Part shown: in pieces, positions 1 to 64,000 of the stretch | Layout: each line of letters opens with the position of its first letter | Position numbering within the stretch: the first letter of the stretch is position 1 | Assembly: GCA_943357175.1 (NCBI GenBank) | Contig: CALRGE010000005.1 | Coordinates: 1 to 64,000, forward strand | Origin: Candidatus Peribacteria bacterium | Lineage (GTDB): Bacteria > Patescibacteriota > Gracilibacteria > UBA1369 > 2-02-FULL-48-14 | DNA length: 64,000 nucleotides | Direction of reading: 5' to 3' | Notes under the pieces: model-generated | Databases searched by the model: none | The model's input: the letters and a program-made list of their open reading frames with translations, nothing else | Told to the model about the DNA's origin: nothing | Made by a program: the position numbers and the translations under genes

Positions 1-2
1 CA

Positions 3-2483
3 CCTAAAGCTGGCAGGGGGGATGAATTCGAAAGTAATGGTTTGAATGGAGAACAACTCAGCTATAAGATTTTAGAAATAGACGATGTAGTGACTGATGC
101 AGATACGTATACATACGACGACTATCCAAGTCTGTTTGATTTTGAAGAAGATGGTTTTTCATATGGAAATATCTCCACTGGAGAAGCCGGATTCATTAGC
201 ATGATGTTTGCAGATGCAATAACATTAGAGGGAATTGGTAGTAGAACTACTGATATCGATTGGTCATCGGATGAGTATCAAATACTCGGTGTATGGGAAT
301 TAAGTACAATCGGTGAACTTGAAACCACAGGAACTGAATTTTACATTGGAGATCCAGCTGATGAAAAACTATTAAAGGATTATTTTGTGGAGGAAGTATT
401 CGGGATGTTTCCAGCATCAGCATTAAAAATCACCACTACAGAAATTGATCCAGGTGAAAGTGACTATGCAATAGATCAAAGCTTTAATATACCTACATTA
501 GATGGAAGTAAATTCTATGCTGACGAAAAGGTAAAAATTACAGTATCAGGTATTCCTAATCCTGACATGGAAGATGATTATGAATCTGAAATGTTTGGTG
601 GCAAGAAAGTTTCTCTTAAAATTGGAGGCATTACGGCAATAAGCAGCGGAGAAACTGACTCAGAAATGGATCTGGCCTATGAAGACTTTCCTGATGTATT
701 TATTTTTGACGAAGATGGATTTAGCTACAGTGGAATAACACTCGGTGAACAAACCTTTGCCTGTGACAGCTTAACACTTGCTGAAACCGCAACTGGATCT
801 AAATCTTCAACAATCACCTATACAATTACAAGTGCAGACGCAACAGCAGCAGGTGAAGATTTTTCCGGAATTATCAATGTATCCACAAGCGGCACCGGTG
901 CATTAGCTTATAAGAAAACAAAAGGTACTGAACTAAGTTTCACAGGAACAGGTAGTGGACGCTTCACATATCTCACAACAACAGATGGCGACATTATATC
1001 AGCCTCAGTTGAAGGAGAAGAAACAAATTGCAGTTCAAGCTTAACTATCGCGAGAGAAATCAAAACCGCACCGGTTGCCTCAACCGCCGTGACAACCTCA
1101 ACCGCCGCAACATACAACGACAGCTACATCACAATTTTAGATGTTGAAGGTAATCCAATTACAGATCTTGATGTAGAAAACTTTCTAGTAACAGAAAAAA
1201 ATGGACTTGAAATCGTTGACTTCGACGCAAGCAGCTCAAAATCAGGAATTTACAAAATTAATCTACAGGAAACACCGAAGACAGATTATAAAGTATTGGT
1301 TAGTTCAGATGGATACGTTAGCGGAAAAGTTGAAATTGACGACAACACAGCTGATTACGCCGCAAGCGTGACACTACATTACGGATATGCGGTTTACCCT
1401 GTTACAACTGACAATGAAGGAATTTCCGGAGCAACCGTAACAGCCGGTGATGATTATGAAATTGAGTGTATAGAAGTCGGAACAGGTGCAATTTATACTT
1501 GTGTGATTCCGCTTGATCACGAAGATATTGCATTCAAAGTTGAAGCTGAGGGTTACGATGATTATGATGATGAATTTAAAGCTGACAGAACTGAAAATAC
1601 AGATATACAAATAAAGGCAAAAGCAATTATGACGATACCAGGAGGTGTAGCTGATGAGCCAGACACGACTACCGACACAGACAATGATCTTTTAACAGAT
1701 TACGAAGAGGAGAATGAATATTTCACTGATCCTAAAAATTCAGATTCAGATGCTGATAATCTCTCTGATTACGAAGAAGTGATTGATCTTGGAACTGATC
1801 CAAATAATAGCGACACTGACGGTGACGGTAGCCCAGACGGTACAGAAGTTACATATGGAACAGACCCACTTGTTAGTGATGTTGAAGATGAAGAAACAGA
1901 AGAAGTTGTCAAAATGGAAACAAACGAATTCTGTACACCTTTTGATGATATTGTAAGCCACTGGTCTGAAACTGATGTGTGTACTTTATACACAGCCGGA
2001 TTCGTGAAGGGCAAATCAACAACAATTTATGATCCTGATAACTATGTGACTCGAGCCGAATTCCTAAAATTAATCATGTTAGAATCAGGTTATGATCCTG
2101 CAGATGAAACAGATCTTGAAGTTACGAAATACAAAGATGTAAACCAGGGTGATTGGTATTATGATTACGTTGCCTTAGCCGACGAGAACGGATTCCTTTG
2201 GTATCCAATTAACGATAACTGGCTTCCAAATGAACAAATCACAAGAGGTGATGCAATTTTGTTGGCAATTCGAATTGCTAAATTAACACTCCGTGATTTC
2301 ACAAGTGATGACTCTTCATTTACAGATTTCGATCCTGATTCATACCAAGCCTATGCAATTGTCCTAGGTGAACAATATGAAATAATCAGCGGATACGACG
2401 ACGGCACTTTCAAAGCAAACAACCCAATCACAAGAGCTGAAGCTGCTGTGATTACAAATAATGCAGAGGTTTTATTTGAGTAA
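3..2483 (+). CDS. Giant SLH-domain surface protein, 5' end outside window (type A)
   Basis: The frame is open from base 3. A TTG at 42 is not a credible start, because the upstream codons already encode a copy of an internal repeat, so the gene starts before the window. Modules in order: two copies of a beta-rich domain of about 190 aa ending in a 'DEDGFSY' motif (to about nt 760); an Ig-like stretch (760-1060); a carboxypeptidase-regulatory-like module with a Cys pair and a terminal 'GYDDY' (about 1110-1620); thrombospondin type-3-like Asp-rich Ca-binding repeats such as DTDGDGSPDGTE (1660-1880); and three SLH repeats (1925-2470) with TRAE/TRGD motifs. SLH domains bind pyruvylated wall polysaccharide in known systems, so this is probably a wall-anchored adhesin or S-layer protein. 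Its SLH region is closest to that of the 5336-8512 gene. The ligand is unknown. Confidence 0.85.
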   Translation, partial: PKAGRGDEFESNGLNGEQLSYKILEIDDVVTDADTYTYDDYPSLFDFEEDGFSYGNISTGEAGFISMMFADAITLEGIGSRTTDIDWSSDEYQILGVWELSTIGELETTGTEFYIGDPADEKLLKDYFVEEVFGMFPASALKITTTEIDPGESDYAIDQSFNIPTLDGSKFYADEKVKITVSGIPNPDMEDDYESEMFGGKKVSLKIGGITAISSGETDSEMDLAYEDFPDVFIFDEDGFSYSGITLGEQTFACDSLTLAETATGSKSSTITYTITSADATAAGEDFSGIINVSTSGTGALAYKKTKGTELSFTGTGSGRFTYLTTTDGDIISASVEGEETNCSSSLTIAREIKTAPVASTAVTTSTAATYNDSYITILDVEGNPITDLDVENFLVTEKNGLEIVDFDASSSKSGIYKINLQETPKTDYKVLVSSDGYVSGKVEIDDNTADYAASVTLHYGYAVYPVTTDNEGISGATVTAGDDYEIECIEVGTGAIYTCVIPLDHEDIAFKVEAEGYDDYDDEFKADRTENTDIQIKAKAIMTIPGGVADEPDTTTDTDNDLLTDYEEENEYFTDPKNSDSDADNLSDYEEVIDLGTDPNNSDTDGDGSPDGTEVTYGTDPLVSDVEDEETEEVVKMETNEFCTPFDDIVSHWSETDVCTLYTAGFVKGKSTTIYDPDNYVTRAEFLKLIMLESGYDPADETDLEVTKYKDVNQGDWYYDYVALADENGFLWYPINDNWLPNEQITRGDAILLAIRIAKLTLRDFTSDDSSFTDFDPDSYQAYAIVLGEQYEIISGYDDGTFKANNPITRAEAAVITNNAEVLFE

Positions 2484-2515
2484 TTTCTTCAGTGGAAGAA
2501 TTCAAGAAAACTAGT

Positions 2516-2544
2516 TTGCAAAAACACCCTTCTTGTGGTATAAT
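2516..2544 (+). promoter_or_regulatory. Sigma-70-type promoter of the 901-aa SLH gene
   Basis: TTGCAA (2516-2521), a 17-nt spacer and TATAAT (2539-2544), 24 nt before the ATG at 2569. The arrangement closely matches the promoters at 5284 and 31030 (TTGCRA followed by A's, 17-nt spacer, then an AAGAT/CAAGAT-like initial region). Confidence 0.75.
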
Positions 2545-2568
2545 TGCAAGATTTAAAAACAAAAACAC

Positions 2569-5274
2569 ATGAAAAAAGTATTCTATGTCCTCGTCGCCCT
2601 CACCTTCATTGCAGCCCTCGCCTATTTCTTTAGCACTTCAAATTTGAAGGGAGCTTTTATGTTTCGAAAGGAAGCCATTCTAACTATAAATAAGGGTGAA
2701 AGTGGTGGAACAGTAGTAGATTGGATGTCAACTAAAGACTATACTTTGGGAAAATGGAAAGTAAGTGCTACACAAGATGTGACAATAAGTGAATTTCATG
2801 CAGATTTCCAAAACTCTGATATTGCTATGAGCGCAAATGTAGATGAACATTTCAATAACGTTCACCTTAAAGTTTTAAACTCAAGTGTTGGTGACAGTGA
2901 TTATACTAATTTTAACGAAGAAGACTTTACGATTAAACTTCTTGCAGGAGAAACTTATTACTTTGAAATCGCTGGTCAACCTGACATAACAATGCAGGAT
3001 GACTTCACAACTACATTCAATGGACAAGAAATGGTAATGGGAATTGGTAAGATGACATTAAACAATGGAACAACATACGAACAACACGTAGATTACGATC
3101 AAAGTAAATATTTTAACGGGGACGAAAATACAGATAGTGGAACATTCATATTATACTATGCACATGGTGGCTACGTTGTTGCCAGCATGCCGGTGGAGGA
3201 AAAAAAAGTAAAAGTAATAGCCTCTGAAGCCGCACTTACTGTTACTGGAGTAGGAAGCGGTAAAACTTTAGTTGATTGGGAAAATTTGACAGAAGAATCT
3301 GGAGAAAAAAAGGAATATACTTTAGGTCAATGGGATGTTGCTGTAGCAAAAGATATGATCATATATGATTGGCGTTTCTTTATTGGTGAGCCAGACGAGA
3401 TAACTATTGAAAACTTTTTCAGTGAATTAAAAATTATTGCTGAAAATGGTGATAAATCAATAGTCCATGAATATGCATATGGAACAAGTCCTAATATATT
3501 TCATGAAGGTAAATGGAGATTCACTTTAATGGGTAGTCCAAAAGTTGATGCCCCTGATTTCACCGAAGTGTTAGAAGGCAGTAAGATAGCAATGCAAATT
3601 GGGTCATTAGAATTTATTATGCCTGAAATCGAAGAATTGCCTGAGGCTACAGCAGAAGTTGATTCAACAATGCCTGCTCCTGATGCAACCGGCATTCCTA
3701 GTACAGACCCTTCAGCCCCAACAGAATCTACTGAATTACCAATAACTCTAGAAGGAAGACACAACATTATTGATGATGATTCCAGCTCTTATTTTGCATT
3801 TGACGGTGGACTCTTCAGTTTTGGTGGAAAAACTATATGGAGTTCAGACTACGTTCCTGATGCAAGTGAAGCACTTGCAACTAGATCAATCGTCATTTCT
3901 GTAAGAGAAAAAATAACAGGAACAAATATTACAGATATAATAAAGCCAGATGAGATTCATGTTTATGGCCCAGCCGACAGTGGAATCGAAGTAACAGATG
4001 TAATGGTTGGCAAAAGTACTGATGGCCAAAGTTACCATTTAAAAATACCAACTGTAAGCCTAACTGATACATATAATGTAAGCATTGAAGCATCAGGATT
4101 CGTAGCCAAAGGATATGGCCCATTCTCAACTGCAGAAAATGGACATATTGCTAAAGGTGAAGGTAATACAGGGATTAAAATCCTAGACCTGGAATATGCA
4201 TATTATGTAACTGTTGAAGATGCAAGTGCTACAAAAATAGAAAATGCATTAGTTATTCTTCGTGACGGCAAACTTGCATGTAATCAATTAGACAAAAAAA
4301 TTCCGGGCGTTTATGGATGCCGTATACCATTTGAAACAACAGATCTAAGTTTTGAAGTAATCTCAGAAGGTTATGACACAATTAACTCTGCATTCACAGT
4401 TGTAAGAGCAACCCCTAATGCTTCAGGTGAACATGTGAAAATTGTTATGTACCCAACTGGTACAACACCTGCCGATACTGTAACTGAGACTACAACGGAA
4501 ACAACAACAGAAGTAACTACAGATTCAAGTACAGCAATTGATACAACTATTGACGCAAGTATGACTTTCGACGAAAGTCCAAACACTAGTGCAGCAACAG
4601 GTGTTTTCACTCCTGATTCCGCAACTGAAGATACAACAAGCGCGGAACCTATAGTTGTTGCAAGTGAAGAAAGATTGGAAATAATGACTGATGAAGAATA
4701 TGAATGTGAAGACCCTTTCACAGACACATCAAGAATCGCTGCACATGATTTGATATGCAGACTTTACAACTCAGGAATTTTCAGTGGAAAATCATACAGC
4801 ATATTTGCTCCTTATGATTACATCACTCGAGCTGAATTCCTAAAGGTTGCACTTTTAAACTCAGGCTATACAACTGACGACGCAACCGGATTGAAAGAAT
4901 ATCTATCAGACGTTAAAGATAGTGATTGGTTCTCAGATTACGTAAAAATCGCCGTTGATGAAAAATTCATTTCAACTTCAAGTGGCAAGTTTAATCCAAA
5001 TGAAAAAATCACACGAGCTGACGCAATTGTTTTGACAATGAACATTGCAAGACAAGAAGCTCCAGAATACACAAGATACGACATTCCGTTCAGCGACGTA
5101 GAAATTACAGATTACTTTGCTGACGCGGTAATGATGGGATACTTAACAGAAACTGAAGAAGGTGATGCAATCATCGGTGGTTACAGCGACGGTACATACA
5201 AACCCGGCGACTACATCAGGAGATATGAATCAGCTTCAATAATTTACCGAACATATTTGGCACTCTACGAGTAA
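2569..5274 (+). CDS. Giant SLH-domain surface protein (type B, 901 aa)
   Basis: Begins with a Lys-rich N-region and one hydrophobic segment (about residues 4-21) without a clear AxA site, then the motif L26-K27-G28 that is shared with other exported proteins here. Residues about 38-215 and 220-360 are two copies of the beta-rich domain also seen in the first gene ('DW...LG.W' near its start). About 440-625 is a degenerate carboxypeptidase-regulatory-like module with a Cys pair. A Thr/Ser-rich linker (627-705) leads to three SLH repeats (709-901) with TRAE and TRAD motifs. Unlike its neighbours it has no Asp-rich Ca-binding repeats. The SLH part is closest to that of the 8520-12026 protein. 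The predicted site is the cell surface, bound to wall polysaccharide; the molecular role is unknown. Confidence 0.87.
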   Translation: MKKVFYVLVALTFIAALAYFFSTSNLKGAFMFRKEAILTINKGESGGTVVDWMSTKDYTLGKWKVSATQDVTISEFHADFQNSDIAMSANVDEHFNNVHLKVLNSSVGDSDYTNFNEEDFTIKLLAGETYYFEIAGQPDITMQDDFTTTFNGQEMVMGIGKMTLNNGTTYEQHVDYDQSKYFNGDENTDSGTFILYYAHGGYVVASMPVEEKKVKVIASEAALTVTGVGSGKTLVDWENLTEESGEKKEYTLGQWDVAVAKDMIIYDWRFFIGEPDEITIENFFSELKIIAENGDKSIVHEYAYGTSPNIFHEGKWRFTLMGSPKVDAPDFTEVLEGSKIAMQIGSLEFIMPEIEELPEATAEVDSTMPAPDATGIPSTDPSAPTESTELPITLEGRHNIIDDDSSSYFAFDGGLFSFGGKTIWSSDYVPDASEALATRSIVISVREKITGTNITDIIKPDEIHVYGPADSGIEVTDVMVGKSTDGQSYHLKIPTVSLTDTYNVSIEASGFVAKGYGPFSTAENGHIAKGEGNTGIKILDLEYAYYVTVEDASATKIENALVILRDGKLACNQLDKKIPGVYGCRIPFETTDLSFEVISEGYDTINSAFTVVRATPNASGEHVKIVMYPTGTTPADTVTETTTETTTEVTTDSSTAIDTTIDASMTFDESPNTSAATGVFTPDSATEDTTSAEPIVVASEERLEIMTDEEYECEDPFTDTSRIAAHDLICRLYNSGIFSGKSYSIFAPYDYITRAEFLKVALLNSGYTTDDATGLKEYLSDVKDSDWFSDYVKIAVDEKFISTSSGKFNPNEKITRADAIVLTMNIARQEAPEYTRYDIPFSDVEITDYFADAVMMGYLTETEEGDAIIGGYSDGTYKPGDYIRRYESASIIYRTYLALYE

Positions 5275-5283
5275 AATCGTAGC

Positions 5284-5312
5284 TTGCGAAAACCCGCATT
5301 TTGAAGTATAAT
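5284..5312 (+). promoter_or_regulatory. Sigma-70-type promoter of the 1058-aa SLH gene
   Basis: TTGCGA (5284-5289), 17-nt spacer, TATAAT (5307-5312), ATG at 5336. It lies in the 61-nt gap after the previous stop and matches the promoters at 2516 and 31030. The next SLH gene (8520) follows after only 7 nt, so it is probably transcribed from here too. Confidence 0.75.
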
Positions 5313-5335
5313 GGTAAGATTTATTCAAAATAAAT

Positions 5336-8300
5336 ATGAAAAACAAAAAATTAATCCTCGCCGCTTTAAGCCTCGCTCTAATTGTCGGAGGCCTCGCCTA
5401 CGGATATAGCAACGGTGGTTTGTTGCAGGGTAGATTGTCAAGTGGTTCAGGCCAAACTCAGGGAATTATTTCAGTTTTAATTGGTGATGAGTATTATGAT
5501 GTTGAGAATATCGATCAAGATCATATTATCAAAGATTTAACGGTAGATAATTTTCATGTTATTAGTCAAGATTACATTGGTACCAATTCTTTTGAGGCAT
5601 TAGGATGGATATTTGAAGGTATATATCAATTAGGAGTAGTGAATGACACTGTCTATAGAGTCACAGCAAGCGCAACCGGTTATGTAAGTACAACAGAATT
5701 AATGAAATCATGTACTGACGGAATGTGCAGAGGTATTGATGCAACAGCGATGGTTGACAGTGAGGATACAGGCTTAGAATACAAAGGTAATGCAATCAAT
5801 CTCGATTATGCATACAAAGTGATAGTTCAACATGAAAACAATAGTCCAGAATCTGGGGATACGATTGATTACACATTGGCAACAGTCACAGCAGGTGATT
5901 TAAGTACAACATGCACATACCAAGAAAATGGTGAATCTATAGATCCAATGGATCCAAAAACATATTATGACTCTACAGGTGGTGAAATAGATACCGCCAG
6001 TCTTGAGACTTTTATGGGTGATTTGGATTCAAATTATTACACAGTCTTCACATGTCCTGTTCCACTTGAAACAACTGATGTCAATTATAAAGTTGCCCTA
6101 GATGGCTACATCACAGAAACAGGTGTTTTCTTCTACGACAGAATAAGTAATTCTGATGCTCAACAAATTGTTGTGACAGACATAATGACAGCCGGTACTG
6201 ACCCTGTTGAAGAAGAAGTAGTTTTATACGACAGCACAATTACAGTAGTCGATTCAAACGGTGTTGCCGTAACAGACTTAACTGAAGATGATTTCAGTAT
6301 CATGATGAATTCTACGAGCATTAGTGAATTCGACAGCAGGCAATTAAGCTCTGGAATTTACGTCTTAAGTTTAGAAGACGATCCGACTCTTGGCACATAT
6401 ACATTATATGTGACACCTGAAGGTTACGTGAGAGGCTCAGCTACAATATCTACCGATACAGAAGTTACTCTCGAACACAGCTATTCAATCTTTCCTGTGA
6501 ACTCAAGCGCGGCAGCTGTTTCAGGCGCAACGGTAACAGTTATTTCGGGAAGCGATATTTTCGATTGTACCGAGTATCTCACAACAGGTGGATATTACTG
6601 TGAAGTAACTACACTTTCTTACGACTATCTAACTTATAATATTGTGGCAAGCGGATATGATGATTACGATGTCACATTCGATGCGTACAGAAGTTTCAAT
6701 ACTTCTTCGGCAGTAACAGCCTCACCTATTTTAACAGAAGGCACAAGCTCTGGAACAGATTCAACCGACCTCACTTACAACAACATGTACGTGACTGTAG
6801 TTGACTCGCTATCAAATCCTCTCACAGATTTAACTGAAGACAATTTCATAGTGACTGAAGAAAATGACCTTGGAATTGTTTCATTCGACGTCAGTGGATC
6901 AAGCACTGGAACTTATGCGTTGAGCTTACAGGTAACCGATGATACAAATTATGATTTAACAGTTAGCTCAACAGGACTTGTGAGTGAAAGCCATGTATTA
7001 AAAGATAATAAAATAGATTACCAAACTGGTATGATAATGAAATATGGATACAGAGTTGCTGTTGAAAACAGCACAGCTGAAGTTATTTCAGGAGCAACAG
7101 TTACTGCCGGAACAGCCTACGATACAGAATGTATTGAAAGTGGAACTGGAGGAGTTTATGCATGTTTGATTCCTGTTTCGAATACAGATTTAACATTCAA
7201 AGTTGTGGCGACCGGATACGATGATTATGAAGACTCATTCAGTATTGATCGAACTTTAGATTCAGATGCCGGTGTTAAAGCATTAGTAACAATGACAACC
7301 ACAGACCCGGATGCTGATGCAGATGGAGACACATACACTAGTGCAAATGATTGTAATGATTCTGATGCAACAGTTTACACAGAAACTACTTATTATGCAG
7401 ATACTGACGGCGACGGATTAGGAGATCCTGCTAGTTCAACTTCATCTTGTACAGCGACTGCTCCAACCGGATACGTTTCAAATGCAACTGACACTTATAT
7501 TGAAGATTATGATAATGATGGCGTTACTACAGCTTCAGATTGTGACGACGATGACGCAACTATTTCAGCACTACAAACTTACTACGTTGATGCGGACAGT
7601 GATGGACTTGGAGATTCAACAAGTTCAGTTTCAGTTTGTCAGCTTACAGCCCCAACCGGATATGTGAGCGATTCAACTGATACCAGTGACACAGTTGCTA
7701 CAGTCGATACTACAACAGATACTGATGGTGACGGTCTAACAGATTATTCAGAAACAAATGCATACGGAACAGATGCAACTGACACAGATAGCGATGCAGA
7801 TAATATTTCAGATTACGAAGAGGTGGTAACATTTGGAACTGACCCAATGGATAGCGACACTGACGCTGACGGTACTCCTGACGGTACTGAAATTGAAATG
7901 GGAACAGACCCACTTTCTGCAAGCAAAACAAGTAAACCAGCAAACGACGACGGCTTATGTGTTGATCCATTCATTGATATGGAAGGTCACTGGGCAGAAG
8001 TGGCAGTTTGCACACTTTATGAACAAGGAATTGTTAAAGGTAAAAGCTCAAATATATATGATCCAAACAGTAACGTTACTCGAGCAGAATTCCTAAAAAT
8101 GATAATGCTTCAAGGTGGCTACGACCCAACATATTACAGTGGAATTAGTGTTACAAAATATTCAGATGTGAATGTTGGTGATTGGTACTACACATATGTT
8201 GCATTAGCAGATCAAATGGGAGCCCTATGGTATCCATCTTCAGGTGTTTGGCAGCCTAACAGCCCAATCACAAGAGGTGATGCAATGCTTCTATCTGTGA

Positions 8301-8512
8301 GGCTTGCAAAATTAACACTTCGTGGATTCACAGCAGCTGATTCAACATTCACAGACTTTGATGTTAACAGCTATCAAGCTTATGCAATCGTTCTCGGAGA
8401 ACAATACGGAGTAATCAAAGGTTATGACGATGGTTCATTCAAACCAAATTACAGCATAACTAGAGCCGAAGCTGCAAAAATAATTAACGGCTCAACAGTA
8501 TTATTCGAATAA
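5336..8512 (+). CDS. Giant SLH-domain surface protein with metal-binding repeats (type A, 1058 aa)
   Basis: N-terminal hydrophobic segment (about residues 5-22) followed by L30-Q31-G32, the motif shared with the neighbouring exported proteins. The middle holds one partial and two full carboxypeptidase-regulatory-like modules (about 150-275, 298-475, 480-650). Each full module has a 'DLTEDDF' start, a 'GYV' step, a Cys pair and a terminal 'GYDDY'. Residues about 657-790 carry Asp-rich motifs like the putative metal-binding MopE family ('ANDCNDSDATVY'). About 792-863 are thrombospondin type-3-like Ca-binding repeats. 875-1058 are three SLH repeats with TRAE. The order matches the first gene from the module onward, suggesting duplication. 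Likely a wall-bound, Ca-stiffened stalk or adhesin; the ligand is unknown. Confidence 0.87.
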   Translation: MKNKKLILAALSLALIVGGLAYGYSNGGLLQGRLSSGSGQTQGIISVLIGDEYYDVENIDQDHIIKDLTVDNFHVISQDYIGTNSFEALGWIFEGIYQLGVVNDTVYRVTASATGYVSTTELMKSCTDGMCRGIDATAMVDSEDTGLEYKGNAINLDYAYKVIVQHENNSPESGDTIDYTLATVTAGDLSTTCTYQENGESIDPMDPKTYYDSTGGEIDTASLETFMGDLDSNYYTVFTCPVPLETTDVNYKVALDGYITETGVFFYDRISNSDAQQIVVTDIMTAGTDPVEEEVVLYDSTITVVDSNGVAVTDLTEDDFSIMMNSTSISEFDSRQLSSGIYVLSLEDDPTLGTYTLYVTPEGYVRGSATISTDTEVTLEHSYSIFPVNSSAAAVSGATVTVISGSDIFDCTEYLTTGGYYCEVTTLSYDYLTYNIVASGYDDYDVTFDAYRSFNTSSAVTASPILTEGTSSGTDSTDLTYNNMYVTVVDSLSNPLTDLTEDNFIVTEENDLGIVSFDVSGSSTGTYALSLQVTDDTNYDLTVSSTGLVSESHVLKDNKIDYQTGMIMKYGYRVAVENSTAEVISGATVTAGTAYDTECIESGTGGVYACLIPVSNTDLTFKVVATGYDDYEDSFSIDRTLDSDAGVKALVTMTTTDPDADADGDTYTSANDCNDSDATVYTETTYYADTDGDGLGDPASSTSSCTATAPTGYVSNATDTYIEDYDNDGVTTASDCDDDDATISALQTYYVDADSDGLGDSTSSVSVCQLTAPTGYVSDSTDTSDTVATVDTTTDTDGDGLTDYSETNAYGTDATDTDSDADNISDYEEVVTFGTDPMDSDTDADGTPDGTEIEMGTDPLSASKTSKPANDDGLCVDPFIDMEGHWAEVAVCTLYEQGIVKGKSSNIYDPNSNVTRAEFLKMIMLQGGYDPTYYSGISVTKYSDVNVGDWYYTYVALADQMGALWYPSSGVWQPNSPITRGDAMLLSVRLAKLTLRGFTAADSTFTDFDVNSYQAYAIVLGEQYGVIKGYDDGSFKPNYSITRAEAAKIINGSTVLFE

Positions 8513-8519
8513 AAATAAA

Positions 8520-11500
8520 ATGTTCAAAAAAATCGCAATATTAATGGTGGTTTTAAGCATAATCGGCGGTGCCGCATTCATGTTTAATACAGCGATGTTG
8601 AAGGGAGCAGTTAGGATGGGAGACATAAACAAAGGAACATTCTCAGGAATAAGTGTAAATCAACCAGATACAACAATCGAAGTGCCAGAGTCAACAGGAA
8701 CAGTAACAGCGGTAAGTACAGGAATACCCTCACTTTACGTTAATAAATTAGGCACAGAAACAATAGAAATTGACTGGGATTCAGGCACAGAAATTAATTT
8801 AGGTACATATGCTATTCACGGTACTGTTGATATGACAATCTCAGATTTTGAACTGTATATAGATGTTCCAGAATCCTACCCAATTTCAGATTATTTTTCA
8901 CAAATCTTCATAACTCAAAATCAAGAGGGACTCTCTACAATCAATCGATCTGTATATGCAAACTCAAGTAATACACTTGATGCAAATGCAATGTATAAAT
9001 TCACAGTTTCTGGTGTCACAATTCCTGGAATCGATTTTAGCGCACATGAAGGTAAACAAGTCTCTATGATTGTTAATAAATTCGTAACAACCGATGGAGT
9101 ACCTTACACACTAGCAGCCCATCCAGGTAGTTATTTTTTTGATCTTAACCAAGCAACAGTCTCCGGATACACATATGGTGGATATACTTTAACTAGTGCG
9201 GAGGAAGATGCCGTTGAAGCCCCACAACCAGCAGCTACCTACTCAAATACTATTACAGTTACAGATGAGAATGGAGAATTAATCACTGATTTAACTGAAA
9301 GTGATTTCAGTATTGCAATGAACACCACAACAATCAGTGACTTTGCCAACAAGGGCTCAGGAATTTATCTTATAACATTAGCAGATGGAACGGCAGCATC
9401 TTACACATTACTTGTTAGTCCAGATGGCTATGTAGTCGATGGTTTACCATATAATGAAGGCTACGGTTCAGCAACCATATATGACGACAAAGTCTACACT
9501 GCAAGTGTTGTAATTGACCACGGATATACAATCTTCCCTGTTGACTCAAGTGGAGCAGCAGTTTCTGGCGCAGATGTAACAATTACAGATGGAACCTGTA
9601 TAGAATATCTAACAACAGGTGGATATTACTGTTTAGTAACAACGCTTAATTCAGCTCCAACATACACAATTATTGCAACTGGCTTTGAGAATTTTAGCAA
9701 AATATTCGATGAATATAGAACATACCCTGTCTCAGCCACTATAAGTGAAAGTCCTGAATTAACAGCCGGCTCATCAGAACCAGCTGCAGAAACTCCTGAC
9801 ACAGAAGAAACCGGAACAACAGGTGGCCTTGAATTCGCATTCAAAGAATTAGTTAGTGGTACGGGTTTAACAGCAAAATTAAGCACAGAAGATTTACACT
9901 TTTATAGTTCTGCCGACTCTTCAACAGAAGTTGAAGCGACAGTAGAGTTAATATCAGCACCAAAAGGTAAAACTACAATGGGGGCAACTCTCCCAGAAGG
10001 TGAATATACCGTGACAGTTTCACCTGAAGGTTACGTGAGTCAAGAATTTGGACCATACATAACTGCAGAGAATGTTTTCTTGGCAGATGCAAATTTTGAA
10101 AAACTAGAATACGGATATTATGTTCATATTTTAAATGATGCAAACACAAGTACCGTGATTGCAAACACAGTTGTTGAATGTGACAGCTTAGGTGATGGTT
10201 ATTACGGATGTGCAATCCCACTTAGTGTATCAATTCCAAATTTCACGGTTAGTAATGGTGAATATGCAGATTACTCAGCAAGCTTCACAACAGTTAGAGA
10301 TGAAGCCGCTGATCCAAGTGAAACAGCTGAAATGAGCTTAGGCGATTCAAGCCCACTGACAGGTGACGATTGGGTTATTCCAATTTCTGTTACAGATAGT
10401 ATTGGCCAGGTTATTGAAGGATTAACAGAATCAAATTTTGATCTTGGTGACCAAACCTTAACAGCAGTTGAAGATCTACTCGATGGAAATTATTATTTAT
10501 TCGTTGAGAATGGAGATGGAGATAGTTACGATGTGACAATTAACCTAACTGGCTATGTGAGCAACACAGCAGCTTATGACTCTGTAGATTTCGAAGAAAT
10601 TGCATTTGAAAGTACTGTGAATGAAATCACATTAGAATTCACTCACTACCTTAGATTACTTGATGCTGCAGGTGCAATAATCACAGGAGGAAAAATTACA
10701 GCCGGTGATAACTTTGCTGTTGAATGTTTAGATTTCTCAATCTTAACAACAGATTACGACGGCTTCTACGCATGTGGAGTTCCATCAACTGACAGCTCAA
10801 CTTTATTCAATGTTAGCGCGACCGGATACGACGATTACGAAGGCGACTTTGCAACTGAAGGTACTTTAGATGCAGAAGGTTATGTTACGGTAGATGTAAC
10901 TTTAACAAGCTCTACGACTGAAGATACAGATGCTGATGCCGTCGCTGATGACGTTGATGCTGATGATGACAATTACACTAGTGAAAATGACTGTAACGAT
11001 GCAGACTCAACAGTTTACGAAACATCAACCTATCATTTAGACGCCGATGGAGACGGTTACGGCGATTCAACAACAGGAGTAGAAATATGTTCCGCGACAA
11101 CACCTTCCGGCTATGTTGCGACAGGAACAGATTGTAGTGATACAGATGCAACAGTCTACACAAATCAAACATACTACTACGATGCTGACTCAGATGGTTA
11201 TGGTGATTATTCAACTTACGTTTCACAATGTACGATGACAGCACCAACCGGATACGTTACTAACAGTACTGATACAAGTGATGCGGTGGTAACAACAACT
11301 GCCACAACAAGTACAAGTAGCACAGATACAACTGCCACAACTTCAAGTAGTTCTTCTAGCTCATCAGCTTCAACAACATCAACAACTGCAGCTACAGCTA
11401 CAACAAACACTTCATCATCAGCAACAAAATCCGAAATCCTATCTGATCCTGATTATGTTTGTAACACTTCATTCTACGACATTATCGGACACTGGGGTTA

Positions 11501-12026
11501 TAATGGAATTTGCCGACTTTACAAAGCAGGAATTGTTAACGGTAAAACATCTACTACATTCGCACCAAACGATTATATTACTCGTGCCGAATTCCTAAAA
11601 ATCGCCTTGGGAAATGCCGGATACACAGTGAACGATGCAACAGGTTTGAGCGAAACAATGTTAGATGTTAACGACAGCGATTGGTACTCACCTTGGATTA
11701 AAATTGCAGAGAATAAAGGATTCCTTGGAAATGGCGGGGTAAATTGGTATCCAAATGCACTACTTTACAGAAAAGATGCAGTTGTAATAGCAGTAAGAAT
11801 TGCTAAACAAACACTTTACGGATTCACTCAAAATGACATTAATTTCACAGATGTATTCGTTAGTGATTACTTTGCATATGCAGTAATTCTTATGAACAAT
11901 ACAACTGTTGAAGGCAGTCCAATCATTAGTGGTTACTCAAACGGACAATTTGGAGGAAGCTACCACATGACAAGAGCTGAAGTCAGCGCAATGATTATAA
12001 GAGCTTACCTTGCTTGGTATAATTAA
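8520..12026 (+). CDS. Giant SLH-domain surface protein with MopE-like repeats (type B, 1168 aa)
   Basis: Starts 7 nt after the previous stop with no promoter in the gap, so co-transcription is likely. Hydrophobic segment (about residues 5-22), then L27-K28-G29. One copy of the beta-rich 'IDWD...LGTY' domain (about 50-235) is followed by three carboxypeptidase-regulatory-like modules (about 240-400, 415-590, 605-785), each with paired Cys. Residues about 800-915 hold two MopE-type metal-binding motifs ('ENDCNDADSTVY', 'GTDCSDTDATVY'). A Ser/Thr homopolymer-like linker (about 920-970) leads to three SLH repeats (975-1168). The SLH repeats resemble those of the 901-aa protein, so the four tandem genes alternate A-B-A-B. 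Predicted extracellular and wall-bound. Confidence 0.87.
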   Translation: MFKKIAILMVVLSIIGGAAFMFNTAMLKGAVRMGDINKGTFSGISVNQPDTTIEVPESTGTVTAVSTGIPSLYVNKLGTETIEIDWDSGTEINLGTYAIHGTVDMTISDFELYIDVPESYPISDYFSQIFITQNQEGLSTINRSVYANSSNTLDANAMYKFTVSGVTIPGIDFSAHEGKQVSMIVNKFVTTDGVPYTLAAHPGSYFFDLNQATVSGYTYGGYTLTSAEEDAVEAPQPAATYSNTITVTDENGELITDLTESDFSIAMNTTTISDFANKGSGIYLITLADGTAASYTLLVSPDGYVVDGLPYNEGYGSATIYDDKVYTASVVIDHGYTIFPVDSSGAAVSGADVTITDGTCIEYLTTGGYYCLVTTLNSAPTYTIIATGFENFSKIFDEYRTYPVSATISESPELTAGSSEPAAETPDTEETGTTGGLEFAFKELVSGTGLTAKLSTEDLHFYSSADSSTEVEATVELISAPKGKTTMGATLPEGEYTVTVSPEGYVSQEFGPYITAENVFLADANFEKLEYGYYVHILNDANTSTVIANTVVECDSLGDGYYGCAIPLSVSIPNFTVSNGEYADYSASFTTVRDEAADPSETAEMSLGDSSPLTGDDWVIPISVTDSIGQVIEGLTESNFDLGDQTLTAVEDLLDGNYYLFVENGDGDSYDVTINLTGYVSNTAAYDSVDFEEIAFESTVNEITLEFTHYLRLLDAAGAIITGGKITAGDNFAVECLDFSILTTDYDGFYACGVPSTDSSTLFNVSATGYDDYEGDFATEGTLDAEGYVTVDVTLTSSTTEDTDADAVADDVDADDDNYTSENDCNDADSTVYETSTYHLDADGDGYGDSTTGVEICSATTPSGYVATGTDCSDTDATVYTNQTYYYDADSDGYGDYSTYVSQCTMTAPTGYVTNSTDTSDAVVTTTATTSTSSTDTTATTSSSSSSSSASTTSTTAATATTNTSSSATKSEILSDPDYVCNTSFYDIIGHWGYNGICRLYKAGIVNGKTSTTFAPNDYITRAEFLKIALGNAGYTVNDATGLSETMLDVNDSDWYSPWIKIAENKGFLGNGGVNWYPNALLYRKDAVVIAVRIAKQTLYGFTQNDINFTDVFVSDYFAYAVILMNNTTVEGSPIISGYSNGQFGGSYHMTRAEVSAMIIRAYLAWYN

Positions 12027-12063
12027 AAATGCTATTCTCCACGCGTTGGAATTAATAGTATAA

Positions 12064-13728
12064 ATGCCTACAAAATATATATTTGTCACTGGCGGAGTTT
12101 GTTCGAGTTTAGGCAAGGGTATTGCCACAGCCTCAATCGGCGCTCTACTTAAAGCTGCAGGTTTCAAGGTTTTCACAATGAAACTTGATCCTTATTTGAA
12201 CGTAGATCCAGGGACAATGAGTCCATTTCAGCATGGTGAAGTTTATGTAACAGAAGATGGTGCTGAAACAGATTTGGATTTAGGTCATTACGAAAGATTT
12301 ATAGATGAAAATTTAAATGAAATGTCTTCTGTTACTACAGGAAAAATCTATACTGAAGTTTTGCAAAAAGAACGCCGTGGAGATTATTTAGGTGGAACAA
12401 TTCAGATCATTCCACATATTACAGAGGCAATCAAAGGTAGAATTACAAAGGCTGCGAAAGCAAGCGGTGCAAAAATTGTGATGATTGAAATTGGTGGAAC
12501 AGTTGGAGATATTGAAGGACTTCCCTACTTAGAGGCAATTCGTCAGATGCGTCACGAATTTGGCAAAGAGAATACATTATTTGTTCATCTTACGCTCCTT
12601 CCCTACTTGAAAGCCGCAAAAGAACTGAAAACAAAACCAACTCAGGCATCTGTGCGTGAGTTAAGATCAATTGGTATTCAGCCTGACATTATTATGACTC
12701 GAGCTGATAAAAATATTTCTACTGATATTCTCGAGAAAATTTCACTTTTCTGTGACGTTGAGAAAAACTGCGTAATTCCTGCGGTAACTTGCAAATCAAT
12801 TTACGAAGTTCCTCTAAACTTTAATCAATACAAACTTGCGGAGCTTGTTGCCCAAAAACTTCACCTTGGAAACGTGACGCCAATGCTTGAAGACTGGGAA
12901 ACTTTGGTTTCAAAAATTCAGGCGAAGCGAGATCTAGTAAAAATTTCTCTTGTTGGTAAATATACGAATCTAGATGATGCCTATCTTTCAGTTATAGAAT
13001 CATTAAAAATTGCCTGCTATCACCAAGATAGAGAGCTTGATTTACAATGGATAGATTCTGAAAAACTTGAGAGTAATGATGAAAAGTCATGGGAAATGCT
13101 TAAATCTTCAGATGGGATTCTTGTTCCAGGTGGTTTCGGAATTCGTGGCATTGAAGGGAAAATTATGGCAGCGAAATATGCACGTGAAAATAAAGTTCCA
13201 TACTTGGGGCTTTGCCTAGGTTTACAGATAATGACTATTGAATATGCTCGATTTCACTTGAATGATTCAAAACTAACTAGCGAAGAATTTGATGAAGACG
13301 CAAAATTAGCCGCAAATAAATATGTGATTCATTTCATGCCGGGTCAGCACAAAAACAAAGATAAAGGTGGTACATTACGACTTGGAGCTTATCCATGTAA
13401 ATTAACAGAAGGAACTCTTGCTCATAAATTATATGGTCAAGATTTGATTTTCGAAAGACACAGGCATCGCTATGAGATTAATAATAACTACGTTAAAAGC
13501 CTAGAAGGTACCGACTGGCAACCTTCAGGTGTGTTCGAAGAAGGAAACTTGGTTGAAATTGGAGAGCTAAAGAATCATCCGTTCATGATTGGGTCACAAT
13601 TTCACCCTGAATTTTTATCAAGACCACACAGACCTCATCCACTTTTCATGGGATTCATTGAAGCAAGCAAAAAATTAAGCAAATCAGGCACAAACAAAGT
13701 GAACTCCTCGGAAGAAATCGAGGCTTAA
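12064..13728 (+). CDS. pyrG: CTP synthase
   Basis: Converts UTP to CTP using ATP and glutamine. The 554-aa length is typical. The N-terminal synthetase domain begins with the family signature 'FVTGGVCSSLGKGI' and contains 'KLDPYLNVDPGTMSP'. The C-terminal class I glutamine amidotransferase has the nucleophile Cys in 'LGLCLGLQ' (about residue 385) and the His-Glu pair in 'FHPEF'. It is the first gene of a tight plus-strand run (next start 14 nt after its stop). No promoter with a good -35 is obvious in the 37-nt gap upstream. The last 15 residues are a hydrophilic tail. Confidence 0.97.
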   Translation: MPTKYIFVTGGVCSSLGKGIATASIGALLKAAGFKVFTMKLDPYLNVDPGTMSPFQHGEVYVTEDGAETDLDLGHYERFIDENLNEMSSVTTGKIYTEVLQKERRGDYLGGTIQIIPHITEAIKGRITKAAKASGAKIVMIEIGGTVGDIEGLPYLEAIRQMRHEFGKENTLFVHLTLLPYLKAAKELKTKPTQASVRELRSIGIQPDIIMTRADKNISTDILEKISLFCDVEKNCVIPAVTCKSIYEVPLNFNQYKLAELVAQKLHLGNVTPMLEDWETLVSKIQAKRDLVKISLVGKYTNLDDAYLSVIESLKIACYHQDRELDLQWIDSEKLESNDEKSWEMLKSSDGILVPGGFGIRGIEGKIMAAKYARENKVPYLGLCLGLQIMTIEYARFHLNDSKLTSEEFDEDAKLAANKYVIHFMPGQHKNKDKGGTLRLGAYPCKLTEGTLAHKLYGQDLIFERHRHRYEINNNYVKSLEGTDWQPSGVFEEGNLVEIGELKNHPFMIGSQFHPEFLSRPHRPHPLFMGFIEASKKLSKSGTNKVNSSEEIEA

Positions 13729-13742
13729 ATCTCCACCACGCC

Positions 13743-15134
13743 ATGGCACAATTTGAATACACCGCTGTTAACGCAGGCGGTAAAAAACTTAGCGGCTTGA
13801 TTGCCGCGGATAATGAAGAGGAAGCGAGAAAACAGCTCGGCTCTCTGAATATTTCGCTTTTGTCGATTCAAAAAACTGCTGAGACTCCTGTTGATACAGT
13901 AACAAAAGAAGCCGGAACAAGTGCAGAACTTCCAAAATATGAATTTGAAGCTTTTGATAAAAGCGGAAAAAAAGTTCTTGGAAGCATTCCTGCAAGTAGC
14001 AGATACAAGGCCTTTCAAAGGTTAATTGATGAATACGGATTTGAGGTGTCATATGTTATTCAAGCCGGAGCAACAGCTGAAGATAAAGAAAAAGCAAAAC
14101 ATGATGATCTTTCAGCTCTGAAAGCTGAGTACTTAACAATGGCAAAAGAAAATGGAACGGGCGTCACTCCGGAAGACACCAGTAATTTAGAGTTTGAAAA
14201 AAAACGCGCTGCTTTGCTTAAAAAAGTTGATTTTATCTTAAATAAAATAAAGACAATACTGGCTCAGTACAGCGAAGATATTAAGCCTGAGAACAAAAAA
14301 ATGATTCAAGAATATGTTGATAAACTTTTGCGAATTAAAAGCTCCACAAATCTTGATTACATTGAGCACACTTCTGAAGAATTATTGAAGAAAGTACAAG
14401 ATCAAGAAATTTTCTTGAATAAAGAAAAAATGTTCTCAGAACGAAGCATGATCAAGCTTGAAACTCAGAAAATGATGGCTGATTTACACTCCGGCCCTAC
14501 AAATCAAAAAGGCATCAGCGACGATTTCCAAAAAATTCAAGAAAAATTCTCAATTTCAGATAATAAATTTCTAAAAGGCATCAGTAATTATATAAAAAAA
14601 TTCCTACCAACTCCTGAAGAAAAAGAAATCCAATCAGAAATTAGTAGTGCAAATAGAGAACTTTTCATTTTTGCAAAAATCTGGCTAATGTCTCCTCAAA
14701 TCACAAAGCCGGAAGCATATAAAAGCTTGAAAACTGTTTGGGATGAGAGGAAAAGATTAAAAGAAGAATTACATGCGCTGAAAAAGAAAGTCCCGGTAGC
14801 AGCTGTAACAACAGAAGTAATTACAGAAACAACAAATGATAATGAGCCGCTTATTCTCGAGGAGATTAATCATTTCATAGGTTGGCTCTTAAGTTTTTAC
14901 CTTTTTGCATATTTTGTAAGTAATTACGTTATCTCGAAGGGATTTCCCAACCCACTCCCAGGAGGATTCAATCTTTTGAATTCTGAACTTTTAAGATATT
15001 TACTACTGAGCATTTTTATTTGGTATTCAATTTTTTACATCAAATTGGAATTCTTCAAATACAAAACTTGGTTCAATACTTTTATGCTGGTTTTTGGTAT
15101 AATAGCCAACGCGACTTTGATTTTTAATTTATAG
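13743..15134 (+). CDS. Membrane protein with tandem PilC/GspF N-terminal-like domains
   Basis: Residues 1-45 ('FEYTAVNAGGKKLSGLIAA...') and about 65-108 ('YEFEAFDKSGKKVLGSIPA') both resemble the short beta-alpha domain that opens type IV pilus PilC / type II secretion GspF proteins. The GspF membrane core that normally follows is absent. Instead there is a long charged helical and coiled-coil region (about 110-370), then three or four hydrophobic segments at the C-terminus (about 380-463). It sits between pyrG and an Lgt-like gene (next ATG 2 nt after the stop). A scaffold linked to a pilus or export machine is possible, but function is not established by sequence alone. Confidence 0.7.
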   Translation: MAQFEYTAVNAGGKKLSGLIAADNEEEARKQLGSLNISLLSIQKTAETPVDTVTKEAGTSAELPKYEFEAFDKSGKKVLGSIPASSRYKAFQRLIDEYGFEVSYVIQAGATAEDKEKAKHDDLSALKAEYLTMAKENGTGVTPEDTSNLEFEKKRAALLKKVDFILNKIKTILAQYSEDIKPENKKMIQEYVDKLLRIKSSTNLDYIEHTSEELLKKVQDQEIFLNKEKMFSERSMIKLETQKMMADLHSGPTNQKGISDDFQKIQEKFSISDNKFLKGISNYIKKFLPTPEEKEIQSEISSANRELFIFAKIWLMSPQITKPEAYKSLKTVWDERKRLKEELHALKKKVPVAAVTTEVITETTNDNEPLILEEINHFIGWLLSFYLFAYFVSNYVISKGFPNPLPGGFNLLNSELLRYLLLSIFIWYSIFYIKLEFFKYKTWFNTFMLVFGIIANATLIFNL

Positions 15135-15135
15135 T

Positions 15136-15945
15136 ATGTTGCCTGTAATATTCGAATCCGGATTTATTTCAATTAAAACATATTGGGTTTTTATTGTAGC
15201 GGCACTTTTAATTTCATCTTATCTTGCAGTTAACAGATTAAAAAGACAAAGGGTCGATTTTTTATTGCTCATAAAGCAAAGCAGTTCATATGTGCTAATT
15301 CCACTTATTATTTCGAGACTAACTTTTTTCATTCTCAATACAAATACATACTTGCCAGCACTTGATCTCCGAACATTCATCAATTTTTTCTCGATATGGG
15401 ATCAAGGCTTATCTATTTGGGGTGGAATTACAGGATTTTTTATAATCCTAACAATACGCTTAATAAAAGCAAAAGAAGATATATGGAAATGGTATGATGC
15501 ACTAATCGTGCCACTTCTAATTGGCATGGCAATAATTAATATTGGGCAATTTTTAGGAGGCTTTTCATATGGATCACCAACAAATTTACCTTGGGGAACT
15601 CATTATGAACTTGATAACGTTATGTACACAGTAGCAATTCACCCAACACAAATTTACACTTTGATCACAATTATATTAATTTTATGGAGCAAGAAGAAAA
15701 TTCAAAATAAGTCTCATTTTTTCAAAAGAGAAGGAAATGCGAGTATTTATCTAACTTTTATGAGCTCTCTAGCATTTTTTCTACTTGAATTTCTAAGAGG
15801 CGATGATACAATCACCATCTTAAACATAAGGCTTGATGCCTACATGTTCTTCCTTCTAAGCGTGGTCAGCGCTTACGCTCTATACCATAGATATAAAGAA
15901 TTTAAACACACAAAACATGAACCCACTGAAACTACTGGATCCTAA
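15136..15945 (+). CDS. lgt: Prolipoprotein diacylglyceryl transferase-like membrane protein
   Basis: A 269-aa polytopic protein with the Lgt layout: 'IKTYWVF' near the N-terminus, 'GLSIWGG' where Lgt has 'GLSFHGG', 'IGQFLGGFSYG' where Lgt has 'RLGNFINGELWG', 'HPTQIY' for 'HPSQLY', and 'LEFLRGDD' for 'VEFFRQPD'. Lgt transfers diacylglycerol from phosphatidylglycerol to the lipobox Cys. By ungapped alignment from memory, E. coli Arg143 and the conserved His103 are replaced (Asn and Trp), while Arg239 is kept. It is therefore either a divergent Lgt or a relative with altered activity. Lipobox proteins encoded nearby (17865, 35824, 44615) show that the organism needs an Lgt. Its end overlaps the next gene by 29 nt. 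Confidence 0.75.
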   Translation: MLPVIFESGFISIKTYWVFIVAALLISSYLAVNRLKRQRVDFLLLIKQSSSYVLIPLIISRLTFFILNTNTYLPALDLRTFINFFSIWDQGLSIWGGITGFFIILTIRLIKAKEDIWKWYDALIVPLLIGMAIINIGQFLGGFSYGSPTNLPWGTHYELDNVMYTVAIHPTQIYTLITIILILWSKKKIQNKSHFFKREGNASIYLTFMSSLAFFLLEFLRGDDTITILNIRLDAYMFFLLSVVSAYALYHRYKEFKHTKHEPTETTGS

Positions 15946-16333
15946 TTATCTCTTTGACCCGACACCAGGGCAAAGCTTCTTATTTTTCTGGCCGATGATG
16001 GTATTTTTCATACTATTATTTGCATCAAGTTGGTATGCAAAAAAACAAATACATTCAATGCCAAATGCAAAAGTTGCAGCTGAATTTCTAGGTCGCGTTC
16101 CAACAAGAATTCGTGAATTTGCAATTGCCGGTATGTTCCTAACATTCTTCAGAGATCAAGACATTCCATGGTTTGGAATGAGATTTGCTACAATTTTGTT
16201 ATTTGCCTTAATGCTTTTCTACGCATATTCAATTCACAAGAAATACAAAGAAGGAATATCAGCTAGAATTAGTCACGTACAACAAAAAAAGATTGTTGAT
16301 AAATATCTACCGAAGCCAAAGAAAAGAAAATAG
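15917..16333 (+). CDS. Small membrane protein of unknown function (138 aa)
   Basis: Starts inside the end of the Lgt-like gene (29-nt overlap), so the two are translationally linked. It has two or three hydrophobic segments (about residues 20-40 and 85-107), a short amphipathic stretch between them and a strongly basic tail ending PKPKKRK, which suggests a cytoplasmic C-terminus. I recognise no family. It is the last gene of the pyrG run; the following gene is on the other strand, with a 25-nt convergent gap and no clear terminator. Confidence 0.75.
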   Translation: MNPLKLLDPNYLFDPTPGQSFLFFWPMMVFFILLFASSWYAKKQIHSMPNAKVAAEFLGRVPTRIREFAIAGMFLTFFRDQDIPWFGMRFATILLFALMLFYAYSIHKKYKEGISARISHVQQKKIVDKYLPKPKKRK

Positions 16334-16358
16334 TTTTAATTAGCCCATCTTGCAAGAT

Positions 16359-17168
16359 TCATATTCGAACCTTAAATTTATTAAAAAGCAGGCTAATCAC
16401 AAAAAATAATAAATTCAACATTACAATTGTTCCGCCACTGGCCAAATCAAAATAATAGGATAAATATAAACCGGCAAAGATTGAAATCTCGGAAAATATT
16501 ATTGCAAGAATTAATGTCTTTTTAAAACCCATACCAAATTGAAAAGACGTTATAACAGGAATCACCATCAGCGCACCAATGAGCAAAACTCCAACTGCTC
16601 TAATTGAGATTGATACCTGTAAAGCAGCCAAAATTGCCAAAGATAGATTTATAAATTTCACTGGAACTTTATTCACAATCGCTAGTTCCGAATCAAAAGA
16701 AAGTAAGAAAAGATCTTTGAAGAAATATAAAACTGAAAAAATCAACACTACTGCCAACGCTCCAATCACATAGATATCATATGTTGAAACTATAGCGATA
16801 CTACCAAAAAGATAATTGTATAAATTTGCATTGAAACCATTCGTTATTGAGATTAAAACTACTGCCATTGCCAATGCGCCAGATAAAAAAAGTGAGAGTA
16901 CAGATTCTGTTAGAAGCTTCTTTTCTGATCTTAAATTTTCAATAAAAATTGATCCTAGAACTGATGCCACAATAGCAGTCAAGAATGGATTAACATTCAA
17001 AACAAGCCCAATCGCAATCCCAAAAAGAGAAACATGCGCCAAAGTATCTGCAAGCATTGAATATCTTCTAACAACCAAGAAAATTCCAATCAAAGGGGCT
17101 GTTAACCCAATCAAAGCACCTGCCAGGAATGCTCTCTGCATGAACTCATAATGAAAAATTTCAAGCAT
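16359..17168 (-). CDS. znuB: Metal ABC transporter permease (ZnuB/MntB type)
   Basis: 269 aa with about eight hydrophobic segments and the ABC-3 family signature region ('RRYSMLADTLAHVSLFGIAIGL'-like stretch near residues 30-50). It forms the membrane channel for Zn(II) or Mn(II) uptake with the ATPase and binding protein encoded just upstream. The start overlaps the ATPase gene by 8 nt. It is last in the four-gene unit fur-like, znuA, znuC, znuB. Which metal is carried cannot be told from sequence alone. Confidence 0.9.
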   Translation of the reverse strand: MLEIFHYEFMQRAFLAGALIGLTAPLIGIFLVVRRYSMLADTLAHVSLFGIAIGLVLNVNPFLTAIVASVLGSIFIENLRSEKKLLTESVLSLFLSGALAMAVVLISITNGFNANLYNYLFGSIAIVSTYDIYVIGALAVVLIFSVLYFFKDLFLLSFDSELAIVNKVPVKFINLSLAILAALQVSISIRAVGVLLIGALMVIPVITSFQFGMGFKKTLILAIIFSEISIFAGLYLSYYFDLASGGTIVMLNLLFFVISLLFNKFKVRI

Positions 17169-17874
17169 GATTATGATTTACCAATTTAAAAGTATCTCCA
17201 TATAGTTTTTTTAGATTTTTTTCATTCATCAAATCCATTTTATGACCACGGCAAACAAGTGTTTTATTCAAACAAAAAACGGTATCAACTTCATTATTTA
17301 CAACATCCAAATCATGAGAAACCAATACGATAGTAATATTTTTCTCTTTATTTAATTTCTTTAAAATAGAATAAAATTTCGCACTTGCATGTGGATCAAT
17401 TCCAACAGCTGGCTCATCAAGTATTAAAATTTTTGGGTCAGAAACCAATGCCCTGGCAATAAAAACTTTTTGTAATTGTCCACCGGAAAGTTCACCAATT
17501 AATTTAGATTTTAAATCTGTAATTCCAACAAGCTTCATCGATTCAATCGAAGAAATATTCGAAACATTATTTCTTGGCAAACCACTTTTAACAATTTCAA
17601 AAACGGTTGCAGGAAAAAACGACATCATAGAAGAAATTCTTTGAGGCACATAACCAATATTCATATCATCAGATTTTTCTATACTACCTTTTTTGGCCTT
17701 CAAAATTCCCAATAAGATTCGAACTAAAGTACTTTTTCCACCACCATTCGGCCCTATCAAACCAACATATTGACCCGCCTTAAGTTCGAAAGAAACCGCA
17801 TCTAAAATTTTCTCATTTCCATAACTAAAACTGACATTTTTACACTCCAGAAGCTTTTCTTGTTTCAAGTGCAT
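17161..17874 (-). CDS. znuC: Metal ABC transporter ATP-binding protein (ZnuC type)
   Basis: 237-aa ABC ATPase. Walker A is 'GPNGGGKST' (about residues 37-45), the signature is 'LSGGQLQKV', Walker B is 'ILILDEPAVGID', and the H-loop is 'VSHD'. It powers uptake through the adjacent permease. The start overlaps the end of the binding-protein gene by 10 nt and its end overlaps the permease start by 8 nt, which indicates coupled translation. A short His-containing C-terminus (VNHNHA) may touch metal. Confidence 0.93.
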   Translation of the reverse strand: MHLKQEKLLECKNVSFSYGNEKILDAVSFELKAGQYVGLIGPNGGGKSTLVRILLGILKAKKGSIEKSDDMNIGYVPQRISSMMSFFPATVFEIVKSGLPRNNVSNISSIESMKLVGITDLKSKLIGELSGGQLQKVFIARALVSDPKILILDEPAVGIDPHASAKFYSILKKLNKEKNITIVLVSHDLDVVNNEVDTVFCLNKTLVCRGHKMDLMNEKNLKKLYGDTFKLVNHNHA

Positions 17875-18773
17875 GAAAGCGCAGTTTTTAAATTCTTTAG
17901 ATTACTAGACATTATTGAAAGATAATTTTCTCCATTTTTTTCATCATCATTTGTTAGACCTTCAATTGGATTCAAAACCAATATTTGAGCTCCTGTTTCA
18001 TCAGCAATCGTTTCACTTATCTTAGAACTTAATAATGTTTCTGCAAACACATATTTGATTTTATACTGCTCAACCAACTCAGAAATTTCAGCAATTTTTT
18101 TTGTACTTGGCTCTTCATCTGGCGATAGCCCAGAAATTGCTAACATTTCCAGACCATAGCCTTTTGCAAGATAAGCAAAGGCTGCATGTGAAGTAACAAA
18201 AGTTTTCATATTACAAGTTTGAAGCCCAGCAACAAAATCTTGATTTAAACTCTCTAATTGAGATTTAACTTTAGTATTATTATTTTCATAAAAATTAGCA
18301 TTTGCAGGATCAATACTTATAAGTTTCATTTTTATTTGATCTGCTATTTTGATCATATTATTAGGATCAAGCCAAAAATGAGGATCAGCAATGCCAGCAC
18401 TTTCTCCTTCTTCAGCATATTTTGTTGCCAAAATATCAACAAGAGTAGAAGTCTTTAAGACTGCTGGTTCGGCGCCTTCTAATGTTTTTACGAAATCATT
18501 AGCCCATTCATCTAAACCTGCACCATTATACAATAATAAATCTGAATCAATAATCTGGGCAATAGTTTTAGCACTTGGTTCAAAATCATGAGGCTCAACT
18601 CCGTTAGGTACAACATTTAAAACCAGCGCTTTATCACCTACAATTTGCTCTGCCAAAAATGCTAAAGGATAGAAACTAGCGTAAATAGAAACACGTTTAT
18701 CATCAGTTAAAGGCTCACTCTTACAACCAAGCAAGAAAACTGACAGAACAAGAAAAGAAATTATTTTTTTCAT
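17865..18773 (-). CDS. znuA: Metal-binding lipoprotein of ABC transporter (ZnuA/MntA family)
   Basis: I place the start at 18773, where the ATG overlaps the stop of the upstream regulator (TAATG), rather than six codons upstream. That gives a clean lipoprotein signal 'MKKIISFLVLSVFLLGC'. The A-1 substrate-binding fold is marked by 'EPHDFEPS', 'DPHFWLDP' and 'SHAAFAYLA', which supply the three His ligands. The His-rich loop typical of many ZnuA proteins is absent; a short acidic loop is there instead. This could mean Mn rather than Zn, or low-affinity loading. It delivers metal to the permease encoded downstream. Confidence 0.9.
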   Translation of the reverse strand: MKKIISFLVLSVFLLGCKSEPLTDDKRVSIYASFYPLAFLAEQIVGDKALVLNVVPNGVEPHDFEPSAKTIAQIIDSDLLLYNGAGLDEWANDFVKTLEGAEPAVLKTSTLVDILATKYAEEGESAGIADPHFWLDPNNMIKIADQIKMKLISIDPANANFYENNNTKVKSQLESLNQDFVAGLQTCNMKTFVTSHAAFAYLAKGYGLEMLAISGLSPDEEPSTKKIAEISELVEQYKIKYVFAETLLSSKISETIADETGAQILVLNPIEGLTNDDEKNGENYLSIMSSNLKNLKTALSCT

Positions 18774-19168
18774 TATTGACAGGTTAAACAAATACCAAAA
18801 AACTCCAGGGAATGTTTTTTTATTTTAAACTTTGTGTCTTTTTCAAGTTTTCTCTCGAATACATCTAAATCTTTATCCATATCAACTTCTTCAATTTTTT
18901 TGCACTTAATGCAGTAAAGATGGTGGTGATGATTTTTCGACTTCGACTCGTACATATTTTTCGCATTATCCAAACGAATATCAGTAATCATGTCTTGCGA
19001 CTCCAAAAAATCCAGCTCTCGATAAACCGTTGATTTATTTACGCCCAAACTCGCCACAATCTCATCTGCTGAAACCGGCGCATTAGATTTTTCAAGTAAT
19101 TCCAAAATCGCAGTTCTTGCTTTTGTAATCCTAAAACCCTTCGATTTAAGCTCTTCTAAATTATTCAT
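18773..19168 (-). CDS. Fur-family metal-responsive repressor (probably Zur/Fur)
   Basis: 131 aa. The N-terminal winged helix contains 'VSADEIVASLGVNKSTVYRELDFL'-type recognition sequence. The C-terminal domain has the regulatory metal site 'HHHHLYC' and two CxxC pairs (CIKC, CLTC) for structural zinc. It is the first gene of the metal-uptake operon and lies directly behind a palindrome at 19179-19199, consistent with autoregulation together with the transporter. The transporter linkage suggests Zur or a Mn-sensing Fur-like protein rather than iron Fur; not provable here. Confidence 0.92.
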   Translation of the reverse strand: MNNLEELKSKGFRITKARTAILELLEKSNAPVSADEIVASLGVNKSTVYRELDFLESQDMITDIRLDNAKNMYESKSKNHHHHLYCIKCKKIEEVDMDKDLDVFERKLEKDTKFKIKKHSLEFFGICLTCQ

Positions 19169-19178
19169 ATCTTGAGCT

Positions 19179-19199
19179 TAATGCAACTTAGTCGCATTA
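19179..19199 (-). promoter_or_regulatory. Palindromic operator of the metal-uptake operon
   Basis: Perfect inverted repeat TAATGC-N9-GCATTA, 10 nt upstream of the regulator's ATG. On the minus strand it sits between a TTGACT -35-like box (reverse complement at about 19198-19203) and a weak -10, and the mRNA would start about at the ATG. Placement over the promoter fits a Fur/Zur box. Confidence 0.65.
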
Positions 19200-19228
19200 G
19201 TCAAGCAGGTTTTGCGGGAAAAACCAAC

Positions 19229-19251
19229 AAAAAAAGCCCCGTTTCCGGGGC
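19229..19251 (-). terminator. Intrinsic terminator after greA
   Basis: On the minus strand a GCCCCG/CGGGGC stem (19236-19241 with 19246-19251) with a 4-nt loop is followed by seven T's (19229-19235). It ends the dnaG-rpoD-greA unit, 25 nt after the greA stop. Confidence 0.88.
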
Positions 19252-19275
19252 CTTCTAAATTCACATTATGACAAA

Positions 19276-19821
19276 TTACGACAGTTTTAAAATTTCGTAG
19301 TCAATAATTCCAGCTGGTACATTGATTGTAACAACATCTCCGGCTTTTCTACCCATAAGTGCCAAACCAAGTGGCGCCTCATTTGAAATTCGATTATTTG
19401 AAACATCAGATTCTGTTGAACCAACCAAAGTAAATTCGTGTTCCTCTGATTTTTTCTTAGTATTTCTTATGAAAACTTTTGTTCCAATCTCAACCATTTG
19501 TTTTGAATGAGTTTTCTCATCAATAACCTTTGCCTTTTTCACCTTTTCTTCAAGTTCCATAATACGACCTTCAACGAAAGCCTGTTCATTTTTTGCCTCT
19601 TCATACTCTGAATTCTCAGAAAGATCACCGTAAGAAATAGCCTCTTTCAATCTTTTTGCAATTTCTCTTCTTCGAGTTGATTTCAAAAATTCAAGCTCGT
19701 CTTCAAGAAGTTTCAAACCTTCTTTAGTCATAACTACGCTTTCTTCCTCAAAAGGAAGTACTTTTTTAGATTTTTTGGATTTTTTCTCATCCATGTCCTG
19801 ATCGTCGTGTTGTTTAGACAT
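19276..19821 (-). CDS. greA: Transcription elongation factor GreA
   Basis: Rescues backtracked RNA polymerase by stimulating transcript cleavage. After a charged N-terminal extension of about 27 residues, the normal GreA coiled coil begins at 'VVMTKEGLKLLEDELEFLK'. The tip motif 'AISYGDLSENSEYEEAK' carries the acidic residues that reach the polymerase active site, and the C-terminal FKBP-like domain contains 'EAPLGLALMGRKAGD'. The family is usually about 158 aa, so the 181-aa length comes from the extension. It is last in a minus-strand unit with rpoD (9-nt gap) and dnaG. Confidence 0.96.
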   Translation of the reverse strand: MSKQHDDQDMDEKKSKKSKKVLPFEEESVVMTKEGLKLLEDELEFLKSTRRREIAKRLKEAISYGDLSENSEYEEAKNEQAFVEGRIMELEEKVKKAKVIDEKTHSKQMVEIGTKVFIRNTKKKSEEHEFTLVGSTESDVSNNRISNEAPLGLALMGRKAGDVVTINVPAGIIDYEILKLS

Positions 19822-19830
19822 ATTTTAATA

Positions 19831-21183
19831 TTAGTAATAAGAACGAATTTTAACGCTGGTTGGGTGTTCTCGCAATTTATGCAGAACTTTTGCCTCAATC
19901 TGACGAATTCTTTCTCGAGTTACTCCAAATTCAGTTCCAACTTCTTCCAATGTATGTCCAATTCCATCTTTAAGTCCAAATCGCATCTCAATAATTTTTC
20001 TCTCTCTTGGAGATAAATATTGCAACATCTCATGAATATTCTCCTTAATTAATTGTCTGTTTGTTTGCTCATCAGGAGAAAGTGAATCATCATCTTTAAT
20101 GAAATCTCCTAACTTACTGTCTTCTTCCGCACCAACCGGCGCCTCAAGCGAAACAATGTCTTGAGAAATCTTCATTATGTGACGAACCTTCTTTATATCC
20201 ATATCCATTTCAGCCGCCAACTCTTCAATCAATGGCTCACGCCCAAGCTCCTGCACCAAACGTCGTTGAGTGTGAGTTAGCTTGTTGATTGTTTCAACCA
20301 TGTGAACCGGAATACGAATCGTTCGTGCCTGATCAGCGATTGCTCGAGTGATAGCCTGACGAATCCACCAAGTTGCATAAGTTGAGAACTTGAAACCTCG
20401 ATCTGGATCAAATTTTTCTACAGCACGGAAAAGACCAATGTTTCCCTCCTGAATAAGATCAAGGAAAGAAAGACCACGACCAATATATTTTTTAGCGATC
20501 GACACAACTAAACGCAAGTTTGCTTCAGCCAATTTTGCCTTAGCAGATTGATCACCTTTAGCAATTTTTCTAGCTAAATCAGCCTCTTCTTTTGCAGTTA
20601 ACAGATCAACTTTACCAATTTCACACAAATACATTCGAATTGAATCATTCGCAATTTCAGAAAGATCAACAGTTTTCTTTGCCTTAGATTTTCTTTTATC
20701 CTCTTTATCTTTTGCATCCTTAGCATCTTTAAGCGCAGCGGCTTCTTCAGCTGCAGCATCAATCTCTGGATCAACATCCTCTAAAAGATCATCCCCATCA
20801 ACAGCCTCAATAGCAGCCAAAGCAGCTAAATCTTCATCTGAAACATCTTCATCATCAAGATTGCTGGCCTCTTCTTTCAAATCTTCAACTTCAAGATCAG
20901 CATCAACATCAGGCTCCTGACCCATACTCATTTCCTCTTCTTTCTTACCCCAAATCATTTGATCTTTAACATCAATCAATTTAATTCCAAGCTCCATCAA
21001 AAGTGTATAAACCTCATCTGCAAAAGTCACGTTTTCCTCAAGATTAGGAAGAGCGTGCATTAATTCTTGCTGTGTCACGAAACCACGATGACGCCCCTTA
21101 TCAATAAGATCACGTATCTCTTGTGGGTATTTTGCCAAGTTTTCCTCAGAGAAATGCGCTATAAACTTTCTAGTTCTGGCCAT
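19831..21183 (-). CDS. rpoD: Primary RNA polymerase sigma factor (sigma-70)
   Basis: 450 aa. An N-terminal region 1.1-like domain and an acidic linker (about 90-165) are followed by regions 2 to 4: '[18 protein letters not shown]', '[22 protein letters not shown]', '[13 protein letters not shown]' (the -10 recognition helix), and a region 4 helix-turn-helix '[20 protein letters not shown]' for the -35 box. The start overlaps dnaG by 14 nt, giving the classic dnaG-rpoD macromolecular-synthesis pairing. Confidence 0.97.
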
Positions 21184-22942
21184 TAGTCTTTAGATTAGAG
21201 GAATATTCGAGATAGAGCAGCGCGATCAATTTTTCCATTTCTTCCTTGACCAGTTCCGGGTTCTGATTCTTAAATTCCGCCTCAAACACCAATTTCTTGA
21301 GAGTCAATGAGTCTTCTCTACTCTGATAGAAGCCCTCATCAATCGCAGCGTGGAGATTATAGTAATCTCTTAGCTGTTTGTAAACATGACTTGCATTAAT
21401 CTCAAAATCTTCGCGTAATAAGAAATTTTCAAAGTCTTCAAAAAAGTCCGCGAGTTTTTCCACATTAAACTGCCTCACCAAACCTAACTTCTCTACAATT
21501 AAAGCAAAATCTTCAGCTTGCTTCATCTTCTCCCAAACCTCGAAACACTGCTTAGGAAAAGTCAAAATCAAACCTAAAAACTCTTCAAAATATCTTTCAA
21601 GTTTATCTTTTTTAACAGCAATTTTTTCTTTCACCACACGCTGACTTCGCTGTTTAGAAGAAAAATTCTGTTTTATCAAATCATAAAGTAACTCGATTGG
21701 AGTACCAACCAGCTTCGACAATTCCTTCAAATAATGATCTTTCTCAACAGGATGCGCCATTCCCTCAAGCAAATCCAAAATTTTATTCGTAAACTCTTTC
21801 TTTCCTCCTGAACTTGCCAAATCATAAAGTGCCTCATATTTCTCAAAGAAAAAATCCATATAAGGTTTTTTAGCGGCCACCGCAGCCGTCCATAATTCAG
21901 GATTTTCTTTCACCGCATCAGCCGCATCTTTCCCACTTGGGATTGTGACTACAAAAATATCAAAACCCATAGGCTGTGCTATCAAAACACTCCTTAAAAG
22001 CGCCTCCTGACCGGCATTATCTGCATCAAAAGCAAAAGCTAATTTTTTAGTATAACGTTTTACCAATTTCAATTGTTCTTCAGTTAAAGCGGTTCCACAA
22101 GTCGCAACCACATTTTTCTCTCCTGCCTGCCAAGAAGCAATTGTATCGAAATAGCCCTCCACAAACACAACAAAATCGAGTTCTTTTATATACTTCTTAG
22201 CTCGTGAAAAATTATACAAAACCGAACCCTTGTTATAAAGAACATAATCTGAAGAATTTAAATATTTTGGATCGTCGCCTTTTTTCAAAGAACGCCCACC
22301 AAATCCAATTGACTCTCCCCTATCATTCAAAATTGGAAACATTAGACGCAACCGAAATCTATCCAGCACATTCTGAGCTGTAGCATCTTTCGCCACAACC
22401 AAACTTGTTGTTAAAATTCGTTCTTTGAGCGAGCCTTTTTCCAATAAATGTCTGTAGAGCAAATCATAAGAATCAGGAGAAAAACCGACATCAAATTCGT
22501 TTATAGTCTCTTCAGTCAAACCTCGCCTTTTCAAATAGTCCAAAACCTTCGCACCGGCTTCCCCGTTCCACAAATTCTGAACAAAAAAATGCGTAGCAGC
22601 CAAATTTATATCTTTCATTTCTTCCTTTTCATCTTTAGAAACCTTCGGTCCACCCTCAAATTTCGGCAACTCCACATTCGCCCTATCCGCCAACAAATCA
22701 AGTGCTCCCTTAAAATCTAGTCCTTCAATTTCCTGAACGAACTGGAAAAGATCTCCACCCTTATTACAACCAAAACAATATGCAATTTGCCTTTCAGGAT
22801 TCACATGAAAACTCGGCGTTTTTTCAGAATGGAAAGGACAACATGCCTTAAAATATTTCCCGGCTTTTTTGAGCGGCACATAAGAAGCCACAACATCTTC
22901 AATCGATAGTTTCGACTTGATTTCCGCAACAGCATCAAACAT
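21170..22942 (-). CDS. dnaG: DNA primase
   Basis: Makes RNA primers for replication. The CHC2 zinc finger has C35, H38, C56 and C59. The catalytic TOPRIM domain is visible in '[15 protein letters not shown]' and '[12 protein letters not shown]'. A poorly conserved C-terminal helicase-binding region follows (590 aa in total). The ATG is preceded by GAGG 5 nt upstream, a real Shine-Dalgarno, which is rare in this window; the site lies inside a small hairpin. Confidence 0.96.
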
Positions 22943-22947
22943 AAGAA

Positions 22948-22959
22948 CCTCGTTAGAGG
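22948..22959 (-). promoter_or_regulatory. Hairpin covering the dnaG ribosome-binding site
   Basis: Minus-strand CCTC-TAAC-GAGG, whose 3' arm is the GAGG Shine-Dalgarno 5 nt before the ATG. An extended -10 (TG-C-TAATAT) lies about 20 nt further upstream. The 4-bp stem is short, so any translational control is speculative. Confidence 0.4.
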
Positions 22960-23109
22960 CTTTTATATTAGCACAAGGGTCAATAATAAAAACAGGGATA
23001 CGAATTTCTTCATTTAAAATGGGATAATAATGTATTTCTGGCTAAGTATAAAGGAATAGAGACAATTTACATAGACTGACTTCAGTTCTCAATGCCAAGC
23101 AATTTAGCC

Positions 23110-23136
23110 TTGCCTTAGGGGGGTATATGTTATAAT
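23110..23136 (+). promoter_or_regulatory. Promoter of the 183-aa secreted protein
   Basis: TTGCCT (23110-23115), a short 15-nt spacer and an extended -10 (TG-T-TATAAT, ending 23136). The ATG is at 23171. The extended -10 probably compensates for the non-ideal spacer. Confidence 0.65.
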
Positions 23137-23170
23137 AGAGGGAATGATTTAATTCTTTAACAAAAATAAA

Positions 23171-23722
23171 ATGAAAAAATCATCAATTACAAAATTCGCC
23201 GCAATAGGTATTCTGGTCGCAGTCATTGTAGGCGCTGCAGTCATTTCAAATAAAGAAAATTTGCAGGGAAATCTATCAAAGGTAGCAAGTGTTGAACTTA
23301 AAGCATTGAGTTCAACAGATTGTACTGGAACTCTTATATACGACAAAACGAACGGGAGCACTGGTACTATGAATTTTAACCAACTCTCAAGCTTATTCAC
23401 AAGAGACAGCAGCTCTGCAACTGATTGTAAATATGAAATTGCTCTATATGATGGCAGTAAAATGAAAAACTTTTCAGACTACACTCTTCCATCAAACGGT
23501 TACTCAAACAGTGCAACCATTTACAGTGTAAGATCAAATGGTTCAACTGATCCAGACTTAATGGAATTTAAAATATTAGATGGTGGAAGCTATCCACTTG
23601 TAATATCTATAGATCCAATTTTGAAATCAGCAATAGCTAGTGGATGCATTGATACTGGTACAACAATAGGTTGTCTAACAACAGGAGCAATTAGTAATAT
23701 AGAGTTAGTTGTAAGTTATTAA
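23171..23722 (+). CDS. Small exported protein with L-Q-G motif (183 aa)
   Basis: Has an N-terminal Lys-rich tract and a hydrophobic segment (about 9-25), then L31-Q32-G33, the same post-membrane motif as in the giant SLH proteins. The mature part (about 150 aa) is Ser/Thr-rich with four Cys and looks beta-rich. It has no SLH or Asp repeats. It has its own promoter and terminator, so it is a single-gene unit. Candidates are a pilin-like subunit or a small surface protein; I recognise no family and propose no function. Confidence 0.8.
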   Translation: MKKSSITKFAAIGILVAVIVGAAVISNKENLQGNLSKVASVELKALSSTDCTGTLIYDKTNGSTGTMNFNQLSSLFTRDSSSATDCKYEIALYDGSKMKNFSDYTLPSNGYSNSATIYSVRSNGSTDPDLMEFKILDGGSYPLVISIDPILKSAIASGCIDTGTTIGCLTTGAISNIELVVSY

Positions 23723-23735
23723 TCAAGAAGTAGTG

Positions 23736-23768
23736 AAAAGTCCTGGGCAAAATGCTCGGGACTTTTTT
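23736..23768 (+). terminator. Intrinsic terminator after the 183-aa gene
   Basis: A stem of about 13 bp, AAAAGTCCTGGGC with GCTCGGGACTTTT (two G-T pairs), with a 5-nt loop, followed by a T tract to 23768. It slightly overlaps the end of the convergent vapC-like gene. Confidence 0.85.
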
Positions 23769-24156
23769 AAATACTTATTATTTTCAAGCCAAGCACTTTC
23801 TTGAAATCTTTTATATTTCTGGTCAATAAAGGCGCATTCATACTCATTGCAGTGGCAGCAATTAAAGCATCAGGCAATTTAATTTTACTTTCTCTACGAA
23901 AACGCGCAGTAATGTCTGCAATATTTGGATCAAGATTTACCTGATGAAAATTGCTTTTAAAAAACTTTTTTAAAAAATGAACTTCATCATCAGATAATTT
24001 TGAAAAAGACATTGCCTCAATTTCAACAATGACTGAAACATATAACAAACCACACAGGGAACTATATCGATTCAATAGATCCACGATAAACATATCTCGA
24101 TTTAAGAAACCCACAACAACATTAGTATCAACGAAGATTACTTTATCTCCACTCAT
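23767..24156 (-). CDS. vapC: PIN-domain toxin (VapC family)
   Basis: 129-aa PIN-domain ribonuclease. Acidic metal-binding residues are visible in 'FVDTNVVVGFL' (D10), in 'IVEIEA' (Glu, about 45) and in 'LPDALIAATA' (Asp, about 97), with a last polar site near 'TRNIKDF'. VapC toxins cleave specific RNAs, often tRNA. The start overlaps the end of a 58-aa upstream ORF by 14 nt, the usual coupling of antitoxin and toxin. Confidence 0.88.
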   Translation of the reverse strand: MSGDKVIFVDTNVVVGFLNRDMFIVDLLNRYSSLCGLLYVSVIVEIEAMSFSKLSDDEVHFLKKFFKSNFHQVNLDPNIADITARFRRESKIKLPDALIAATAMSMNAPLLTRNIKDFKKVLGLKIISI

Positions 24157-24319
24157 TTCTAATTTGCTTTATGTGAGCATAAAATTGCTTAGCTCGTTTA
24201 TTATCAATCATACCTTGAGCCGCATACCAACTAGGATGCATTTTTTTTTCTTTTAGAGGTTTAACTAAATCAAGTTTAAGAACTGACTCTAAAGATCTAA
24301 TTTTTTCTACAGTTTTCAT
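24143..24319 (-). CDS. Putative VapB-like antitoxin (58 aa)
   Basis: An ATG at 24319 opens a 58-codon frame beginning MKTVEKIRSLESVLKL and ending with TAA inside the vapC start region (14-nt overlap). It is rich in Lys and Arg with amphipathic helical potential and contains a 'HPSWYAAQG' segment. Neither an AbrB-like nor an RHH fold is evident, so the antitoxin role rests on position, size, overlap and the toxin next door. A strong promoter lies directly in front and implies a leaderless mRNA. It is too short for most ORF callers. Confidence 0.72.
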   Translation of the reverse strand: MKTVEKIRSLESVLKLDLVKPLKEKKMHPSWYAAQGMIDNKRAKQFYAHIKQIRNEWR

Positions 24320-24325
24320 AATCAG

Positions 24326-24354
24326 ATCCTAGCAAAAAAAATTGGTCATGACAA
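24326..24354 (-). promoter_or_regulatory. Promoter of the toxin-antitoxin pair (leaderless)
   Basis: On the minus strand: TTGTCA (24349-24354), 17-nt spacer, TAGGAT (24326-24331), then 6 nt to the antitoxin ATG. Transcription would begin at or next to the start codon. Confidence 0.68.
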
Positions 24355-24357
24355 ATT

Positions 24358-25362
24358 CTACTTCCTATACAACAAAGCCCAAGCCAAGCCGGCCATAAAT
24401 ACTAAAATTGCAACAAGTGCAATTAACTTTCCTTCTGTGTGCAGGCCTAATGCTAATAAACCAAAGATTAAAGAACTCATTGCAAAGAAAATTACAACTT
24501 TTTGTTGACTGAATCCAGCCTTCAACAATCGATGATGGAAGTGCATCAAATCACCCTTAAATGGTGATTGACCTTTACGAATTCGACGTAAAATAACCCA
24601 AGCAAAATCTAGCATAGGGAAACCCAAAACAAGAATTGTTGTTGCAATTTTTCCTCCTGAAATCAGCGCGGTTACGGCAAGCAGAAAGCCAAGAAACATC
24701 GAACCAGTATCGCCCATTATCATTCGCGGTTTTGGAAAATCAAAAACTAAAAACCCAAGCGAAAGTGCCATAATTATGATTGATAGCGTAATTGCTAAAG
24801 TTTGATCTAAATAATGAAAACCAGGCCGAATACTCAATAAAAATAGAATCAAAGAAGAAACAAAAGCGATTGAACTTGCCATGCCCGGCACACCATCAAC
24901 CCAGTTAAAAGCATTCACCATAACCATTAACCACAAAACTGTAACCAGTGCAGAAAAAACTGCAAGCGACCCAAACATCACAGTATCCAGCGGAAAAGTT
25001 CCCCCAAAAGGATTCGTAATTGAAGTTACTCCAACCCCGCCATAAACCAAAATCGAACCTGAAATAAACTGTACAAACAATCGTAAAGCAGGCGGAAGAC
25101 CAATTCTATCATCAACAAAACTTACTAGAACCAAAAGTGAAGCGCCAAAAAAAACGGAAAGCGTAATTGGATTCGCCGGGATAAAAGTCAAAAAACTTAC
25201 AAGAAAAGCTAAATAAATTGCAAGACCACCAGGGTAAGGAATCGGCGCCCGTTTCAAACCATATTTTTTCGGTCTATCCATAAGACCAATCCGTGGATAA
25301 ACGCGCAAAGCAAGCCAAGCAAAAACAAATAGAAAACCGAGAGTTGTAATAAAAATTGTCAT
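24358..25362 (-). CDS. WecA/MraY-family phospho-sugar-1-P transferase
   Basis: 334 aa with about ten membrane segments. It transfers a sugar-1-phosphate (commonly GlcNAc-1-P) from UDP-sugar to undecaprenyl phosphate, starting a wall or surface polysaccharide. Motifs: 'VSFVDDRIGLPP' (the DD pair), 'NAFNWVDGVPGMA', 'MGDTGSMFLGFLL', and 'MHFHHRLLKAG', the His motif of the WecA/TagO branch. In the second motif the usual Asp after 'DGx' (DGxDG) is Pro. TagO-like primers make the secondary wall polymers that SLH domains bind, a link that is inference here. It is followed upstream by truB (12-nt gap). Confidence 0.9.
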   Translation of the reverse strand: MTIFITTLGFLFVFAWLALRVYPRIGLMDRPKKYGLKRAPIPYPGGLAIYLAFLVSFLTFIPANPITLSVFFGASLLVLVSFVDDRIGLPPALRLFVQFISGSILVYGGVGVTSITNPFGGTFPLDTVMFGSLAVFSALVTVLWLMVMVNAFNWVDGVPGMASSIAFVSSLILFLLSIRPGFHYLDQTLAITLSIIIMALSLGFLVFDFPKPRMIMGDTGSMFLGFLLAVTALISGGKIATTILVLGFPMLDFAWVILRRIRKGQSPFKGDLMHFHHRLLKAGFSQQKVVIFFAMSSLIFGLLALGLHTEGKLIALVAILVFMAGLAWALLYRK

Positions 25363-25374
25363 GCGCTTCTTATA

Positions 25375-26016
25375 TTATACGCCAGCGCTAAAATCTTCAA
25401 TTTTTTTCGCTTCTTCAATCTTAAAATCTCCAACTCGAGTTCTGCGAAGTGCGGTCAAAACCGCTCCACAGCCTAATTTTTGACCGATGTCGTGAACCAA
25501 AGAACGAATATAAGTTCCACTTGAAACCTCAACTTTAAATTTCACAATCGGCATATCTATAGAAATATCCCAACCCCGCATTTTCACCATAACCGGCTTC
25601 AATACTACCGGAAGCCCCGCGCGCGCTAATTCATAAGCCTTTTTTCCATTGATTTTTTTTGCTGAAAAAGCCGGTGGCATTTGAGATGTTTCACCCCAAA
25701 AAGTCGCCATCACTTCCAAAATTTTTGCCTCGCTTATATCTCCAATCGGCAAACTCTCCACCTTCCCTTCCGTATCATAAGTATCAGAAACTTTTCCAAG
25801 CTCCATCGTCGCCTCATATTCCTTATCAAGTTTCATAAACTGAGAAATTTGCTTTGTTGCATCCCGCCCGACAGCCAAAACTAAAACGCCGGTTGCAAGC
25901 GGATCAAGAGTTCCGAGGTGGCCAATTTTTCTTTCCTTCAAAACTCCACGCATTTTTGCGACTACATCGTGACTGGTCCAGCCTGTTGGCTTGTCCATAA
26001 TTATAAATCCGCTCAT
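25375..26016 (-). CDS. truB: tRNA pseudouridine-55 synthase
   Basis: Makes pseudouridine 55 in the tRNA T-loop. The motif 'GHLGTLDPLATGVL' contains the catalytic D38, and 'SSGTYIRSLVHDIG' is the conserved later motif. At 213 aa it lacks the C-terminal PUA domain of longer TruB proteins, as in many small-genome bacteria. The start overlaps the murE stop by 4 nt, so it is translated with murE. Confidence 0.96.
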   Translation of the reverse strand: MSGFIIMDKPTGWTSHDVVAKMRGVLKERKIGHLGTLDPLATGVLVLAVGRDATKQISQFMKLDKEYEATMELGKVSDTYDTEGKVESLPIGDISEAKILEVMATFWGETSQMPPAFSAKKINGKKAYELARAGLPVVLKPVMVKMRGWDISIDMPIVKFKVEVSSGTYIRSLVHDIGQKLGCGAVLTALRRTRVGDFKIEEAKKIEDFSAGV

Positions 26017-27401
26017 GCAGTTGGGAGTTCCACGTCAATCACGCGAGATAAAATTTCGCGTGCCACTTTTCTGTCATCGAAAGGAATTTTTCCATGGCCG
26101 ACATACTTATATTCCTGCGCACCTTTTCCGCAAATCAAAACGCTATCACCTTCTTTTGCGATGCTCAAAGCCAGCCGAATTGCCTCCGCACGATCAAGTA
26201 CCTGCCAAAATCTATCGCCTTCTTTCCTGTTAATTCCTTTTCTCACCATTTCAGCAATCGAATTTGGATCTTCAGTATAAGTATCGTCATCAGTCAAAAC
26301 AATAAAGTCCGAATATTTATCTGCAATTTGACCCATTATTGGCCGCTTCAAAGCATCGCGATTTCCGGTACAACCAAAAACTGTAATCAAGCGACCCTTT
26401 GTAATTTCCTTAAACATACTAAGAACTTGCTCGAGAGAATCTGCGGTGTGCGCAAAATCCACCACAACTGAAAATGGCTGACCGGAATCAATAATTTCAA
26501 TTCTACCCGGAACCGGTTTCATATTCTCCAAGCCCTTCTTTATAGTTTCAAGATTTATATGAAAAGCCGTTGCAACAGTTGCCGCAGCAACCGCATTGTA
26601 AACATTCATTCTACCGGGAATTTTGAAATCTACTTCTACTTCGCCATTCGGGATTTTCAAAGTGAATTTCGTTCCATCAGGTCGAGGCTCTAAATTTCTT
26701 GCATTGTAAGCGCCATTTATCACTCCGAATTTAAATTGCTGATCTGCAGGAAAAGCAGCAAAATATTCTTGTTCAGGATCATCTGCATTGATGATAGAAA
26801 TTTTTGCAACTCCTGCTTTTCGCTGAGAACCGTTCAAATTTTTAAATATTTGCCCCTTCGTTTTTTTGTAATTTTCCATGTCACCGTGATAATCCAAATG
26901 CTCGTGGGACAAATTAGTAAACACACAAGTATCAAGATTAATTCCCCAAACCCTGGACTGCATTATCGCGTGACTCGTAACCTCCAAAACAACAATTTCA
27001 CAACCCGCATCCACCATTTTTTTGAACATTCTCTGTAATGGAAATGGACTCAAAGTCGACTGATTAGTTAAATTCGTGTCTTCTTCATCTCCAATTTTAA
27101 AATTTACGGTAGTCATCAAGCCGGCCTTCTTACCTGACTCGCTGAGAATTTTATGAATAATATTGCAAGTGGTCGATTTCCCTTTTGTTCCGGTCACCGC
27201 AATCACAGTCATTTTATTCGCCGGAAATCCGTACGCAATCGAAGCTGCCACCGCCAAAGACTTATGATAAAACAGTCGAAGAGGATGTTGGTGTGGCAGG
27301 AGATTATTGAGAAAGTCTTTCATCGACCTTACTATAAAGAACTCCACCGGTTTTGGGAATACTAAGCTTTTGTCCACAACGCTGATAGGAATATTCATCA
27401 C
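26013..27401 (-). CDS. murE: MurE-like UDP-MurNAc-tripeptide ligase
   Basis: Mur ligase, 462 aa: P-loop 'TGTKGKSTT' (residues 70-78), 'EVTSHAI', 'TNLSHEHLDYHGDMENY', 'VVDFAHTADSLEQVL' and 'FGCTGNRD'. It adds the third amino acid to UDP-MurNAc-L-Ala-D-Glu. The N-terminal UDP-binding domain is short (about 60 residues before the P-loop). The specificity motif, DNPR in meso-DAP enzymes, reads 'DDTY' here ('LTDDDTYTEDP'), so the residue added cannot be assigned. Other Mur ligases are less likely given the YxxTEDP context. It overlaps truB downstream and shares its first base with the stop of the HNH gene. Confidence 0.88.
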   Translation of the reverse strand: MMNIPISVVDKSLVFPKPVEFFIVRSMKDFLNNLLPHQHPLRLFYHKSLAVAASIAYGFPANKMTVIAVTGTKGKSTTCNIIHKILSESGKKAGLMTTVNFKIGDEEDTNLTNQSTLSPFPLQRMFKKMVDAGCEIVVLEVTSHAIMQSRVWGINLDTCVFTNLSHEHLDYHGDMENYKKTKGQIFKNLNGSQRKAGVAKISIINADDPEQEYFAAFPADQQFKFGVINGAYNARNLEPRPDGTKFTLKIPNGEVEVDFKIPGRMNVYNAVAAATVATAFHINLETIKKGLENMKPVPGRIEIIDSGQPFSVVVDFAHTADSLEQVLSMFKEITKGRLITVFGCTGNRDALKRPIMGQIADKYSDFIVLTDDDTYTEDPNSIAEMVRKGINRKEGDRFWQVLDRAEAIRLALSIAKEGDSVLICGKGAQEYKYVGHGKIPFDDRKVAREILSRVIDVELPTA

Positions 27402-28165
27402 TAAAAGAATCGCTTTTCCCTAACCCTCAGGTTAATCGAATGAGCAATTTCATGATGTTCTTTGCAGAGTGGCGCAAGATAGTTTGGGTCATGCTTCTGT
27501 GAAAGCGCGAAAGTTTGAGTGTGGTGGATAACTTCAGATGGTTTTTTACAGGTGGGGATGGAACATTTTGTACCAAATTCTTTCTTGTTTAATTTCTTCG
27601 TTTTTGCTGGAACCGGTCTACTTTTTGCCAATTCAACCGGCATAGCTTTCTCTTCTGCTATTTCTTCTTCACGTTTGTTAAGCGCGGCGCTGATTAACTC
27701 GTTGATGTCGATTCCTTTAAATTGAAGTTCAATTAATCGATTTTTGACTTCTTCATTTAAGGTTAAGGTCTGCACGTGCAAACCTGTAAACTTTTCATCT
27801 CTAACTAGGGTTTCTACTGCTCGGTTTGATAGGTTTGAAACTACATTTAATAACTCTGCTTCATTCTCTTTTGTCGCAATCGAAACTACTCTAGCTAACT
27901 TATTAATACTTACGTCTCCATTAACAAGTGCTTCGTGCAATCTTGGCATACTTTCGAATTTCTCCTCCAAGTTAAGCGCTAAACGAACCTGATCATTAGA
28001 TAATCCTCCGAACTTTGCGGCGAACTCGAAAATAGAGCTACAGTTTTTCTTCTCGTACAACTTTCTTTTGTGAATTTCAGGCAAAAGTCCAATAAATTTC
28101 TGTCGCCAAAGCAGCGCATTCCGGCCATACAAACACGCGGTTTCAAGTAGTTCTTTATCGTTCAT
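27401..28165 (-). CDS. HNH endonuclease-domain protein with DUF222-like N-terminus
   Basis: 254 aa. The helical N-terminal two-thirds ('LNLEEKFESMPRLHEALVNGDVSINKLARV') resembles the DUF222-type region of HNH proteins. The C-terminus has an HNH zinc-ribbon nuclease: CSIPTCKKPS, then 'VIHHTQTF' and 'LAPLCKEHHEIAH', giving Cys pairs and the catalytic His. Such genes are often mobile or multicopy. No inverted repeats or integrase flank it here, and its stop abuts murE. An extended -10 (TG-C-TATACT, reverse complement at 28190-28195) lies about 24 nt upstream. Confidence 0.85.
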   Translation of the reverse strand: MNDKELLETACLYGRNALLWRQKFIGLLPEIHKRKLYEKKNCSSIFEFAAKFGGLSNDQVRLALNLEEKFESMPRLHEALVNGDVSINKLARVVSIATKENEAELLNVVSNLSNRAVETLVRDEKFTGLHVQTLTLNEEVKNRLIELQFKGIDINELISAALNKREEEIAEEKAMPVELAKSRPVPAKTKKLNKKEFGTKCSIPTCKKPSEVIHHTQTFALSQKHDPNYLAPLCKEHHEIAHSINLRVREKRFF

Positions 28166-28301
28166 TTTGGGTGGGGTTAAATCGAGAAAAGTATAGCAAA
28201 AATTCGACCAGTTTGCAGGTTAAATCGTCCACATCAGCTGGACAAATTGAGAGGTGAGTGTGCACTGACATTTCGCGGCCTACATAGGCAAAAACACTTC
28301 C

Positions 28302-28646
28302 TCAATCACCGCTAAAAATCTCCCTCGCCTTTTTCACATCGTCCTCAATTGCAATCACCAAATCTTCCACCGAATCAAACTTACGCACATCACGAATTTT
28401 ATCAAAAACCTCAACCTCCACTTCCCTTTCATACCAATCCTCATCAAAATCAAGAATGTGAATTTCAACACGCCTACCAAGAGAAAAAGTTGGAAGAGGG
28501 CCAAGATGCATCACAGCTGGCAGGCCCTCAACACGAACGCAATAAATTCCATCTTCCAAGTCCAAATCAGTCTCCAAATTCAAAGTTGGAAAGCCCAATT
28601 TTCGTCCTCTTTGATCTCCTTTTTTTACTTTGCCTGTAAATTTCAT
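28302..28646 (-). CDS. Stand-alone riboflavin kinase
   Basis: 114 aa, matching only the C-terminal riboflavin kinase domain of bacterial RibF. Visible are the 'GDQRGRKLGFPTLNLE' nucleotide/flavin loop, 'GIYCVRV', 'MHLGPLPTF', 'VEIHILDFDEDWYEREV' and 'RDVRKFDSVEDL'. It phosphorylates riboflavin to FMN. The N-terminal FAD synthetase half of RibF is missing. A separate RibL-like nucleotidyltransferase at 49172 could supply FAD. Confidence 0.9.
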   Translation of the reverse strand: MKFTGKVKKGDQRGRKLGFPTLNLETDLDLEDGIYCVRVEGLPAVMHLGPLPTFSLGRRVEIHILDFDEDWYEREVEVEVFDKIRDVRKFDSVEDLVIAIEDDVKKAREIFSGD

Positions 28647-28689
28647 CGTTTGAATGCTAACATGCTTTCGATTTAAAAATAAGCATCAT

Positions 28690-29094
28690 ATGAAAAACCT
28701 ATACGCAGTTTGGATTGACCACGAAAAAGCATTCATTGTTAAAGCTAACCCAATGGGTGACATGACATTTTCAACATTGCTCTCTGAAGTTGAACCGCAC
28801 AGAAAAAGTACAGATCACGGCGGCGATCAATTTACAATCACGAATCAGAACAGAATGGAAGAAAGAAGATCGAACGAAATGCACTCTTTCACTAAAAGTA
28901 TCGTGAGCCATTTGACTGATGCAGATGAAATTCTTGTTTGCGGACCATCGACTGCAAAGTTCGACCTCAAACATGAAATTGAAAAAAGCAAGCCGCTTGC
29001 AAGCAAGCTAACAAAAGTTGAAACTTGCGACAAAATGTCTGAAGCTGAGTTGAAAGAATACGCTAAAAAAGAGCTAAATCTTCCTCGAGATTAA
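28690..29094 (+). CDS. Small eRF1/Pelota-domain-like protein (134 aa)
   Basis: The start is set at 28690 (MKNLYAVWIDHEKAF), because the 12 codons upstream overlap the divergent gene's promoter region and do not look like this fold. The pattern 'WIDHEKAFIV', 'HSFTKSIVSHLTDADEILVCGPSTAKFDL' and 'VETCDKMSEAELKEYAKKEL' resembles domain 3 of eRF1/Pelota and the bacterial release-factor-like (baeRF) proteins. A role in stalled-ribosome handling is possible but rests on that resemblance. It is divergent from the riboflavin kinase and overlaps the end of the convergent ligase-like gene by 4 nt. Confidence 0.72.
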   Translation: MKNLYAVWIDHEKAFIVKANPMGDMTFSTLLSEVEPHRKSTDHGGDQFTITNQNRMEERRSNEMHSFTKSIVSHLTDADEILVCGPSTAKFDLKHEIEKSKPLASKLTKVETCDKMSEAELKEYAKKELNLPRD

Positions 29095-30299
29095 AGCATC
29101 GCTAAGAGCAACCAAAATTCAAAAGCCAGGTCATTTTTGAAAACCGGAGTATCAAAAATTCCGTGTATCAAAATAACTAGCAGCATCATTGCAGCAACCG
29201 GCCGCTGCTTTGAGTCGTCTTCAAAAATCCACTTGATTGCATTCCAAATAAAATAGCCCAAACTAGCCAAACCTAGTAAACCTGTATTCAACCAAAGTGC
29301 AAAATACAAATTATGTGGATGAAGCATCACCCATTCAAAAGGTGCTGTTCCCAAAATTGAGACCGCTTGAGTTTGATAAACTTGTTCAAATTGACCAAGC
29401 CCGATGCCCAAAAACGGATGCTGTTTAATTAAATCCCAAGCAATAGTATAAATCTGAACACGAACACCGCTCGAAGACCGATTTGTAAAATCAAAAAATT
29501 GCTTGAATTTTTCGGTATCGGCTTGGCTATAAAACACTGCGCATAGAACTAGCAAAATCACAAAAATACCAGCAAGCCTAAAATGTGGAGCTTGTTTTCT
29601 TAAAAAGAGCAGAAAAGAAATTAGAAGACTTACCGAAACCGCAATCCAACTCGCATACGATTTTGTAAAAAACAATGCTCCCCCACAAATCAAAGTAGCA
29701 AAAATGAGTAAAATTTTCTCAAAACCATCCTCCTCCTTTATAGAAGACAAAACACCATAAACAAAAATAGGACCCAAATAAAGTGCCAAGTAATTTGCTG
29801 ATTCAAATGGACCAGAAGCTCGTAAATCTGGCGTAGAAAAATCACCTGTCCAAACCTGATACAATGCATAAATTGAAAGCAAAGTGCCAGATAACAAAAG
29901 TGCCCGTAATGAAGTTTCAATCAAAGATGGCTTCTCCTGAAAATAGAATCTGGCCATAAAGAAATATAGTATCGGTGCAAGAATCCAACCTTTTAAAATG
30001 CCGAGTGCTTTGGCGAATCCATGAAATTCTGTACCATCAACAAAATAAGAAAGCTGAGGAACAATCACAGTGCTCAAAACAGCCGCCGCAACAAAAATAA
30101 TTACCGGCCAGACTAAAAAAATTCTCGGCGTTTCCCAAGCTCTTTCACGATAAATAAAATATAAAAATGAAAAGCCTAAAATCACTTCCGGCAAAGTTAC
30201 AGGAAAGCCAAAGGCACTACCCCTAATTAGATAAAGTGGGAAAAGCAGCGGCATCATCGCAATCAACCTCGGGAAAATTCCTCCTCGCAAAGTTGGCAT
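29091..30299 (-). CDS. O-antigen ligase/polymerase-like membrane protein
   Basis: 402 aa with about eleven hydrophobic segments. The Wzy_C/WaaL family region shows 'GVRVQIYTIAWDLIKQHPFLGIGLGQF' and 'HPHNLYFALWLNTGLLGL', including the conserved Arg and His of the long periplasmic loop. It joins undecaprenyl-linked glycans to an acceptor or to each other. In a cell without an outer membrane the acceptor may be a wall polymer or a glycoprotein. It lies 4 nt downstream of tpiA and ends 4 nt inside the convergent small gene. Confidence 0.85.
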   Translation of the reverse strand: MPTLRGGIFPRLIAMMPLLFPLYLIRGSAFGFPVTLPEVILGFSFLYFIYRERAWETPRIFLVWPVIIFVAAAVLSTVIVPQLSYFVDGTEFHGFAKALGILKGWILAPILYFFMARFYFQEKPSLIETSLRALLLSGTLLSIYALYQVWTGDFSTPDLRASGPFESANYLALYLGPIFVYGVLSSIKEEDGFEKILLIFATLICGGALFFTKSYASWIAVSVSLLISFLLFLRKQAPHFRLAGIFVILLVLCAVFYSQADTEKFKQFFDFTNRSSSGVRVQIYTIAWDLIKQHPFLGIGLGQFEQVYQTQAVSILGTAPFEWVMLHPHNLYFALWLNTGLLGLASLGYFIWNAIKWIFEDDSKQRPVAAMMLLVILIHGIFDTPVFKNDLAFEFWLLLAML

Positions 30300-30303
30300 A
30301 AAA

Positions 30304-30969
30304 TTATTTTAAGGCCAGGCAAAGTTCTCTCAAAATATCCATAGGTTTTGGAGCGCGCACAACTCCACTTGCAACCAAAATTCCACATGCACCTAATTCT
30401 TTCGCAACTTTCACATCATTTGCAGTTTTAATTCCTGCCCCAACCAAAACTCGATTAGATCCTAAAATTTTAACAGCATCGCTAATTAAATGTGGCTTTG
30501 CTGTTGAAACTGAAACTTCACCACCAATCAAATCCGGCGGCTCAATAGCAATCAAATCAGGATTAAATTTCACAAGATATTCACATTCTTCAACTGACTC
30601 AGCGCAAACCACAGAAAACATTCCGTCAATCTTCATCTGCGCTATTGCAGCTGCCATGTGGTCGTCACCAATTCGCCTTTCCGAGTGATTCAACAAAGAT
30701 CCATCAACACCAAGCGGCTTCAAAATTGTTACTGGAATATGGCCTGTGAAAGCACCGTAACCAACACCATCAACATGTTGAGCCAAAACCGGTATTGAAA
30801 CCGACGCAGCAATTAGCGCCAAATCAACAGCCTGAACCGCAACCGCAATATTCACACCAATTTCATTCGCCAATCTTTCAATATCTTTGGCCATATTTTG
30901 ACCGTTGACACCTGTTGATTCTTGATAAGCCTTAAAATTCACAATCACTAGCGGCAAATTGAAATTCAT
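30304..30969 (-). CDS. tpiA: Triosephosphate isomerase, archaeal-type short form
   Basis: Interconverts dihydroxyacetone phosphate and glyceraldehyde-3-phosphate. At 221 aa it is about 30 residues shorter than the usual bacterial enzyme. Catalytic residues are K13 ('VNFKAY'), H95 ('LLNHSERR') and E143 ('AIEPPDLIGG'), with the phosphate loop 'VGAGIKTANDV' and 'GILVASGVV'. The 'NFKAYxE' and 'EPPxLIGG' signatures are those of the archaeal/short TIM group. Its start is preceded by TAATTT 6 nt before the ATG, possibly leaderless. Confidence 0.95.
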   Translation of the reverse strand: MNFNLPLVIVNFKAYQESTGVNGQNMAKDIERLANEIGVNIAVAVQAVDLALIAASVSIPVLAQHVDGVGYGAFTGHIPVTILKPLGVDGSLLNHSERRIGDDHMAAAIAQMKIDGMFSVVCAESVEECEYLVKFNPDLIAIEPPDLIGGEVSVSTAKPHLISDAVKILGSNRVLVGAGIKTANDVKVAKELGACGILVASGVVRAPKPMDILRELCLALK

Positions 30970-31029
30970 ATTTTTAAATTAGTACGCCTACAATTTCCCA
31001 CGACACGCCAAAAAGCCAAGCGAACGCTG

Positions 31030-31058
31030 TTGCAAAAATACATTTTTTGTGGTAAGAT
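31030..31058 (+). promoter_or_regulatory. Promoter of the 31-40 kb giant-protein locus
   Basis: TTGCAA (31030-31035), 17-nt spacer ending TTGTGG, then TAAGAT (31053-31058); ATG at 31090. The -35, the A run after it and the TTGTGG before the -10 are nearly identical to the promoter at 2516. Confidence 0.7.
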
Positions 31059-31089
31059 AACGAGATAAATAAAAACTAAAACAAAAAGT

Positions 31090-34000
31090 ATGGCAATACG
31101 ATGTATAAATTACGGCTTCATTAAGCCATTCGGGAAGAGTGTAGTGTTTTCAGATGCGCCAGACTCTACACCGGAAGTTAAGAGCTCACCATTTACTGAT
31201 CAAGAAAAATTAGATGTGTTTAATGCACAAGTTGAGAAAAATCTAGAATCAAAAAACCAAGAGGTAATAAAACACTTAATGGAGGCTTTAACTAAAGATG
31301 GCGGAACAATTGATGCAGAGGAATATAAAAACCTGCGAGATTGGATGTATAAACTAGACGGCCTTGAAAAACAATTAAGTGATGGCGTTATAGACAAAAA
31401 AGCATATGAGGAATCTGTTACTGCTTTAAGATCAGTTGCATGGGGTGATAACTTAGAAATTCCTGCAGACACAATTAAAGAATTAGAATTATTGCACAAG
31501 CAGGCGGAAGAGAGATTACAATTACGAGAAGCTTATACAAAATCTGTTGTAAAACTTGAATTCCTTGTAGGTGGAAATGGAAGATTAACACAGGCAGATA
31601 TTGGATCAGAATTCGCAAATGATTCATCATACAAAATTGACTTCGGTAATTTAACTGAAAATGATGCGCTAAGCGCACAAAAAAAATATGGACTAAAAGA
31701 CATGTTACCGGCAAATGTTAAATCTGTAATGATTACTGCACCAAGTAAAGATGCAAGACTGGCAACAAAAGGCACTGATGGCAAATTCTATTATAAAGAT
31801 AATGGGAAATACGCTTCAGTCTTCCAAAATTACGAAATTAAAATCTCAGGTTCTGAAGTAAGCGCAGAGGAAAAAGCAAAAATTGATGCAGATGCTCAAG
31901 CAGTGCTTGATGAAGCAGGAGATCCGGAAGTTCTTCAAAGAATTGAGGACAAAGATAAAATCGCAGAATATGAGACAACTCTTGTTGCTGAAACAAAAGA
32001 AGAAGATTTTTCTGAGTATTGGAAAATTAAAGATGATTTTTCAGAAAATGCAAAAATTCAAATACCGGAAGCAATCCAAAAAATGGATCCGGCTCAATTT
32101 GCAGCCGATCTTCCTTATATGGCTCATGGAAGAGAAGTTGGAGAAGCGCTGACTCAACTAGATCCAAGCAGACAAATACAGGATGTTTATTCAGATATAA
32201 GAAACAGGAAACTTGCTCCAAACCACATCAGTCTAGATGAGATTTCATTATCTATAAAAGGTAAACATAATTGGGAAATTTCGAATCAAATCCCGAACGA
32301 AGATAGCTTTAAAGAAATATTAATTTTAGATGAAATTGAATCAAATGAAAAATATACTAGTAAAAGAGCTGAAATAGTGAAATTAGTAAGAAATGCAACC
32401 GGATTTGATAATAGTCAAATTGAAGCGGTATTGGACAATCGTGCAACAGTGGTTGAGAAGAAAAAGAGTTTTGAAGAAGTCAAATCATTCATTGCTGCAT
32501 CAGCAAAATTGATGAGAGAAGTTCCAAAACTTGAACCAAAAGAAAAAGCTGATACATATGACGAAAAGTTTATAATCAAAGATTTAGGGCAAGTTGAAAC
32601 AGTTGCAAAATTCATCTTTCCAGATCATGCAAGTAAAGGCCCTGTTGCTTTTAGAACTTTCTTACAGAAAATTTTAGGTAAAGGAAAAGGTACACTTAAT
32701 ATGGAGAATTTACATTCCAGAACAGGAATTGTTGGCAGCGATTTGGAGAAAACCGCTTCCGGTGAATCTGCATATGTTCAATTAGTTGCATCTGCAATTG
32801 GATTTGGCCCAGAAGGTGAACCAGTTGTAAATAAGGAGGTTTTTGTTGCAAAATTAAATGAATTAAGAAAATTAGGATTAGATAATGTTGCATCAAGCTC
32901 AAATAAAGACTTAATTGCTAGATCTGAAGATCCTGCAAATAAAGAGTATTTGGATAAACCAATTACAAATGATTATATCTTTGGTGAAACTGCAGAAGGT
33001 GTTACTGAACTTGAACGAGATCTGATGCAATTAGGATTTAGTAGAAATACAGAAATACAAAGAGTAACAGACATATATGAATACTCAGAAGCACAAAAGA
33101 AATACCCTGAGATTTTTGCAGGATTAGACCCGGTTAGAACACCAATTCTAAGTGCAATTATCAAAAACAATCCTCAAATAAGCGAAGCTGATTTGAAAAA
33201 AACATCAGAGATTGTAAAAGAAAACATGCTAATTATGGCAGGTGTCAGCTATCATCAAAAAATAGTTGATGACCAGAGAAATGTAACAAATCACCCGGGT
33301 AAAACAGTTACAGATATAGTTCATGGAGCAATCGCAAAAACTTTTGATACTCCTGCAGGAACATTAATATTGGCTGTTGATTCAACAGGGAATATAAGTG
33401 TAGCGATTCAAAACGAACAAAAATTAGATAAGAAAGGCCGTGTTAGATTGGAAGAAACTGCCGGAGTAAGTGCAGGCCTAGATGGAACAAGAGTCGGTGG
33501 ATCAATAATGTTAAAAATCTCGCCAGACAAATACTTAGAACATAATCTTGTTCTTGGAGCCGCAGCAGGTGCAGCACTCGACAGAAATCCTGGATTTGGA
33601 TTGGCACTTGTACTTGGTTACGAATTAAATCTTGAAGGAACTCAAGCAAGGTTAGAAGCAAAATATTCTGAAGATCCTGAATTAAATGCAAAATTAGATG
33701 CTGAGTATAAAGCATTCGAAGCAGAGCTAATTGCTAAGAATGTTCCGCCTGAACTTAGAAAAGCATTATTGGCAAACACAACTAAGTTTGTTGAAGATAA
33801 CAGAAGTGGACAAGCAGTAAATGACATGCCTAAAGTTGTTTTAAAACAAGCATCAGTTGCCATAACCGAACATGGTTTTGGAGTAGCTATTACTGTTGGA
33901 TTTAAAGGAAAAGATGAAATTTTCTATTCAATTCCAGAACAACCAGACCAAAATGAGAGCGCACGCGCAAAAATATATGAACAACTTACATCAAAAATGG

Positions 34001-35814
34001 GTGCAGATATGCAAAGCGCAACACAAGTATACGTTGCAGGAGAAATGATGATGACAGCAGATGGTTATAAAACTATCTCTAAATCAGAAGTAGAAAAAGA
34101 TAAATTGGAATCTATTAATGCTCAACTTGCAGTTCAAGGGCTCCAATTAATCCCAGTTGAAACTGAAAATGGGGAGAATCGATTAAGATTACGAGTAACA
34201 AAAGTTCATGGAAATGTTGATATTTTCACAGATAACACATCTGGAATAGAAACATATCCATCAAGTAAAGGTGATGTATTTATCAATATTGATGAAGCTG
34301 ATAAGATTTCAATTCAAAGAATTGACAGCTATAGCCAATTAAGAAAAGGCGGCGGTGTTTTAAATACTGAAATTTTTATTTCAAATGATATTAGAAAACC
34401 AACAGAACTGATAAAACGAAATAGCTCAGGTATGATTCATACAGAAAGCAACATAGCAAGTGGTCAAACACTTGATGCAATATTCATTCCAAATAGTGAG
34501 AACGCTGCCGGATCATTCGATAGTGAAGCTGACGCAAAAGCTGCAGGAATCGAAATAAATGATCTATATGCAGATATGCAAGATGTGAAGGCTGCCGGAG
34601 CTGAAATGGATAAAGCACTTCGAAGTGGCGAATATGAATCTTCATTAAGTGAAGATAAACGAAAAGAACTTACCAAATATGCGAAAGAAATTGTTGGTGA
34701 TGATGAAAAGCTATACAGACGGCTATCTGTTGACATGAAAGCAGAAGAAATTACTGCATTAATCCTAAAAAATCCAAATTGTCAAAATTTAAGTCCAAAA
34801 GAAATGACTTATATGCATCAAGCTTTGATGGTTGCCAGCCTTGCGGCACCAAAAAAAGATGCGGAATTTGTTAGACACATTCAAGAATGGAATAGAACTG
34901 CTTTAGAAAGTCAGTTGAAAGATAAAGGTATGAAAGGAGTTGATGCTAAAAACATCTCAACAAAAATAATGAAGTCTTATGGTGAATCATTAACAAAGTG
35001 GTTTGCTGAGGGCCATGCTGAAGAAAATTTCGGCAAATTCTCAATACCGAGTGGAGCAATCGTCCAAATTCAAGTAGGAACACAAAAAATTGAGGGTTAT
35101 AGACAGGCTTTCTATCAACCTGAGGGTTCTCCAGCAATACTTGGTGGAGTAAATCTTACGGACGATGTCTATCTAACAGGTACAATGAAATTAACTCCTG
35201 AGGAAGCTAAACTTTTCCAAGATGCAATGACTGCACGGCTCTCCCCTATGGAAACAACAGAACAAGTATTAAAGAGCCAGTTAGGATTAAGCGTATTATC
35301 TGCCTCTGAAATTATTTTTGGTGCTGATAAATGTAGAGAATTAACAGCAATAGTAAACAATAAAGACCCACAACTGAGATTAGGTGGATCAACCTTAGAT
35401 GAATTCTTAAAGCTTGTTCATGAACTTAGAGAGAAAGGCAGAGTAACAAGGCCAGATGGAATGATATTAAATGTAAACTTAACAAAAGAAATGGGATTCT
35501 ATGAAGCTTGCAGAAATTTCACAATGGTAATGGATGAAAAACTTTCAATTACCGTTCCAAGAATGGCAGGAAGAGTGGAACTAACCTCATACATCACTGG
35601 CAAGAAACAAGCACATTATAACAGCATAGCAGTTGCAACTTTCATAAGTACAGATGAGAAAGTAAAGCCACCACATGAGAGACCAGAGGCAGAGGAAGAA
35701 GATAATGTAGGTGAAAAAACACCTCCAATTGCGCTTGAACCTGATCAAGTCATACCAGATGTAATTAGAGCTAACGCTGATGGAAGCAACAGCAGTGGAG
35801 TGCCAACAGAATAA
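31090..35814 (+). CDS. Giant protein of unknown function (1574 aa)
   Basis: No family recognised. There is no signal peptide (start MAIRCINYGFIKPFGKS), although the two genes after it encode exported proteins. The N-terminal 850 residues are charged and mainly helical with several coiled-coil-prone stretches. About 770-850 is a Gly-rich alternating segment ('SAGLDGTRVGGSIMLKIS', 'LVLGAAAGAALDR') that looks like beta hairpins. The middle (850-1150) is mixed. The C-terminal 350 residues are helical, then beta-rich, with an acidic Pro-rich tail (from about 1515). Codon use looks like that of its neighbours. It has its own promoter and is followed after 9 nt by a tiny lipoprotein gene. Confidence 0.85.
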   Translation: MAIRCINYGFIKPFGKSVVFSDAPDSTPEVKSSPFTDQEKLDVFNAQVEKNLESKNQEVIKHLMEALTKDGGTIDAEEYKNLRDWMYKLDGLEKQLSDGVIDKKAYEESVTALRSVAWGDNLEIPADTIKELELLHKQAEERLQLREAYTKSVVKLEFLVGGNGRLTQADIGSEFANDSSYKIDFGNLTENDALSAQKKYGLKDMLPANVKSVMITAPSKDARLATKGTDGKFYYKDNGKYASVFQNYEIKISGSEVSAEEKAKIDADAQAVLDEAGDPEVLQRIEDKDKIAEYETTLVAETKEEDFSEYWKIKDDFSENAKIQIPEAIQKMDPAQFAADLPYMAHGREVGEALTQLDPSRQIQDVYSDIRNRKLAPNHISLDEISLSIKGKHNWEISNQIPNEDSFKEILILDEIESNEKYTSKRAEIVKLVRNATGFDNSQIEAVLDNRATVVEKKKSFEEVKSFIAASAKLMREVPKLEPKEKADTYDEKFIIKDLGQVETVAKFIFPDHASKGPVAFRTFLQKILGKGKGTLNMENLHSRTGIVGSDLEKTASGESAYVQLVASAIGFGPEGEPVVNKEVFVAKLNELRKLGLDNVASSSNKDLIARSEDPANKEYLDKPITNDYIFGETAEGVTELERDLMQLGFSRNTEIQRVTDIYEYSEAQKKYPEIFAGLDPVRTPILSAIIKNNPQISEADLKKTSEIVKENMLIMAGVSYHQKIVDDQRNVTNHPGKTVTDIVHGAIAKTFDTPAGTLILAVDSTGNISVAIQNEQKLDKKGRVRLEETAGVSAGLDGTRVGGSIMLKISPDKYLEHNLVLGAAAGAALDRNPGFGLALVLGYELNLEGTQARLEAKYSEDPELNAKLDAEYKAFEAELIAKNVPPELRKALLANTTKFVEDNRSGQAVNDMPKVVLKQASVAITEHGFGVAITVGFKGKDEIFYSIPEQPDQNESARAKIYEQLTSKMGADMQSATQVYVAGEMMMTADGYKTISKSEVEKDKLESINAQLAVQGLQLIPVETENGENRLRLRVTKVHGNVDIFTDNTSGIETYPSSKGDVFINIDEADKISIQRIDSYSQLRKGGGVLNTEIFISNDIRKPTELIKRNSSGMIHTESNIASGQTLDAIFIPNSENAAGSFDSEADAKAAGIEINDLYADMQDVKAAGAEMDKALRSGEYESSLSEDKRKELTKYAKEIVGDDEKLYRRLSVDMKAEEITALILKNPNCQNLSPKEMTYMHQALMVASLAAPKKDAEFVRHIQEWNRTALESQLKDKGMKGVDAKNISTKIMKSYGESLTKWFAEGHAEENFGKFSIPSGAIVQIQVGTQKIEGYRQAFYQPEGSPAILGGVNLTDDVYLTGTMKLTPEEAKLFQDAMTARLSPMETTEQVLKSQLGLSVLSASEIIFGADKCRELTAIVNNKDPQLRLGGSTLDEFLKLVHELREKGRVTRPDGMILNVNLTKEMGFYEACRNFTMVMDEKLSITVPRMAGRVELTSYITGKKQAHYNSIAVATFISTDEKVKPPHERPEAEEEDNVGEKTPPIALEPDQVIPDVIRANADGSNSSGVPTE

Positions 35815-35823
35815 AAAATTAAT

Positions 35824-35973
35824 ATGAAAAAAATCACAATAATCAGCTTATTACTTCTAATGCTTACGGCATGTACAAATGAAGCTGCCAAAAAATATGC
35901 CAATCCTATCCAAAATATGGATGGAATCTCACAAAGAAGCACTTCAATAGAAACTAATACAGTACCTGAATAA
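35824..35973 (+). CDS. Tiny lipoprotein (49 aa)
   Basis: ATG at 35824, 9 nt after the giant gene; the stop TAA (35971-35973) shares a base with the next ATG (TAATG). The product MKKITIISLLLLMLTAC then TNEAAKK has a canonical type II signal (lipobox L-T-A-C) and a mature part of only 33 residues ending in TVPE. Position and coupling tie it to the giant protein before it and the 1213-aa surface protein after it. It may be a membrane-anchored partner or lysis-protein-like; no family known. Overlooked by length filters. Confidence 0.8.
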   Translation: MKKITIISLLLLMLTACTNEAAKKYANPIQNMDGISQRSTSIETNTVPE

Positions 35974-38900
35974 TGAATAAAATTAAAACATACACACTCG
36001 CATTAATCTCTGGACTAACACTTGGATTTTTAATTCAACTGAGTCCAATTAGTTCAGCATATTCAGTAGATCTTCAAGTAGTGGATGAATTAGAACAGAC
36101 CCTTATTTGTAGTTTAGAGGCAACACATATTCATGCATACACAAATGAATCAGGCCCAACAGACGGGATTGAATATTGGGCAAGAACAAACAAATTCAGA
36201 ATTTACCTTCATGATGATTTCATGAGTAACGTGGATTTAGACACTTTGGAATGTAGCTCAGGCGGAAGGTGGATCTCATGTGATGGTGGAACAAGTACAT
36301 CAGATGGAGGTACAAGCGTTGAATTTGTACAAAACGATAGATCAAGTGACGCTGTTTATCCTGATTACGTTGAATGGACATATGGAAATACAACAGCAAG
36401 TGATTCACCAATCATGCCAGGTTATAATGACTACGACCAAGATGGAGACATTGACACATCTCCAGAATCAGACAGAACAATGGGTGAATATTTAACCTAT
36501 GATTTTATTGAAGATGATAGTGGAAAAGCCAGCACTACATCATCAATTTATATTAAATTTTGGGCATACGACATTGAAGATGACACTTGGACCGCAATTG
36601 AAGAAGATGGAGAAACTGATTATCACTGGAATAACCATACTGGTACAAATATAACAAATTATACTTGTCCTGCTGCAGGCTGTGCCTTAATGACAATCAC
36701 CCCAGACGAAGTCGGCGTAGACAATCTCTACACAAGCACAGACTTCGAAGTAACTGCATACGACTCGGAAGGAACAGACATTACCGCAGATTTAGAAGAT
36801 GAAGATGGTTTTGATTATACAGCAACCGGAGAAGGTGCATTCAAATATTTATGGACTACGAGGCAAACCCTAAGCGGTGCCGACGCAACACAAACCTACA
36901 AAAAAGCAGGTGCAGGTGATTCTTTCACTGTCGAAGCAGTGGGTTATGAAGATACTTGTAAAGTTGAAATCGCATTCCCTTATTGTGAAGATTTAACGGT
37001 CAACGAGCCAATCATGCCAATATTCTCATCTGCTCCTTATACAACAGATATTGATATTGATGTGACAGCTTCAAACGGTGAAGTTTGGCCTTTCGATATC
37101 ACTTATACTTCAGATGATTCTGATGCTACTTTTGACGGAGAGACCTCACCTTACACAACAACAGAAACAAACGTCGCCTACTCAAGTTCAGTCAGCGCTC
37201 AAGTTGACATCGAAGCAGACCACGACGACGCAGGTCTTTGTAAAACAAATTTCTCTTACACAATTACAGAAGAAGAAACTCCTGATCAATACTGCACTCT
37301 TTTGGAACTAGAAAGAATCGATTCAACAAATTGCTGGACATATGACATTACAAACAGTCAATCATTCCAAGGCACTCTTTACGCCGAAGGTTACACAGAC
37401 TCAACAGGAACAACCCTCGCCACATCAAAACTTAAAATTGATAGTGAATCTTTTGCTAATCCTGCAAGTTCAACACTTCAAAATTTAACAAGTGATTACT
37501 CCGGTAAAATTTGCTGGCCGGAATATGAAGTAGGAAATTATCTTAAGGTTTATGTTGAAGATGAAGATTCTTGTTTGGCAGAATATGTTGAAACGATCCC
37601 TGCTATTTGTAACGACATTGAAGTAACACCTTCAAGCGGAAATTGCTGGACTTATGAGCTTAATAACGAAGCAGATTTCAACGGTACACTTTGTGCTGCA
37701 GGTTACACAGACAACACAAAAGCAACAACAAACGGTACAATTACAATTTATGACGAACGTGAAAAGTCAGTAAGCGGAAACGAAGCATGTGTGGAATTAA
37801 AAAATCCAAAAAGCATATATGAAGGTTCAATCTGCTGGCCAGAATACGTAAAAGGAAATTACTTAGATGTTTACGTCGAAGATCAAAACATGTGTCTTTA
37901 TAATTACGAAGACACAACACCTGAAGAAGAAACTCCAGGAGAAACTAGCGGTGGTCCTGGTGCCCCAACAAATGTCTTTGGGAATGGAGGAGGAGTAATA
38001 GATTCACCAGGTATTGAGCTTCCTGATTCAGTTATCACTATAGTATACCCTGAACTTTCAGGAACACTTTCAAAATATGTTTACACATTCAACTTCGCAG
38101 ATCAAAAAAAGTTGGAACCTGATGTAGATAGAAATATGTTTCCTTCACATGATTTAGATTATGCATTTTACACACTTGAATATGACCCTGAAGAAGGTGA
38201 ATCATACATCACTTTCGGTGATGACATGTGGATAAACGATATAAGTGGATACTTTGGTAACAGCGAACCATCAAGTGGATCTGTTAAATTATTATCAGAT
38301 ACAAGCGAATTAAGCACATACGAATCAACAAAGAGATTAGGCTTAACCGACGCTCTTGAATCAGGTTCAGATGACATTGGAAATGCAGCAATCGGAAGAT
38401 ATTGGATTCCATATATTAGTAATGATAACGGAAATAAAACTGAGATATTTGATTGTACTTCATACCCAGACAATGTTTGTTATAATCTCGATTATAATCC
38501 TGTAGATACAAGCAATGTCTTAATTCAAAATGCAGATCTTTTAAATGAAGATGAAGTGATAAGAATTAGATATGTTGGAAGAGTTCACCAAACAGAAGGA
38601 CTTTGTGAGGATGAGGACAGAAAAAATCCTGATGGAACAACTGACGCATGTTTAACAGAAACATTCGACAACAATGGATATGTAATTGCATATGGTGGTT
38701 ATCAAGGAATTACTGCGCAAGCAAAAATCGTAGTTTTATGTCAGTATATTGTGACTAGAAATGCAGGTGACGTTTATCTTGATGATGTATTACCAAGCGG
38801 TAGTGATATTTCATGTATTAACTGGGGCGAGGTAACTGAAGGTGAAGAATACGCCAACATTGAAGGAATTATTGTTAATAACTATTCCATAGATACTACT

Positions 38901-39614
38901 GCCGGATTCTGTAATGGAACTGATTCATCATCAGACAACTTCATCAGTAACTTAAGTTCTTATGTTTGCGAGATCTTCAGTACGGTTAGTGAAATCTGGG
39001 ACTCTGCAACAATTACAGAAATCACTGTAGAGCATGTTTACGAAGAAGTTAGGAATGCAGAAACAATACAAACCCAGCAAGGGTTGTATAATCATAGTTT
39101 CAACTCTTGGAAAGAACTTCAACAAATATTATCAAATCAAAACAATCTTGATAGTGGAATTTTATATTACCTAGGCACAGGTGAAACAGATGTAATCACT
39201 TTAAATTCTAAAATGGAAGTGGAAGAAGGTGCATGGACCTTAATTGTTGAAAACGCAACACTTAGAATTAACGAAGACATTGTCTACTTGAATAACACTT
39301 ATGAATCATCAATTGCTTTCATAGTCATCAATGGAGATATTGATATCGGCGTTGGTGCAGAAATTCTAAATGGTGTTTACTACACTGATCAAGGATTCAC
39401 AGGAGATTGGAGAAGTCCGGTAACAGGTCAACTAACAATCTACGGTTCTATCTATGGTGATGTTAGTGAACTACTTACAAAAGCAAATTACGTCGGTTCA
39501 CCTAACCTAGATGGTGGTGGAATCGTGGTGTATTACGATAGCCGAATTTTGCTTAACACTCCTCCAGGACTTGCAGAATACGTGGATGTAAACAGCGAGC
39601 AGGCTGTGAATTAA
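35973..39614 (+). CDS. Large secreted surface protein (1213 aa)
   Basis: Classical signal peptide with cleavage near 'SSAYS-VDL' (about residue 30). Extracellular parts: an N-terminal beta-rich region; Ig-like domains (about 245-430) similar to the one in the first SLH gene; two tandem repeats of about 90 aa (about 453-545 and 549-648) sharing 'CWTY', 'F.GTL.A.GYTD' and 'ICWPEY..GNYL.VYVED'; an acidic Gly/Pro hinge; then a C-terminal beta region. The end ('IVINGDIDIGVGAEILNGVYY', 'YYDSRILLNTPPGL') recalls the C-termini of PilX-like or pilus-associated beta-helical proteins. There is no SLH or sortase motif, so the anchoring mode is unknown. Many paired Cys suggest disulfides. Confidence 0.85.
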   Translation: MNKIKTYTLALISGLTLGFLIQLSPISSAYSVDLQVVDELEQTLICSLEATHIHAYTNESGPTDGIEYWARTNKFRIYLHDDFMSNVDLDTLECSSGGRWISCDGGTSTSDGGTSVEFVQNDRSSDAVYPDYVEWTYGNTTASDSPIMPGYNDYDQDGDIDTSPESDRTMGEYLTYDFIEDDSGKASTTSSIYIKFWAYDIEDDTWTAIEEDGETDYHWNNHTGTNITNYTCPAAGCALMTITPDEVGVDNLYTSTDFEVTAYDSEGTDITADLEDEDGFDYTATGEGAFKYLWTTRQTLSGADATQTYKKAGAGDSFTVEAVGYEDTCKVEIAFPYCEDLTVNEPIMPIFSSAPYTTDIDIDVTASNGEVWPFDITYTSDDSDATFDGETSPYTTTETNVAYSSSVSAQVDIEADHDDAGLCKTNFSYTITEEETPDQYCTLLELERIDSTNCWTYDITNSQSFQGTLYAEGYTDSTGTTLATSKLKIDSESFANPASSTLQNLTSDYSGKICWPEYEVGNYLKVYVEDEDSCLAEYVETIPAICNDIEVTPSSGNCWTYELNNEADFNGTLCAAGYTDNTKATTNGTITIYDEREKSVSGNEACVELKNPKSIYEGSICWPEYVKGNYLDVYVEDQNMCLYNYEDTTPEEETPGETSGGPGAPTNVFGNGGGVIDSPGIELPDSVITIVYPELSGTLSKYVYTFNFADQKKLEPDVDRNMFPSHDLDYAFYTLEYDPEEGESYITFGDDMWINDISGYFGNSEPSSGSVKLLSDTSELSTYESTKRLGLTDALESGSDDIGNAAIGRYWIPYISNDNGNKTEIFDCTSYPDNVCYNLDYNPVDTSNVLIQNADLLNEDEVIRIRYVGRVHQTEGLCEDEDRKNPDGTTDACLTETFDNNGYVIAYGGYQGITAQAKIVVLCQYIVTRNAGDVYLDDVLPSGSDISCINWGEVTEGEEYANIEGIIVNNYSIDTTAGFCNGTDSSSDNFISNLSSYVCEIFSTVSEIWDSATITEITVEHVYEEVRNAETIQTQQGLYNHSFNSWKELQQILSNQNNLDSGILYYLGTGETDVITLNSKMEVEEGAWTLIVENATLRINEDIVYLNNTYESSIAFIVINGDIDIGVGAEILNGVYYTDQGFTGDWRSPVTGQLTIYGSIYGDVSELLTKANYVGSPNLDGGGIVVYYDSRILLNTPPGLAEYVDVNSEQAVN

Positions 39615-39677
39615 TTCAATTCCTGCGCGCGCAAATACCCTCCGGGTACTTCGCCTGTTAAATGTCAAAAACGCCAC

Positions 39678-39705
39678 TTGATATACGTAAAAAATGGAGT
39701 AATAT
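39678..39705 (+). promoter_or_regulatory. Promoter of the ECF-like sigma gene
   Basis: TTGATA (39678-39683), 16-nt spacer, TAATAT (39700-39705), then 20 nt to the ATG at 39726. The -35 overlaps the upstream TTG codon at 39678, which argues against that codon as a start. Confidence 0.6.
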
Positions 39706-39725
39706 TCGCTCTCTTTATAAATTTT

Positions 39726-40274
39726 ATGGAACAGCCAAGCCAAGAAATTCTTGCGGAAGAATTTATACAAATCAGAGGAGGCTTAATAAATCATGCATCT
39801 GGAATCACTAAAAATGAACAAGATGCCGAAGAAATAGTTTCTACGGTTATTGAAACGTTTCTAGTTAAGCTCAATAGCGGTGAACTACAAATGTATAACG
39901 CAAATTATAAAACCTACCTGTATACAGCTGTTAGAAATCGTGCTTTCAATTTAATCAGAGATAGACAAAGAAGATACAAAATAATTGATTCTCATGAATG
40001 GGAGAATGCATCTAATTCAAATCAGGAAAACGAATTAAATCTCAAACAATTAACTGATTTATATTTACAATCACTCGGAGAACTTCCAAATCATCAAAAT
40101 GAAGCAATGCAGCTTAGAACACTAGGAGATTGTAGTTATCAAGAGATAATGGAAAGACAAGGTATAAAAATGGGGACTGTGATGTCTCGTTTATCAAGAG
40201 CACGAAAACAAATCAAAGAAGTATTATCTGCCAATGCGGATTATGAGGACCTGTTAAAATACACAATTCTCTAA
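39726..40274 (+). CDS. ECF-type RNA polymerase sigma factor
   Basis: 182 aa from ATG 39726 (MEQPSQEILAEEF). Region 2 is 'LINHASGITKNEQDAEEIVSTVIETFLVKL' and 'KTYLYTAVRNRAFNLIRD'. Region 4 is 'LPNHQNEAMQLRTLGDCSYQEIMERQGIKMGTVMSRLSRARK', the helix-turn-helix for -35 recognition. No region 1 or 3 is present. No anti-sigma gene is adjacent. It sits 111 nt downstream of the 1213-aa surface protein gene with its own promoter, so it may control surface-protein expression; this is not shown. The 3' end overlaps the next convergent gene by 4 nt. Confidence 0.88.
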   Translation: MEQPSQEILAEEFIQIRGGLINHASGITKNEQDAEEIVSTVIETFLVKLNSGELQMYNANYKTYLYTAVRNRAFNLIRDRQRRYKIIDSHEWENASNSNQENELNLKQLTDLYLQSLGELPNHQNEAMQLRTLGDCSYQEIMERQGIKMGTVMSRLSRARKQIKEVLSANADYEDLLKYTIL

Positions 40275-40459
40275 GACGCAAGATCTCCGGCGGAGTTAGT
40301 TAGAACATAGGTCAATTGGCTTCTTCTGGTCAACAAATCCTCCAAACCTTCAACCGAAGATGGGATTCTTCCGGCATTTACAGCCGTTTTAATTTTCGCA
40401 GAAATTTCTGATTCCAGATCGTTTCGCTCTTCTAGAATACTTTTTATATCTAAATTCAT
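40271..40459 (-). CDS. Small coiled-coil protein (62 aa)
   Basis: Sequence MNLDIKSILEERNDLESEISAKIK and a Leu/Ile heptad pattern suggest one long helix pair. A GGAGG lies about 19 nt upstream of the ATG, too far for a typical Shine-Dalgarno. It is convergent with the sigma gene (4-nt overlap). The size and position are plausible for a real gene, but no homologue is recognised; it could be a sigma-associated regulator or a spurious frame. Confidence 0.5.
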   Translation of the reverse strand: MNLDIKSILEERNDLESEISAKIKTAVNAGRIPSSVEGLEDLLTRRSQLTYVLTNSAGDLAS

Positions 40460-40544
40460 AATGTTATCTTAAGTAGCCTCCACTATAATAGATAATTTTT
40501 ATTTGTCTAGATGATTTTTAAGCGTGCCGTGATAGAATCGGCAT

Positions 40545-41495
40545 ATGAAAATAGAAAATTTAACTTTCATGTACGGAGAAGACAGTTTTTCTCTTCAAAA
40601 AGAAGTCGACCGCTGGAAAAAAGGCTTCATAGAAAAACATGGTGATTTAAACCTCTTAGAGATTGCAAACGGAGAAATTGAAGTGGCGGAATTACGATCC
40701 AACATCAGCTCCCTTCCCTTTCTTGGTGAAAAACGACTGATAATCCTGAAAGATTGCTTAAAAAAAGCTGAATTAAAAGAAGCTCTGGCAGATATTCCTA
40801 GTTCAACAGTAGTTTTGATTGCGGAAACAAATCCACCTGATAAACGTACTTCACTTTTCAAACATCTTTCTGTTGTTGCCACTGTCCGACTTTTCCTTCC
40901 TCCAAAAGGCGCACAACTGCGCACTTGGGTGGAAAGACGCACAGAATTTCATGAGGGTCATATTGATGGAAATGCAGCAGCATATCTAATTAATATTTGC
41001 GGCGAAAACCTTTGGAATCTTGATAATGAAATACAAAAACTTTGCCTTTACGCCCGCGGAGAATCAATTTCAATCGAGAAAATTGAGGAACTTGTAAGTG
41101 GAAACATTCAAGAATCCATTTTCAAAATGATTGATGAGCTTTCTCAAAAAAGAGTTGCAGAAGTTTTGAGGCTACTCCGCCAACTACAAGAACAGGGCGA
41201 AGATGCCGGCTTTGTTTTTTCCATGATTGCACGCCAATTCCGTTTAATGCTTGAAGTCAAAGCTCTACTTGAAGAGCGCTACAATCCAAATATGCTTGCT
41301 TCGCGAGTGGGAATTGCGCCTTTCGTTGCGAATATCGTTAGCCGCCAGTGCAGAAATTTCACTTATGGCGAACTTCGCAAAGTAATGTCCGGTTTATTGA
41401 AAATTGACCGAAGATTAAAAACCGGCTTACTCGAACTCAGCGCCAAAAACCAAGATCATTATTTATTGGAGATTGAGAGATTGTTTGTTGCCTGA
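40545..41495 (+). CDS. holA: DNA polymerase III delta subunit
   Basis: Clamp-loader wrench subunit that opens the beta clamp. 316 aa: a degenerate AAA+ N-terminus ('FMYGEDSFSLQKEVDRWKKGF', 'SLPFLGEKRLIILKD', 'VVLIAETNPPDKRTSLFKHL'), then 'AAAYLINICGENLWNLDNEIQKL' and the helical C-terminal collar ('FSMIARQFRLMLEVKALLEE', 'LLKIDRRLKTGLLE'). It ends in TGA. An extended -10 (TG-A-TAGAAT, 40533-40538) ends 6 nt before the ATG, so the mRNA is probably leaderless. Confidence 0.94.
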   Translation: MKIENLTFMYGEDSFSLQKEVDRWKKGFIEKHGDLNLLEIANGEIEVAELRSNISSLPFLGEKRLIILKDCLKKAELKEALADIPSSTVVLIAETNPPDKRTSLFKHLSVVATVRLFLPPKGAQLRTWVERRTEFHEGHIDGNAAAYLINICGENLWNLDNEIQKLCLYARGESISIEKIEELVSGNIQESIFKMIDELSQKRVAEVLRLLRQLQEQGEDAGFVFSMIARQFRLMLEVKALLEERYNPNMLASRVGIAPFVANIVSRQCRNFTYGELRKVMSGLLKIDRRLKTGLLELSAKNQDHYLLEIERLFVA

Positions 41496-41883
41496 AAAAT
41501 TGTGACTATTTGATTTTGCATTCGGGCGAGATTAAACACTATTTATGCTTAATGGAAGTATATATACTAAGACTATGAAACGGTTAACAGACAATACAGA
41601 TAAACTAGATTCATCCATTGAAAGAATGGATATGCTATTAAGTCGAATAGACCCAAAACTACTTGCAAGTTTAGAAGAACAACTGTACGGCAAACTATAC
41701 ATTTCACAACCATCTTAACCTGCAAAAATCTGTGCACGTGCGGGAATGTATATTTAAACGTACAGTTCGGAATCCCACGCATGAGGACATGTAGTTTGGG
41801 TTTTTGAAGGACCGTAATCCCAGATTAAAAAAGAAGAGATCATGATCTCTCCTTTTTTAATTCCAGGTCCGAAAAAATACAAA
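41496..41883. other. 388-nt convergent intergenic region with possible structured RNA
   Basis: Lies between the 3' ends of holA and glnA. No convincing ORF: one frame (about 41585-41718) is open but has no usable start. There are two foldable segments on the plus strand. In the first, TGCGGGA (about 41742) pairs with TCCCaCGCA (about 41773), with an inner TGTA/TACA. In the second, GGG and CCC flank 'TTTTTGAAGGACCGTAAT' near 41797-41823. The bidirectional terminator follows directly. A small RNA is possible; I could not match it to 6S, tmRNA, SRP or RNase P RNA. Confidence 0.35.
41829..41860. terminator. Bidirectional terminator between holA and glnA
   Basis: The perfect palindrome AGAGATCATGATCTCT is flanked by an A-rich run (AAAAAAGA) on the left and CCTTTTTT on the right, so it gives a stem plus U tract in both directions. 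It serves glnA on the minus strand and any transcript from 41.5-41.8 kb on the plus strand. Confidence 0.8.
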
Positions 41884-43305
41884 TTACATGTCCAAATATC
41901 TATCCACTTCCCACTGGCTTACATAAGTTCTGTATGAATTCCACTCAGCCATTTTTGCTTCGTAGAAATGATTGAAGAAATGTTCGCCCAAAGCGCTTCG
42001 CAAAACTTCATCATCGCGGAAGGCATCAATCGCTTCTTTCAAAGTTCCGGCAACAGAAGTAACTTTCAACTTTTTCATTTCCTTTGGAGTCAATTCCCAA
42101 ATGTTATCTTCAATTGGAGCAGGAGCAACCATTCCCTTTTTAATTCCATCAATTCCAGCTGCAAGCATAACCGCAAAAGTGAGGTATGGGTTAGAAGCAG
42201 GATCTGGGCATCGAAGTTCACAACGAGTTGCCCTTGGAGCAGTGTGAGGAGTAACTCGAGGAATTCTAATTAGAGCAGATCTATTTCTCTGGCCCCAAGC
42301 AACGTTTACAGGTGCTTCGTAACCCACAACAAGTCGTTTGTAAGAGTTTATTGTTGGGTTCATAATCGCGTTCATAGCTTTGATATGCACCATTTGACCT
42401 GCAATAAAACTCTTCGCTGTTGTTGAAAGTCCGTAAAGACCATCTTTGTCGTAGAATTTATTTAGACCGTCTTCAAGACCGGCAAGTGACTGGTGAACAT
42501 GCATTCCACTTCCGTTAATTCCAAAAATCGGTTTTGGCATGAAAGTTGCCTGAAGTCCCATTCTTTGAGATATAGCCTTCAAAGTTAATTTGAAAGAAAT
42601 TGCATTGTCGGCAGTTGCTAAAGCATCACCGTATCTGAAATTAATTTCGTGCTGACCTGCAGCAACTTCATGGTGAAGCGCTTCAACCTCAATTCCCATC
42701 TCATCAAGTGCTAAACTCATCGTTCTTCTAATTTCAAGAGCAAGATCTGTAGTCTGATCAAAGTAACCAGCACCATCATGTGGATTCGGACCAAATGTTC
42801 CATCTTCATTCTTCTTGAACAAAAAGAATTCCAACTCAGGACCAGTATTGAAGCTATAACCAAGCTTCTTGATTTCTGCGAGCTGTTTTTTGAGAATCTG
42901 GCGTGGATCACCCTCAAAAGCCTCTCCGTCTGGAAGGAAAACGTCGCAAATTAATCTTGCTGTTACATCATCTCCATTTTTAGTCCAAGGTAGAATACAA
43001 AATGTATTCAAGTCAGGTTTTAAATACATATCTGACTCTGTAATTCTTGTGAAACCTTCAATTGAAGATCCGTCGAACCAAACATTATTATCCATTGCCT
43101 CTTCAAGTTTATGAGCTGGAATTGTTACAGCTTTCAAAACACCAAGAATATCTGTGAATTGCATATCCACAAATTGAACTCCGTTTTCTTTTGCCATTTC
43201 AAGAACCATTTCTTTTGTTACCCCGGTTCGAGGGAATTTTTTGTGCTCTCTTCGCATAGCGCGAATTGAGTCTGTCTGGACTGCGCTTTGTGTGGCGGTT
43301 GTCAT
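41884..43305 (-). CDS. glnA: Glutamine synthetase type I
   Basis: Makes glutamine from glutamate, ammonia and ATP. 473 aa: the beta-grasp N-domain 'VDMQFTDILGVLKAVTIPAHKL' and 'WFDGSSIEGF'; the metal/ATP site in 'YSFNTGPELEFFLF', 'LHHEVAAGQHEINFRYG' and 'GSGMHVHQSL'; the 'NRSALIRIPR' loop and 'RCPDPASNPYLTFAVMLAAG'. A start further in (Met at about 34) would fit the normal N-terminus, so the first about 33 residues may be an extension or overcall. The Tyr adenylylation loop of the I-beta subclass is not evident, which fits I-alpha. A TrmB-like regulator is divergent. Confidence 0.95.
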   Translation of the reverse strand: MTTATQSAVQTDSIRAMRREHKKFPRTGVTKEMVLEMAKENGVQFVDMQFTDILGVLKAVTIPAHKLEEAMDNNVWFDGSSIEGFTRITESDMYLKPDLNTFCILPWTKNGDDVTARLICDVFLPDGEAFEGDPRQILKKQLAEIKKLGYSFNTGPELEFFLFKKNEDGTFGPNPHDGAGYFDQTTDLALEIRRTMSLALDEMGIEVEALHHEVAAGQHEINFRYGDALATADNAISFKLTLKAISQRMGLQATFMPKPIFGINGSGMHVHQSLAGLEDGLNKFYDKDGLYGLSTTAKSFIAGQMVHIKAMNAIMNPTINSYKRLVVGYEAPVNVAWGQRNRSALIRIPRVTPHTAPRATRCELRCPDPASNPYLTFAVMLAAGIDGIKKGMVAPAPIEDNIWELTPKEMKKLKVTSVAGTLKEAIDAFRDDEVLRSALGEHFFNHFYEAKMAEWNSYRTYVSQWEVDRYLDM

Positions 43306-43492
43306 TGGGGCGTTGTTAGGAAATACATTAGAGTTTTAGAGCCGAATACTAAGGTTTACAAGTTAAAATTTTCTTCGAAAATTGGCTGTCAGACACTTGC
43401 AACAAGCCTCTCTTGCCTTATCAATTCGACCGGCATATGCTGTTGCTGATTTCGAGCTGTCGGAATTTTCTACAACACAAAAGCACTTGACC

Positions 43493-44227
43493 ATGGAATT
43501 AGTAGATGTCCTAATTGATATCGGGCTCAGTGATAAAGAATCTCGCGTTTATTTGGCGACACTTGAAATCGGTGCCTCACCAGCATCTGAAATCGCAGTC
43601 CGCTCTAAAATGAATCGTGTTAGTTGCTATGACATTCTCGAAAAGCTCATCAAACGCGGCTTTATTTCGACTTACAACCAAAACAAAATTAAGTTTTTTA
43701 ACGCAATCGATCCAGATGAAATCAGAAATTCATACCGCCAGAAATATATGAACCTGAAATCTGCTCTGCCTGATCTTCGCCGCCTCCACGGAAAAACCTC
43801 TCACCCACGAGTTACATATTATGAAGGCCTCGCTGCGATAAAAAAAATCTACTCCGACACACTAACTGCAAAATCTGAAATTTTAAACTACGCCGACTCA
43901 AAACTGATTCGCCAGCACTGGCCAAATTACGACGACGAATACGTGAATGAAAGGGTGAAGCGAAAAATCTATCTGCGGGGAATTGCTCCAAAAGATTCAC
44001 ATGGTGAATTAGTTGCACTCGAAAACAAAATCCGCCACCGCGAAATCCGCCTAGTCACTCCTGGTGAATTTTCCTTCGCCAACGAAATCAACATTTACGA
44101 CGACAAAGTCTCAATCATCTCCTTCGGCTCCGACTTATTAGGAATGATAATTGAAAGCCACGAAATAGCAGATACGCAAAGAGCAATCTTTAAGATGGCC
44201 TGGGAGTTTGCCAAATTAGCAGGTTAA
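43493..44227 (+). CDS. TrmB-family transcriptional regulator
   Basis: 244 aa from ATG 43493 (MELVDVLIDIGLSDKE). A longer TTG start at 43382 would add 37 residues of non-family sequence. The N-terminal winged helix ('LSDKESRVYLATLEIGASPASEIAVRSKMNRVSCYDILEKLIKRGFIS') is typical of TrmB/sugar-responsive regulators common in archaea and CPR. After a helical linker, the C-terminal domain ('VTYYEGLAAIKKIYSDTL', 'EINIYDDKVSIISFG') resembles the TrmB PLD-like effector-binding part. It is divergent from glnA (187-nt gap), so nitrogen- or sugar-linked control of glnA is possible but unproven. Confidence 0.88.
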   Translation: MELVDVLIDIGLSDKESRVYLATLEIGASPASEIAVRSKMNRVSCYDILEKLIKRGFISTYNQNKIKFFNAIDPDEIRNSYRQKYMNLKSALPDLRRLHGKTSHPRVTYYEGLAAIKKIYSDTLTAKSEILNYADSKLIRQHWPNYDDEYVNERVKRKIYLRGIAPKDSHGELVALENKIRHREIRLVTPGEFSFANEINIYDDKVSIISFGSDLLGMIIESHEIADTQRAIFKMAWEFAKLAG

Positions 44228-44257
44228 ATTTTACTCATATGAGCAAATTTACAGGTG

Positions 44258-44536
44258 CTATTCATAAACACATTCCGCGGCATACTGCATCTGGTTTTTT
44301 TGGCCTTCACTAACGACTACTCCATCCAAAACAATCCTAAAAGCCACAGCAAATTTACCAGTATACTCTCGCAAGTCAGAATCATAACTACAAAGTAAAA
44401 AACCAACATCTTGGGATTCAAAAATCATCCTTGCTCGCTCAGCATCAGGAAAATCTTTCTCTGCATGTTTTTGAAATTGTCCCAATTCTGAACCAGGATT
44501 TTCTTGAACGGCTAGATGTAATTCGTATGTGTCCAT
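44258..44536 (-). CDS. Small protein of unknown function (92 aa)
   Basis: Begins MDTYELHLAVQENPGSELGQ and ends AAECVYE. Mixed alpha/beta with no signal peptide or membrane segment and two Cys. I recognise no family. It is convergent with the TrmB-like gene (30-nt gap) and divergent from the lipoprotein gene (78-nt gap). Composition looks coding, so it is probably real. Confidence 0.6.
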   Translation of the reverse strand: MDTYELHLAVQENPGSELGQFQKHAEKDFPDAERARMIFESQDVGFLLCSYDSDLREYTGKFAVAFRIVLDGVVVSEGQKNQMQYAAECVYE

Positions 44537-44579
44537 TTTTTCTTTTATAGGAAGCGAATCCTAAAACAAAGTTGCAAAT

Positions 44580-44608
44580 TTTACAAGTAAATTAAAAAAG
44601 CCTAAACT
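44580..44608 (+). promoter_or_regulatory. Promoter of the 257-aa lipoprotein gene (leaderless)
   Basis: TTTACA (44580-44585), 17-nt spacer, TAAACT (44603-44608), then 6 nt to the ATG. The first 12 nt (TTTACAAGTAAA) and the -10 are identical to the ybaB promoter at 63446. Confidence 0.65.
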
Positions 44609-44614
44609 CAAAAC

Positions 44615-45388
44615 ATGAAAAAAATCGCAATTTTAAGCATTTTCTTACTAATCAGTTCCTGCACAAGATCAGATTATAAATTTGAAATTCTTTCCGGTAC
44701 GAAAAATCTTGAAGCAGGTAATACAGAAATGAATTATCAAATTAAAGACGGCGAAGAGATCTTAAAAAGTTTTGCTATCGTACACGAAAAAATAATGCAT
44801 TTTATTGTTGTTAGAAATGATCTGCAAGACTTTCAACATCTGCATCCATCTTATGATGAAAATACCGGAGAATTTTCTATAGATTTAAATCTTCCCAACG
44901 AAGGAGACTACCGTTTGTTCGCAGACTTCACGCCAACAGGAAAGAAATCACCTGTAACTTTATTTCAAGATATTACAATCGGTGACGCAAAGGATACAGA
45001 GCCTGTAGTTATAGATTCAAATAATGTGAAAAACACGGGAGATTACGAAGTAACTTATTCATTTCCAAAAGAAATAGAAGCTGGAACGGCGATTAAATAT
45101 ACACTCGAAATAAAAAAAGCCGGGATTGATGTAAATAATCTTGAAATGTATCTCGGAGGACTTGCACATGGATTAATAATCAAAAAAGAAGACCTGGATT
45201 TTATCCACTCCCACAATCTTAATAACGACATAAAAGGACCAAAAATTGATTTTGAAACGGTATTCCCGGAATCCGGAATTTATAAAATATTCACACAATT
45301 CCAGCATGAAGGTCAGATTATAACTTCAGAATATGTAATAGAGGTAAAAGAAAATAAATCAGGGGCTTCTTCATCAATGAAGCACTAG
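44615..45388 (+). CDS. Secreted lipoprotein, His-containing, possibly metal-related
   Basis: Type II signal 'MKKIAILSIFLLISSC'. The mature part has two similar beta-sandwich halves. The first includes 'MHFIVVRNDLQDFQHLHPSYDENTGEFSIDLN' and 'GDYRLFADFTPTGKKSP'; the second includes 'LGGLAHGLIIKKEDLDFIHSHN' and 'SGIYKIFTQFQHEGQI'. This pattern, with clustered His and a 'FxxFxP' hint, recalls YtkA/FixH-like and copper-resistance accessory proteins, so metal binding outside the membrane is a reasonable guess. It is a single gene 55 nt before efp. Confidence 0.82.
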   Translation: MKKIAILSIFLLISSCTRSDYKFEILSGTKNLEAGNTEMNYQIKDGEEILKSFAIVHEKIMHFIVVRNDLQDFQHLHPSYDENTGEFSIDLNLPNEGDYRLFADFTPTGKKSPVTLFQDITIGDAKDTEPVVIDSNNVKNTGDYEVTYSFPKEIEAGTAIKYTLEIKKAGIDVNNLEMYLGGLAHGLIIKKEDLDFIHSHNLNNDIKGPKIDFETVFPESGIYKIFTQFQHEGQIITSEYVIEVKENKSGASSSMKH

Positions 45389-45394
45389 CAAAAT

Positions 45395-45422
45395 TTGACT
45401 ATCAAGAGAAAAACCGTAAAAT
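45395..45422 (+). promoter_or_regulatory. Promoter of efp
   Basis: TTGACT (45395-45400), 16-nt spacer, TAAAAT (45417-45422); ATG at 45444. No Shine-Dalgarno in the short leader. Confidence 0.65.
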
Positions 45423-45443
45423 GAAGCAGAAATAACCCATTTT

Positions 45444-46004
45444 ATGGCACAATCAATTACAGACTTAAAAGTAGGTGTGGTACTGAATCACTCGAATGCT
45501 CCTTACCAAATCATTTCGAACTCATTCATGCGAACAGCGCAGAGAAAGCCGGTTATGAGAACAAAACTTAAGAACTTGATGAACGGAAATGTGATGGAGA
45601 AAACTTTTATAGCTGGTGAATCTTTTGAAGTTGCAGATGTAGGACGAAAAACAATCCAGTTCCTATATAAGGACTCAGACAATGCATATTTTATGGACAG
45701 CGAAAATTTCGATCAGTTCAGTTTCACTCTTGAAAGCCTTGGTGACATGGCAAATTACCTTCAAGACGGAAAAGAAATGACAGCTTTAATGTACGAAGGA
45801 AGACCAATTTCTATCCAACTTCCACCAAAAGTGGAATTGAAAGTTGTTGAAACTACTCCTGGAATCAAAGGCGACCGAGCTCAAAGCGGTACAAAAATTG
45901 CTATCGTTGAATCCGGCGCGTCAGTAAACGTTCCCCTATTCGTAAACGAAGGCGATATGATCCGTGTGAACACAGAAACTGGAGAATATGTGGAGAGGGC
46001 TTAA
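45444..46004 (+). CDS. efp: Translation elongation factor P with atypical tip loop
   Basis: Relieves ribosome stalling at polyproline. 186 aa with three beta domains: KOW-like ('LKVGVVLNHSNAPYQII'), OB ('GKEMTALMYEGRPISIQLPPKVELKV') and a C-terminal OB ending 'PLFVNEGDMIRVNTETGEYV'. The loop that enters the peptidyl-transferase centre is usually 'KPGKG' with a modified Lys or Arg at position 34. Here it is R-T-A-Q-R-K-P, and an ungapped alignment puts Gln at that position with Arg and Lys next. No modification enzyme gene is nearby. The stop touches the end of the convergent coiled-coil gene. Confidence 0.95.
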   Translation: MAQSITDLKVGVVLNHSNAPYQIISNSFMRTAQRKPVMRTKLKNLMNGNVMEKTFIAGESFEVADVGRKTIQFLYKDSDNAYFMDSENFDQFSFTLESLGDMANYLQDGKEMTALMYEGRPISIQLPPKVELKVVETTPGIKGDRAQSGTKIAIVESGASVNVPLFVNEGDMIRVNTETGEYVERA

Positions 46005-46532
46005 TTAAGCCTCAAGCACAGCAACTCTTTCCTCAGTTCTTTTGTGATTTTCAATTAAGATCGCCATTTCCTGTTCCAATCTCACTAAGGCACCTTTTGT
46101 ATCGTCGTGGAATTTTAGGTTGAGGGAACGAAAGTCGGTGAAATCTTTTTCTGTGACAAGCACATTAAGATTAACTCGATGATCGATAACTTCAACCACA
46201 ACATTGTGAAGAGTTTTCTCAACATCACAGAGGCGCTGTTCAACAAGGATAAGTGTTGATTCAACACGACCTAACCTTGCTTCGACTTTATCTAGTTTGC
46301 GCTCGAGTTTATCCATTCTAGCTTCAATTGCATCCATTCTCTTCTCTAGCTTATCCATACGTGCTTCTATTTTATCCATTCGTTTTTCGATGGCATCCAT
46401 TCTGGCTTCTATTTTATCCATACGAACTTCAAGTTTACCAAGTCTTTGATCTACTTGATCTAACCTAAGATTAATATTTACTTTTAGCTCATTTATAGCC
46501 TCAAGTATTACTGTGATTTCATTTTGTGTCAT
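46005..46532 (-). CDS. Heptad-repeat coiled-coil protein (175 aa)
   Basis: After a short helix, residues about 38-91 are near-perfect heptads of the type M-D-K-I-E-A-R repeated about eight times, followed by further coiled coil to the C-terminus (a break near 110-135). It forms long parallel helical bundles, as in tail-fibre-like or structural cytoplasmic proteins. No signal peptide or membrane segment. The DNA carries matching 21-nt repeats. Its 3' end abuts the efp stop with no gap. Confidence 0.72.
   Translation of the reverse strand: MTQNEITVILEAINELKVNINLRLDQVDQRLGKLEVRMDKIEARMDAIEKRMDKIEARMDKLEKRMDAIEARMDKLERKLDKVEARLGRVESTLILVEQRLCDVEKTLHNVVVEVIDHRVNLNVLVTEKDFTDFRSLNLKFHDDTKGALVRLEQEMAILIENHKRTEERVAVLEA
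46260..46421 (-). repeat. 21-nt tandem coding repeats (heptads)
   Basis: About eight 21-nt units, each encoding one heptad close to MDKIEAR. The number of units may vary between strains by slippage or recombination. Confidence 0.7.
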
Positions 46533-46609
46533 ACATGTATTGGTTAAGTATTAACCACCTAATTTTAATGAGTAAATCTGAATAAGTCCTGAATTTTTCC
46601 TGCAATAAT

Positions 46610-46828
46610 TCACTTAAAAGTTTCCCTTAACTCATCCTGTTTTCTTAAAATATCACTAGCTTTACAAAACATAGCCAACTCTTCAGTACTCATCGATTCA
46701 AGAAAATATTTTCGCTCTTCTTCCGCTTTTGCGGCAAAATACTTTTTAAAGTAAAAATCGATCTGTTCACTAATCTTATCAATTTTTTTGTTTAAGTTTG
46801 CCAATTCATTTAAAGTTGCGTCTTGCAT
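46610..46828 (-). CDS. Small helical protein (72 aa)
   Basis: Starts MQDATLNELANLNKKIDKISEQID, with amphipathic helices throughout and a conserved-looking 'SMSTEELAMFCKASDIL' segment. No signal peptide. It lies between the coiled-coil gene and gatA on the same strand but with gaps of 77 and 116 nt, so operon membership is doubtful. No family recognised. Confidence 0.6.
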   Translation of the reverse strand: MQDATLNELANLNKKIDKISEQIDFYFKKYFAAKAEEERKYFLESMSTEELAMFCKASDILRKQDELRETFK

Positions 46829-46944
46829 ATATTTGCAGGTAAAAACTAATAAATTTCGGGGAAGTACGTGGGACTTCCCACTATAAACGAAGATGCGAAA
46901 CGGTCAAGAAACGCGACTTTACCAACTTGAAAGTTTGAGTCATT

Positions 46945-48411
46945 CTAAATCTTAGGTCTCATCTTACCCCAATCTGTCACTTGCTCGAAAGCAGCGGCGG
47001 TTTGTAAAATTAGACTTTCACTCCACATCGGGCCCATTATTTGTAAACCAATTGGAAGACCTTTAGAAGAAAATCCACAAGGAATGGAAATTCCAGGAAT
47101 TCCAGCAGCAGAAGGCGGAATTGTGAGAGCATCGGCAAGATACATCGCAAGAGGATTCGCAGCTTTTTCACCAACCTTAAATGCAGGTGTTGGTGAAGTT
47201 GGAGCCATCATTACATCAACTTCTTTAAAAGCTCTGTCAAAATCCTGAATAATTAAGGTTCGAGCTCGCTGAGCCTGCTTGTAATAAGCGTCGGCATAAC
47301 CTGCAGAAAGCACGAAAGTTCCAACCATGATTCTGCGCTTAATCTCACTACCAAAACCTTCCCCACGACTTCGTTTGTAATAATCTATCAAATCGGCAAC
47401 TTCGCCATCAGGCTTGTGGCCAAAACGAATTCCATCATATCGAGATAAATTTGTGGAAAGTTCACCAGGCATTGTCACGTAGTAAACCGCAACTCCATAT
47501 TTTGTCATCGGTAAACTGATTTCGCTTATTATCGCACCCATTTTTTCATATTCTTTCACGGCCGCCATAACAGCATCTCTCACTTCCTGTTCAACACCTT
47601 CGGCAAAATATTCTTTCGGCACACCAATTCGAAGTCCCTTCACTCCCTTTGCAAGATTCGCCGTATAATCAGGAACCTCAACTTGAGGAGTTGTTGAATC
47701 AAATTTATCAGGACCGGCAATTGCATTCATAATAATTGCTGCATCTTGAGCAGTTCGTGCAAATGGACCAACTGTATCCCAACTCGAAGCCATGGCCGTC
47801 ACACCAAATCTGCTAACTCGCCCGTATGTAACCTTCAAACCAACACAACCTGAAAGCGAAGCTGGCTGACGAATTGATCCTCCAGTATCAGTTCCCAAAG
47901 CAAAGTAAACTTGGCCGGCAGCAACCGCAGAAGTACTTCCACCAGAAGATCCACCAGGCACATATTCCGGATTCCACGGATTCAAACTAGGCCCAAAAGC
48001 TGAAGTTTCTGTCGAAGCGCCACAAGCAAATTGATCAAGATTATTTTTTCCTAAAAGCACATAGCCGTTATCTAATAATCGCTGTGTTGCAGTTGATTCA
48101 TAAGGCGGCACAAAATTTTCAAGCATTTTTGAAGAGCAAGTCGAACGAATTCCTCGAGTATTAAAGAGATCTTTCATTCCGGCCGGCACACCTTCCAGTG
48201 GAAGAATTTCTTCACCAGCTGCAATTTTTTTATCAGCCAATGCCGCACGCGCATATGCGTGATCTTCAGTCAAAGTTAAGAAATTATGCAGCTTTCCGTC
48301 AGTCGCTTTAATGCGTGCGTAAGAAGAATCAACAAGATCTTTTGAAGAGAATTTTTTCGCCTTCAAACCCTCGTGAACCTCCGCAATTGTTAGCCAGTGT
48401 AAGTCTGTCAT
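46945..48411 (-). CDS. gatA: Asp/Glu-tRNA amidotransferase subunit A
   Basis: Amidase that releases ammonia from Gln to turn Glu-tRNA(Gln) or Asp-tRNA(Asn) into the amide form. 488 aa with the amidase-signature triad K80 ('AGMKDLF'), S155 ('GGSSGGS') and S179 ('DTGGSIRQPAS'), plus 'FALGTDTGG'. The start overlaps gatC by 4 nt. gatB is not in the window, so the genes are split. The pathway implies that glutaminyl- and/or asparaginyl-tRNA is made indirectly. Confidence 0.97.
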   Translation of the reverse strand: MTDLHWLTIAEVHEGLKAKKFSSKDLVDSSYARIKATDGKLHNFLTLTEDHAYARAALADKKIAAGEEILPLEGVPAGMKDLFNTRGIRSTCSSKMLENFVPPYESTATQRLLDNGYVLLGKNNLDQFACGASTETSAFGPSLNPWNPEYVPGGSSGGSTSAVAAGQVYFALGTDTGGSIRQPASLSGCVGLKVTYGRVSRFGVTAMASSWDTVGPFARTAQDAAIIMNAIAGPDKFDSTTPQVEVPDYTANLAKGVKGLRIGVPKEYFAEGVEQEVRDAVMAAVKEYEKMGAIISEISLPMTKYGVAVYYVTMPGELSTNLSRYDGIRFGHKPDGEVADLIDYYKRSRGEGFGSEIKRRIMVGTFVLSAGYADAYYKQAQRARTLIIQDFDRAFKEVDVMMAPTSPTPAFKVGEKAANPLAMYLADALTIPPSAAGIPGISIPCGFSSKGLPIGLQIMGPMWSESLILQTAAAFEQVTDWGKMRPKI

Positions 48412-48698
48412 ATTACTCGTTTAGTTTTAATTTGATGTTTATCTTTTGGCAGCGGGCTGCACTCTAATAATTCATCCGGTTTGCACAAATCCTGCGCCAC
48501 GACATCCTCTCGAAGCACATTTGTAAGCCCAGTAACCTGATTTGTTTCAGGAACTCCGGTCGTATCAAGCTCTTTCAAAACATCCACATAATCCAAAATA
48601 TTCGTGAGCTGTCCTGCAAAAAGTTCAACTTCTTCATCAGTTAGATGAAGCCTTGCAAGATGCGCAATTTTCCTGACCTGTTCGACTGTAAGTTGCAT
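48408..48698 (-). CDS. gatC: Asp/Glu-tRNA amidotransferase subunit C
   Basis: 96-aa stabilising subunit that wraps around GatA. Typical start 'LTVEQVRKIAHLARLHLTDEEVELFAGQLTNILDYVDVLKELDT', then 'TNVLREDVV' and a C-terminal 'LLECSPLPKDK'. It overlaps gatA by 4 nt. A TAAACT box ends 6 nt before the ATG on the minus strand, suggesting a leaderless mRNA, with a GC palindrome just upstream. Confidence 0.95.
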   Translation of the reverse strand: MQLTVEQVRKIAHLARLHLTDEEVELFAGQLTNILDYVDVLKELDTTGVPETNQVTGLTNVLREDVVAQDLCKPDELLECSPLPKDKHQIKTKRVI

Positions 48699-48725
48699 GC
48701 GGCCAGTTTAAATCAAAATAATTCC

Positions 48726-48826
48726 CCCGTCGACGGGAAATAGAAGCTCCTCGCGACAAATCAGTTTTATTTCTTAATATGCCGCCGGCGGCACTTTTTC
48801 AGGTTAGGAACTGCACCCGGGTGCAG
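48726..48826. repeat. Three perfect GC-rich palindromes between gatC and the 104-aa gene
   Basis: CCCGTCGACGGG (48726-48737), TGCCGCCGGCGGCA (48780-48793, followed by CTTTTT) and CTGCACCCGGGTGCAG (48811-48826), in an otherwise AT-rich 175-nt divergent gap. The middle one could act as a plus-strand terminator; the others may be protein-binding sites. Confidence 0.6.
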
Positions 48827-48873
48827 TCTGCTTAAATCTGGCGCAGAAGTACTGCCTTCGTTATACTGTCGAC

Positions 48874-49188
48874 ATGCAGAAAACGCTCCAAAATATTTCG
48901 CAGATTTCCTTCTTTTTCTTTCTAATTTTTGGACTTTTTCATATTTCAGCTGCCTTTCTTATTGCACAACAAGTGATAAATAAACCGGATCTATTGATTT
49001 TCAGAGGCTTAGACCTTCCCTTTCTTTTCGCGGCCCTAGCTCTTGGAACTTCGCGCTTATCGTTGCGGCTCGGTAGCATTTTTGGTGGCGAAAAAGTCGC
49101 CTTCATTATTCTTTCAACTCTGTCTATAATTTTATTCTGTTTTGCCCTTTATTTGAATTTCTTTTTGCCAGATGCAAACCTCGGATAA
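48874..49188 (+). CDS. Small membrane protein of unknown function (104 aa)
   Basis: Three hydrophobic segments (about residues 10-32, 45-60, 75-98) with a short basic loop (SRLSLR). No family recognised. TATACT (48862-48867) ends 6 nt before the ATG, a leaderless arrangement. It overlaps the next gene by 17 nt and so heads a tight run: membrane protein, RibL-like, ftsX, recO. Confidence 0.7.
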   Translation: MQKTLQNISQISFFFFLIFGLFHISAAFLIAQQVINKPDLLIFRGLDLPFLFAALALGTSRLSLRLGSIFGGEKVAFIILSTLSIILFCFALYLNFFLPDANLG

Positions 49189-49615
49189 AAAATTAGTGAT
49201 GGCATTCGGTACTTTTGACTTTTTTCACGCCGGTCATGAAAACTATCTGAAGCAGGCAAAAGCTCTCGGAGAAACTCTGATTGTAACAGTGGCGCGCGAC
49301 GTAACAGTAAAAAAAATAAAGGGATTCGATCCTACTCACAACGAAAAAACCCGACTAAAAAACGTGAGCAACTGCCAATATGTTGATAAAGCGGTGCTTG
49401 GAAATCCAGATGACAAATATAAAGTAATCAAAAAATACAAACCAAATATTCTCGCACTAGGTTACGATCAGTTCGTCTTTACCTACGACTTAAAAAAATT
49501 CTTCATCAAAGAAAAACTCGACATAGAAATCATCAGGTTAGAGCCATACCAACCACAAGCTTTCAAAAGCTCCATCCTCCGCAACAATGCGAATCAAACT
49601 CCACCACAACTTTAA
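49172..49615 (+). CDS. Cytidylyltransferase-like protein, probable RibL-type FAD synthetase
   Basis: 147 aa with the nucleotidyltransferase HxGH motif 'GTFDFFHAGHENYL' (H19, H22). The following 'TVARDVTVKKIKGFDP', 'VDKAVLGNPDDKYKVIKKYKPNILALGYDQ' closely matches my recollection of archaeal RibL, which adenylates FMN to FAD, more than glycerol-3-phosphate cytidylyltransferase (TagD). A second choice is a TagD-like CDP-alcohol enzyme. Together with the stand-alone riboflavin kinase at 28302 it could complete FMN/FAD synthesis. It overlaps the genes on both sides (17 and 29 nt). Confidence 0.8.
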   Translation: MQTSDKKLVMAFGTFDFFHAGHENYLKQAKALGETLIVTVARDVTVKKIKGFDPTHNEKTRLKNVSNCQYVDKAVLGNPDDKYKVIKKYKPNILALGYDQFVFTYDLKKFFIKEKLDIEIIRLEPYQPQAFKSSILRNNANQTPPQL

Positions 49616-50486
49616 ACGACTGGCCCAAATTTCCCTGCAAAACATTGGCCGAAACCTTCTGCTTAGTGTTGCAACAGCGGTTATGATGGGACTAATTCTC
49701 TTCATTTTCAACGTGATAATGGTTTTGAATGTGCTCACTCAAGCAACAATGGAAAAAATTGGCGAGAAAGTTGACCTGATCCTTTACATTTCTGATGATG
49801 CACTCACATTTGAAATCGAAGAAATGGTGAAAGACATACAAAGCATTCCGGTCGTGAAAAGTGCAGTTTACACAAGCAAACAACAAGCCCTTTCCGGTTT
49901 TCTTTCTGAATATCCTGATAAAGCTGATCCATTCACGAATTACGGAATTGCAAACCCACTACCGGGAAACATTAAAATCATAACCGATGAGCCTGAAAAT
50001 CACAGCATTGTGACCGACTATATTAAAAAAAGTGACTATTCAAAATACTTGATCGATTCAGCAAGTTCTAATGAAAATCAAGAAATCGTTACTCGATTAA
50101 TCAGCGTGACCAATTTCACACAAAAACTCATTTTTGGAGTAATTATCACGTTTATTTTCGGATCGCTCTTGATAATCATCAACGCAATTCACCTAAGCAT
50201 TTTCACGCGCCGACTAGAAATCCAAATTATGCAACTCGTTGGCGCAAACCCAAACATGATCAGATTTCCATTCATTTTTGAAGGAATTATTTATAGCCTC
50301 ATCGCAGTTTTCTTCAGTTTCACATTACTCACGGTTTTCCTCGAAGGCTCAGAACTTAGCTCACTCGCAAACTTTCAAGAAAACTTTCATCCATTTATAC
50401 TTTTTGGATCTGAACTCGTGGGCAGCATCGCCATTGGCGTCACTTCAAGCTACATCGCGCTGAATTATTACCTCAGAAATTCATGA
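49587..50486 (+). CDS. ftsX: Cell-division protein FtsX
   Basis: 299-aa ABC-type permease-like protein with four membrane segments (about 22-48, 175-200, 225-245, 270-292) and a large extracellular loop after the first, 'EKIGEKVDLILYISDDA', the PCD region. FtsEX does not transport but signals to wall hydrolases at the septum. ftsE is not adjacent, although it usually precedes ftsX. It starts 29 nt inside the RibL-like gene and ends overlapping recO by 4 nt. Confidence 0.92.
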   Translation: MRIKLHHNFKRLAQISLQNIGRNLLLSVATAVMMGLILFIFNVIMVLNVLTQATMEKIGEKVDLILYISDDALTFEIEEMVKDIQSIPVVKSAVYTSKQQALSGFLSEYPDKADPFTNYGIANPLPGNIKIITDEPENHSIVTDYIKKSDYSKYLIDSASSNENQEIVTRLISVTNFTQKLIFGVIITFIFGSLLIIINAIHLSIFTRRLEIQIMQLVGANPNMIRFPFIFEGIIYSLIAVFFSFTLLTVFLEGSELSSLANFQENFHPFILFGSELVGSIAIGVTSSYIALNYYLRNS

Positions 50487-51190
50487 AGGAAAAAATCAGA
50501 AACATTCGCGGAATCGTGATTCGTAGCAGACCTTTCATGGAAAATGATCTCTGCGTTGCAGTAATTACCGAGCTCGGCGAAAAACTTGATCTGATAGTGA
50601 AGGGAGCTCGTGGAAAAAATTCCCGCCGAAAAGGCCATCTTGAAGTTTTGAATCTGATTTCTGCGACAGTTTATGAAAGTCGCCACAATTCTTATCTGCA
50701 AACCGTGCGCTGCGAAAACCCATTCTTCCGTCTTAAAGATTCCTACTTCAGCATTTTTTCAATTTGCAGATTAGTCGAAATAATCAATGCCCGCGTGCTT
50801 GAAGAAGACCCTCATCAAGAAATTTACGATTTGCTACTCGAAACTATGACTCTTTTGAATTCCGAAACCTCGCATCTTTTTACTGTCGATTTTGCATTGG
50901 TAAAACTCGCAGATTTACTCGGCCATCTTCCAAGTTACAAAAACTGTGGCAGCTGCCACCGCGTGGAAGATCGAATGTACTTGAGCGAAAGCAGCAATGC
51001 GCTGAATTGCTCTGAATGCCGCAATGCAAATGATACGCCTGTCGAACTAAAATACCGGAAAGCCATGGAATTTTTCCGTGAAGCCGGCCTATCCGCCCTA
51101 CAAAAAATCTCCCTCAGTGAAGAAGAGAGCGAGTTTCTGAAGAACATTATTGAAAAGCTTTTTGAGAAGAGGATGAAAGTTGTCGCGTGA
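50483..51190 (+). CDS. recO: DNA repair protein RecO
   Basis: 235 aa. The N-terminal OB fold 'GIVIRSRPFMENDLCVAVITELGEKLDLIVKGARG' binds ssDNA/SSB; a helical domain follows; a C4 zinc finger is present (CGSC... CSEC). RecO loads RecA on SSB-coated gaps. The start overlaps ftsX by 4 nt. The stop is TGA, evidence for the standard code. Confidence 0.95.
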   Translation: MKEKIRNIRGIVIRSRPFMENDLCVAVITELGEKLDLIVKGARGKNSRRKGHLEVLNLISATVYESRHNSYLQTVRCENPFFRLKDSYFSIFSICRLVEIINARVLEEDPHQEIYDLLLETMTLLNSETSHLFTVDFALVKLADLLGHLPSYKNCGSCHRVEDRMYLSESSNALNCSECRNANDTPVELKYRKAMEFFREAGLSALQKISLSEEESEFLKNIIEKLFEKRMKVVA

Positions 51191-51196
51191 TGGATG

Positions 51197-52003
51197 TTAG
51201 GCTTTTGCCCTTAGCAGGCCACGGACGCCACAATCGTCGCGCTCGCGGTTAGCAAGGATAATGTTAATGTGGGATTCTTGATTGACCGGATCGAAGTACA
51301 AGATGCGAGCGCTGATATGATCAGGATTTTCTCCAGATTCAAGCCATGAAGATCTCAATGTGTTTCCATTTTTAGACCTTACTAGATGCTCTCCAGTGAA
51401 ATTCTCGAATTTAAGTATTTCAGGCGATTTTTTAACTGAAGTTTTGTATGGAAATAATTCGTGTCCGGATTTCATCACGGCTTTTCTCGAGTTAGCATAA
51501 TTCATTCCTCTCATGATTGGTTCAAGGCCCCCGCCAGCAACGAGTGGGTTTTCAGCTTCATCTAAGCCAAAAAGTATTCCTCCAAAATGCATAGAGATAG
51601 CTTTTTCTAGATTGTCTTTAGTGAGCAGTCTTTCCTCCACGAATTCCCAGCTTGCTCTTTCTTTATCTTTGGCATTCCACTGTTCATACATCCAGCGGTA
51701 CTGCGGTCTGCAAAGTTCAACGAGCTTGCAATCTCTTGCTAGCTTTAAGAATTCGTCTTGATCGGTGCCTCCGCTGTTCCAAAAATCAATTAACACTAAA
51801 GCGGCAGCAAGATCTGCAGATTCAGGTATTCCTTCGGCCAATCTATTTATTAAAAGCCTTATTATGGAAGCATATTGGCCTGATTCCTCAACTACACCTT
51901 TTATGTTTAACTTAATTAGTCCCTGACTAGACTGGACTTCCCAATGATTTGGCTCTGCTTCACGGTTTTCGTATGGCTCTAAAGGGTTATAAATTTCGGA
52001 CAT
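51197..52003 (-). CDS. Protein of unknown function (268 aa)
   Basis: Soluble, acidic, no signal peptide or membrane segment, start MSEIYNPLEPYENREAEP. An Arg/Trp-rich stretch 'PQYRWMYEQWNAKDKERASWEF' and 'LVAGGGLEPIMRGMNY' stand out, and it ends in 'NREDDCGVRGLLRAKA'-like basic residues. I recognise no family. A TATAAT box lies about 22 nt upstream (reverse complement 52025-52030, with a TAGACA-like -35), and two large palindromes lie further upstream, suggesting regulated expression. It is convergent with recO, 6 nt apart. Confidence 0.7.
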   Translation of the reverse strand: MSEIYNPLEPYENREAEPNHWEVQSSQGLIKLNIKGVVEESGQYASIIRLLINRLAEGIPESADLAAALVLIDFWNSGGTDQDEFLKLARDCKLVELCRPQYRWMYEQWNAKDKERASWEFVEERLLTKDNLEKAISMHFGGILFGLDEAENPLVAGGGLEPIMRGMNYANSRKAVMKSGHELFPYKTSVKKSPEILKFENFTGEHLVRSKNGNTLRSSWLESGENPDHISARILYFDPVNQESHINIILANRERDDCGVRGLLRAKA

Positions 52004-52090
52004 CTTTTAATGTGAATTGCTGAGATTATACATTAAATTTGAGATTTGTCTATAGGCCGAAGAAGATGACACTAAAACTACTCAAATCCC

Positions 52091-52177
52091 TTATCGTGAC
52101 TATGTCACGATAACAACCTGATGAGAATTCTAAAACTAAAAATTTCTTCCCTGGTTAACGTGACAATGTCACGATAA
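52091..52177. promoter_or_regulatory. Two matching palindromes, probable regulator-binding sites
   Basis: Site 1 (52091-52113) is TTATCGTGAC, 3 nt, GTCACGATAA: perfect 10-bp arms. Site 2 (52155-52177) is TTAACGTGAC, 3 nt, GTCACGATAA: one mismatch. They start 64 bp apart, about six helical turns, so a protein could bind both on one face and loop the DNA. They lie upstream of the 268-aa gene's promoter and downstream of the rel-like gene. Confidence 0.75.
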
Positions 52178-52258
52178 GAGAATCATCATCAAACATGTGT
52201 AAAAACAAGCCGAATAGAAAAGTCTGCGCGCGCAAACCTGTTGAATTTTCCACAAACT

Positions 52259-54349
52259 CTAAGCCCACACCGCCTCAACAAATCTCTCTCCATCAAGTCC
52301 ACCCAACTCCCGACATTTCTCGCGGTGAATTGAAATTGCACTCCCTCGCCGCACATAACCGACTATCGCATTAGGCGGTTTTGGCTTGCAGCAAGCGCTA
52401 AACACGAGAGGTAAATTCGACTCGCCTGTAATTAAAACCTTGCCGGTGAGTTCCGGCGCAAAGTAGATCTCTTTCTCTTCTTCATGCGCCTCCTCTACTG
52501 CAAAAATTGTTTTGGCCACATGAGTAGCAGAAACAGTTCCGAGTCCAATTGCCTCTAAAATATCAATTCGATCGTCTAACGTTCGCTCCTTCCCAGCGTA
52601 ATTTTTCATCACAGTAAATTTCTCATCAAGCTTTGGCTTATGCATAAGCTCAAGTTCATGATTCAGCATTTCGCGACCAAGCTTCACATTGCTTTCAAAT
52701 TCCTGTTTATGGAACCAGTTTTTAATTTTTGCCCTAGCATTTGAAGTTTTTGCGATCGACAGCCAATATTTCCCGGGTTTTGCATTCGTTCGAGTAACAA
52801 TCTCAACAATCTCGCCGTTTTTCAGCTCGTAATCAAGAGGAACGCCCTTTCCATTAACCTTTGCGCCATTGCAGTGATTTCCAACATCACTATGAATAAG
52901 ATAAGCAAAATCCAGAGGACTTGCACCTCGGGCCAATTCAACCACATCGCCTTTCGGGCTTAGTACAAAAATTTTATCAGGAAAAATATCTATTTCAGAT
53001 GCCTTCCCAATATCATCAGCCAATCCTTTTAACCAAACTCGATGCTTCTCATAATTTCCTGCCAAAACAAGCGGGCCAAAGGCTCGCGCCTTCTTTATAT
53101 TATCCAAATGTTTTTGCTCAATTCCCTTTTCCAAAAGCATGGTCTGAACTTTTTTTCGATCTGAAAAAACCATCTGCTGAAATTTTTCAATCCATTCACG
53201 AACAATTCCTTCAATATCTGGCTCACGCTGCAAAAGCGCTCGAACTTCATGAAAAGCCTCCTGTAATTTTAAAGTTTGAGTACCTGTTTTGACTTTCTCC
53301 TTATATGCCCAATGTGAAGCAACTCCCAACTCGGCCTCGGCATGCATGCTCGCAGTTCTAATCTGAATTTCGGTAGGCGCATCATAAATTCCAAGCACAG
53401 TTGTATGCAAACTTCTATAACCATTTGGCTTGGCAACCGCGATGTAATCTTTAAATCTATCCTGTAGTGGAATGAAATTATTGTGGATAATCCCGAGAGT
53501 TGAATAGATATGCGCAACCTGTTCTTTCCCATCTTTATAAGAATCAGGAAGAATTACTCGAACGGCAAACAAATCATAAATTTCTGAAATATCCATAGCC
53601 TGTTTTTTCTCCATTTTCTGATAAATACTCCAAAGGTGCTTTTTTCTACCTGAAACTTCCTGAACCTGAACACCTTCACGCATCAACATTTGTTCAATTT
53701 TAGATGTCGCAAATTCCATAGAACTATCGCTTTTTTTAGAGAACTTAGCCACAGACTCCTTCAACTCTAGATACTGCTCGCCACACAAATACTTAAAACA
53801 TAAATCCTCCAACTCACTTTTAACCTGATAAATACCCAAGCGTGAAGCAATCGCCGCGTGCACAAACAAAGTCTCGCGTGCAATCCTCTCCTGTTTTTCT
53901 TTGGGTACGAACTGCAAAGTTCGCATATTGTGCAAACGATCGGAAAGCTTGATAAAAACAACTCGAATATCCTTCGCCATGGCTAAAAACATCTTCTTCC
54001 AATTTTCAGTTTGCTGATCTTCTTTTTTCACTTTTATCACGGCCATCTTTTCCATAGCGGAAACCAGGTTTCCAACATCTTCCCCAAAGTCTTTCTTAAT
54101 TTGCTCGACTGTAATTGGAGTATCTTCAGATACATCATGCATCAAGCACGCCTGAATTGCAGCTAAATCCGGATCAAGATCAAGTAAAATTCTCGCAGCC
54201 TCAATTGGGTGAACAATATAATCTTCACCTGAATATCTCTTCTGACCAAGGTGCGCCACTTTCGCATATTCGTAAGCACGATCAACTTCAGCCAAATCAA
54301 TGTCAGGCCGTCTTCTTGCAATTTCAGATCTTAGCGTTTCGTAGATCAT
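52259..54349 (-). CDS. rel: RelA/SpoT-type (p)ppGpp synthetase/hydrolase without ACT domain
   Basis: Controls the stringent-response nucleotide. 696 aa. The HD hydrolase domain has H47, H71-D72 and 'EDT'. The synthetase domain has 'DRFKDYIAVAKPNGYRSLHT' and 'TEIQIRT' (catalytic Glu). The TGS domain is 'DIFPDKIFVLSPKGDVVELARGASPLDFAYLIH'. A C-terminal helical region and zinc-finger-like region ('SACCKPKPPNAIVGYVRRGSAISIHREKC') follow. It stops where the ACT/RRM domain would begin. Both catalytic sites look intact, so it is probably bifunctional. Loss of ACT should weaken ribosome-linked or amino-acid control. Confidence 0.95.
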   Translation of the reverse strand: MIYETLRSEIARRRPDIDLAEVDRAYEYAKVAHLGQKRYSGEDYIVHPIEAARILLDLDPDLAAIQACLMHDVSEDTPITVEQIKKDFGEDVGNLVSAMEKMAVIKVKKEDQQTENWKKMFLAMAKDIRVVFIKLSDRLHNMRTLQFVPKEKQERIARETLFVHAAIASRLGIYQVKSELEDLCFKYLCGEQYLELKESVAKFSKKSDSSMEFATSKIEQMLMREGVQVQEVSGRKKHLWSIYQKMEKKQAMDISEIYDLFAVRVILPDSYKDGKEQVAHIYSTLGIIHNNFIPLQDRFKDYIAVAKPNGYRSLHTTVLGIYDAPTEIQIRTASMHAEAELGVASHWAYKEKVKTGTQTLKLQEAFHEVRALLQREPDIEGIVREWIEKFQQMVFSDRKKVQTMLLEKGIEQKHLDNIKKARAFGPLVLAGNYEKHRVWLKGLADDIGKASEIDIFPDKIFVLSPKGDVVELARGASPLDFAYLIHSDVGNHCNGAKVNGKGVPLDYELKNGEIVEIVTRTNAKPGKYWLSIAKTSNARAKIKNWFHKQEFESNVKLGREMLNHELELMHKPKLDEKFTVMKNYAGKERTLDDRIDILEAIGLGTVSATHVAKTIFAVEEAHEEEKEIYFAPELTGKVLITGESNLPLVFSACCKPKPPNAIVGYVRRGSAISIHREKCRELGGLDGERFVEAVWA

Positions 54350-54365
54350 AAGTGAAATATATCAC

Positions 54366-55412
54366 TTAGAGCTGAGAACCATCAATAACCAATTTCAAAT
54401 CAGATCCTTCAAGCTCAATAACTCTAACACCTTTTACTAGCGCCTCCTTATTTAATTTAATATCTTTTATACGAAGTTCAAGCTCAGTAATTCCATCATT
54501 ATAAAAATTATCAAGTTTCAATCTTGCTCTATAATTCGCTCGAATCTCAAGTACTTCTTTTGAAACAGAAATAAAAGATTCCAAACTAATATTACTAGAA
54601 TTTCCATCAAGATTATTTATGCTATTGAAAAATGCATCTTCATCAGAAGCCTGATCAGCCTGTTTTATTTCAAATTGTGCAATCAAATCAGCTTCTTCTC
54701 TTTGCAATTGACGCAAATTCAAATTGGCTATATTTAATAGCGATTCAAGCTCATCGACATGTTTATCAATTGCCAATGTTCTATCTGAAGATTGATCAAT
54801 TAATTTCTGTACATCAACCTGCAAAATATTGTAAATTTTCTGGAAATCCTCAACAAATCTGGCATATTCCGCTGCAGAACCACGCTCTGTACCCAATTCT
54901 TCACCTGTTAAGGTAGAACTATCTTTATCAGCCTCCTCAAAACCAATCTTAATTCCGGTTTCAATTTGAGTACCGAAAAGTGTATGTGTTGGAGTATCAT
55001 CAGGTTCTTCAACAACAGGTTCCTCAGTAATGGGTCTATTTTTATAATATTCCCAAGCTTTAAATCCCCCGTAGACAAGCCCGGCTAGGAATAAAACTGC
55101 AAAAATTCCTCCACAACAAAACTTCACGTGCCGAGTTGAAAGGCCAGATTCACGAACAATATCAAGTAAGCCACCACCTTCATCACCCTCAGAATCACCT
55201 TCTTCTACACCTGCAAACTCACGCAATTTATTCTTGGTTTGTTGTCTTCTCTTCTGTAATTCACTCGACTCAGGCATTTCTTCAACCTCAAGCGGTGCAG
55301 AAAGAATATCTACCGGTTTCGGCAAATCTAAATCAAGAGCCTCATCGTCTTCACGCTCAGCGTGCTTTTCAGCTTTTTCTGTTTTTTCGTCTTTAGGTTT
55401 TTCTTCAGCCAT
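54366..55412 (-). CDS. Membrane-anchored protein with long coiled coil (348 aa)
   Basis: A cytoplasmic, highly charged N-terminus (residues 1-95, Glu/Lys-rich, with 'LPKPVDIL') is followed by one membrane segment (about 100-122) and an extracellular part with an acidic Pro-rich spacer, then helical coiled coils (about 185-340). I recognise no family. The layout resembles wall- or division-linked bitopic proteins. It lies 17 nt upstream of the rel-like gene on the same strand. Confidence 0.75.
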   Translation of the reverse strand: MAEEKPKDEKTEKAEKHAEREDDEALDLDLPKPVDILSAPLEVEEMPESSELQKRRQQTKNKLREFAGVEEGDSEGDEGGGLLDIVRESGLSTRHVKFCCGGIFAVLFLAGLVYGGFKAWEYYKNRPITEEPVVEEPDDTPTHTLFGTQIETGIKIGFEEADKDSSTLTGEELGTERGSAAEYARFVEDFQKIYNILQVDVQKLIDQSSDRTLAIDKHVDELESLLNIANLNLRQLQREEADLIAQFEIKQADQASDEDAFFNSINNLDGNSSNISLESFISVSKEVLEIRANYRARLKLDNFYNDGITELELRIKDIKLNKEALVKGVRVIELEGSDLKLVIDGSQL

Positions 55413-55464
55413 AATTAAAAATAACTCATGATATTATACCATAAATAACTGCCATTTGCCAGGC

Positions 55465-55956
55465 TTAACTCAAGACAAAGCCAATCCCAACCATCACTAG
55501 TGCAACAACTACTGTCTCTGGCCAATCTAATTTGGCAATTTTCCTCAAAACAGCCAATAGAATAACGAGACCCCAAACCTTACTTATAGTTGAAAGCTTT
55601 GGAAGAATATCAATAAAACCAATCAGTGAAGAAAAACACATGAGTTTAACAAAACCCTCCATTTTCAATCGACTCTTAAAAAACTCCTGTAAAACATAAC
55701 CAACTGCATAAAAAGTCACTAAAGAGATAACAGTTGTTTCAACTGTATTCTTTATTACAGTGAAAAAATCAGGGCGATAAACAACAATTCCAGGATTAGG
55801 GAAGAAATAGTAACCAATAGCTCCCAAAAAGCCTGAAATAGCCAAAATCAAAAATCCATCGTAAAGAGCCTCACGATCATCAGCAATTTTCCTCATCGTT
55901 AACTCGTTCAAAAGCACAATTTCCCCGGCATCTTTGAAGTACTTTTTTGGATCCAT
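55465..55956 (-). CDS. YIP1-like membrane protein (163 aa)
   Basis: Five hydrophobic segments after a short cytoplasmic start 'MDPKKYFKDAGEIVLLNE'. The opening, the spacing of segments and 'TVISLVTFYAVGYVLQEFF' resemble the YIP1/DUF1282 group, whose role in bacteria is unclear. It is separated from the 348-aa gene by 52 nt and divergent from hppA. Confidence 0.7.
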   Translation of the reverse strand: MDPKKYFKDAGEIVLLNELTMRKIADDREALYDGFLILAISGFLGAIGYYFFPNPGIVVYRPDFFTVIKNTVETTVISLVTFYAVGYVLQEFFKSRLKMEGFVKLMCFSSLIGFIDILPKLSTISKVWGLVILLAVLRKIAKLDWPETVVVALVMVGIGFVLS

Positions 55957-56024
55957 ATATATTGGTGTGCGCTATCATTAAAACAATATTCCAGCGACTA
56001 GTCAAAAGGATTCTTCAATCTGCA

Positions 56025-56053
56025 TTTGATGAATAGGCGGATTTTGCCTAGAA
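56025..56053 (+). promoter_or_regulatory. Promoter of hppA
   Basis: TTGATG (56025-56030), 17-nt spacer, TAGAAT (56048-56053); ATG at 56087. Confidence 0.6.
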
Positions 56054-56086
56054 TAGGCCGGACTTAAGCTATTTAACCTCATTTAA

Positions 56087-58144
56087 ATGAACATTCCATT
56101 TATAGCCATTGGAGCAAGTATTTTATCATTGCTCTGGGCAGTCGCGTTAATCGTATCGGTACTTAATAAAAAGACAGGCGACCAAACAATGCAAGACATT
56201 GCAAATGCCATTCAAGAAGGCGCAATGGCTTACTTAAACCGTCAGTTCAAAACAATCGCAGTTTTCGCAATTATTATTTTCTTGATTTTAGGCTTCGCAT
56301 TACCTGCAAACGGATTCTTAATCGCAACCGGATTCTTGGTTGGAGCGGTTTTCTCAGCACTTGCCGGATACATTGGTATGGGCGTGGCTGTTAGAGCAAA
56401 CATCAGAACAGCCGCAGCCGCAAAAGATGGGCTAGCACCTGCACTTAACATCGCCTTCAGAGGTGGTGCAGTAACAGGTTTAGCAGTAGTTGGATTGGCA
56501 CTTCTTGGTGTTGCAGGTTTATATTGGTTGTTTGTGAACTCATTCGGTCTTTCAGTTTCTGAAGCACCTGGAGTTTTGATTGGATTCGGATTCGGAGCGT
56601 CTTTGATTTCTCTCTTCGCACGTGTTGGTGGAGGAATTTTCACAAAGGCCGCAGATGTTGGAGCTGATCTTGTTGGTAAAGTTGAAAAAGGAATTCCTGA
56701 AGACGATCCAAGAAACCCTGCAGTAATTGCAGATAACGTTGGTGACAACGTGGGAGATTGCGCCGGAATGGGTGCAGATTTATTCGAAACTTATGCAGTG
56801 ACTTTAATTGCAGCCATGGTTTTGGCTGCTTCAACATTAACAGATAAAATCGGTCAGACTGGAATCGAATTTCCACTAGCACTTGGTTCTATTGCAGTTG
56901 TCTCTTCAATCCTAGGTATTTACTTTGTGAAACTTGGAGACGGTTCAAAAAACATCATGGCCGCTCTATATAAAGGAACACTCGCAACAGGAATTTTCTC
57001 AGGAATCGGTTTCTACTTCGCGACAAAATACATGATCAACGACATCAATATTTTCTTCGCAACAGTAGTAGGTTTAATTATCACTCTACTTATCAATATC
57101 GTTACTGAATATTACACATCTAAGGAATACAGCCCAGTTCGTTCAATCGCAAAATCTTCTGAAACAGGTGCAGGAACAAACTTAATTACAGGTCTTGGAG
57201 TTGGAATGCAGTCAACTTTCCCAATGGTTTTAATTATCATCGGTGGAATTTTTGCAGCTTACTGGCTTGGTGATCATTCAGTTCTACAAAGCGGAATTTA
57301 TGGAATTGCTGTTGCTGCAGTAGCCATGCTTTCAACAACAGGAATGGTTATCGCTATGGATTCATATGGACCGATCACAGACAATGCAGGTGGTATTGCA
57401 GAAATGTCAAAACTTTCAGCTTCAGTTCGTGAGAATACAGATCTACTTGATTCTGTTGGTAACACAACAAAAGCAGTAACAAAAGGTTACGCAATTGCAT
57501 CAGCTGCACTTGCCGCTCTAGTACTTTTCCAAGCATACGGTGAAGAATTAATGAAACACTCAACAAAAGAATTTATTTTTGACATCGCAGATTACAGAGT
57601 TATTATCGGTCTATTTATAGGAGGTGTTCTTCCTTTCCTATTCTCATCATTCTTGATGGGTGCAGTTGGCCGAGCAGCGTTCAGCATTGTTGAAGAAGTT
57701 AGAAGACAGTTCCGTGAAATCAAAGGAATTATGGAAGGAAAAGCAAAGCCTGAATACAGCACTTGTGTGGATATTGTTACAAAGGCCGCATTGAAAGAAA
57801 TGGTGATGCCTGGAGTAATCGCAGTTGCTTCCCCAATTCTAGTTGGATTCATTCTTGGGCCTCTTGCTCTTGGTGGTCTACTTGGTGGAGTTATCATCAC
57901 AGGTCTTCTAATGGCAATCAATATGAGCAATGCCGGTGGAGCTTGGGACAATGCAAAGAAATACGTTGAAGATGGAAACCACGGTGGAAAAGGTTCAGTT
58001 GCTCACCATGCAGCAGTTGTTGGTGACACAGTTGGTGATCCTTACAAAGACACAGCTGGTCCTGCCCTAAACGCACTCATCAAAGTTATAAACACTATCG
58101 CTTTGATCATTGCTCCAATTATCGCAACAAAGTCATTGATGTAA
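56087..58144 (+). CDS. hppA: Membrane-bound pyrophosphatase, K-independent proton-pumping type
   Basis: Hydrolyses PPi and pumps ions across the membrane. 685 aa with about 16 membrane helices. The catalytic region '[45 protein letters not shown]' is intact, as is 'DNAGGIAEM' and the C-terminal '[17 protein letters not shown]'. The 'GNTTKA' motif has Lys where K-dependent enzymes have Ala, which by established subclass rules points to a K-independent H+ pump. It would let the cell use PPi from biosynthesis to energise its membrane. It is a single gene with promoter and terminator. Confidence 0.96.
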
Positions 58145-58188
58145 CAGCCACCAGCGACTTCAGTCGCCATCACTAAGAAAGAAGCAAC

Positions 58189-58217
58189 AAAGCGCCCGCA
58201 GAAATGTGGGTGCTTTT
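58189..58217 (+). terminator. Intrinsic terminator after hppA
   Basis: 12-bp stem AAAGCGCCCGCA with TGTGGGTGCTTT (two G-T pairs) and a GAAA tetraloop, followed by T's. It overlaps the stop of the convergent deacetylase gene. A second small hairpin (GCGACT/AGTCGC, 58154-58167) lies just before it. Confidence 0.85.
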
Positions 58218-59988
58218 AGTTCACCGCGCTACTCATGCGCAATTCTTGTTGGCGCAATAACAAGTAAGTTGCAAAAGCCGCTCCTTCCGGAGTATCAAGA
58301 ATTTTCTTCGTACTCTCTCGATCAATATCTTCACCCAAGATCAAACTAAAAAGTACTTTCATTGTATCGATATTAACCTGCGTTAAACCTTTCGTATTGA
58401 TTCCGTACTGTAAAATATCAGCTTCTTTTTGAAATCCAAGAAGTCTAAATGGCAACTGAATATCAGTACCAATCGTAAAACCGGAAACACTATCAGCAAG
58501 TCCCTCTACTTCACCTTTGCCAAAAAACCATTCATCGACTGAATTTTTCATTCCACTCTCCAGTAGCGCAGTTGCCAAAATTCTTGCTGAACTTTGCTCA
58601 TCCAAAGCATTTCCACGCAAATATTCTTGCATTTTAATATAGCTGCTAATGTTATCAGGTTCTATATGAAGACCAGCAAATCGGTAATTCGAAAGAAAAT
58701 TTTCATCTAAACCACCGTTACAAATAATATCATTAGCAATTTTCTTTACTTGGAGACCACGATTAGCAAAAGTAACCTCCTTTTTTTCAAAAGTTTTTTC
58801 ATCTGGTAGTTTCAAATCAAGTTCAGTAAGTACTAAATTCGGACTTCTAAAATTATCATTGTTATATTTAGCCACCCAAGCCAAGCGAGATTGAGCCCCA
58901 AAAAATCCATCTGCAATTTGCCCATCAAATTGACTTTGAACTACACCAGCCCACTCAACATCTAAACCGTTCAAATAACTTGAATCCAAAAGAATTTGTC
59001 CTGTAGAACCTATTGGAAAGCTTGATGAAATCAACGGAGAACCACCATTAATATTTTGTAGTAATTTTTTATATCCTGCAATTTCCTGAGCTCGTTCTGG
59101 AACTAAGATTGAAAGATAAATCCCTGACCACATGTCTAGAAATTCAGCAAAACTTCCGGAATCTACTCCTGTTTGAGATTGAGAATGGTAAAGAATATCA
59201 GATGGCCGTTGATAATTCGAAGCACGAATTGCTTTGCCAATCATATGATCACCTCGGACTTCAGAATCTTTCTCCCAATCAAATGAAGAAAAAGACCAGT
59301 TTCTCGCTTCCGCACCATGTTCCCGCGTAGCCTCAACAAAAGGACGATCGCTAGAAATTCCCGCACCGTAAGGAGGGCGAACATGTTTAACTTTATAATT
59401 TGGATTAGCAGTAAGAACTTCAATCATCCATTCAAAAAATTCAAGATCTGAGGAGAAAACTTCAGAAGACATATTTTGCATGTGTGCAGGACTATTAACA
59501 TCTTGATGTTGCATACCATGAAAACCGATTTCATAACCATTCTCCAAAACCTTTTTTGCAATTTCAATACTCTTAGCATCCGCAACTGACAATAAATACT
59601 CTTCTCTACTCAAATCTCCACGATTTTCATCAATCCAATTCATCCACTCACCTGGTTCAGGTGACCCACCGTTAATAAACTTTCCACCAATGTAATAAAA
59701 AATAACGTTCTGAAAATGCAAATTCTCAACAGACTGAATCAATTTCAAATCATTTTCATTAGGACCGTCGTCAAAAGTCGGCGTTACAAAACTTAATGGA
59801 TTTGAAACAGCATCAGGCCATTCAACACGACTCACAATCTCCAAAGGAGCAGATTTAAAACCGTCAATTTTAAAAACTTCTTCAATTTTCTGATGAGTAT
59901 TTTCACAATCAAGTAAAAATGGCTTTCTCTCAGGACCAGAATCCAAAGTAAGAAGACTGGCCATTGCAAGCATACGAACTTTGTTCAT
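58216..59988 (-). CDS. NodB-type polysaccharide deacetylase with extra C-terminal region
   Basis: Start set at ATG 59988, which follows the GH3 stop at once (TAATATG). The longer GTG at 60018 would overlap that gene. The NodB domain (about 65-300) shows motif 1 'TFDDGP' (metal and base Asp), motif 2 'GFHGMQHQD' (His ligands) and motif 3 'RPPYGAG'. It removes N-acetyl groups from wall sugars such as GlcNAc or MurNAc. After this come about 290 residues of unknown fold, one part of which ('DGFFGAQSRLAWVAKYN') resembles peptidoglycan-binding repeats. The N-terminus is weakly hydrophobic, so export is uncertain. It is co-transcribed with GH3. Confidence 0.88.
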   Translation of the reverse strand: MNKVRMLAMASLLTLDSGPERKPFLLDCENTHQKIEEVFKIDGFKSAPLEIVSRVEWPDAVSNPLSFVTPTFDDGPNENDLKLIQSVENLHFQNVIFYYIGGKFINGGSPEPGEWMNWIDENRGDLSREEYLLSVADAKSIEIAKKVLENGYEIGFHGMQHQDVNSPAHMQNMSSEVFSSDLEFFEWMIEVLTANPNYKVKHVRPPYGAGISSDRPFVEATREHGAEARNWSFSSFDWEKDSEVRGDHMIGKAIRASNYQRPSDILYHSQSQTGVDSGSFAEFLDMWSGIYLSILVPERAQEIAGYKKLLQNINGGSPLISSSFPIGSTGQILLDSSYLNGLDVEWAGVVQSQFDGQIADGFFGAQSRLAWVAKYNNDNFRSPNLVLTELDLKLPDEKTFEKKEVTFANRGLQVKKIANDIICNGGLDENFLSNYRFAGLHIEPDNISSYIKMQEYLRGNALDEQSSARILATALLESGMKNSVDEWFFGKGEVEGLADSVSGFTIGTDIQLPFRLLGFQKEADILQYGINTKGLTQVNIDTMKVLFSLILGEDIDRESTKKILDTPEGAAFATYLLLRQQELRMSSAVN

Positions 59989-59989
59989 A

Positions 59990-61558
59990 TTATTTTTCAG
60001 ATAAATACTCTTTCGCACGATTCACGTAATAACCATCATCCGTCTTCTCAAGCAAACCTATTTTAACTTTAAGTTCAAGAACTTGCTTTACTCGTGCATC
60101 AATATCTTCCATGCTCATTTCACCCTTTTCAATAGCCACTTCAACAGTGGCAGCAATCTGATCTAAGTCACCGCTATTATGAAGCAACATTGGCATAGTC
60201 GCACCTGCCATAAATGCATTTTGAAAAAGGAAACCAGGGTTATTACATCCATCCTTTTTACTATAATTCTGTATAGCACCCATACTTAAATCATCAGTCC
60301 AAACTACTCCATCAAAACCAAGTACATTTCGCAATCTATGTTGGATTACGTCAGAACTAAGTGTCCCTGGAGTATTTGTATCCATAAAACTCAATGCATG
60401 CCCAACCATTATTCCATCAACAGGATTCATAGTTGTAAATTTACTAGCATCAACTCCGAAATCATGATTTTCAAGCTTAGCAACACGTGCATCAACAAAG
60501 AACCTATCAAGAGGATAATAATTTGGTATACCTTCAGTAAACAATCTTCCTACTATTGCATCTTTAAAAGGAAGAAAACTCCCGTCCTTTTTATCCATTC
60601 CAGAAATCGTTTGTTCCTCAACTGCATGTGGATTAACATCCATTTTTCCAGTTCCGGCAAAATGCTTTGGTACCAAAAGAACTCCATTTTGTAATTGGAA
60701 TCCTTTTTGAAAATGGAATGCCAAAACTCTCACTGTATGAATTTTATCACTATACGTCTCATCATTTTTTTCCATAAAATTAAGCCCATCTTTATCCTCA
60801 ACCAAATCCATAACTGGACCAAAATCAACAGTGATTCCAATATGACGGCAAAGTTTTGCAATCGCAGCACCATATTTTTCCATATCAAGCCGAAAAGCTA
60901 TTTTTTCTTTATCTGTTTTAAGACTTTCAAAAAGTCGCCCCAAATCTTCTTGAGCTGGCAGTTCAATATTATTAGCTTTTGCAAGTAGAATAAAACGCAT
61001 CGGAACTCCAAATTTATAAGCTTCGTCATAAGTAATCCCTAAATGCTTTGTATATCCACCAACAATATCCATTGAAGTGAACGGTGGAATTTTACTCTTA
61101 GCCATAATTTCATACATACTTAATTGTGCCTCCTCAACTGTACGAGCATCTGACCGAAAAATATGTACACCGCCAATATTTTCATCAGATTTAAGATCAT
61201 CAGTTATCCAATCGGTGAAATTTATTGGCAGTGGCACTTTACGATGATTTACTACGCGATCAATTGTATCGTCAATCTTTGAGTCATATGCGGAACCATG
61301 AAGAAGTTGTGCAATCTTTTCTCTTAAACTTAACTCTGCAATTGAGAATTTTTCTCCATCATGAGGAAAATCAATCTCATCACTCGACTCACGATTACAA
61401 GAATACATTGCAAGAAAAACAGATGTATTAAATGCCGAAACTAATGCCGATATATTAAAAGCTGCAAATACTTGCAATCCATTCTTAAGCAAATTTAATC
61501 CAACTTTTTTAAGTTTATCTCTACTCTCGGCTTGTCTATTAATACGCTCCATAATCAA
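59990..61558 (-). CDS. Glycoside hydrolase family 3, NagZ-like beta-N-acetylhexosaminidase
   Basis: 522 aa with an N-terminal hydrophobic segment (about 30-55) ending near a Cys ('MYSC'), perhaps a lipoprotein or a membrane anchor. The GH3 barrel has 'VPKHFAGTGKMDVNPHAVEE', the NagZ-type loop whose His acts as general acid/base, and 'VVWTDDLSMGAI', with the nucleophile Asp. The 'SIAELSLREKIAQLLHGSA' start matches GH3. It would trim GlcNAc from wall fragments. It is in a unit with the NodB gene, which follows without a gap. Confidence 0.9.
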   Translation of the reverse strand: MIMERINRQAESRDKLKKVGLNLLKNGLQVFAAFNISALVSAFNTSVFLAMYSCNRESSDEIDFPHDGEKFSIAELSLREKIAQLLHGSAYDSKIDDTIDRVVNHRKVPLPINFTDWITDDLKSDENIGGVHIFRSDARTVEEAQLSMYEIMAKSKIPPFTSMDIVGGYTKHLGITYDEAYKFGVPMRFILLAKANNIELPAQEDLGRLFESLKTDKEKIAFRLDMEKYGAAIAKLCRHIGITVDFGPVMDLVEDKDGLNFMEKNDETYSDKIHTVRVLAFHFQKGFQLQNGVLLVPKHFAGTGKMDVNPHAVEEQTISGMDKKDGSFLPFKDAIVGRLFTEGIPNYYPLDRFFVDARVAKLENHDFGVDASKFTTMNPVDGIMVGHALSFMDTNTPGTLSSDVIQHRLRNVLGFDGVVWTDDLSMGAIQNYSKKDGCNNPGFLFQNAFMAGATMPMLLHNSGDLDQIAATVEVAIEKGEMSMEDIDARVKQVLELKVKIGLLEKTDDGYYVNRAKEYLSEK

Positions 61559-61619
61559 ATAATTTATCTGACTATAGAACTATTCCTTTAATTTGTCAAG
61601 GCAGTGCCCTTCACTAAAC

Positions 61620-62375
61620 TTATTTAACCGATTCAGTGATTTCCGGGTAGTGCTTTAAAATCCAAGCAAAATTATACAAGTATCGACTATGAATATCAGA
61701 CTTACCAACTGCATCACGAACGGGTTTTAACTCTTCTTTACGCGCACCAATACTATTAAGATTTCTTCCAGCACGAGACAATGAAATTTCCAAACCTTTT
61801 AAAGAAGCTGCGAGATGCATTTTTTCACTTTCATCAAGGCTCTCAATACCTTTCGCAGATAAAAACCTTATAATAGACAACAGTGTCTTTGCCTGATTTA
61901 TTCTTCCATTCAAAGTAGTTTCAGCAATTTCCTCATTTGTAGTTCCTAAAACTGGATATGCTCTCGATCTCCAATCTCCCATTTGTTCACCTTCATTCAT
62001 AGCCACAACATTCTGTAGGAAACTCTCCATCTTCCAAATTTCATGATCCACATCTATTCGAGTAGAATTTGTACGAGCTAATTGAAGATATTTACCAGCT
62101 TCGCCCTTTTTACCTTCTGTCTGGATTTCATATAATTCTTTTACATTTGCATCATGCAGATCAGCCAAAGAATCCAAAGAAAAGATGTCTTTAAATAATT
62201 CCTCAACTTGATCTCTTACCAATCCACGTTGAGCACTAAGTCTTATTTCAATCTTTCTTCTTTCAATATCAGCAAGTACATCATCTCTGGGTACGCCTTC
62301 ATATACTCTTTTCCTACTCTGCATGCGAGGCGAAGCTCCTTGCTCATATGAATCTAACCAACCATCCGTAAGCAT
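61620..62375 (-). CDS. Helical protein of unknown function (251 aa)
   Basis: Start at ATG 62375 (MLTDGWLDSYEQGA) rather than a TTG six codons earlier. Almost entirely helical, charged, with no signal peptide or membrane segment. It has 'RKIEIRLSAQRGLVRDQVEELFKDIF' and 'KTLLSIIRFLSAKGI' as the most regular stretches. No family recognised. It lies 61 nt upstream of the GH3 gene on the same strand and may belong to the same wall-remodelling unit. Confidence 0.7.
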   Translation of the reverse strand: MLTDGWLDSYEQGASPRMQSRKRVYEGVPRDDVLADIERRKIEIRLSAQRGLVRDQVEELFKDIFSLDSLADLHDANVKELYEIQTEGKKGEAGKYLQLARTNSTRIDVDHEIWKMESFLQNVVAMNEGEQMGDWRSRAYPVLGTTNEEIAETTLNGRINQAKTLLSIIRFLSAKGIESLDESEKMHLAASLKGLEISLSRAGRNLNSIGARKEELKPVRDAVGKSDIHSRYLYNFAWILKHYPEITESVK

Positions 62376-62491
62376 AAATAAGATATTATCCAAATAATAA
62401 AATTATTTTACATAAAACTAACATTTTAGCAAGCAAGCATACTTGCCGACCTACACCATTTCCCATACACTGACCTCCACTCCAAAAAACA

Positions 62492-62728
62492 ATGTTCAAT
62501 CCACTCAAATATCAATATTTGGCCAATTTTCTCCAAAAAGAAGATGGCATCGCCGAACTATCTCTGAAACTGGGAGCGAAAGAACATACACTAAAAATTC
62601 CGGCAGATTTTTTACCAAAAGAACTAGAACCAGGGCATGAATTTATTTTGAAAATGATACCTGCGGACTCAGCAAAAACAAACGACTATGAAACGATGAG
62701 AAAGATACTTGAAGACTTAATAAATTAA
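62492..62728 (+). CDS. Small beta-rich protein, DUF3006-like (78 aa)
   Basis: MFNPLKYQYLANFLQKEDG then 'IAELSLKLGAKEHTLKIPADFLPKELEPGHEFILKM', which resembles the short DUF3006-type beta domain ('LP.....G..L') though the match is weak. Soluble, no signal peptide. The 3' end overlaps the convergent rplY gene by 4 nt. Function unknown. Confidence 0.65.
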   Translation: MFNPLKYQYLANFLQKEDGIAELSLKLGAKEHTLKIPADFLPKELEPGHEFILKMIPADSAKTNDYETMRKILEDLIN

Positions 62729-63387
62729 TCCTTCTTTTCTTTCTTTTCAGGAGCATCAGCTCCTTCTTCAACCTTCTTTTCAGAAGTAACCTCAATCTTA
62801 GATAGATCAACTGGTTCCGCTGGAGCTTCTTCTTCAGCTTTTTGCTGAGCTACAGTAGCAACAGTCAATTCTGCGTCTGTAATAAGAGTGATTCTTTCTG
62901 GAAGTTTGATGTCACTAACGTGAAGTGAAGCGTTGAAATCAACAAGTGTCTCAACATTCAATATCAATTCGTGAATCAAATCAGCTGGAAGACATTTAAT
63001 TTCAATCTCATGAATACTCTGAACTAAAGTCCCCTGTAATTCTTTAACTGCAGGTGCAGTTCCTTCAAGTTTAACCTTAACACGAGTGTTAATTGCCTGA
63101 TCCATCTTAATGTTGATGAACTCAACATGAGTAATATCATCTGAAACTGGATGATAATCAACGTGGTGAATCAAAACTTTCTTCTTAGAACCATCAATAT
63201 CTAAATCAATAATAGTATTCTGACCTGCACTTTTGTAAGCTCTTCTAATATCTCCGTAAGCCATCTGCAAGCTAAGATTTTCAACTCCACGACCATAAAA
63301 TTCAGCAGGAACCAACTTCACTCTTCTAAGAGTGTTTGCTCTAGCTTTTGGGTCTCGCTTCTGTGCTTTCAATACTATTGTATCCAT
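62725..63387 (-). CDS. rplY: Ribosomal protein L25 (CTC/TL5 form)
   Basis: 220 aa. The N-terminal 5S-rRNA-binding domain ('KRDPKARANTLRRVKLVPAEFYGRGVENLSL', 'HHVDYHPVSDDITHVEFI') is followed by the C-terminal TL5 beta domain ('VKVKLEGTAPAVKELQGTLVQSIHEIEIKCLPADL') and an acidic/basic tail rich in Glu, Ala and Lys. It stabilises 5S rRNA in the large subunit. It is divergent from ybaB. Confidence 0.96.
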   Translation of the reverse strand: MDTIVLKAQKRDPKARANTLRRVKLVPAEFYGRGVENLSLQMAYGDIRRAYKSAGQNTIIDLDIDGSKKKVLIHHVDYHPVSDDITHVEFINIKMDQAINTRVKVKLEGTAPAVKELQGTLVQSIHEIEIKCLPADLIHELILNVETLVDFNASLHVSDIKLPERITLITDAELTVATVAQQKAEEEAPAEPVDLSKIEVTSEKKVEEGADAPEKKEKKD

Positions 63388-63445
63388 ATATTTTTAAATT
63401 AGCGGGGTGATTCTAGCTAACAGTCAATAGAAGTGCAAGCTAAAA

Positions 63446-63474
63446 TTTACAAGTAAAGTTCCGTCTGCTAAACT
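63446..63474 (+). promoter_or_regulatory. Promoter of ybaB
   Basis: TTTACA (63446-63451), 17-nt spacer, TAAACT (63469-63474); ATG at 63497. Shares TTTACAAGTAAA and the -10 exactly with the promoter at 44580. Confidence 0.65.
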
Positions 63475-63496
63475 GCAGCCACTTTAACAAAAAAAT

Positions 63497-63820
63497 ATGG
63501 GATTATTTGGACAAGCAAAAGACATGTACCAGCTTCAAAAAAAGGCAAAACAGATTAAGAAAGACCTTGCAAACCTACATATAGAAGCGGAATTCGAAGG
63601 AGTAACTGTGATTATTAACGGTGAACAGGAAGTTATGGAAGTTCGGATTTCCGAGGAAATGATGAAGCCTGAGAACAAAATGAAACTTGAGAAGGCTCTT
63701 CTTACAGCATTCAACAAAGCAGTAAAGAAATCACAAGAAATAGCAGCTGAGAGAATGCGAGATGTTATGGGAGATTTGGGTCTTCCAGGAATGGCAGGTG
63801 GAACTGATGCCGCAGCCTAA
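63497..63820 (+). CDS. YbaB/EbfC-family nucleoid-associated protein
   Basis: 107 aa: an N-terminal helix 'LFGQAKDMYQLQKKAKQIKKDLAN', a central beta sheet with 'GVTVIINGEQEVMEVRISEEMM' and a C-terminal helix 'NKAVKKSQEIAAERMRDVMGDLGLPGM'. It binds DNA as a dimer. The stop TAA shares its last base with the start of the next gene (TAATG). Confidence 0.95.
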   Translation: MGLFGQAKDMYQLQKKAKQIKKDLANLHIEAEFEGVTVIINGEQEVMEVRISEEMMKPENKMKLEKALLTAFNKAVKKSQEIAAERMRDVMGDLGLPGMAGGTDAAA

Positions 63821-64000
63821 TGGAAAAAAGATTTCTTCAGCTAGGAGCGCTCGCGCTAATTTGCTTCAGCATTTGGCATTTTTGGGATCCTCTTTGGAAA
63901 TACAATATAAATGAAGCAGTAGATAAAAATAGCACAGAAAAACTTGTTTTTGAGGTAGAAAAAGGCGAATCAGCAAAGTCGATTGCAAACGGACTAGATG
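63820..64000 (+). CDS. mltG: Endolytic murein transglycosylase MltG, 5' part (cut by window end)
   Basis: ATG at 63820 overlaps the ybaB stop by one base. The 60 visible residues show a cytoplasmic-to-membrane start 'MEKRFLQLGALALICFSIWHFW' followed by 'LVFEVEKGESAKSIANGL', the LysM-like opening of MltG/YceG ('F.V..G.S...IA..L'). MltG cuts nascent glycan strands. The catalytic Glu lies beyond the window, so identity rests on the N-terminal pattern. Confidence 0.82.
   Translation, partial: MEKRFLQLGALALICFSIWHFWDPLWKYNINEAVDKNSTEKLVFEVEKGESAKSIANGLD

Follow-up and report, generated by a model that had tools for sequence, protein, structure and literature searches.

A probable SLH-anchored surface-display cluster of reshuffled modules in the trpS-pyrG interval of a Peregrinibacteria family

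The window, by which we mean the whole stretch of 64,000 nucleotides analysed here, covers the opening 64 kb of contig C5 in the 1.23 Mb genome, of 20 contigs, of a very small, uncultured bacterium. It opens with four neighbouring same-strand reading frames ahead of pyrG, whose module anatomy was read with profiles built in this analysis:

3..2483, plus strand: gene 1 (A type), open at its 5' end, with the 3' 826 codons in the window; leader, two D domains, E module, one ab unit, TSP3 repeats, three SLH domains
C16:1-473, minus strand of contig C16: N-terminus of gene 1, the first D copy running onto C16
contig C16: trpS, upstream border of the cluster, 44 bp before gene 1
2569..5274, plus strand: gene 2 (B type), 901 aa; leader, two D domains, one ab unit, Thr-rich linker, three SLH domains
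5336..8512, plus strand: gene 3 (A type), 1058 aa; leader, three ab units, Asp-rich repeats, TSP3 repeats, three SLH domains, without a D domain
8520..12026, plus strand: gene 4 (B type), 1168 aa; leader, one D domain, three ab units, Asp-rich repeats, Ser/Thr linker, three SLH domains
12064..13728, plus strand: pyrG (CTP synthase), downstream border of the cluster

The contig end truncates gene 1, which an exact overlap of 40 bases with the reversed C16 completes to a protein of 971 aa. The spacers from trpS through genes 1 to 4 to pyrG measure 44, 85, 61, 7 and 37 bp, as in an operon; the plus strand of the cluster showed no terminator-like site, promoter- and terminator-like sites occurring at chance frequency. 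On account of these spacers and the lack of a plus-strand terminator-like site, it is plausible that the cluster forms a single transcription unit with trpS and pyrG. A catalytic role for the four genes was considered and dropped, as an enzyme domain was found in none of them. Each protein ends in three SLH domains:

1923..2480, plus strand: SLH trimer of gene 1, A type
4699..5271, plus strand: SLH trimer of gene 2, B type
7952..8509, plus strand: SLH trimer of gene 3, A type
11454..12023, plus strand: SLH trimer of gene 4, B type

All four C-termini match PF00395 above the Pfam cut-off with three repeats, confirming the four adjacent SLH-ended genes of the first-pass annotation, although its description of them as giant was too strong for proteins of 901-1168 aa. 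The two SLH subtypes that it proposed are likewise real: identity is 65% between genes 1 and 3 and 46% between genes 2 and 4, against 39-42% between A and B tails. A tree built from 19 SLH tails joins genes 1 and 3 at 100/100, and the pairing of gene 1 with gene 2 is rejected (p-AU 0.0004). Of the expected grouping of A with A and B with B, the first half is thus secure; genes 2 and 4 do pair in the best tree (79/73), but this half is weak, since a tree with gene 4 placed beside the A pair is not rejected (p-AU 0.36). An insert ahead of the last SLH core is found in the B tails and in the locus-class tails of relatives, and is missing from the A tails and from those of contig C7; B therefore looks like the family type of tail, with A a derived or replaced form, and no A-type tail was seen in any relative. 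Locus-class tails form a group apart from the remaining SLH tails (97/93), with the SLH-only protein of the relative G002 among the latter. The four window tails form a clade of their own, though at only 82/77, and the four tails of G004 do so at 100/99. This clustering by genus points to separate expansion in each genus, or to homogenisation within genomes.

The N-terminal part of three of the four proteins is occupied by the D domain, of about 190 aa:

216..761, plus strand: D domain, second copy of gene 1
2665..3219, plus strand: D domain 1 of gene 2
3205..3846, plus strand: D domain 2 of gene 2
8703..9221, plus strand: D domain of gene 4

The suggestion that this domain matches no known family was borne out: D had no significant sequence match (best Pfam E 0.038, best PDB E 0.18), and gene 2 had no NCBIfam match. 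A single-sequence search of 59 relatives gave no D match and a profile search one further copy, while a class scan of 241 genomes placed D in two genera only, that of this genome and that of G002. One D copy of this genome lies in a small secreted protein on contig C10. The D module tree is mostly unresolved, the D of gene 4 being nearest to that of the pyrG-proximal gene of G002 (84/88). The G002 D gene adjoining pyrG (L064:8206-9177) lacks an SLH and stops apparently in the middle of a b-like domain; it is probably a truncated relative of gene 4.

Further elements lie at the following positions:

768..1112, plus strand: Cys-flanked E module of gene 1
1662..1871, plus strand: TSP3 (type-3 Asp) repeats of gene 1, with 70% DNA identity to 7706-7915
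7310..7705, plus strand: Asp-rich, 'MopE-like' repeats of gene 3
7706..7915, plus strand: TSP3-type repeats of gene 3, below the Pfam cut-off
2569..2664 (gene 2), 5342-5440 (gene 3) and 8523-8615 (gene 4), plus strand: leaders of the KK..GG.AF....LKG type

The E module recurs in locus proteins of G000, G001, G002, G003 and G004. The type-3 Asp repeats noted earlier pass the TSP3_bac (PF18884) cut-off of 25 bits in gene 1 (34.4) and are present in gene 3 at a sub-threshold 18.1 bits. The MopE-like label fared worse, having no Pfam match at E<=1 behind it; the Asp-rich repeat itself is common to genes 3 and 4 (7310-7426 and 10950-11066; 72% DNA identity over 117 bases). Farther along, at 31090-39614, the window holds two large open frames of 1574 and 1213 aa, the first without a Pfam match at E<=1 and the second with one sub-threshold match only. 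With its 26 Cys, the 1213-aa frame looks like the E module on visual comparison only, the profile search being negative; both proteins were dropped as cluster members, as they have no module in common with it.

The leader K-K...G-G-x-A-F...L-[KQ]-G is carried by the locus proteins of the family that have a complete start, except the SLH-only protein of G002. An A-x-A site occurs at the expected position in few locus proteins, whereas most non-locus SLH proteins of this genome have one. The same leader type also occurs on small secreted proteins, both here and in other members of the order. At 23171-23722 the window encodes a small secreted protein with a cluster-like LQG leader (weak profile match, E 0.25).

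Between these elements lie the GYDDY modules, here termed ab units:

1113..1637, plus strand: ab (GYDDY) unit of gene 1
3880..4464, plus strand: ab unit of gene 2, with a divergent a domain
5468..7309, plus strand: three ab units of gene 3, that at 6224-6745 being sister to 9240-9773 of gene 4
9240..10919, plus strand: three ab units of gene 4

The a and b halves match each other in profile searches, and the b half has an invariant Cys pair. An AlphaFold2 model from the third ab unit of gene 3 and nine relatives reached a mean pLDDT of 87.8, and its PDB matches include the TIE adhesin (E 1.9e-5), SpyCEP, pilins, scaffoldin complexes and the carboxypeptidase D TTL (TMt 0.69). CarboxypepD_reg (PF13620) matches six of ten ab units at E<=1 (best 2.2e-5), and the third unit of gene 3 scores 17.4 bits, below the cut-off of 32.3. 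Given these TTL/CnaB-like structures and the sub-threshold CarboxypepD_reg matches, the GYDDY module is predicted to be a divergent tandem of two transthyretin/CnaB-like sandwiches; the fold is a known one, and the earlier view of the module as unmatched is to be revised. No profile relation between D and ab was detectable.

The modules are common to the genes, as first read: D is present in 2, 2, 0 and 1 copies and GYDDY in 1, 1, 3 and 3 copies in genes 1, 2, 3 and 4. Their tree does not follow the tails. The second ab unit of gene 3 is sister to the first of gene 4 at 100/100, in discord with the SLH tails; the unit of gene 2 pairs with the second of gene 4 at 92/93; and groupings of GYDDY units from A genes only are rejected (p-AU 0.0105 and 0.0047). 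The disagreement between the ab tree and the tails, together with the Asp-rich repeat common to genes 3 and 4, supports module exchange across the subtypes, in which modules would have been swapped between A and B genes.

The first-pass annotation placed the duplication of an A-B gene pair before this exchange. Such a history agrees with the pairings of the best SLH tree (genes 1 and 3, genes 2 and 4), with the closeness of the gene 2 unit to the second unit of gene 4, and with DNA repeats shared by genes 1 and 3; it is compatible with the data. However, alternation arises by chance in two of the six possible orders of two A and two B genes, the spacers within the two pairs differ (85 and 7 bp), the support for B with B is modest, and the A tails are more alike than the B tails, though a single event should date both. 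Moreover, the pair was seen in no relative. We regard this duplication as possible but doubtful. The likeness of genes 1 and 3 might also stem from later gene conversion of the TSP3-SLH end instead of whole-gene descent: their highest identity is limited to the last ~260 aa, upstream of which their modules differ and part of gene 3 is closer to gene 4. However, the last ab units of genes 1 and 3 are also close (49% identity), as descent predicts, and conversion of this kind seems to us rather unlikely.

The gene neighborhood was compared in relatives, of which those with names are mostly Ca. Peregrinibacteria/Peribacteria MAGs. The genes priA, trpS and pyrG stay together across this Peregrinibacteria order. 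Outside the family trpS adjoins pyrG, with priA close upstream, in nine of the genomes examined (G025, G013, G041, G021, G058, G018, G010, G011 and G016) and in L065; in G044 an unrelated gene lies between trpS and pyrG. All three family relatives that can be read end to end have 1-5 secreted, mostly SLH-anchored proteins between trpS and pyrG: one protein gene in G001; five genes in G002, including one SLH-only protein with an ordinary signal peptide and one D-only protein without SLH; and four in G004, with lengths from about 870 to at least 2208 aa. In G003 and G005 the contigs break inside the cluster, and the cut contig of G003 carries several cluster genes. The module set between trpS and pyrG differs from genus to genus. 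Leader/SLH proteins also occur away from trpS-pyrG on C3 of G005, so that the cluster is not the sole site of such proteins in the family.

Other SLH proteins were seen in these genomes. On C16, divergent from priA, lies one with an MXAN_6640-like HExxH metalloprotease domain (L025:3486-5690; 116 bits against a 140-bit cut-off), and SLH proteins of ~730-780 aa are found near the matching place in G001, G002, G013, G025, G041 and G016. A 5085-aa open frame (G000:C6 ~19605-29477) has SLH matches in two places ~9.5 kb apart. Two non-locus SLH proteins on C7 (L017:4381-6600, 739 aa; L018:13340-15637, 765 aa) have two ab units each; their signal peptides are ordinary, and they retain all three SLH grooves.

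In Paenibacillus alvei SpaA, each ligand pocket combines Arg43, Gly29 and Trp13, every residue coming from another SLH domain; groove 2 is the primary site and groove 1 the secondary one (PMC6081394). With residues assigned by alignment to one Paenibacillus structure, and the complete residue sets of grooves 1 and 3 deduced here from threefold symmetry, the groove-1 triad Arg43/Gly29/Trp13 is intact in 15 of 15 locus-class tails, including all four window genes. Groove 2 is lost in the same 15, where the SLH3 Trp and, in most, the SLH2 Gly as well are missing, and none of the window genes retains it; it is intact in 10 of 13 other tails. As the tails are related to each other, this pattern is a class difference and not 15 independent events. 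The genome encodes a CsaB-like pyruvyltransferase (PF04230, E 2.2e-31), which may serve another polymer.

Taken together, these observations make it fairly likely that the locus is a lineage-specific surface-display cluster with reshuffled modules, anchored by SLH domains and established between trpS and pyrG; its products would probably serve as adhesins or coat proteins, tethered by a pyruvylated polymer of the wall. An ancestral protein with leader and SLH domains would have settled in the trpS-pyrG interval of a single Peregrinibacteria family and multiplied separately in each genus, while D, ab/GYDDY, E, TSP3 and other modules were duplicated, swapped and lost. The proteins would be exported via the conserved N-terminal leader and held at the wall by the C-terminal SLH trimer, probably through the SpaA-type groove 1, in most proteins also groove 3, with a pyruvylated polymer as the putative ligand. 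The tandem transthyretin/CnaB-like sandwiches, probably stapled by a disulphide of their Cys pair, and the Asp-rich repeats, which presumably bind Ca, may form a stalk. D or another N-terminal module, farthest from the anchor, would be the likely contact surface, acting as a head in attachment.

Alternatively, the four proteins could be structural coat subunits of a true S-layer lattice and not adhesins. Lattices usually consist of one dominant conserved protein, whereas gene number (1-5) and module order here vary by genus, and we consider a lattice improbable. It would nonetheless accord with the SLH anchoring, the acidic composition and the tandem Ig-like sandwiches, and S-layer genes are reported from Peribacteria (PMC4736985). 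Within the preferred surface-display reading, a more specific and only tentative proposal, on the unlikely side in our estimate, is that the trpS-pyrG cassette is a fixed diversification site, kept by one family within a housekeeping transcription unit, in which a constant leader and an SLH anchor without the primary groove of SpaA are combined with freely exchanged N-terminal heads (the orphan D and E) to give genus- or strain-specific contact proteins.

Among characterized systems, SpaA, SlhA and Sap of Paenibacillus alvei and Bacillus anthracis also have three SLH domains with TRAE, GIIxG and Trp motifs, and a CsaB-like gene is present here too; the window proteins differ in their C-terminal trimer, in having lost the primary groove 2 of SpaA while keeping groove 1, and in their other extracellular modules. 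CnaB/transthyretin-like domains (CarboxypepD_reg, PEGA; TIE, pilins, carboxypeptidase D TTL) resemble each GYDDY half in predicted fold, but GYDDY falls below the Pfam cut-offs seen and has a Cys pair in the b half. Bacterial TSP3 (PF18884) resembles the Asp-rich repeats that precede the SLH trimers of genes 1 and 3, of which only gene 1 passes the cut-off. Of the same broad lineage are the large, exported, variable and in part Cys-rich proteins of Ca. Peribacter riflensis; the available text of that report describes large, strain-variable extracellular proteins of Peribacteria with a suggested attachment role (PMC4736985) and mentions neither SLH domains nor this site, whereas here there is a fixed locus with an SLH anchor. 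The kind of protein is thus already known, since large variable extracellular proteins have been reported from Peribacteria (PMC4736985). Within the searches made, the fixed trpS-pyrG site, the SLH class without a primary groove and the two unmatched modules D and E are new.

Contact between ultra-small CPR bacteria and other cells is poorly understood, and functional annotation is missing for many proteins of their surface. The interval from trpS to pyrG offers a fixed, easily recognised locus of fast-changing surface proteins, and thus a place where strain-level and partner-linked variation may be sought. D and E are two unnamed modules to solve, and an SLH class that has lost its primary groove but kept another gives a direct binding prediction.

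Follow-up and report, generated by a model that had tools for sequence, protein, structure and literature searches.

Patescibacteria are considered monoderm (PMC8871954, PMC12857230), and most of them carry a monoderm-type type IV secretion system (T4SS) (PMC12102498). In a cultivated Patescibacterium, a T4SS of the monoderm type is essential for epibiotic growth (reviewed in PMC12857230). A role in attachment has been proposed for the large exported proteins of Peribacteria and the giant membrane proteins of Vampirococcus (PMC4736985, PMC8080830). We analyzed a locus that encodes a giant protein and a large surface protein in a 64,000-nucleotide stretch of a Candidatus Peribacteria genome (the window). 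No earlier description of this pair was found in the literature searched, outside of which lie most subscription journals.

Three described systems come close to this locus. The predicted C-terminal barrel of the giant resembles KdgM/NanC porins and the small barrels of outer membrane proteins (TtoA, the N-domain of OprF, and OmpA), whose alternating hydrophobic and polar strands are matched in part of the giant family. Unlike these proteins, the giant has no signal peptide, an insertion of ~500 aa between strands and an N-terminal extension of more than 700 aa, and it occurs in an order without detected Omp85 and in a lineage held to be monoderm. The Peribacteria and Vampirococcus proteins (PMC4736985, PMC8080830) are likewise very long and come from related CPR bacteria, several of them are exported, and the surface partner is of this kind. 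However, those described are exported or reside in the membrane, and many have adhesion repeats; as far as the accessible parts of these reports go, a leaderless giant with a fixed partner is not among them. The patescibacterial T4SS (PMC12102498) offers a possible path for leaderless proteins through a monoderm envelope and the genome of the window encodes a VirB4-like ATPase, whereas no T4SS gene lies at the giant locus and we only infer a link to the giant.

Genes of the locus and their conservation

The genome from which the window derives is 1.23 Mb, and the records of its relatives are labelled Candidatus Peregrinibacteria, Peribacteria or Gracilibacteria. The features of the locus are listed in Table 1. 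A preliminary description had reported a giant protein without a signal peptide, followed by a lipoprotein that is coupled to a secreted protein, and the open reading frames bear this out. Since only seven codons separate the ATG of the giant from an upstream in-frame stop (open frame of 1581 aa), no N-terminal signal peptide was missed. The lipoprotein gene starts 9 bp past the stop of the giant gene, and its own stop overlaps the start of the surface protein gene by one base in TAATG (35971-35975). The surface protein begins with a classical hydrophobic leader. The lipobox of the small protein ends at Cys17, is kept in relatives and is a lipoprotein signal; the LPAM_1 match was near threshold (E 0.0038, 18 bits versus a cut-off of 20). 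A gene for Lgt is present within the window (15136-15945).

Table 1. Coordinates of the locus, its flanks and the parts of its proteins (window positions unless a locus in a relative is named)
Feature	Positions	Strand	Basis or remark
tpiA, divergent flank, conserved	30304-30969	-	Neighbourhoods in relatives
Promoter-like element, weak, TTGCAA-N17-TAAGAT, 5' of giant	31030-31058	+	Read directly off the sequence
Giant, 1574 aa, without signal peptide	31090-35814	+	ORF; single copy in own genome
Giant, ~105-aa domain, aa 155-258	31552-31863	+	Single-sequence matches and profile
Giant, first part of predicted barrel, aa 748-947: nine strands, helical hairpin between strands 7 and 8	33331-33930	+	AlphaFold2; VIA-align to KdgM/NanC porins
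Giant, mixed domain of ~510 aa, inserted between predicted barrel strands 9 and 10	33931-35463	+	AlphaFold2
Giant, last predicted barrel strands with near-invariant C-x-N (Cys1474, Asn1476; 35509-35517)	35464-35649	+	Alignment and model
Giant, C-terminal tail, acidic and proline-rich	35650-35811	+	Sequence; low pLDDT where modelled
Lipoprotein, 49 aa, lipobox LTAC	35824-35973	+	ORF; counterparts in relatives ~45-52 aa
Surface protein, 1213 aa, Sec signal peptide	35973-39614	+	ORF; partner adjoins giant in relatives
Surface protein, conserved C-terminal domain (...IYGSIYGD...YYDSRILLNTPPGL...)	39306-39590	+	Shared among partners
holA (DNA polymerase III delta subunit), conserved downstream flank	40545-41495	+	Name from sequence resemblance, no family search
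Middle-protein loci of family f7	L142 11221-11757; L148 11101-11637; L067 10110-10640		

The preliminary description also had one promoter drive all three genes. The element 5' of the giant matches only 8 of 12 consensus bases, which is below the threshold of the promoter scan, so that it was not listed there, and promoter-like matches in the region showed no excess over shuffles (22 found versus 34 expected). A common promoter is thus left unestablished. An ECF-like sigma factor with regions 2 and 4 is encoded directly 3' of the surface protein gene (39678-40274, +). It was rejected as a member of the locus because it is absent from that place in the relatives read, and these neighbourhoods indicate that it is probably specific to this genome. 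Elsewhere in the window, a 146-aa protein of no known family (28654-29094, +) has a relative beside the giant locus of genome G002 (L014 11465-11875).

All four relatives of the same family that cover the stretch have the identical order of giant, 45-52-aa lipoprotein and large exported protein. A first profile, made from the C-termini of giants, found giants in eight families. A broader C-terminal profile (A5) detected one giant per genome in 65 of the 89 genomes of the Peregrinibacteria order, and in 49 of its 62 good-quality genomes; in the other orders of the class (~220 genomes) it gave one borderline match. Three of the 65 matches are weak (E above 1e-4), one of these having in-frame stops, and the other 62 have E values below 1e-6. 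Since the locus is kept across many families of the order, a chance origin is excluded. As the preliminary description had supposed, neither large protein has a recognized family: the giant has no Pfam family, no NCBIfam family above noise and no useful match among PDB sequences, and the surface protein has no Pfam or NCBIfam family. Two giants are exceptionally long, those of G048 (3344 aa; L144 1328-11362) and G010 (open frame of 4969 aa; L219 2-10117).

We read the neighbourhoods of 42 giants. One giant lies at a contig edge, which leaves 41 with readable downstream sequence. In 40 of these, the gene directly after the giant encodes a large protein that begins with a hydrophobic leader. The two genes are thus kept together in relatives, and the family searches did not place the giant in a known family with a plain intracellular role, the two outcomes that would have spoken against the preliminary description. 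The sole exception is G008, in which holA directly follows the giant and no partner is present. The conserved C-terminal domain of the partner was seen in 31 of the 40, and the remaining nine run off their contigs. Leaders were judged by hydrophobicity in a Kyte-Doolittle window, with no trained predictor. The N-terminal window of the partners was 1.9-3.5 in nearly all cases, and a hydrophobic N-terminus was absent from all 42 giants (window maximum of 1.6 or less), some of which are 5'-truncated by contig ends. Where no small gene intervenes, the gap between giant and partner is usually 3-40 bp. Where contigs allow, the usual flanks are tpiA, divergent upstream, and holA downstream. Some genomes of family f2 have an extra leaderless gene of 155-190 aa just 5' of the giant (L149 16253-16825, L152 791-1351, L103 15258-15725, L108 5883-6353).

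Four genomes without the giant retain the chromosomal site. The tpiA and holA genes of G007 and G028 are close together, with neither giant nor surface protein, and those of G042 and G052 are separated by nothing but a gene for a pilin-like protein of ~470 aa, again without giant and surface protein. Since both are missing together at four tpiA-holA sites, giant and surface protein are present or absent as a unit. Going by these gene neighbourhoods, the unit is the giant plus the surface protein. The C-terminal domain of the surface protein alone was found at least once in another context (L123).

The lipoprotein is not an obligate third member, and was rejected as such because most families either lack it or have a TM-anchored or cohesin-like protein in its place. 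A small membrane-anchored protein is encoded between giant and partner in 16 of the 41 neighbourhoods. It is a lipoprotein in families f1 (that of the window), f9 and f15, and a single-TM protein of 49-77 aa in others; in family f7 it is TM-anchored, has 176-178 aa and gives a marginal match to a cohesin domain. As such a protein occurs in only 16 of 41 cases and varies in type, the third part is optional and the lipoprotein represents one form of it. Of the three-gene set proposed in the preliminary description, the giant and surface protein thus hold together throughout the order, whereas the lipoprotein does not.

The surface protein carries no SLH domains detectable with Pfam, unlike four other proteins of the window. 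These are four consecutive large SLH proteins (813, 901, 1058 and 1168 aa; 42-12026, +), which form an S-layer-type gene cluster separate from the giant locus. The partner in G030 (L105 5382-10382) has several SpaA prealbumin-like domains and a peptidoglycan-binding domain, domains that are typical of adhesins. Among CPR surface proteins the exported partner is of an ordinary type; the giant, by contrast, is unusual.

The two halves of the giant

When the sequence of the giant itself was used as a query, its N-terminal half matched two proteins from other families with E values of 1e-6 and 4e-5, an SGNH hydrolase and a lytic transglycosylase protein, both of which are leaderless. A profile of the ~105-aa domain gave matches in 61 of the 89 genomes of the order. 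The companions of the domain, as assigned by Pfam, are GDSL/SGNH lipase, beta-lactamase-type, M15 peptidase and polysaccharide deacetylase domains; transglycosylase and NlpC/CHAP-like parts were recognized by eye only. A clear leader was missing from each of 20 domain-bearing enzyme proteins (N-terminal window at most 1.8), and a profile made from the enzymes only ranks the window giant first (E 1e-15). The domain common to the giant and the wall enzymes is non-catalytic, and Pfam and NCBIfam revealed no recognizable wall-enzyme catalytic domain in the giant. A search of PDB sequences with the domain yielded nothing useful. Among giants, the domain is present in those of f1 and marginally in those of f7, and not in those of other families. 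The leaderless class in which the domain is joined to wall-active enzymes includes a protein of the same genome as the window (L047 1928-3412, contig C10) and those at L049, L050, L053, L055-L062 and L064-L066; one member is a multi-enzyme protein of 1679 aa with phosphatase-like, SGNH, DUF218 and polysaccharide deacetylase domains.

In many giants, and in some of the leaderless enzymes, the N-terminal region carries a short motif, [RK]-[LF]-[VLI]-[FY], followed by a P/E-rich linker, and the motif of the giants also occurs in the extra upstream f2 genes of L149 and L152. As a general export signal it was rejected. In the complete genome G053, its frequency was 3.1% at N-termini versus 1.1-2.3% elsewhere, and two leaderless carriers were convincing. 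With no more than this slight N-terminal excess and the two carriers, we do not claim the motif as an export signal.

The C-terminal half of the window giant (residues 700-1530) was modelled by AlphaFold2 from 27 sequences, with a mean pLDDT of 70 and a pTM of 0.50. The model consists of seven strands, a helical hairpin, two strands, the insertion of ~500 aa and three final strands. In VIA-align it matched KdgM with Z 11.7 (140 of 170 residues, 2.5 A), and the other top ranks were the TamA barrel (11.7), VhGalP (11.1), SAM50 (10.6) and NanC (10.4); the aligned ranges extend to the last strands. With Foldseek, no PDB structure or viral model matched the giant significantly (best E 0.017), and the weak entries at the top of the ranking were disregarded. 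A second model was made for the giant of family f15 from an alignment without any f1 sequence. It has the same order of elements, and its first eight strands close alone, with a barrel pLDDT of only ~50-65. Its matches were TtoA of Thermus (Z 12.8), OprF (12.8) and a designed transmembrane barrel (12.5), while soluble avidin scored ~10. Since models from two families both give a barrel, it is predicted twice, although closure takes 12 strands in the window-giant model and 8 in the f15-giant model. Strand amphipathicity is only about twice that of shuffled sequences, and hydrophobic alternation is seen in many giants and missing in some families. The most conserved residues of the giants are the C-x-N near the C-terminal strands. 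The C-terminal half of the giant is thus predicted to be an outer-membrane-type beta-barrel that is split by the insertion.

Envelope context and possible roles of the pair

Omp85 (PF01103) was found in none of the 89 genomes of the order, while control genomes were matched; there is therefore no known machine to fold a barrel outside the cell. A VirB4-like ATPase was detected with a VirB4 query from the lineage in 81 of the 89 genomes, including that of the window, in which it is 67% identical to the query over ~670 aa. It also occurs in genomes without the giant. PF03135 was discarded as a T4SS marker because it was too insensitive (16 of 59, none in family f1). Like a T4SS substrate, the giant lacks a leader and is encoded in a genome that also has a T4SS ATPase.

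Single-copy conservation, adjacency, joint loss, the missing leader of the giant and the leader of the partner are read from the sequences themselves. The preliminary description had called the giant apparently cytoplasmic, which is doubtful because its domain is common to leaderless wall enzymes and a membrane-type barrel is predicted. It had also suggested an undescribed envelope machine for contact or export. An undescribed envelope system is the best reading, since the genes are kept together, belong to no known family and pair a leaderless giant with an exported partner throughout the order, but contact or export is unsupported as it was written. We tentatively favour an order-specific envelope system with a core of the giant and its Sec-exported partner and with an optional anchor. 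In this system the giant would take a non-Sec route of export and act in a membrane. The giant would leave the cytoplasm by this route, as the leaderless wall enzymes with its N-terminal domain presumably do, and type IV secretion is an available candidate. The wall, together with the surface protein or the small anchor, may hold the giant at the cell surface, where it would act in a membrane, most plausibly at the site of contact with a neighbouring cell. A fuller version, in which a signal-less transmembrane barrel is exported without Sec along with the domain-marked wall enzymes, forms without Omp85 and serves with the partner as a conduit at the contact between the epibiont and another cell, is unlikely.

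The main rival to an exported envelope giant is a cytoplasmic assembly factor. The giant would reside in the cytoplasm or at the inner face of the membrane, with its barrel-like sheet soluble or peripheral, and help to make or export the surface protein as its scaffold or chaperone. The lack of a leader, the small number of cysteines (0-9 per giant), the low overall hydrophobicity and the lack of detected Omp85 are all consistent with this, and the tight coupling to and joint loss with an exported partner suit a dedicated export or assembly factor. Nevertheless, its N-terminal domain is common to enzymes with an extracytoplasmic substrate, peptidoglycan, and transmembrane barrels come first among the barrel matches, and we regard a cytoplasmic role as somewhat unlikely. 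The barrel might instead insert into the cell's own cytoplasmic membrane from inside, as a gasdermin-like conduit of which the surface protein is the outer part. Leaderless synthesis, the barrel prediction in two families, the failure to find Omp85 and the small TM or lipoprotein anchor often encoded between giant and partner point in this direction. On the other hand, closure of the fold is uncertain, we know of no bacterial cytoplasmic membrane in which so large a barrel is constitutive, and constitutive pores would be toxic unless gated, which makes insertion from inside very unlikely.

It has also to be considered that the giant is a T4SS effector delivered into or onto a host cell, where the barrel would enter the host outer membrane while the surface protein acts as an adhesin that holds the contact. 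The VirB4-like ATPase in 81 of 89 genomes, the domain common to leaderless wall-active enzymes and the essential T4SS of the cultivated epibiont (PMC12857230) argue for an effector. We consider it distinctly unlikely, however, since VirB4 is also present in giant-less genomes and the strict single copy in nearly every genome suggests a core structural part. Finally, the adjacency could reflect no more than a conserved gene order, in which a surface gene and an unrelated cytoplasmic gene share a stable place in the chromosome, as the flanks tpiA and holA are themselves conserved. This is highly improbable because both genes are gone together from the same site in four genomes, the gaps without a small gene are usually 3-40 bp, and a partnerless giant was seen only in G008.

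The favoured envelope system bears on the open question of how Patescibacteria, with their small genomes, make contact with other cells and exploit them. Two giant envelope proteins that are kept as a single-copy pair throughout the order, one of them leaderless with a predicted barrel, would be concrete candidate machinery for this. Since the ~105-aa domain marks a class of signal-less wall-active enzymes, non-Sec export in this group is directly testable.
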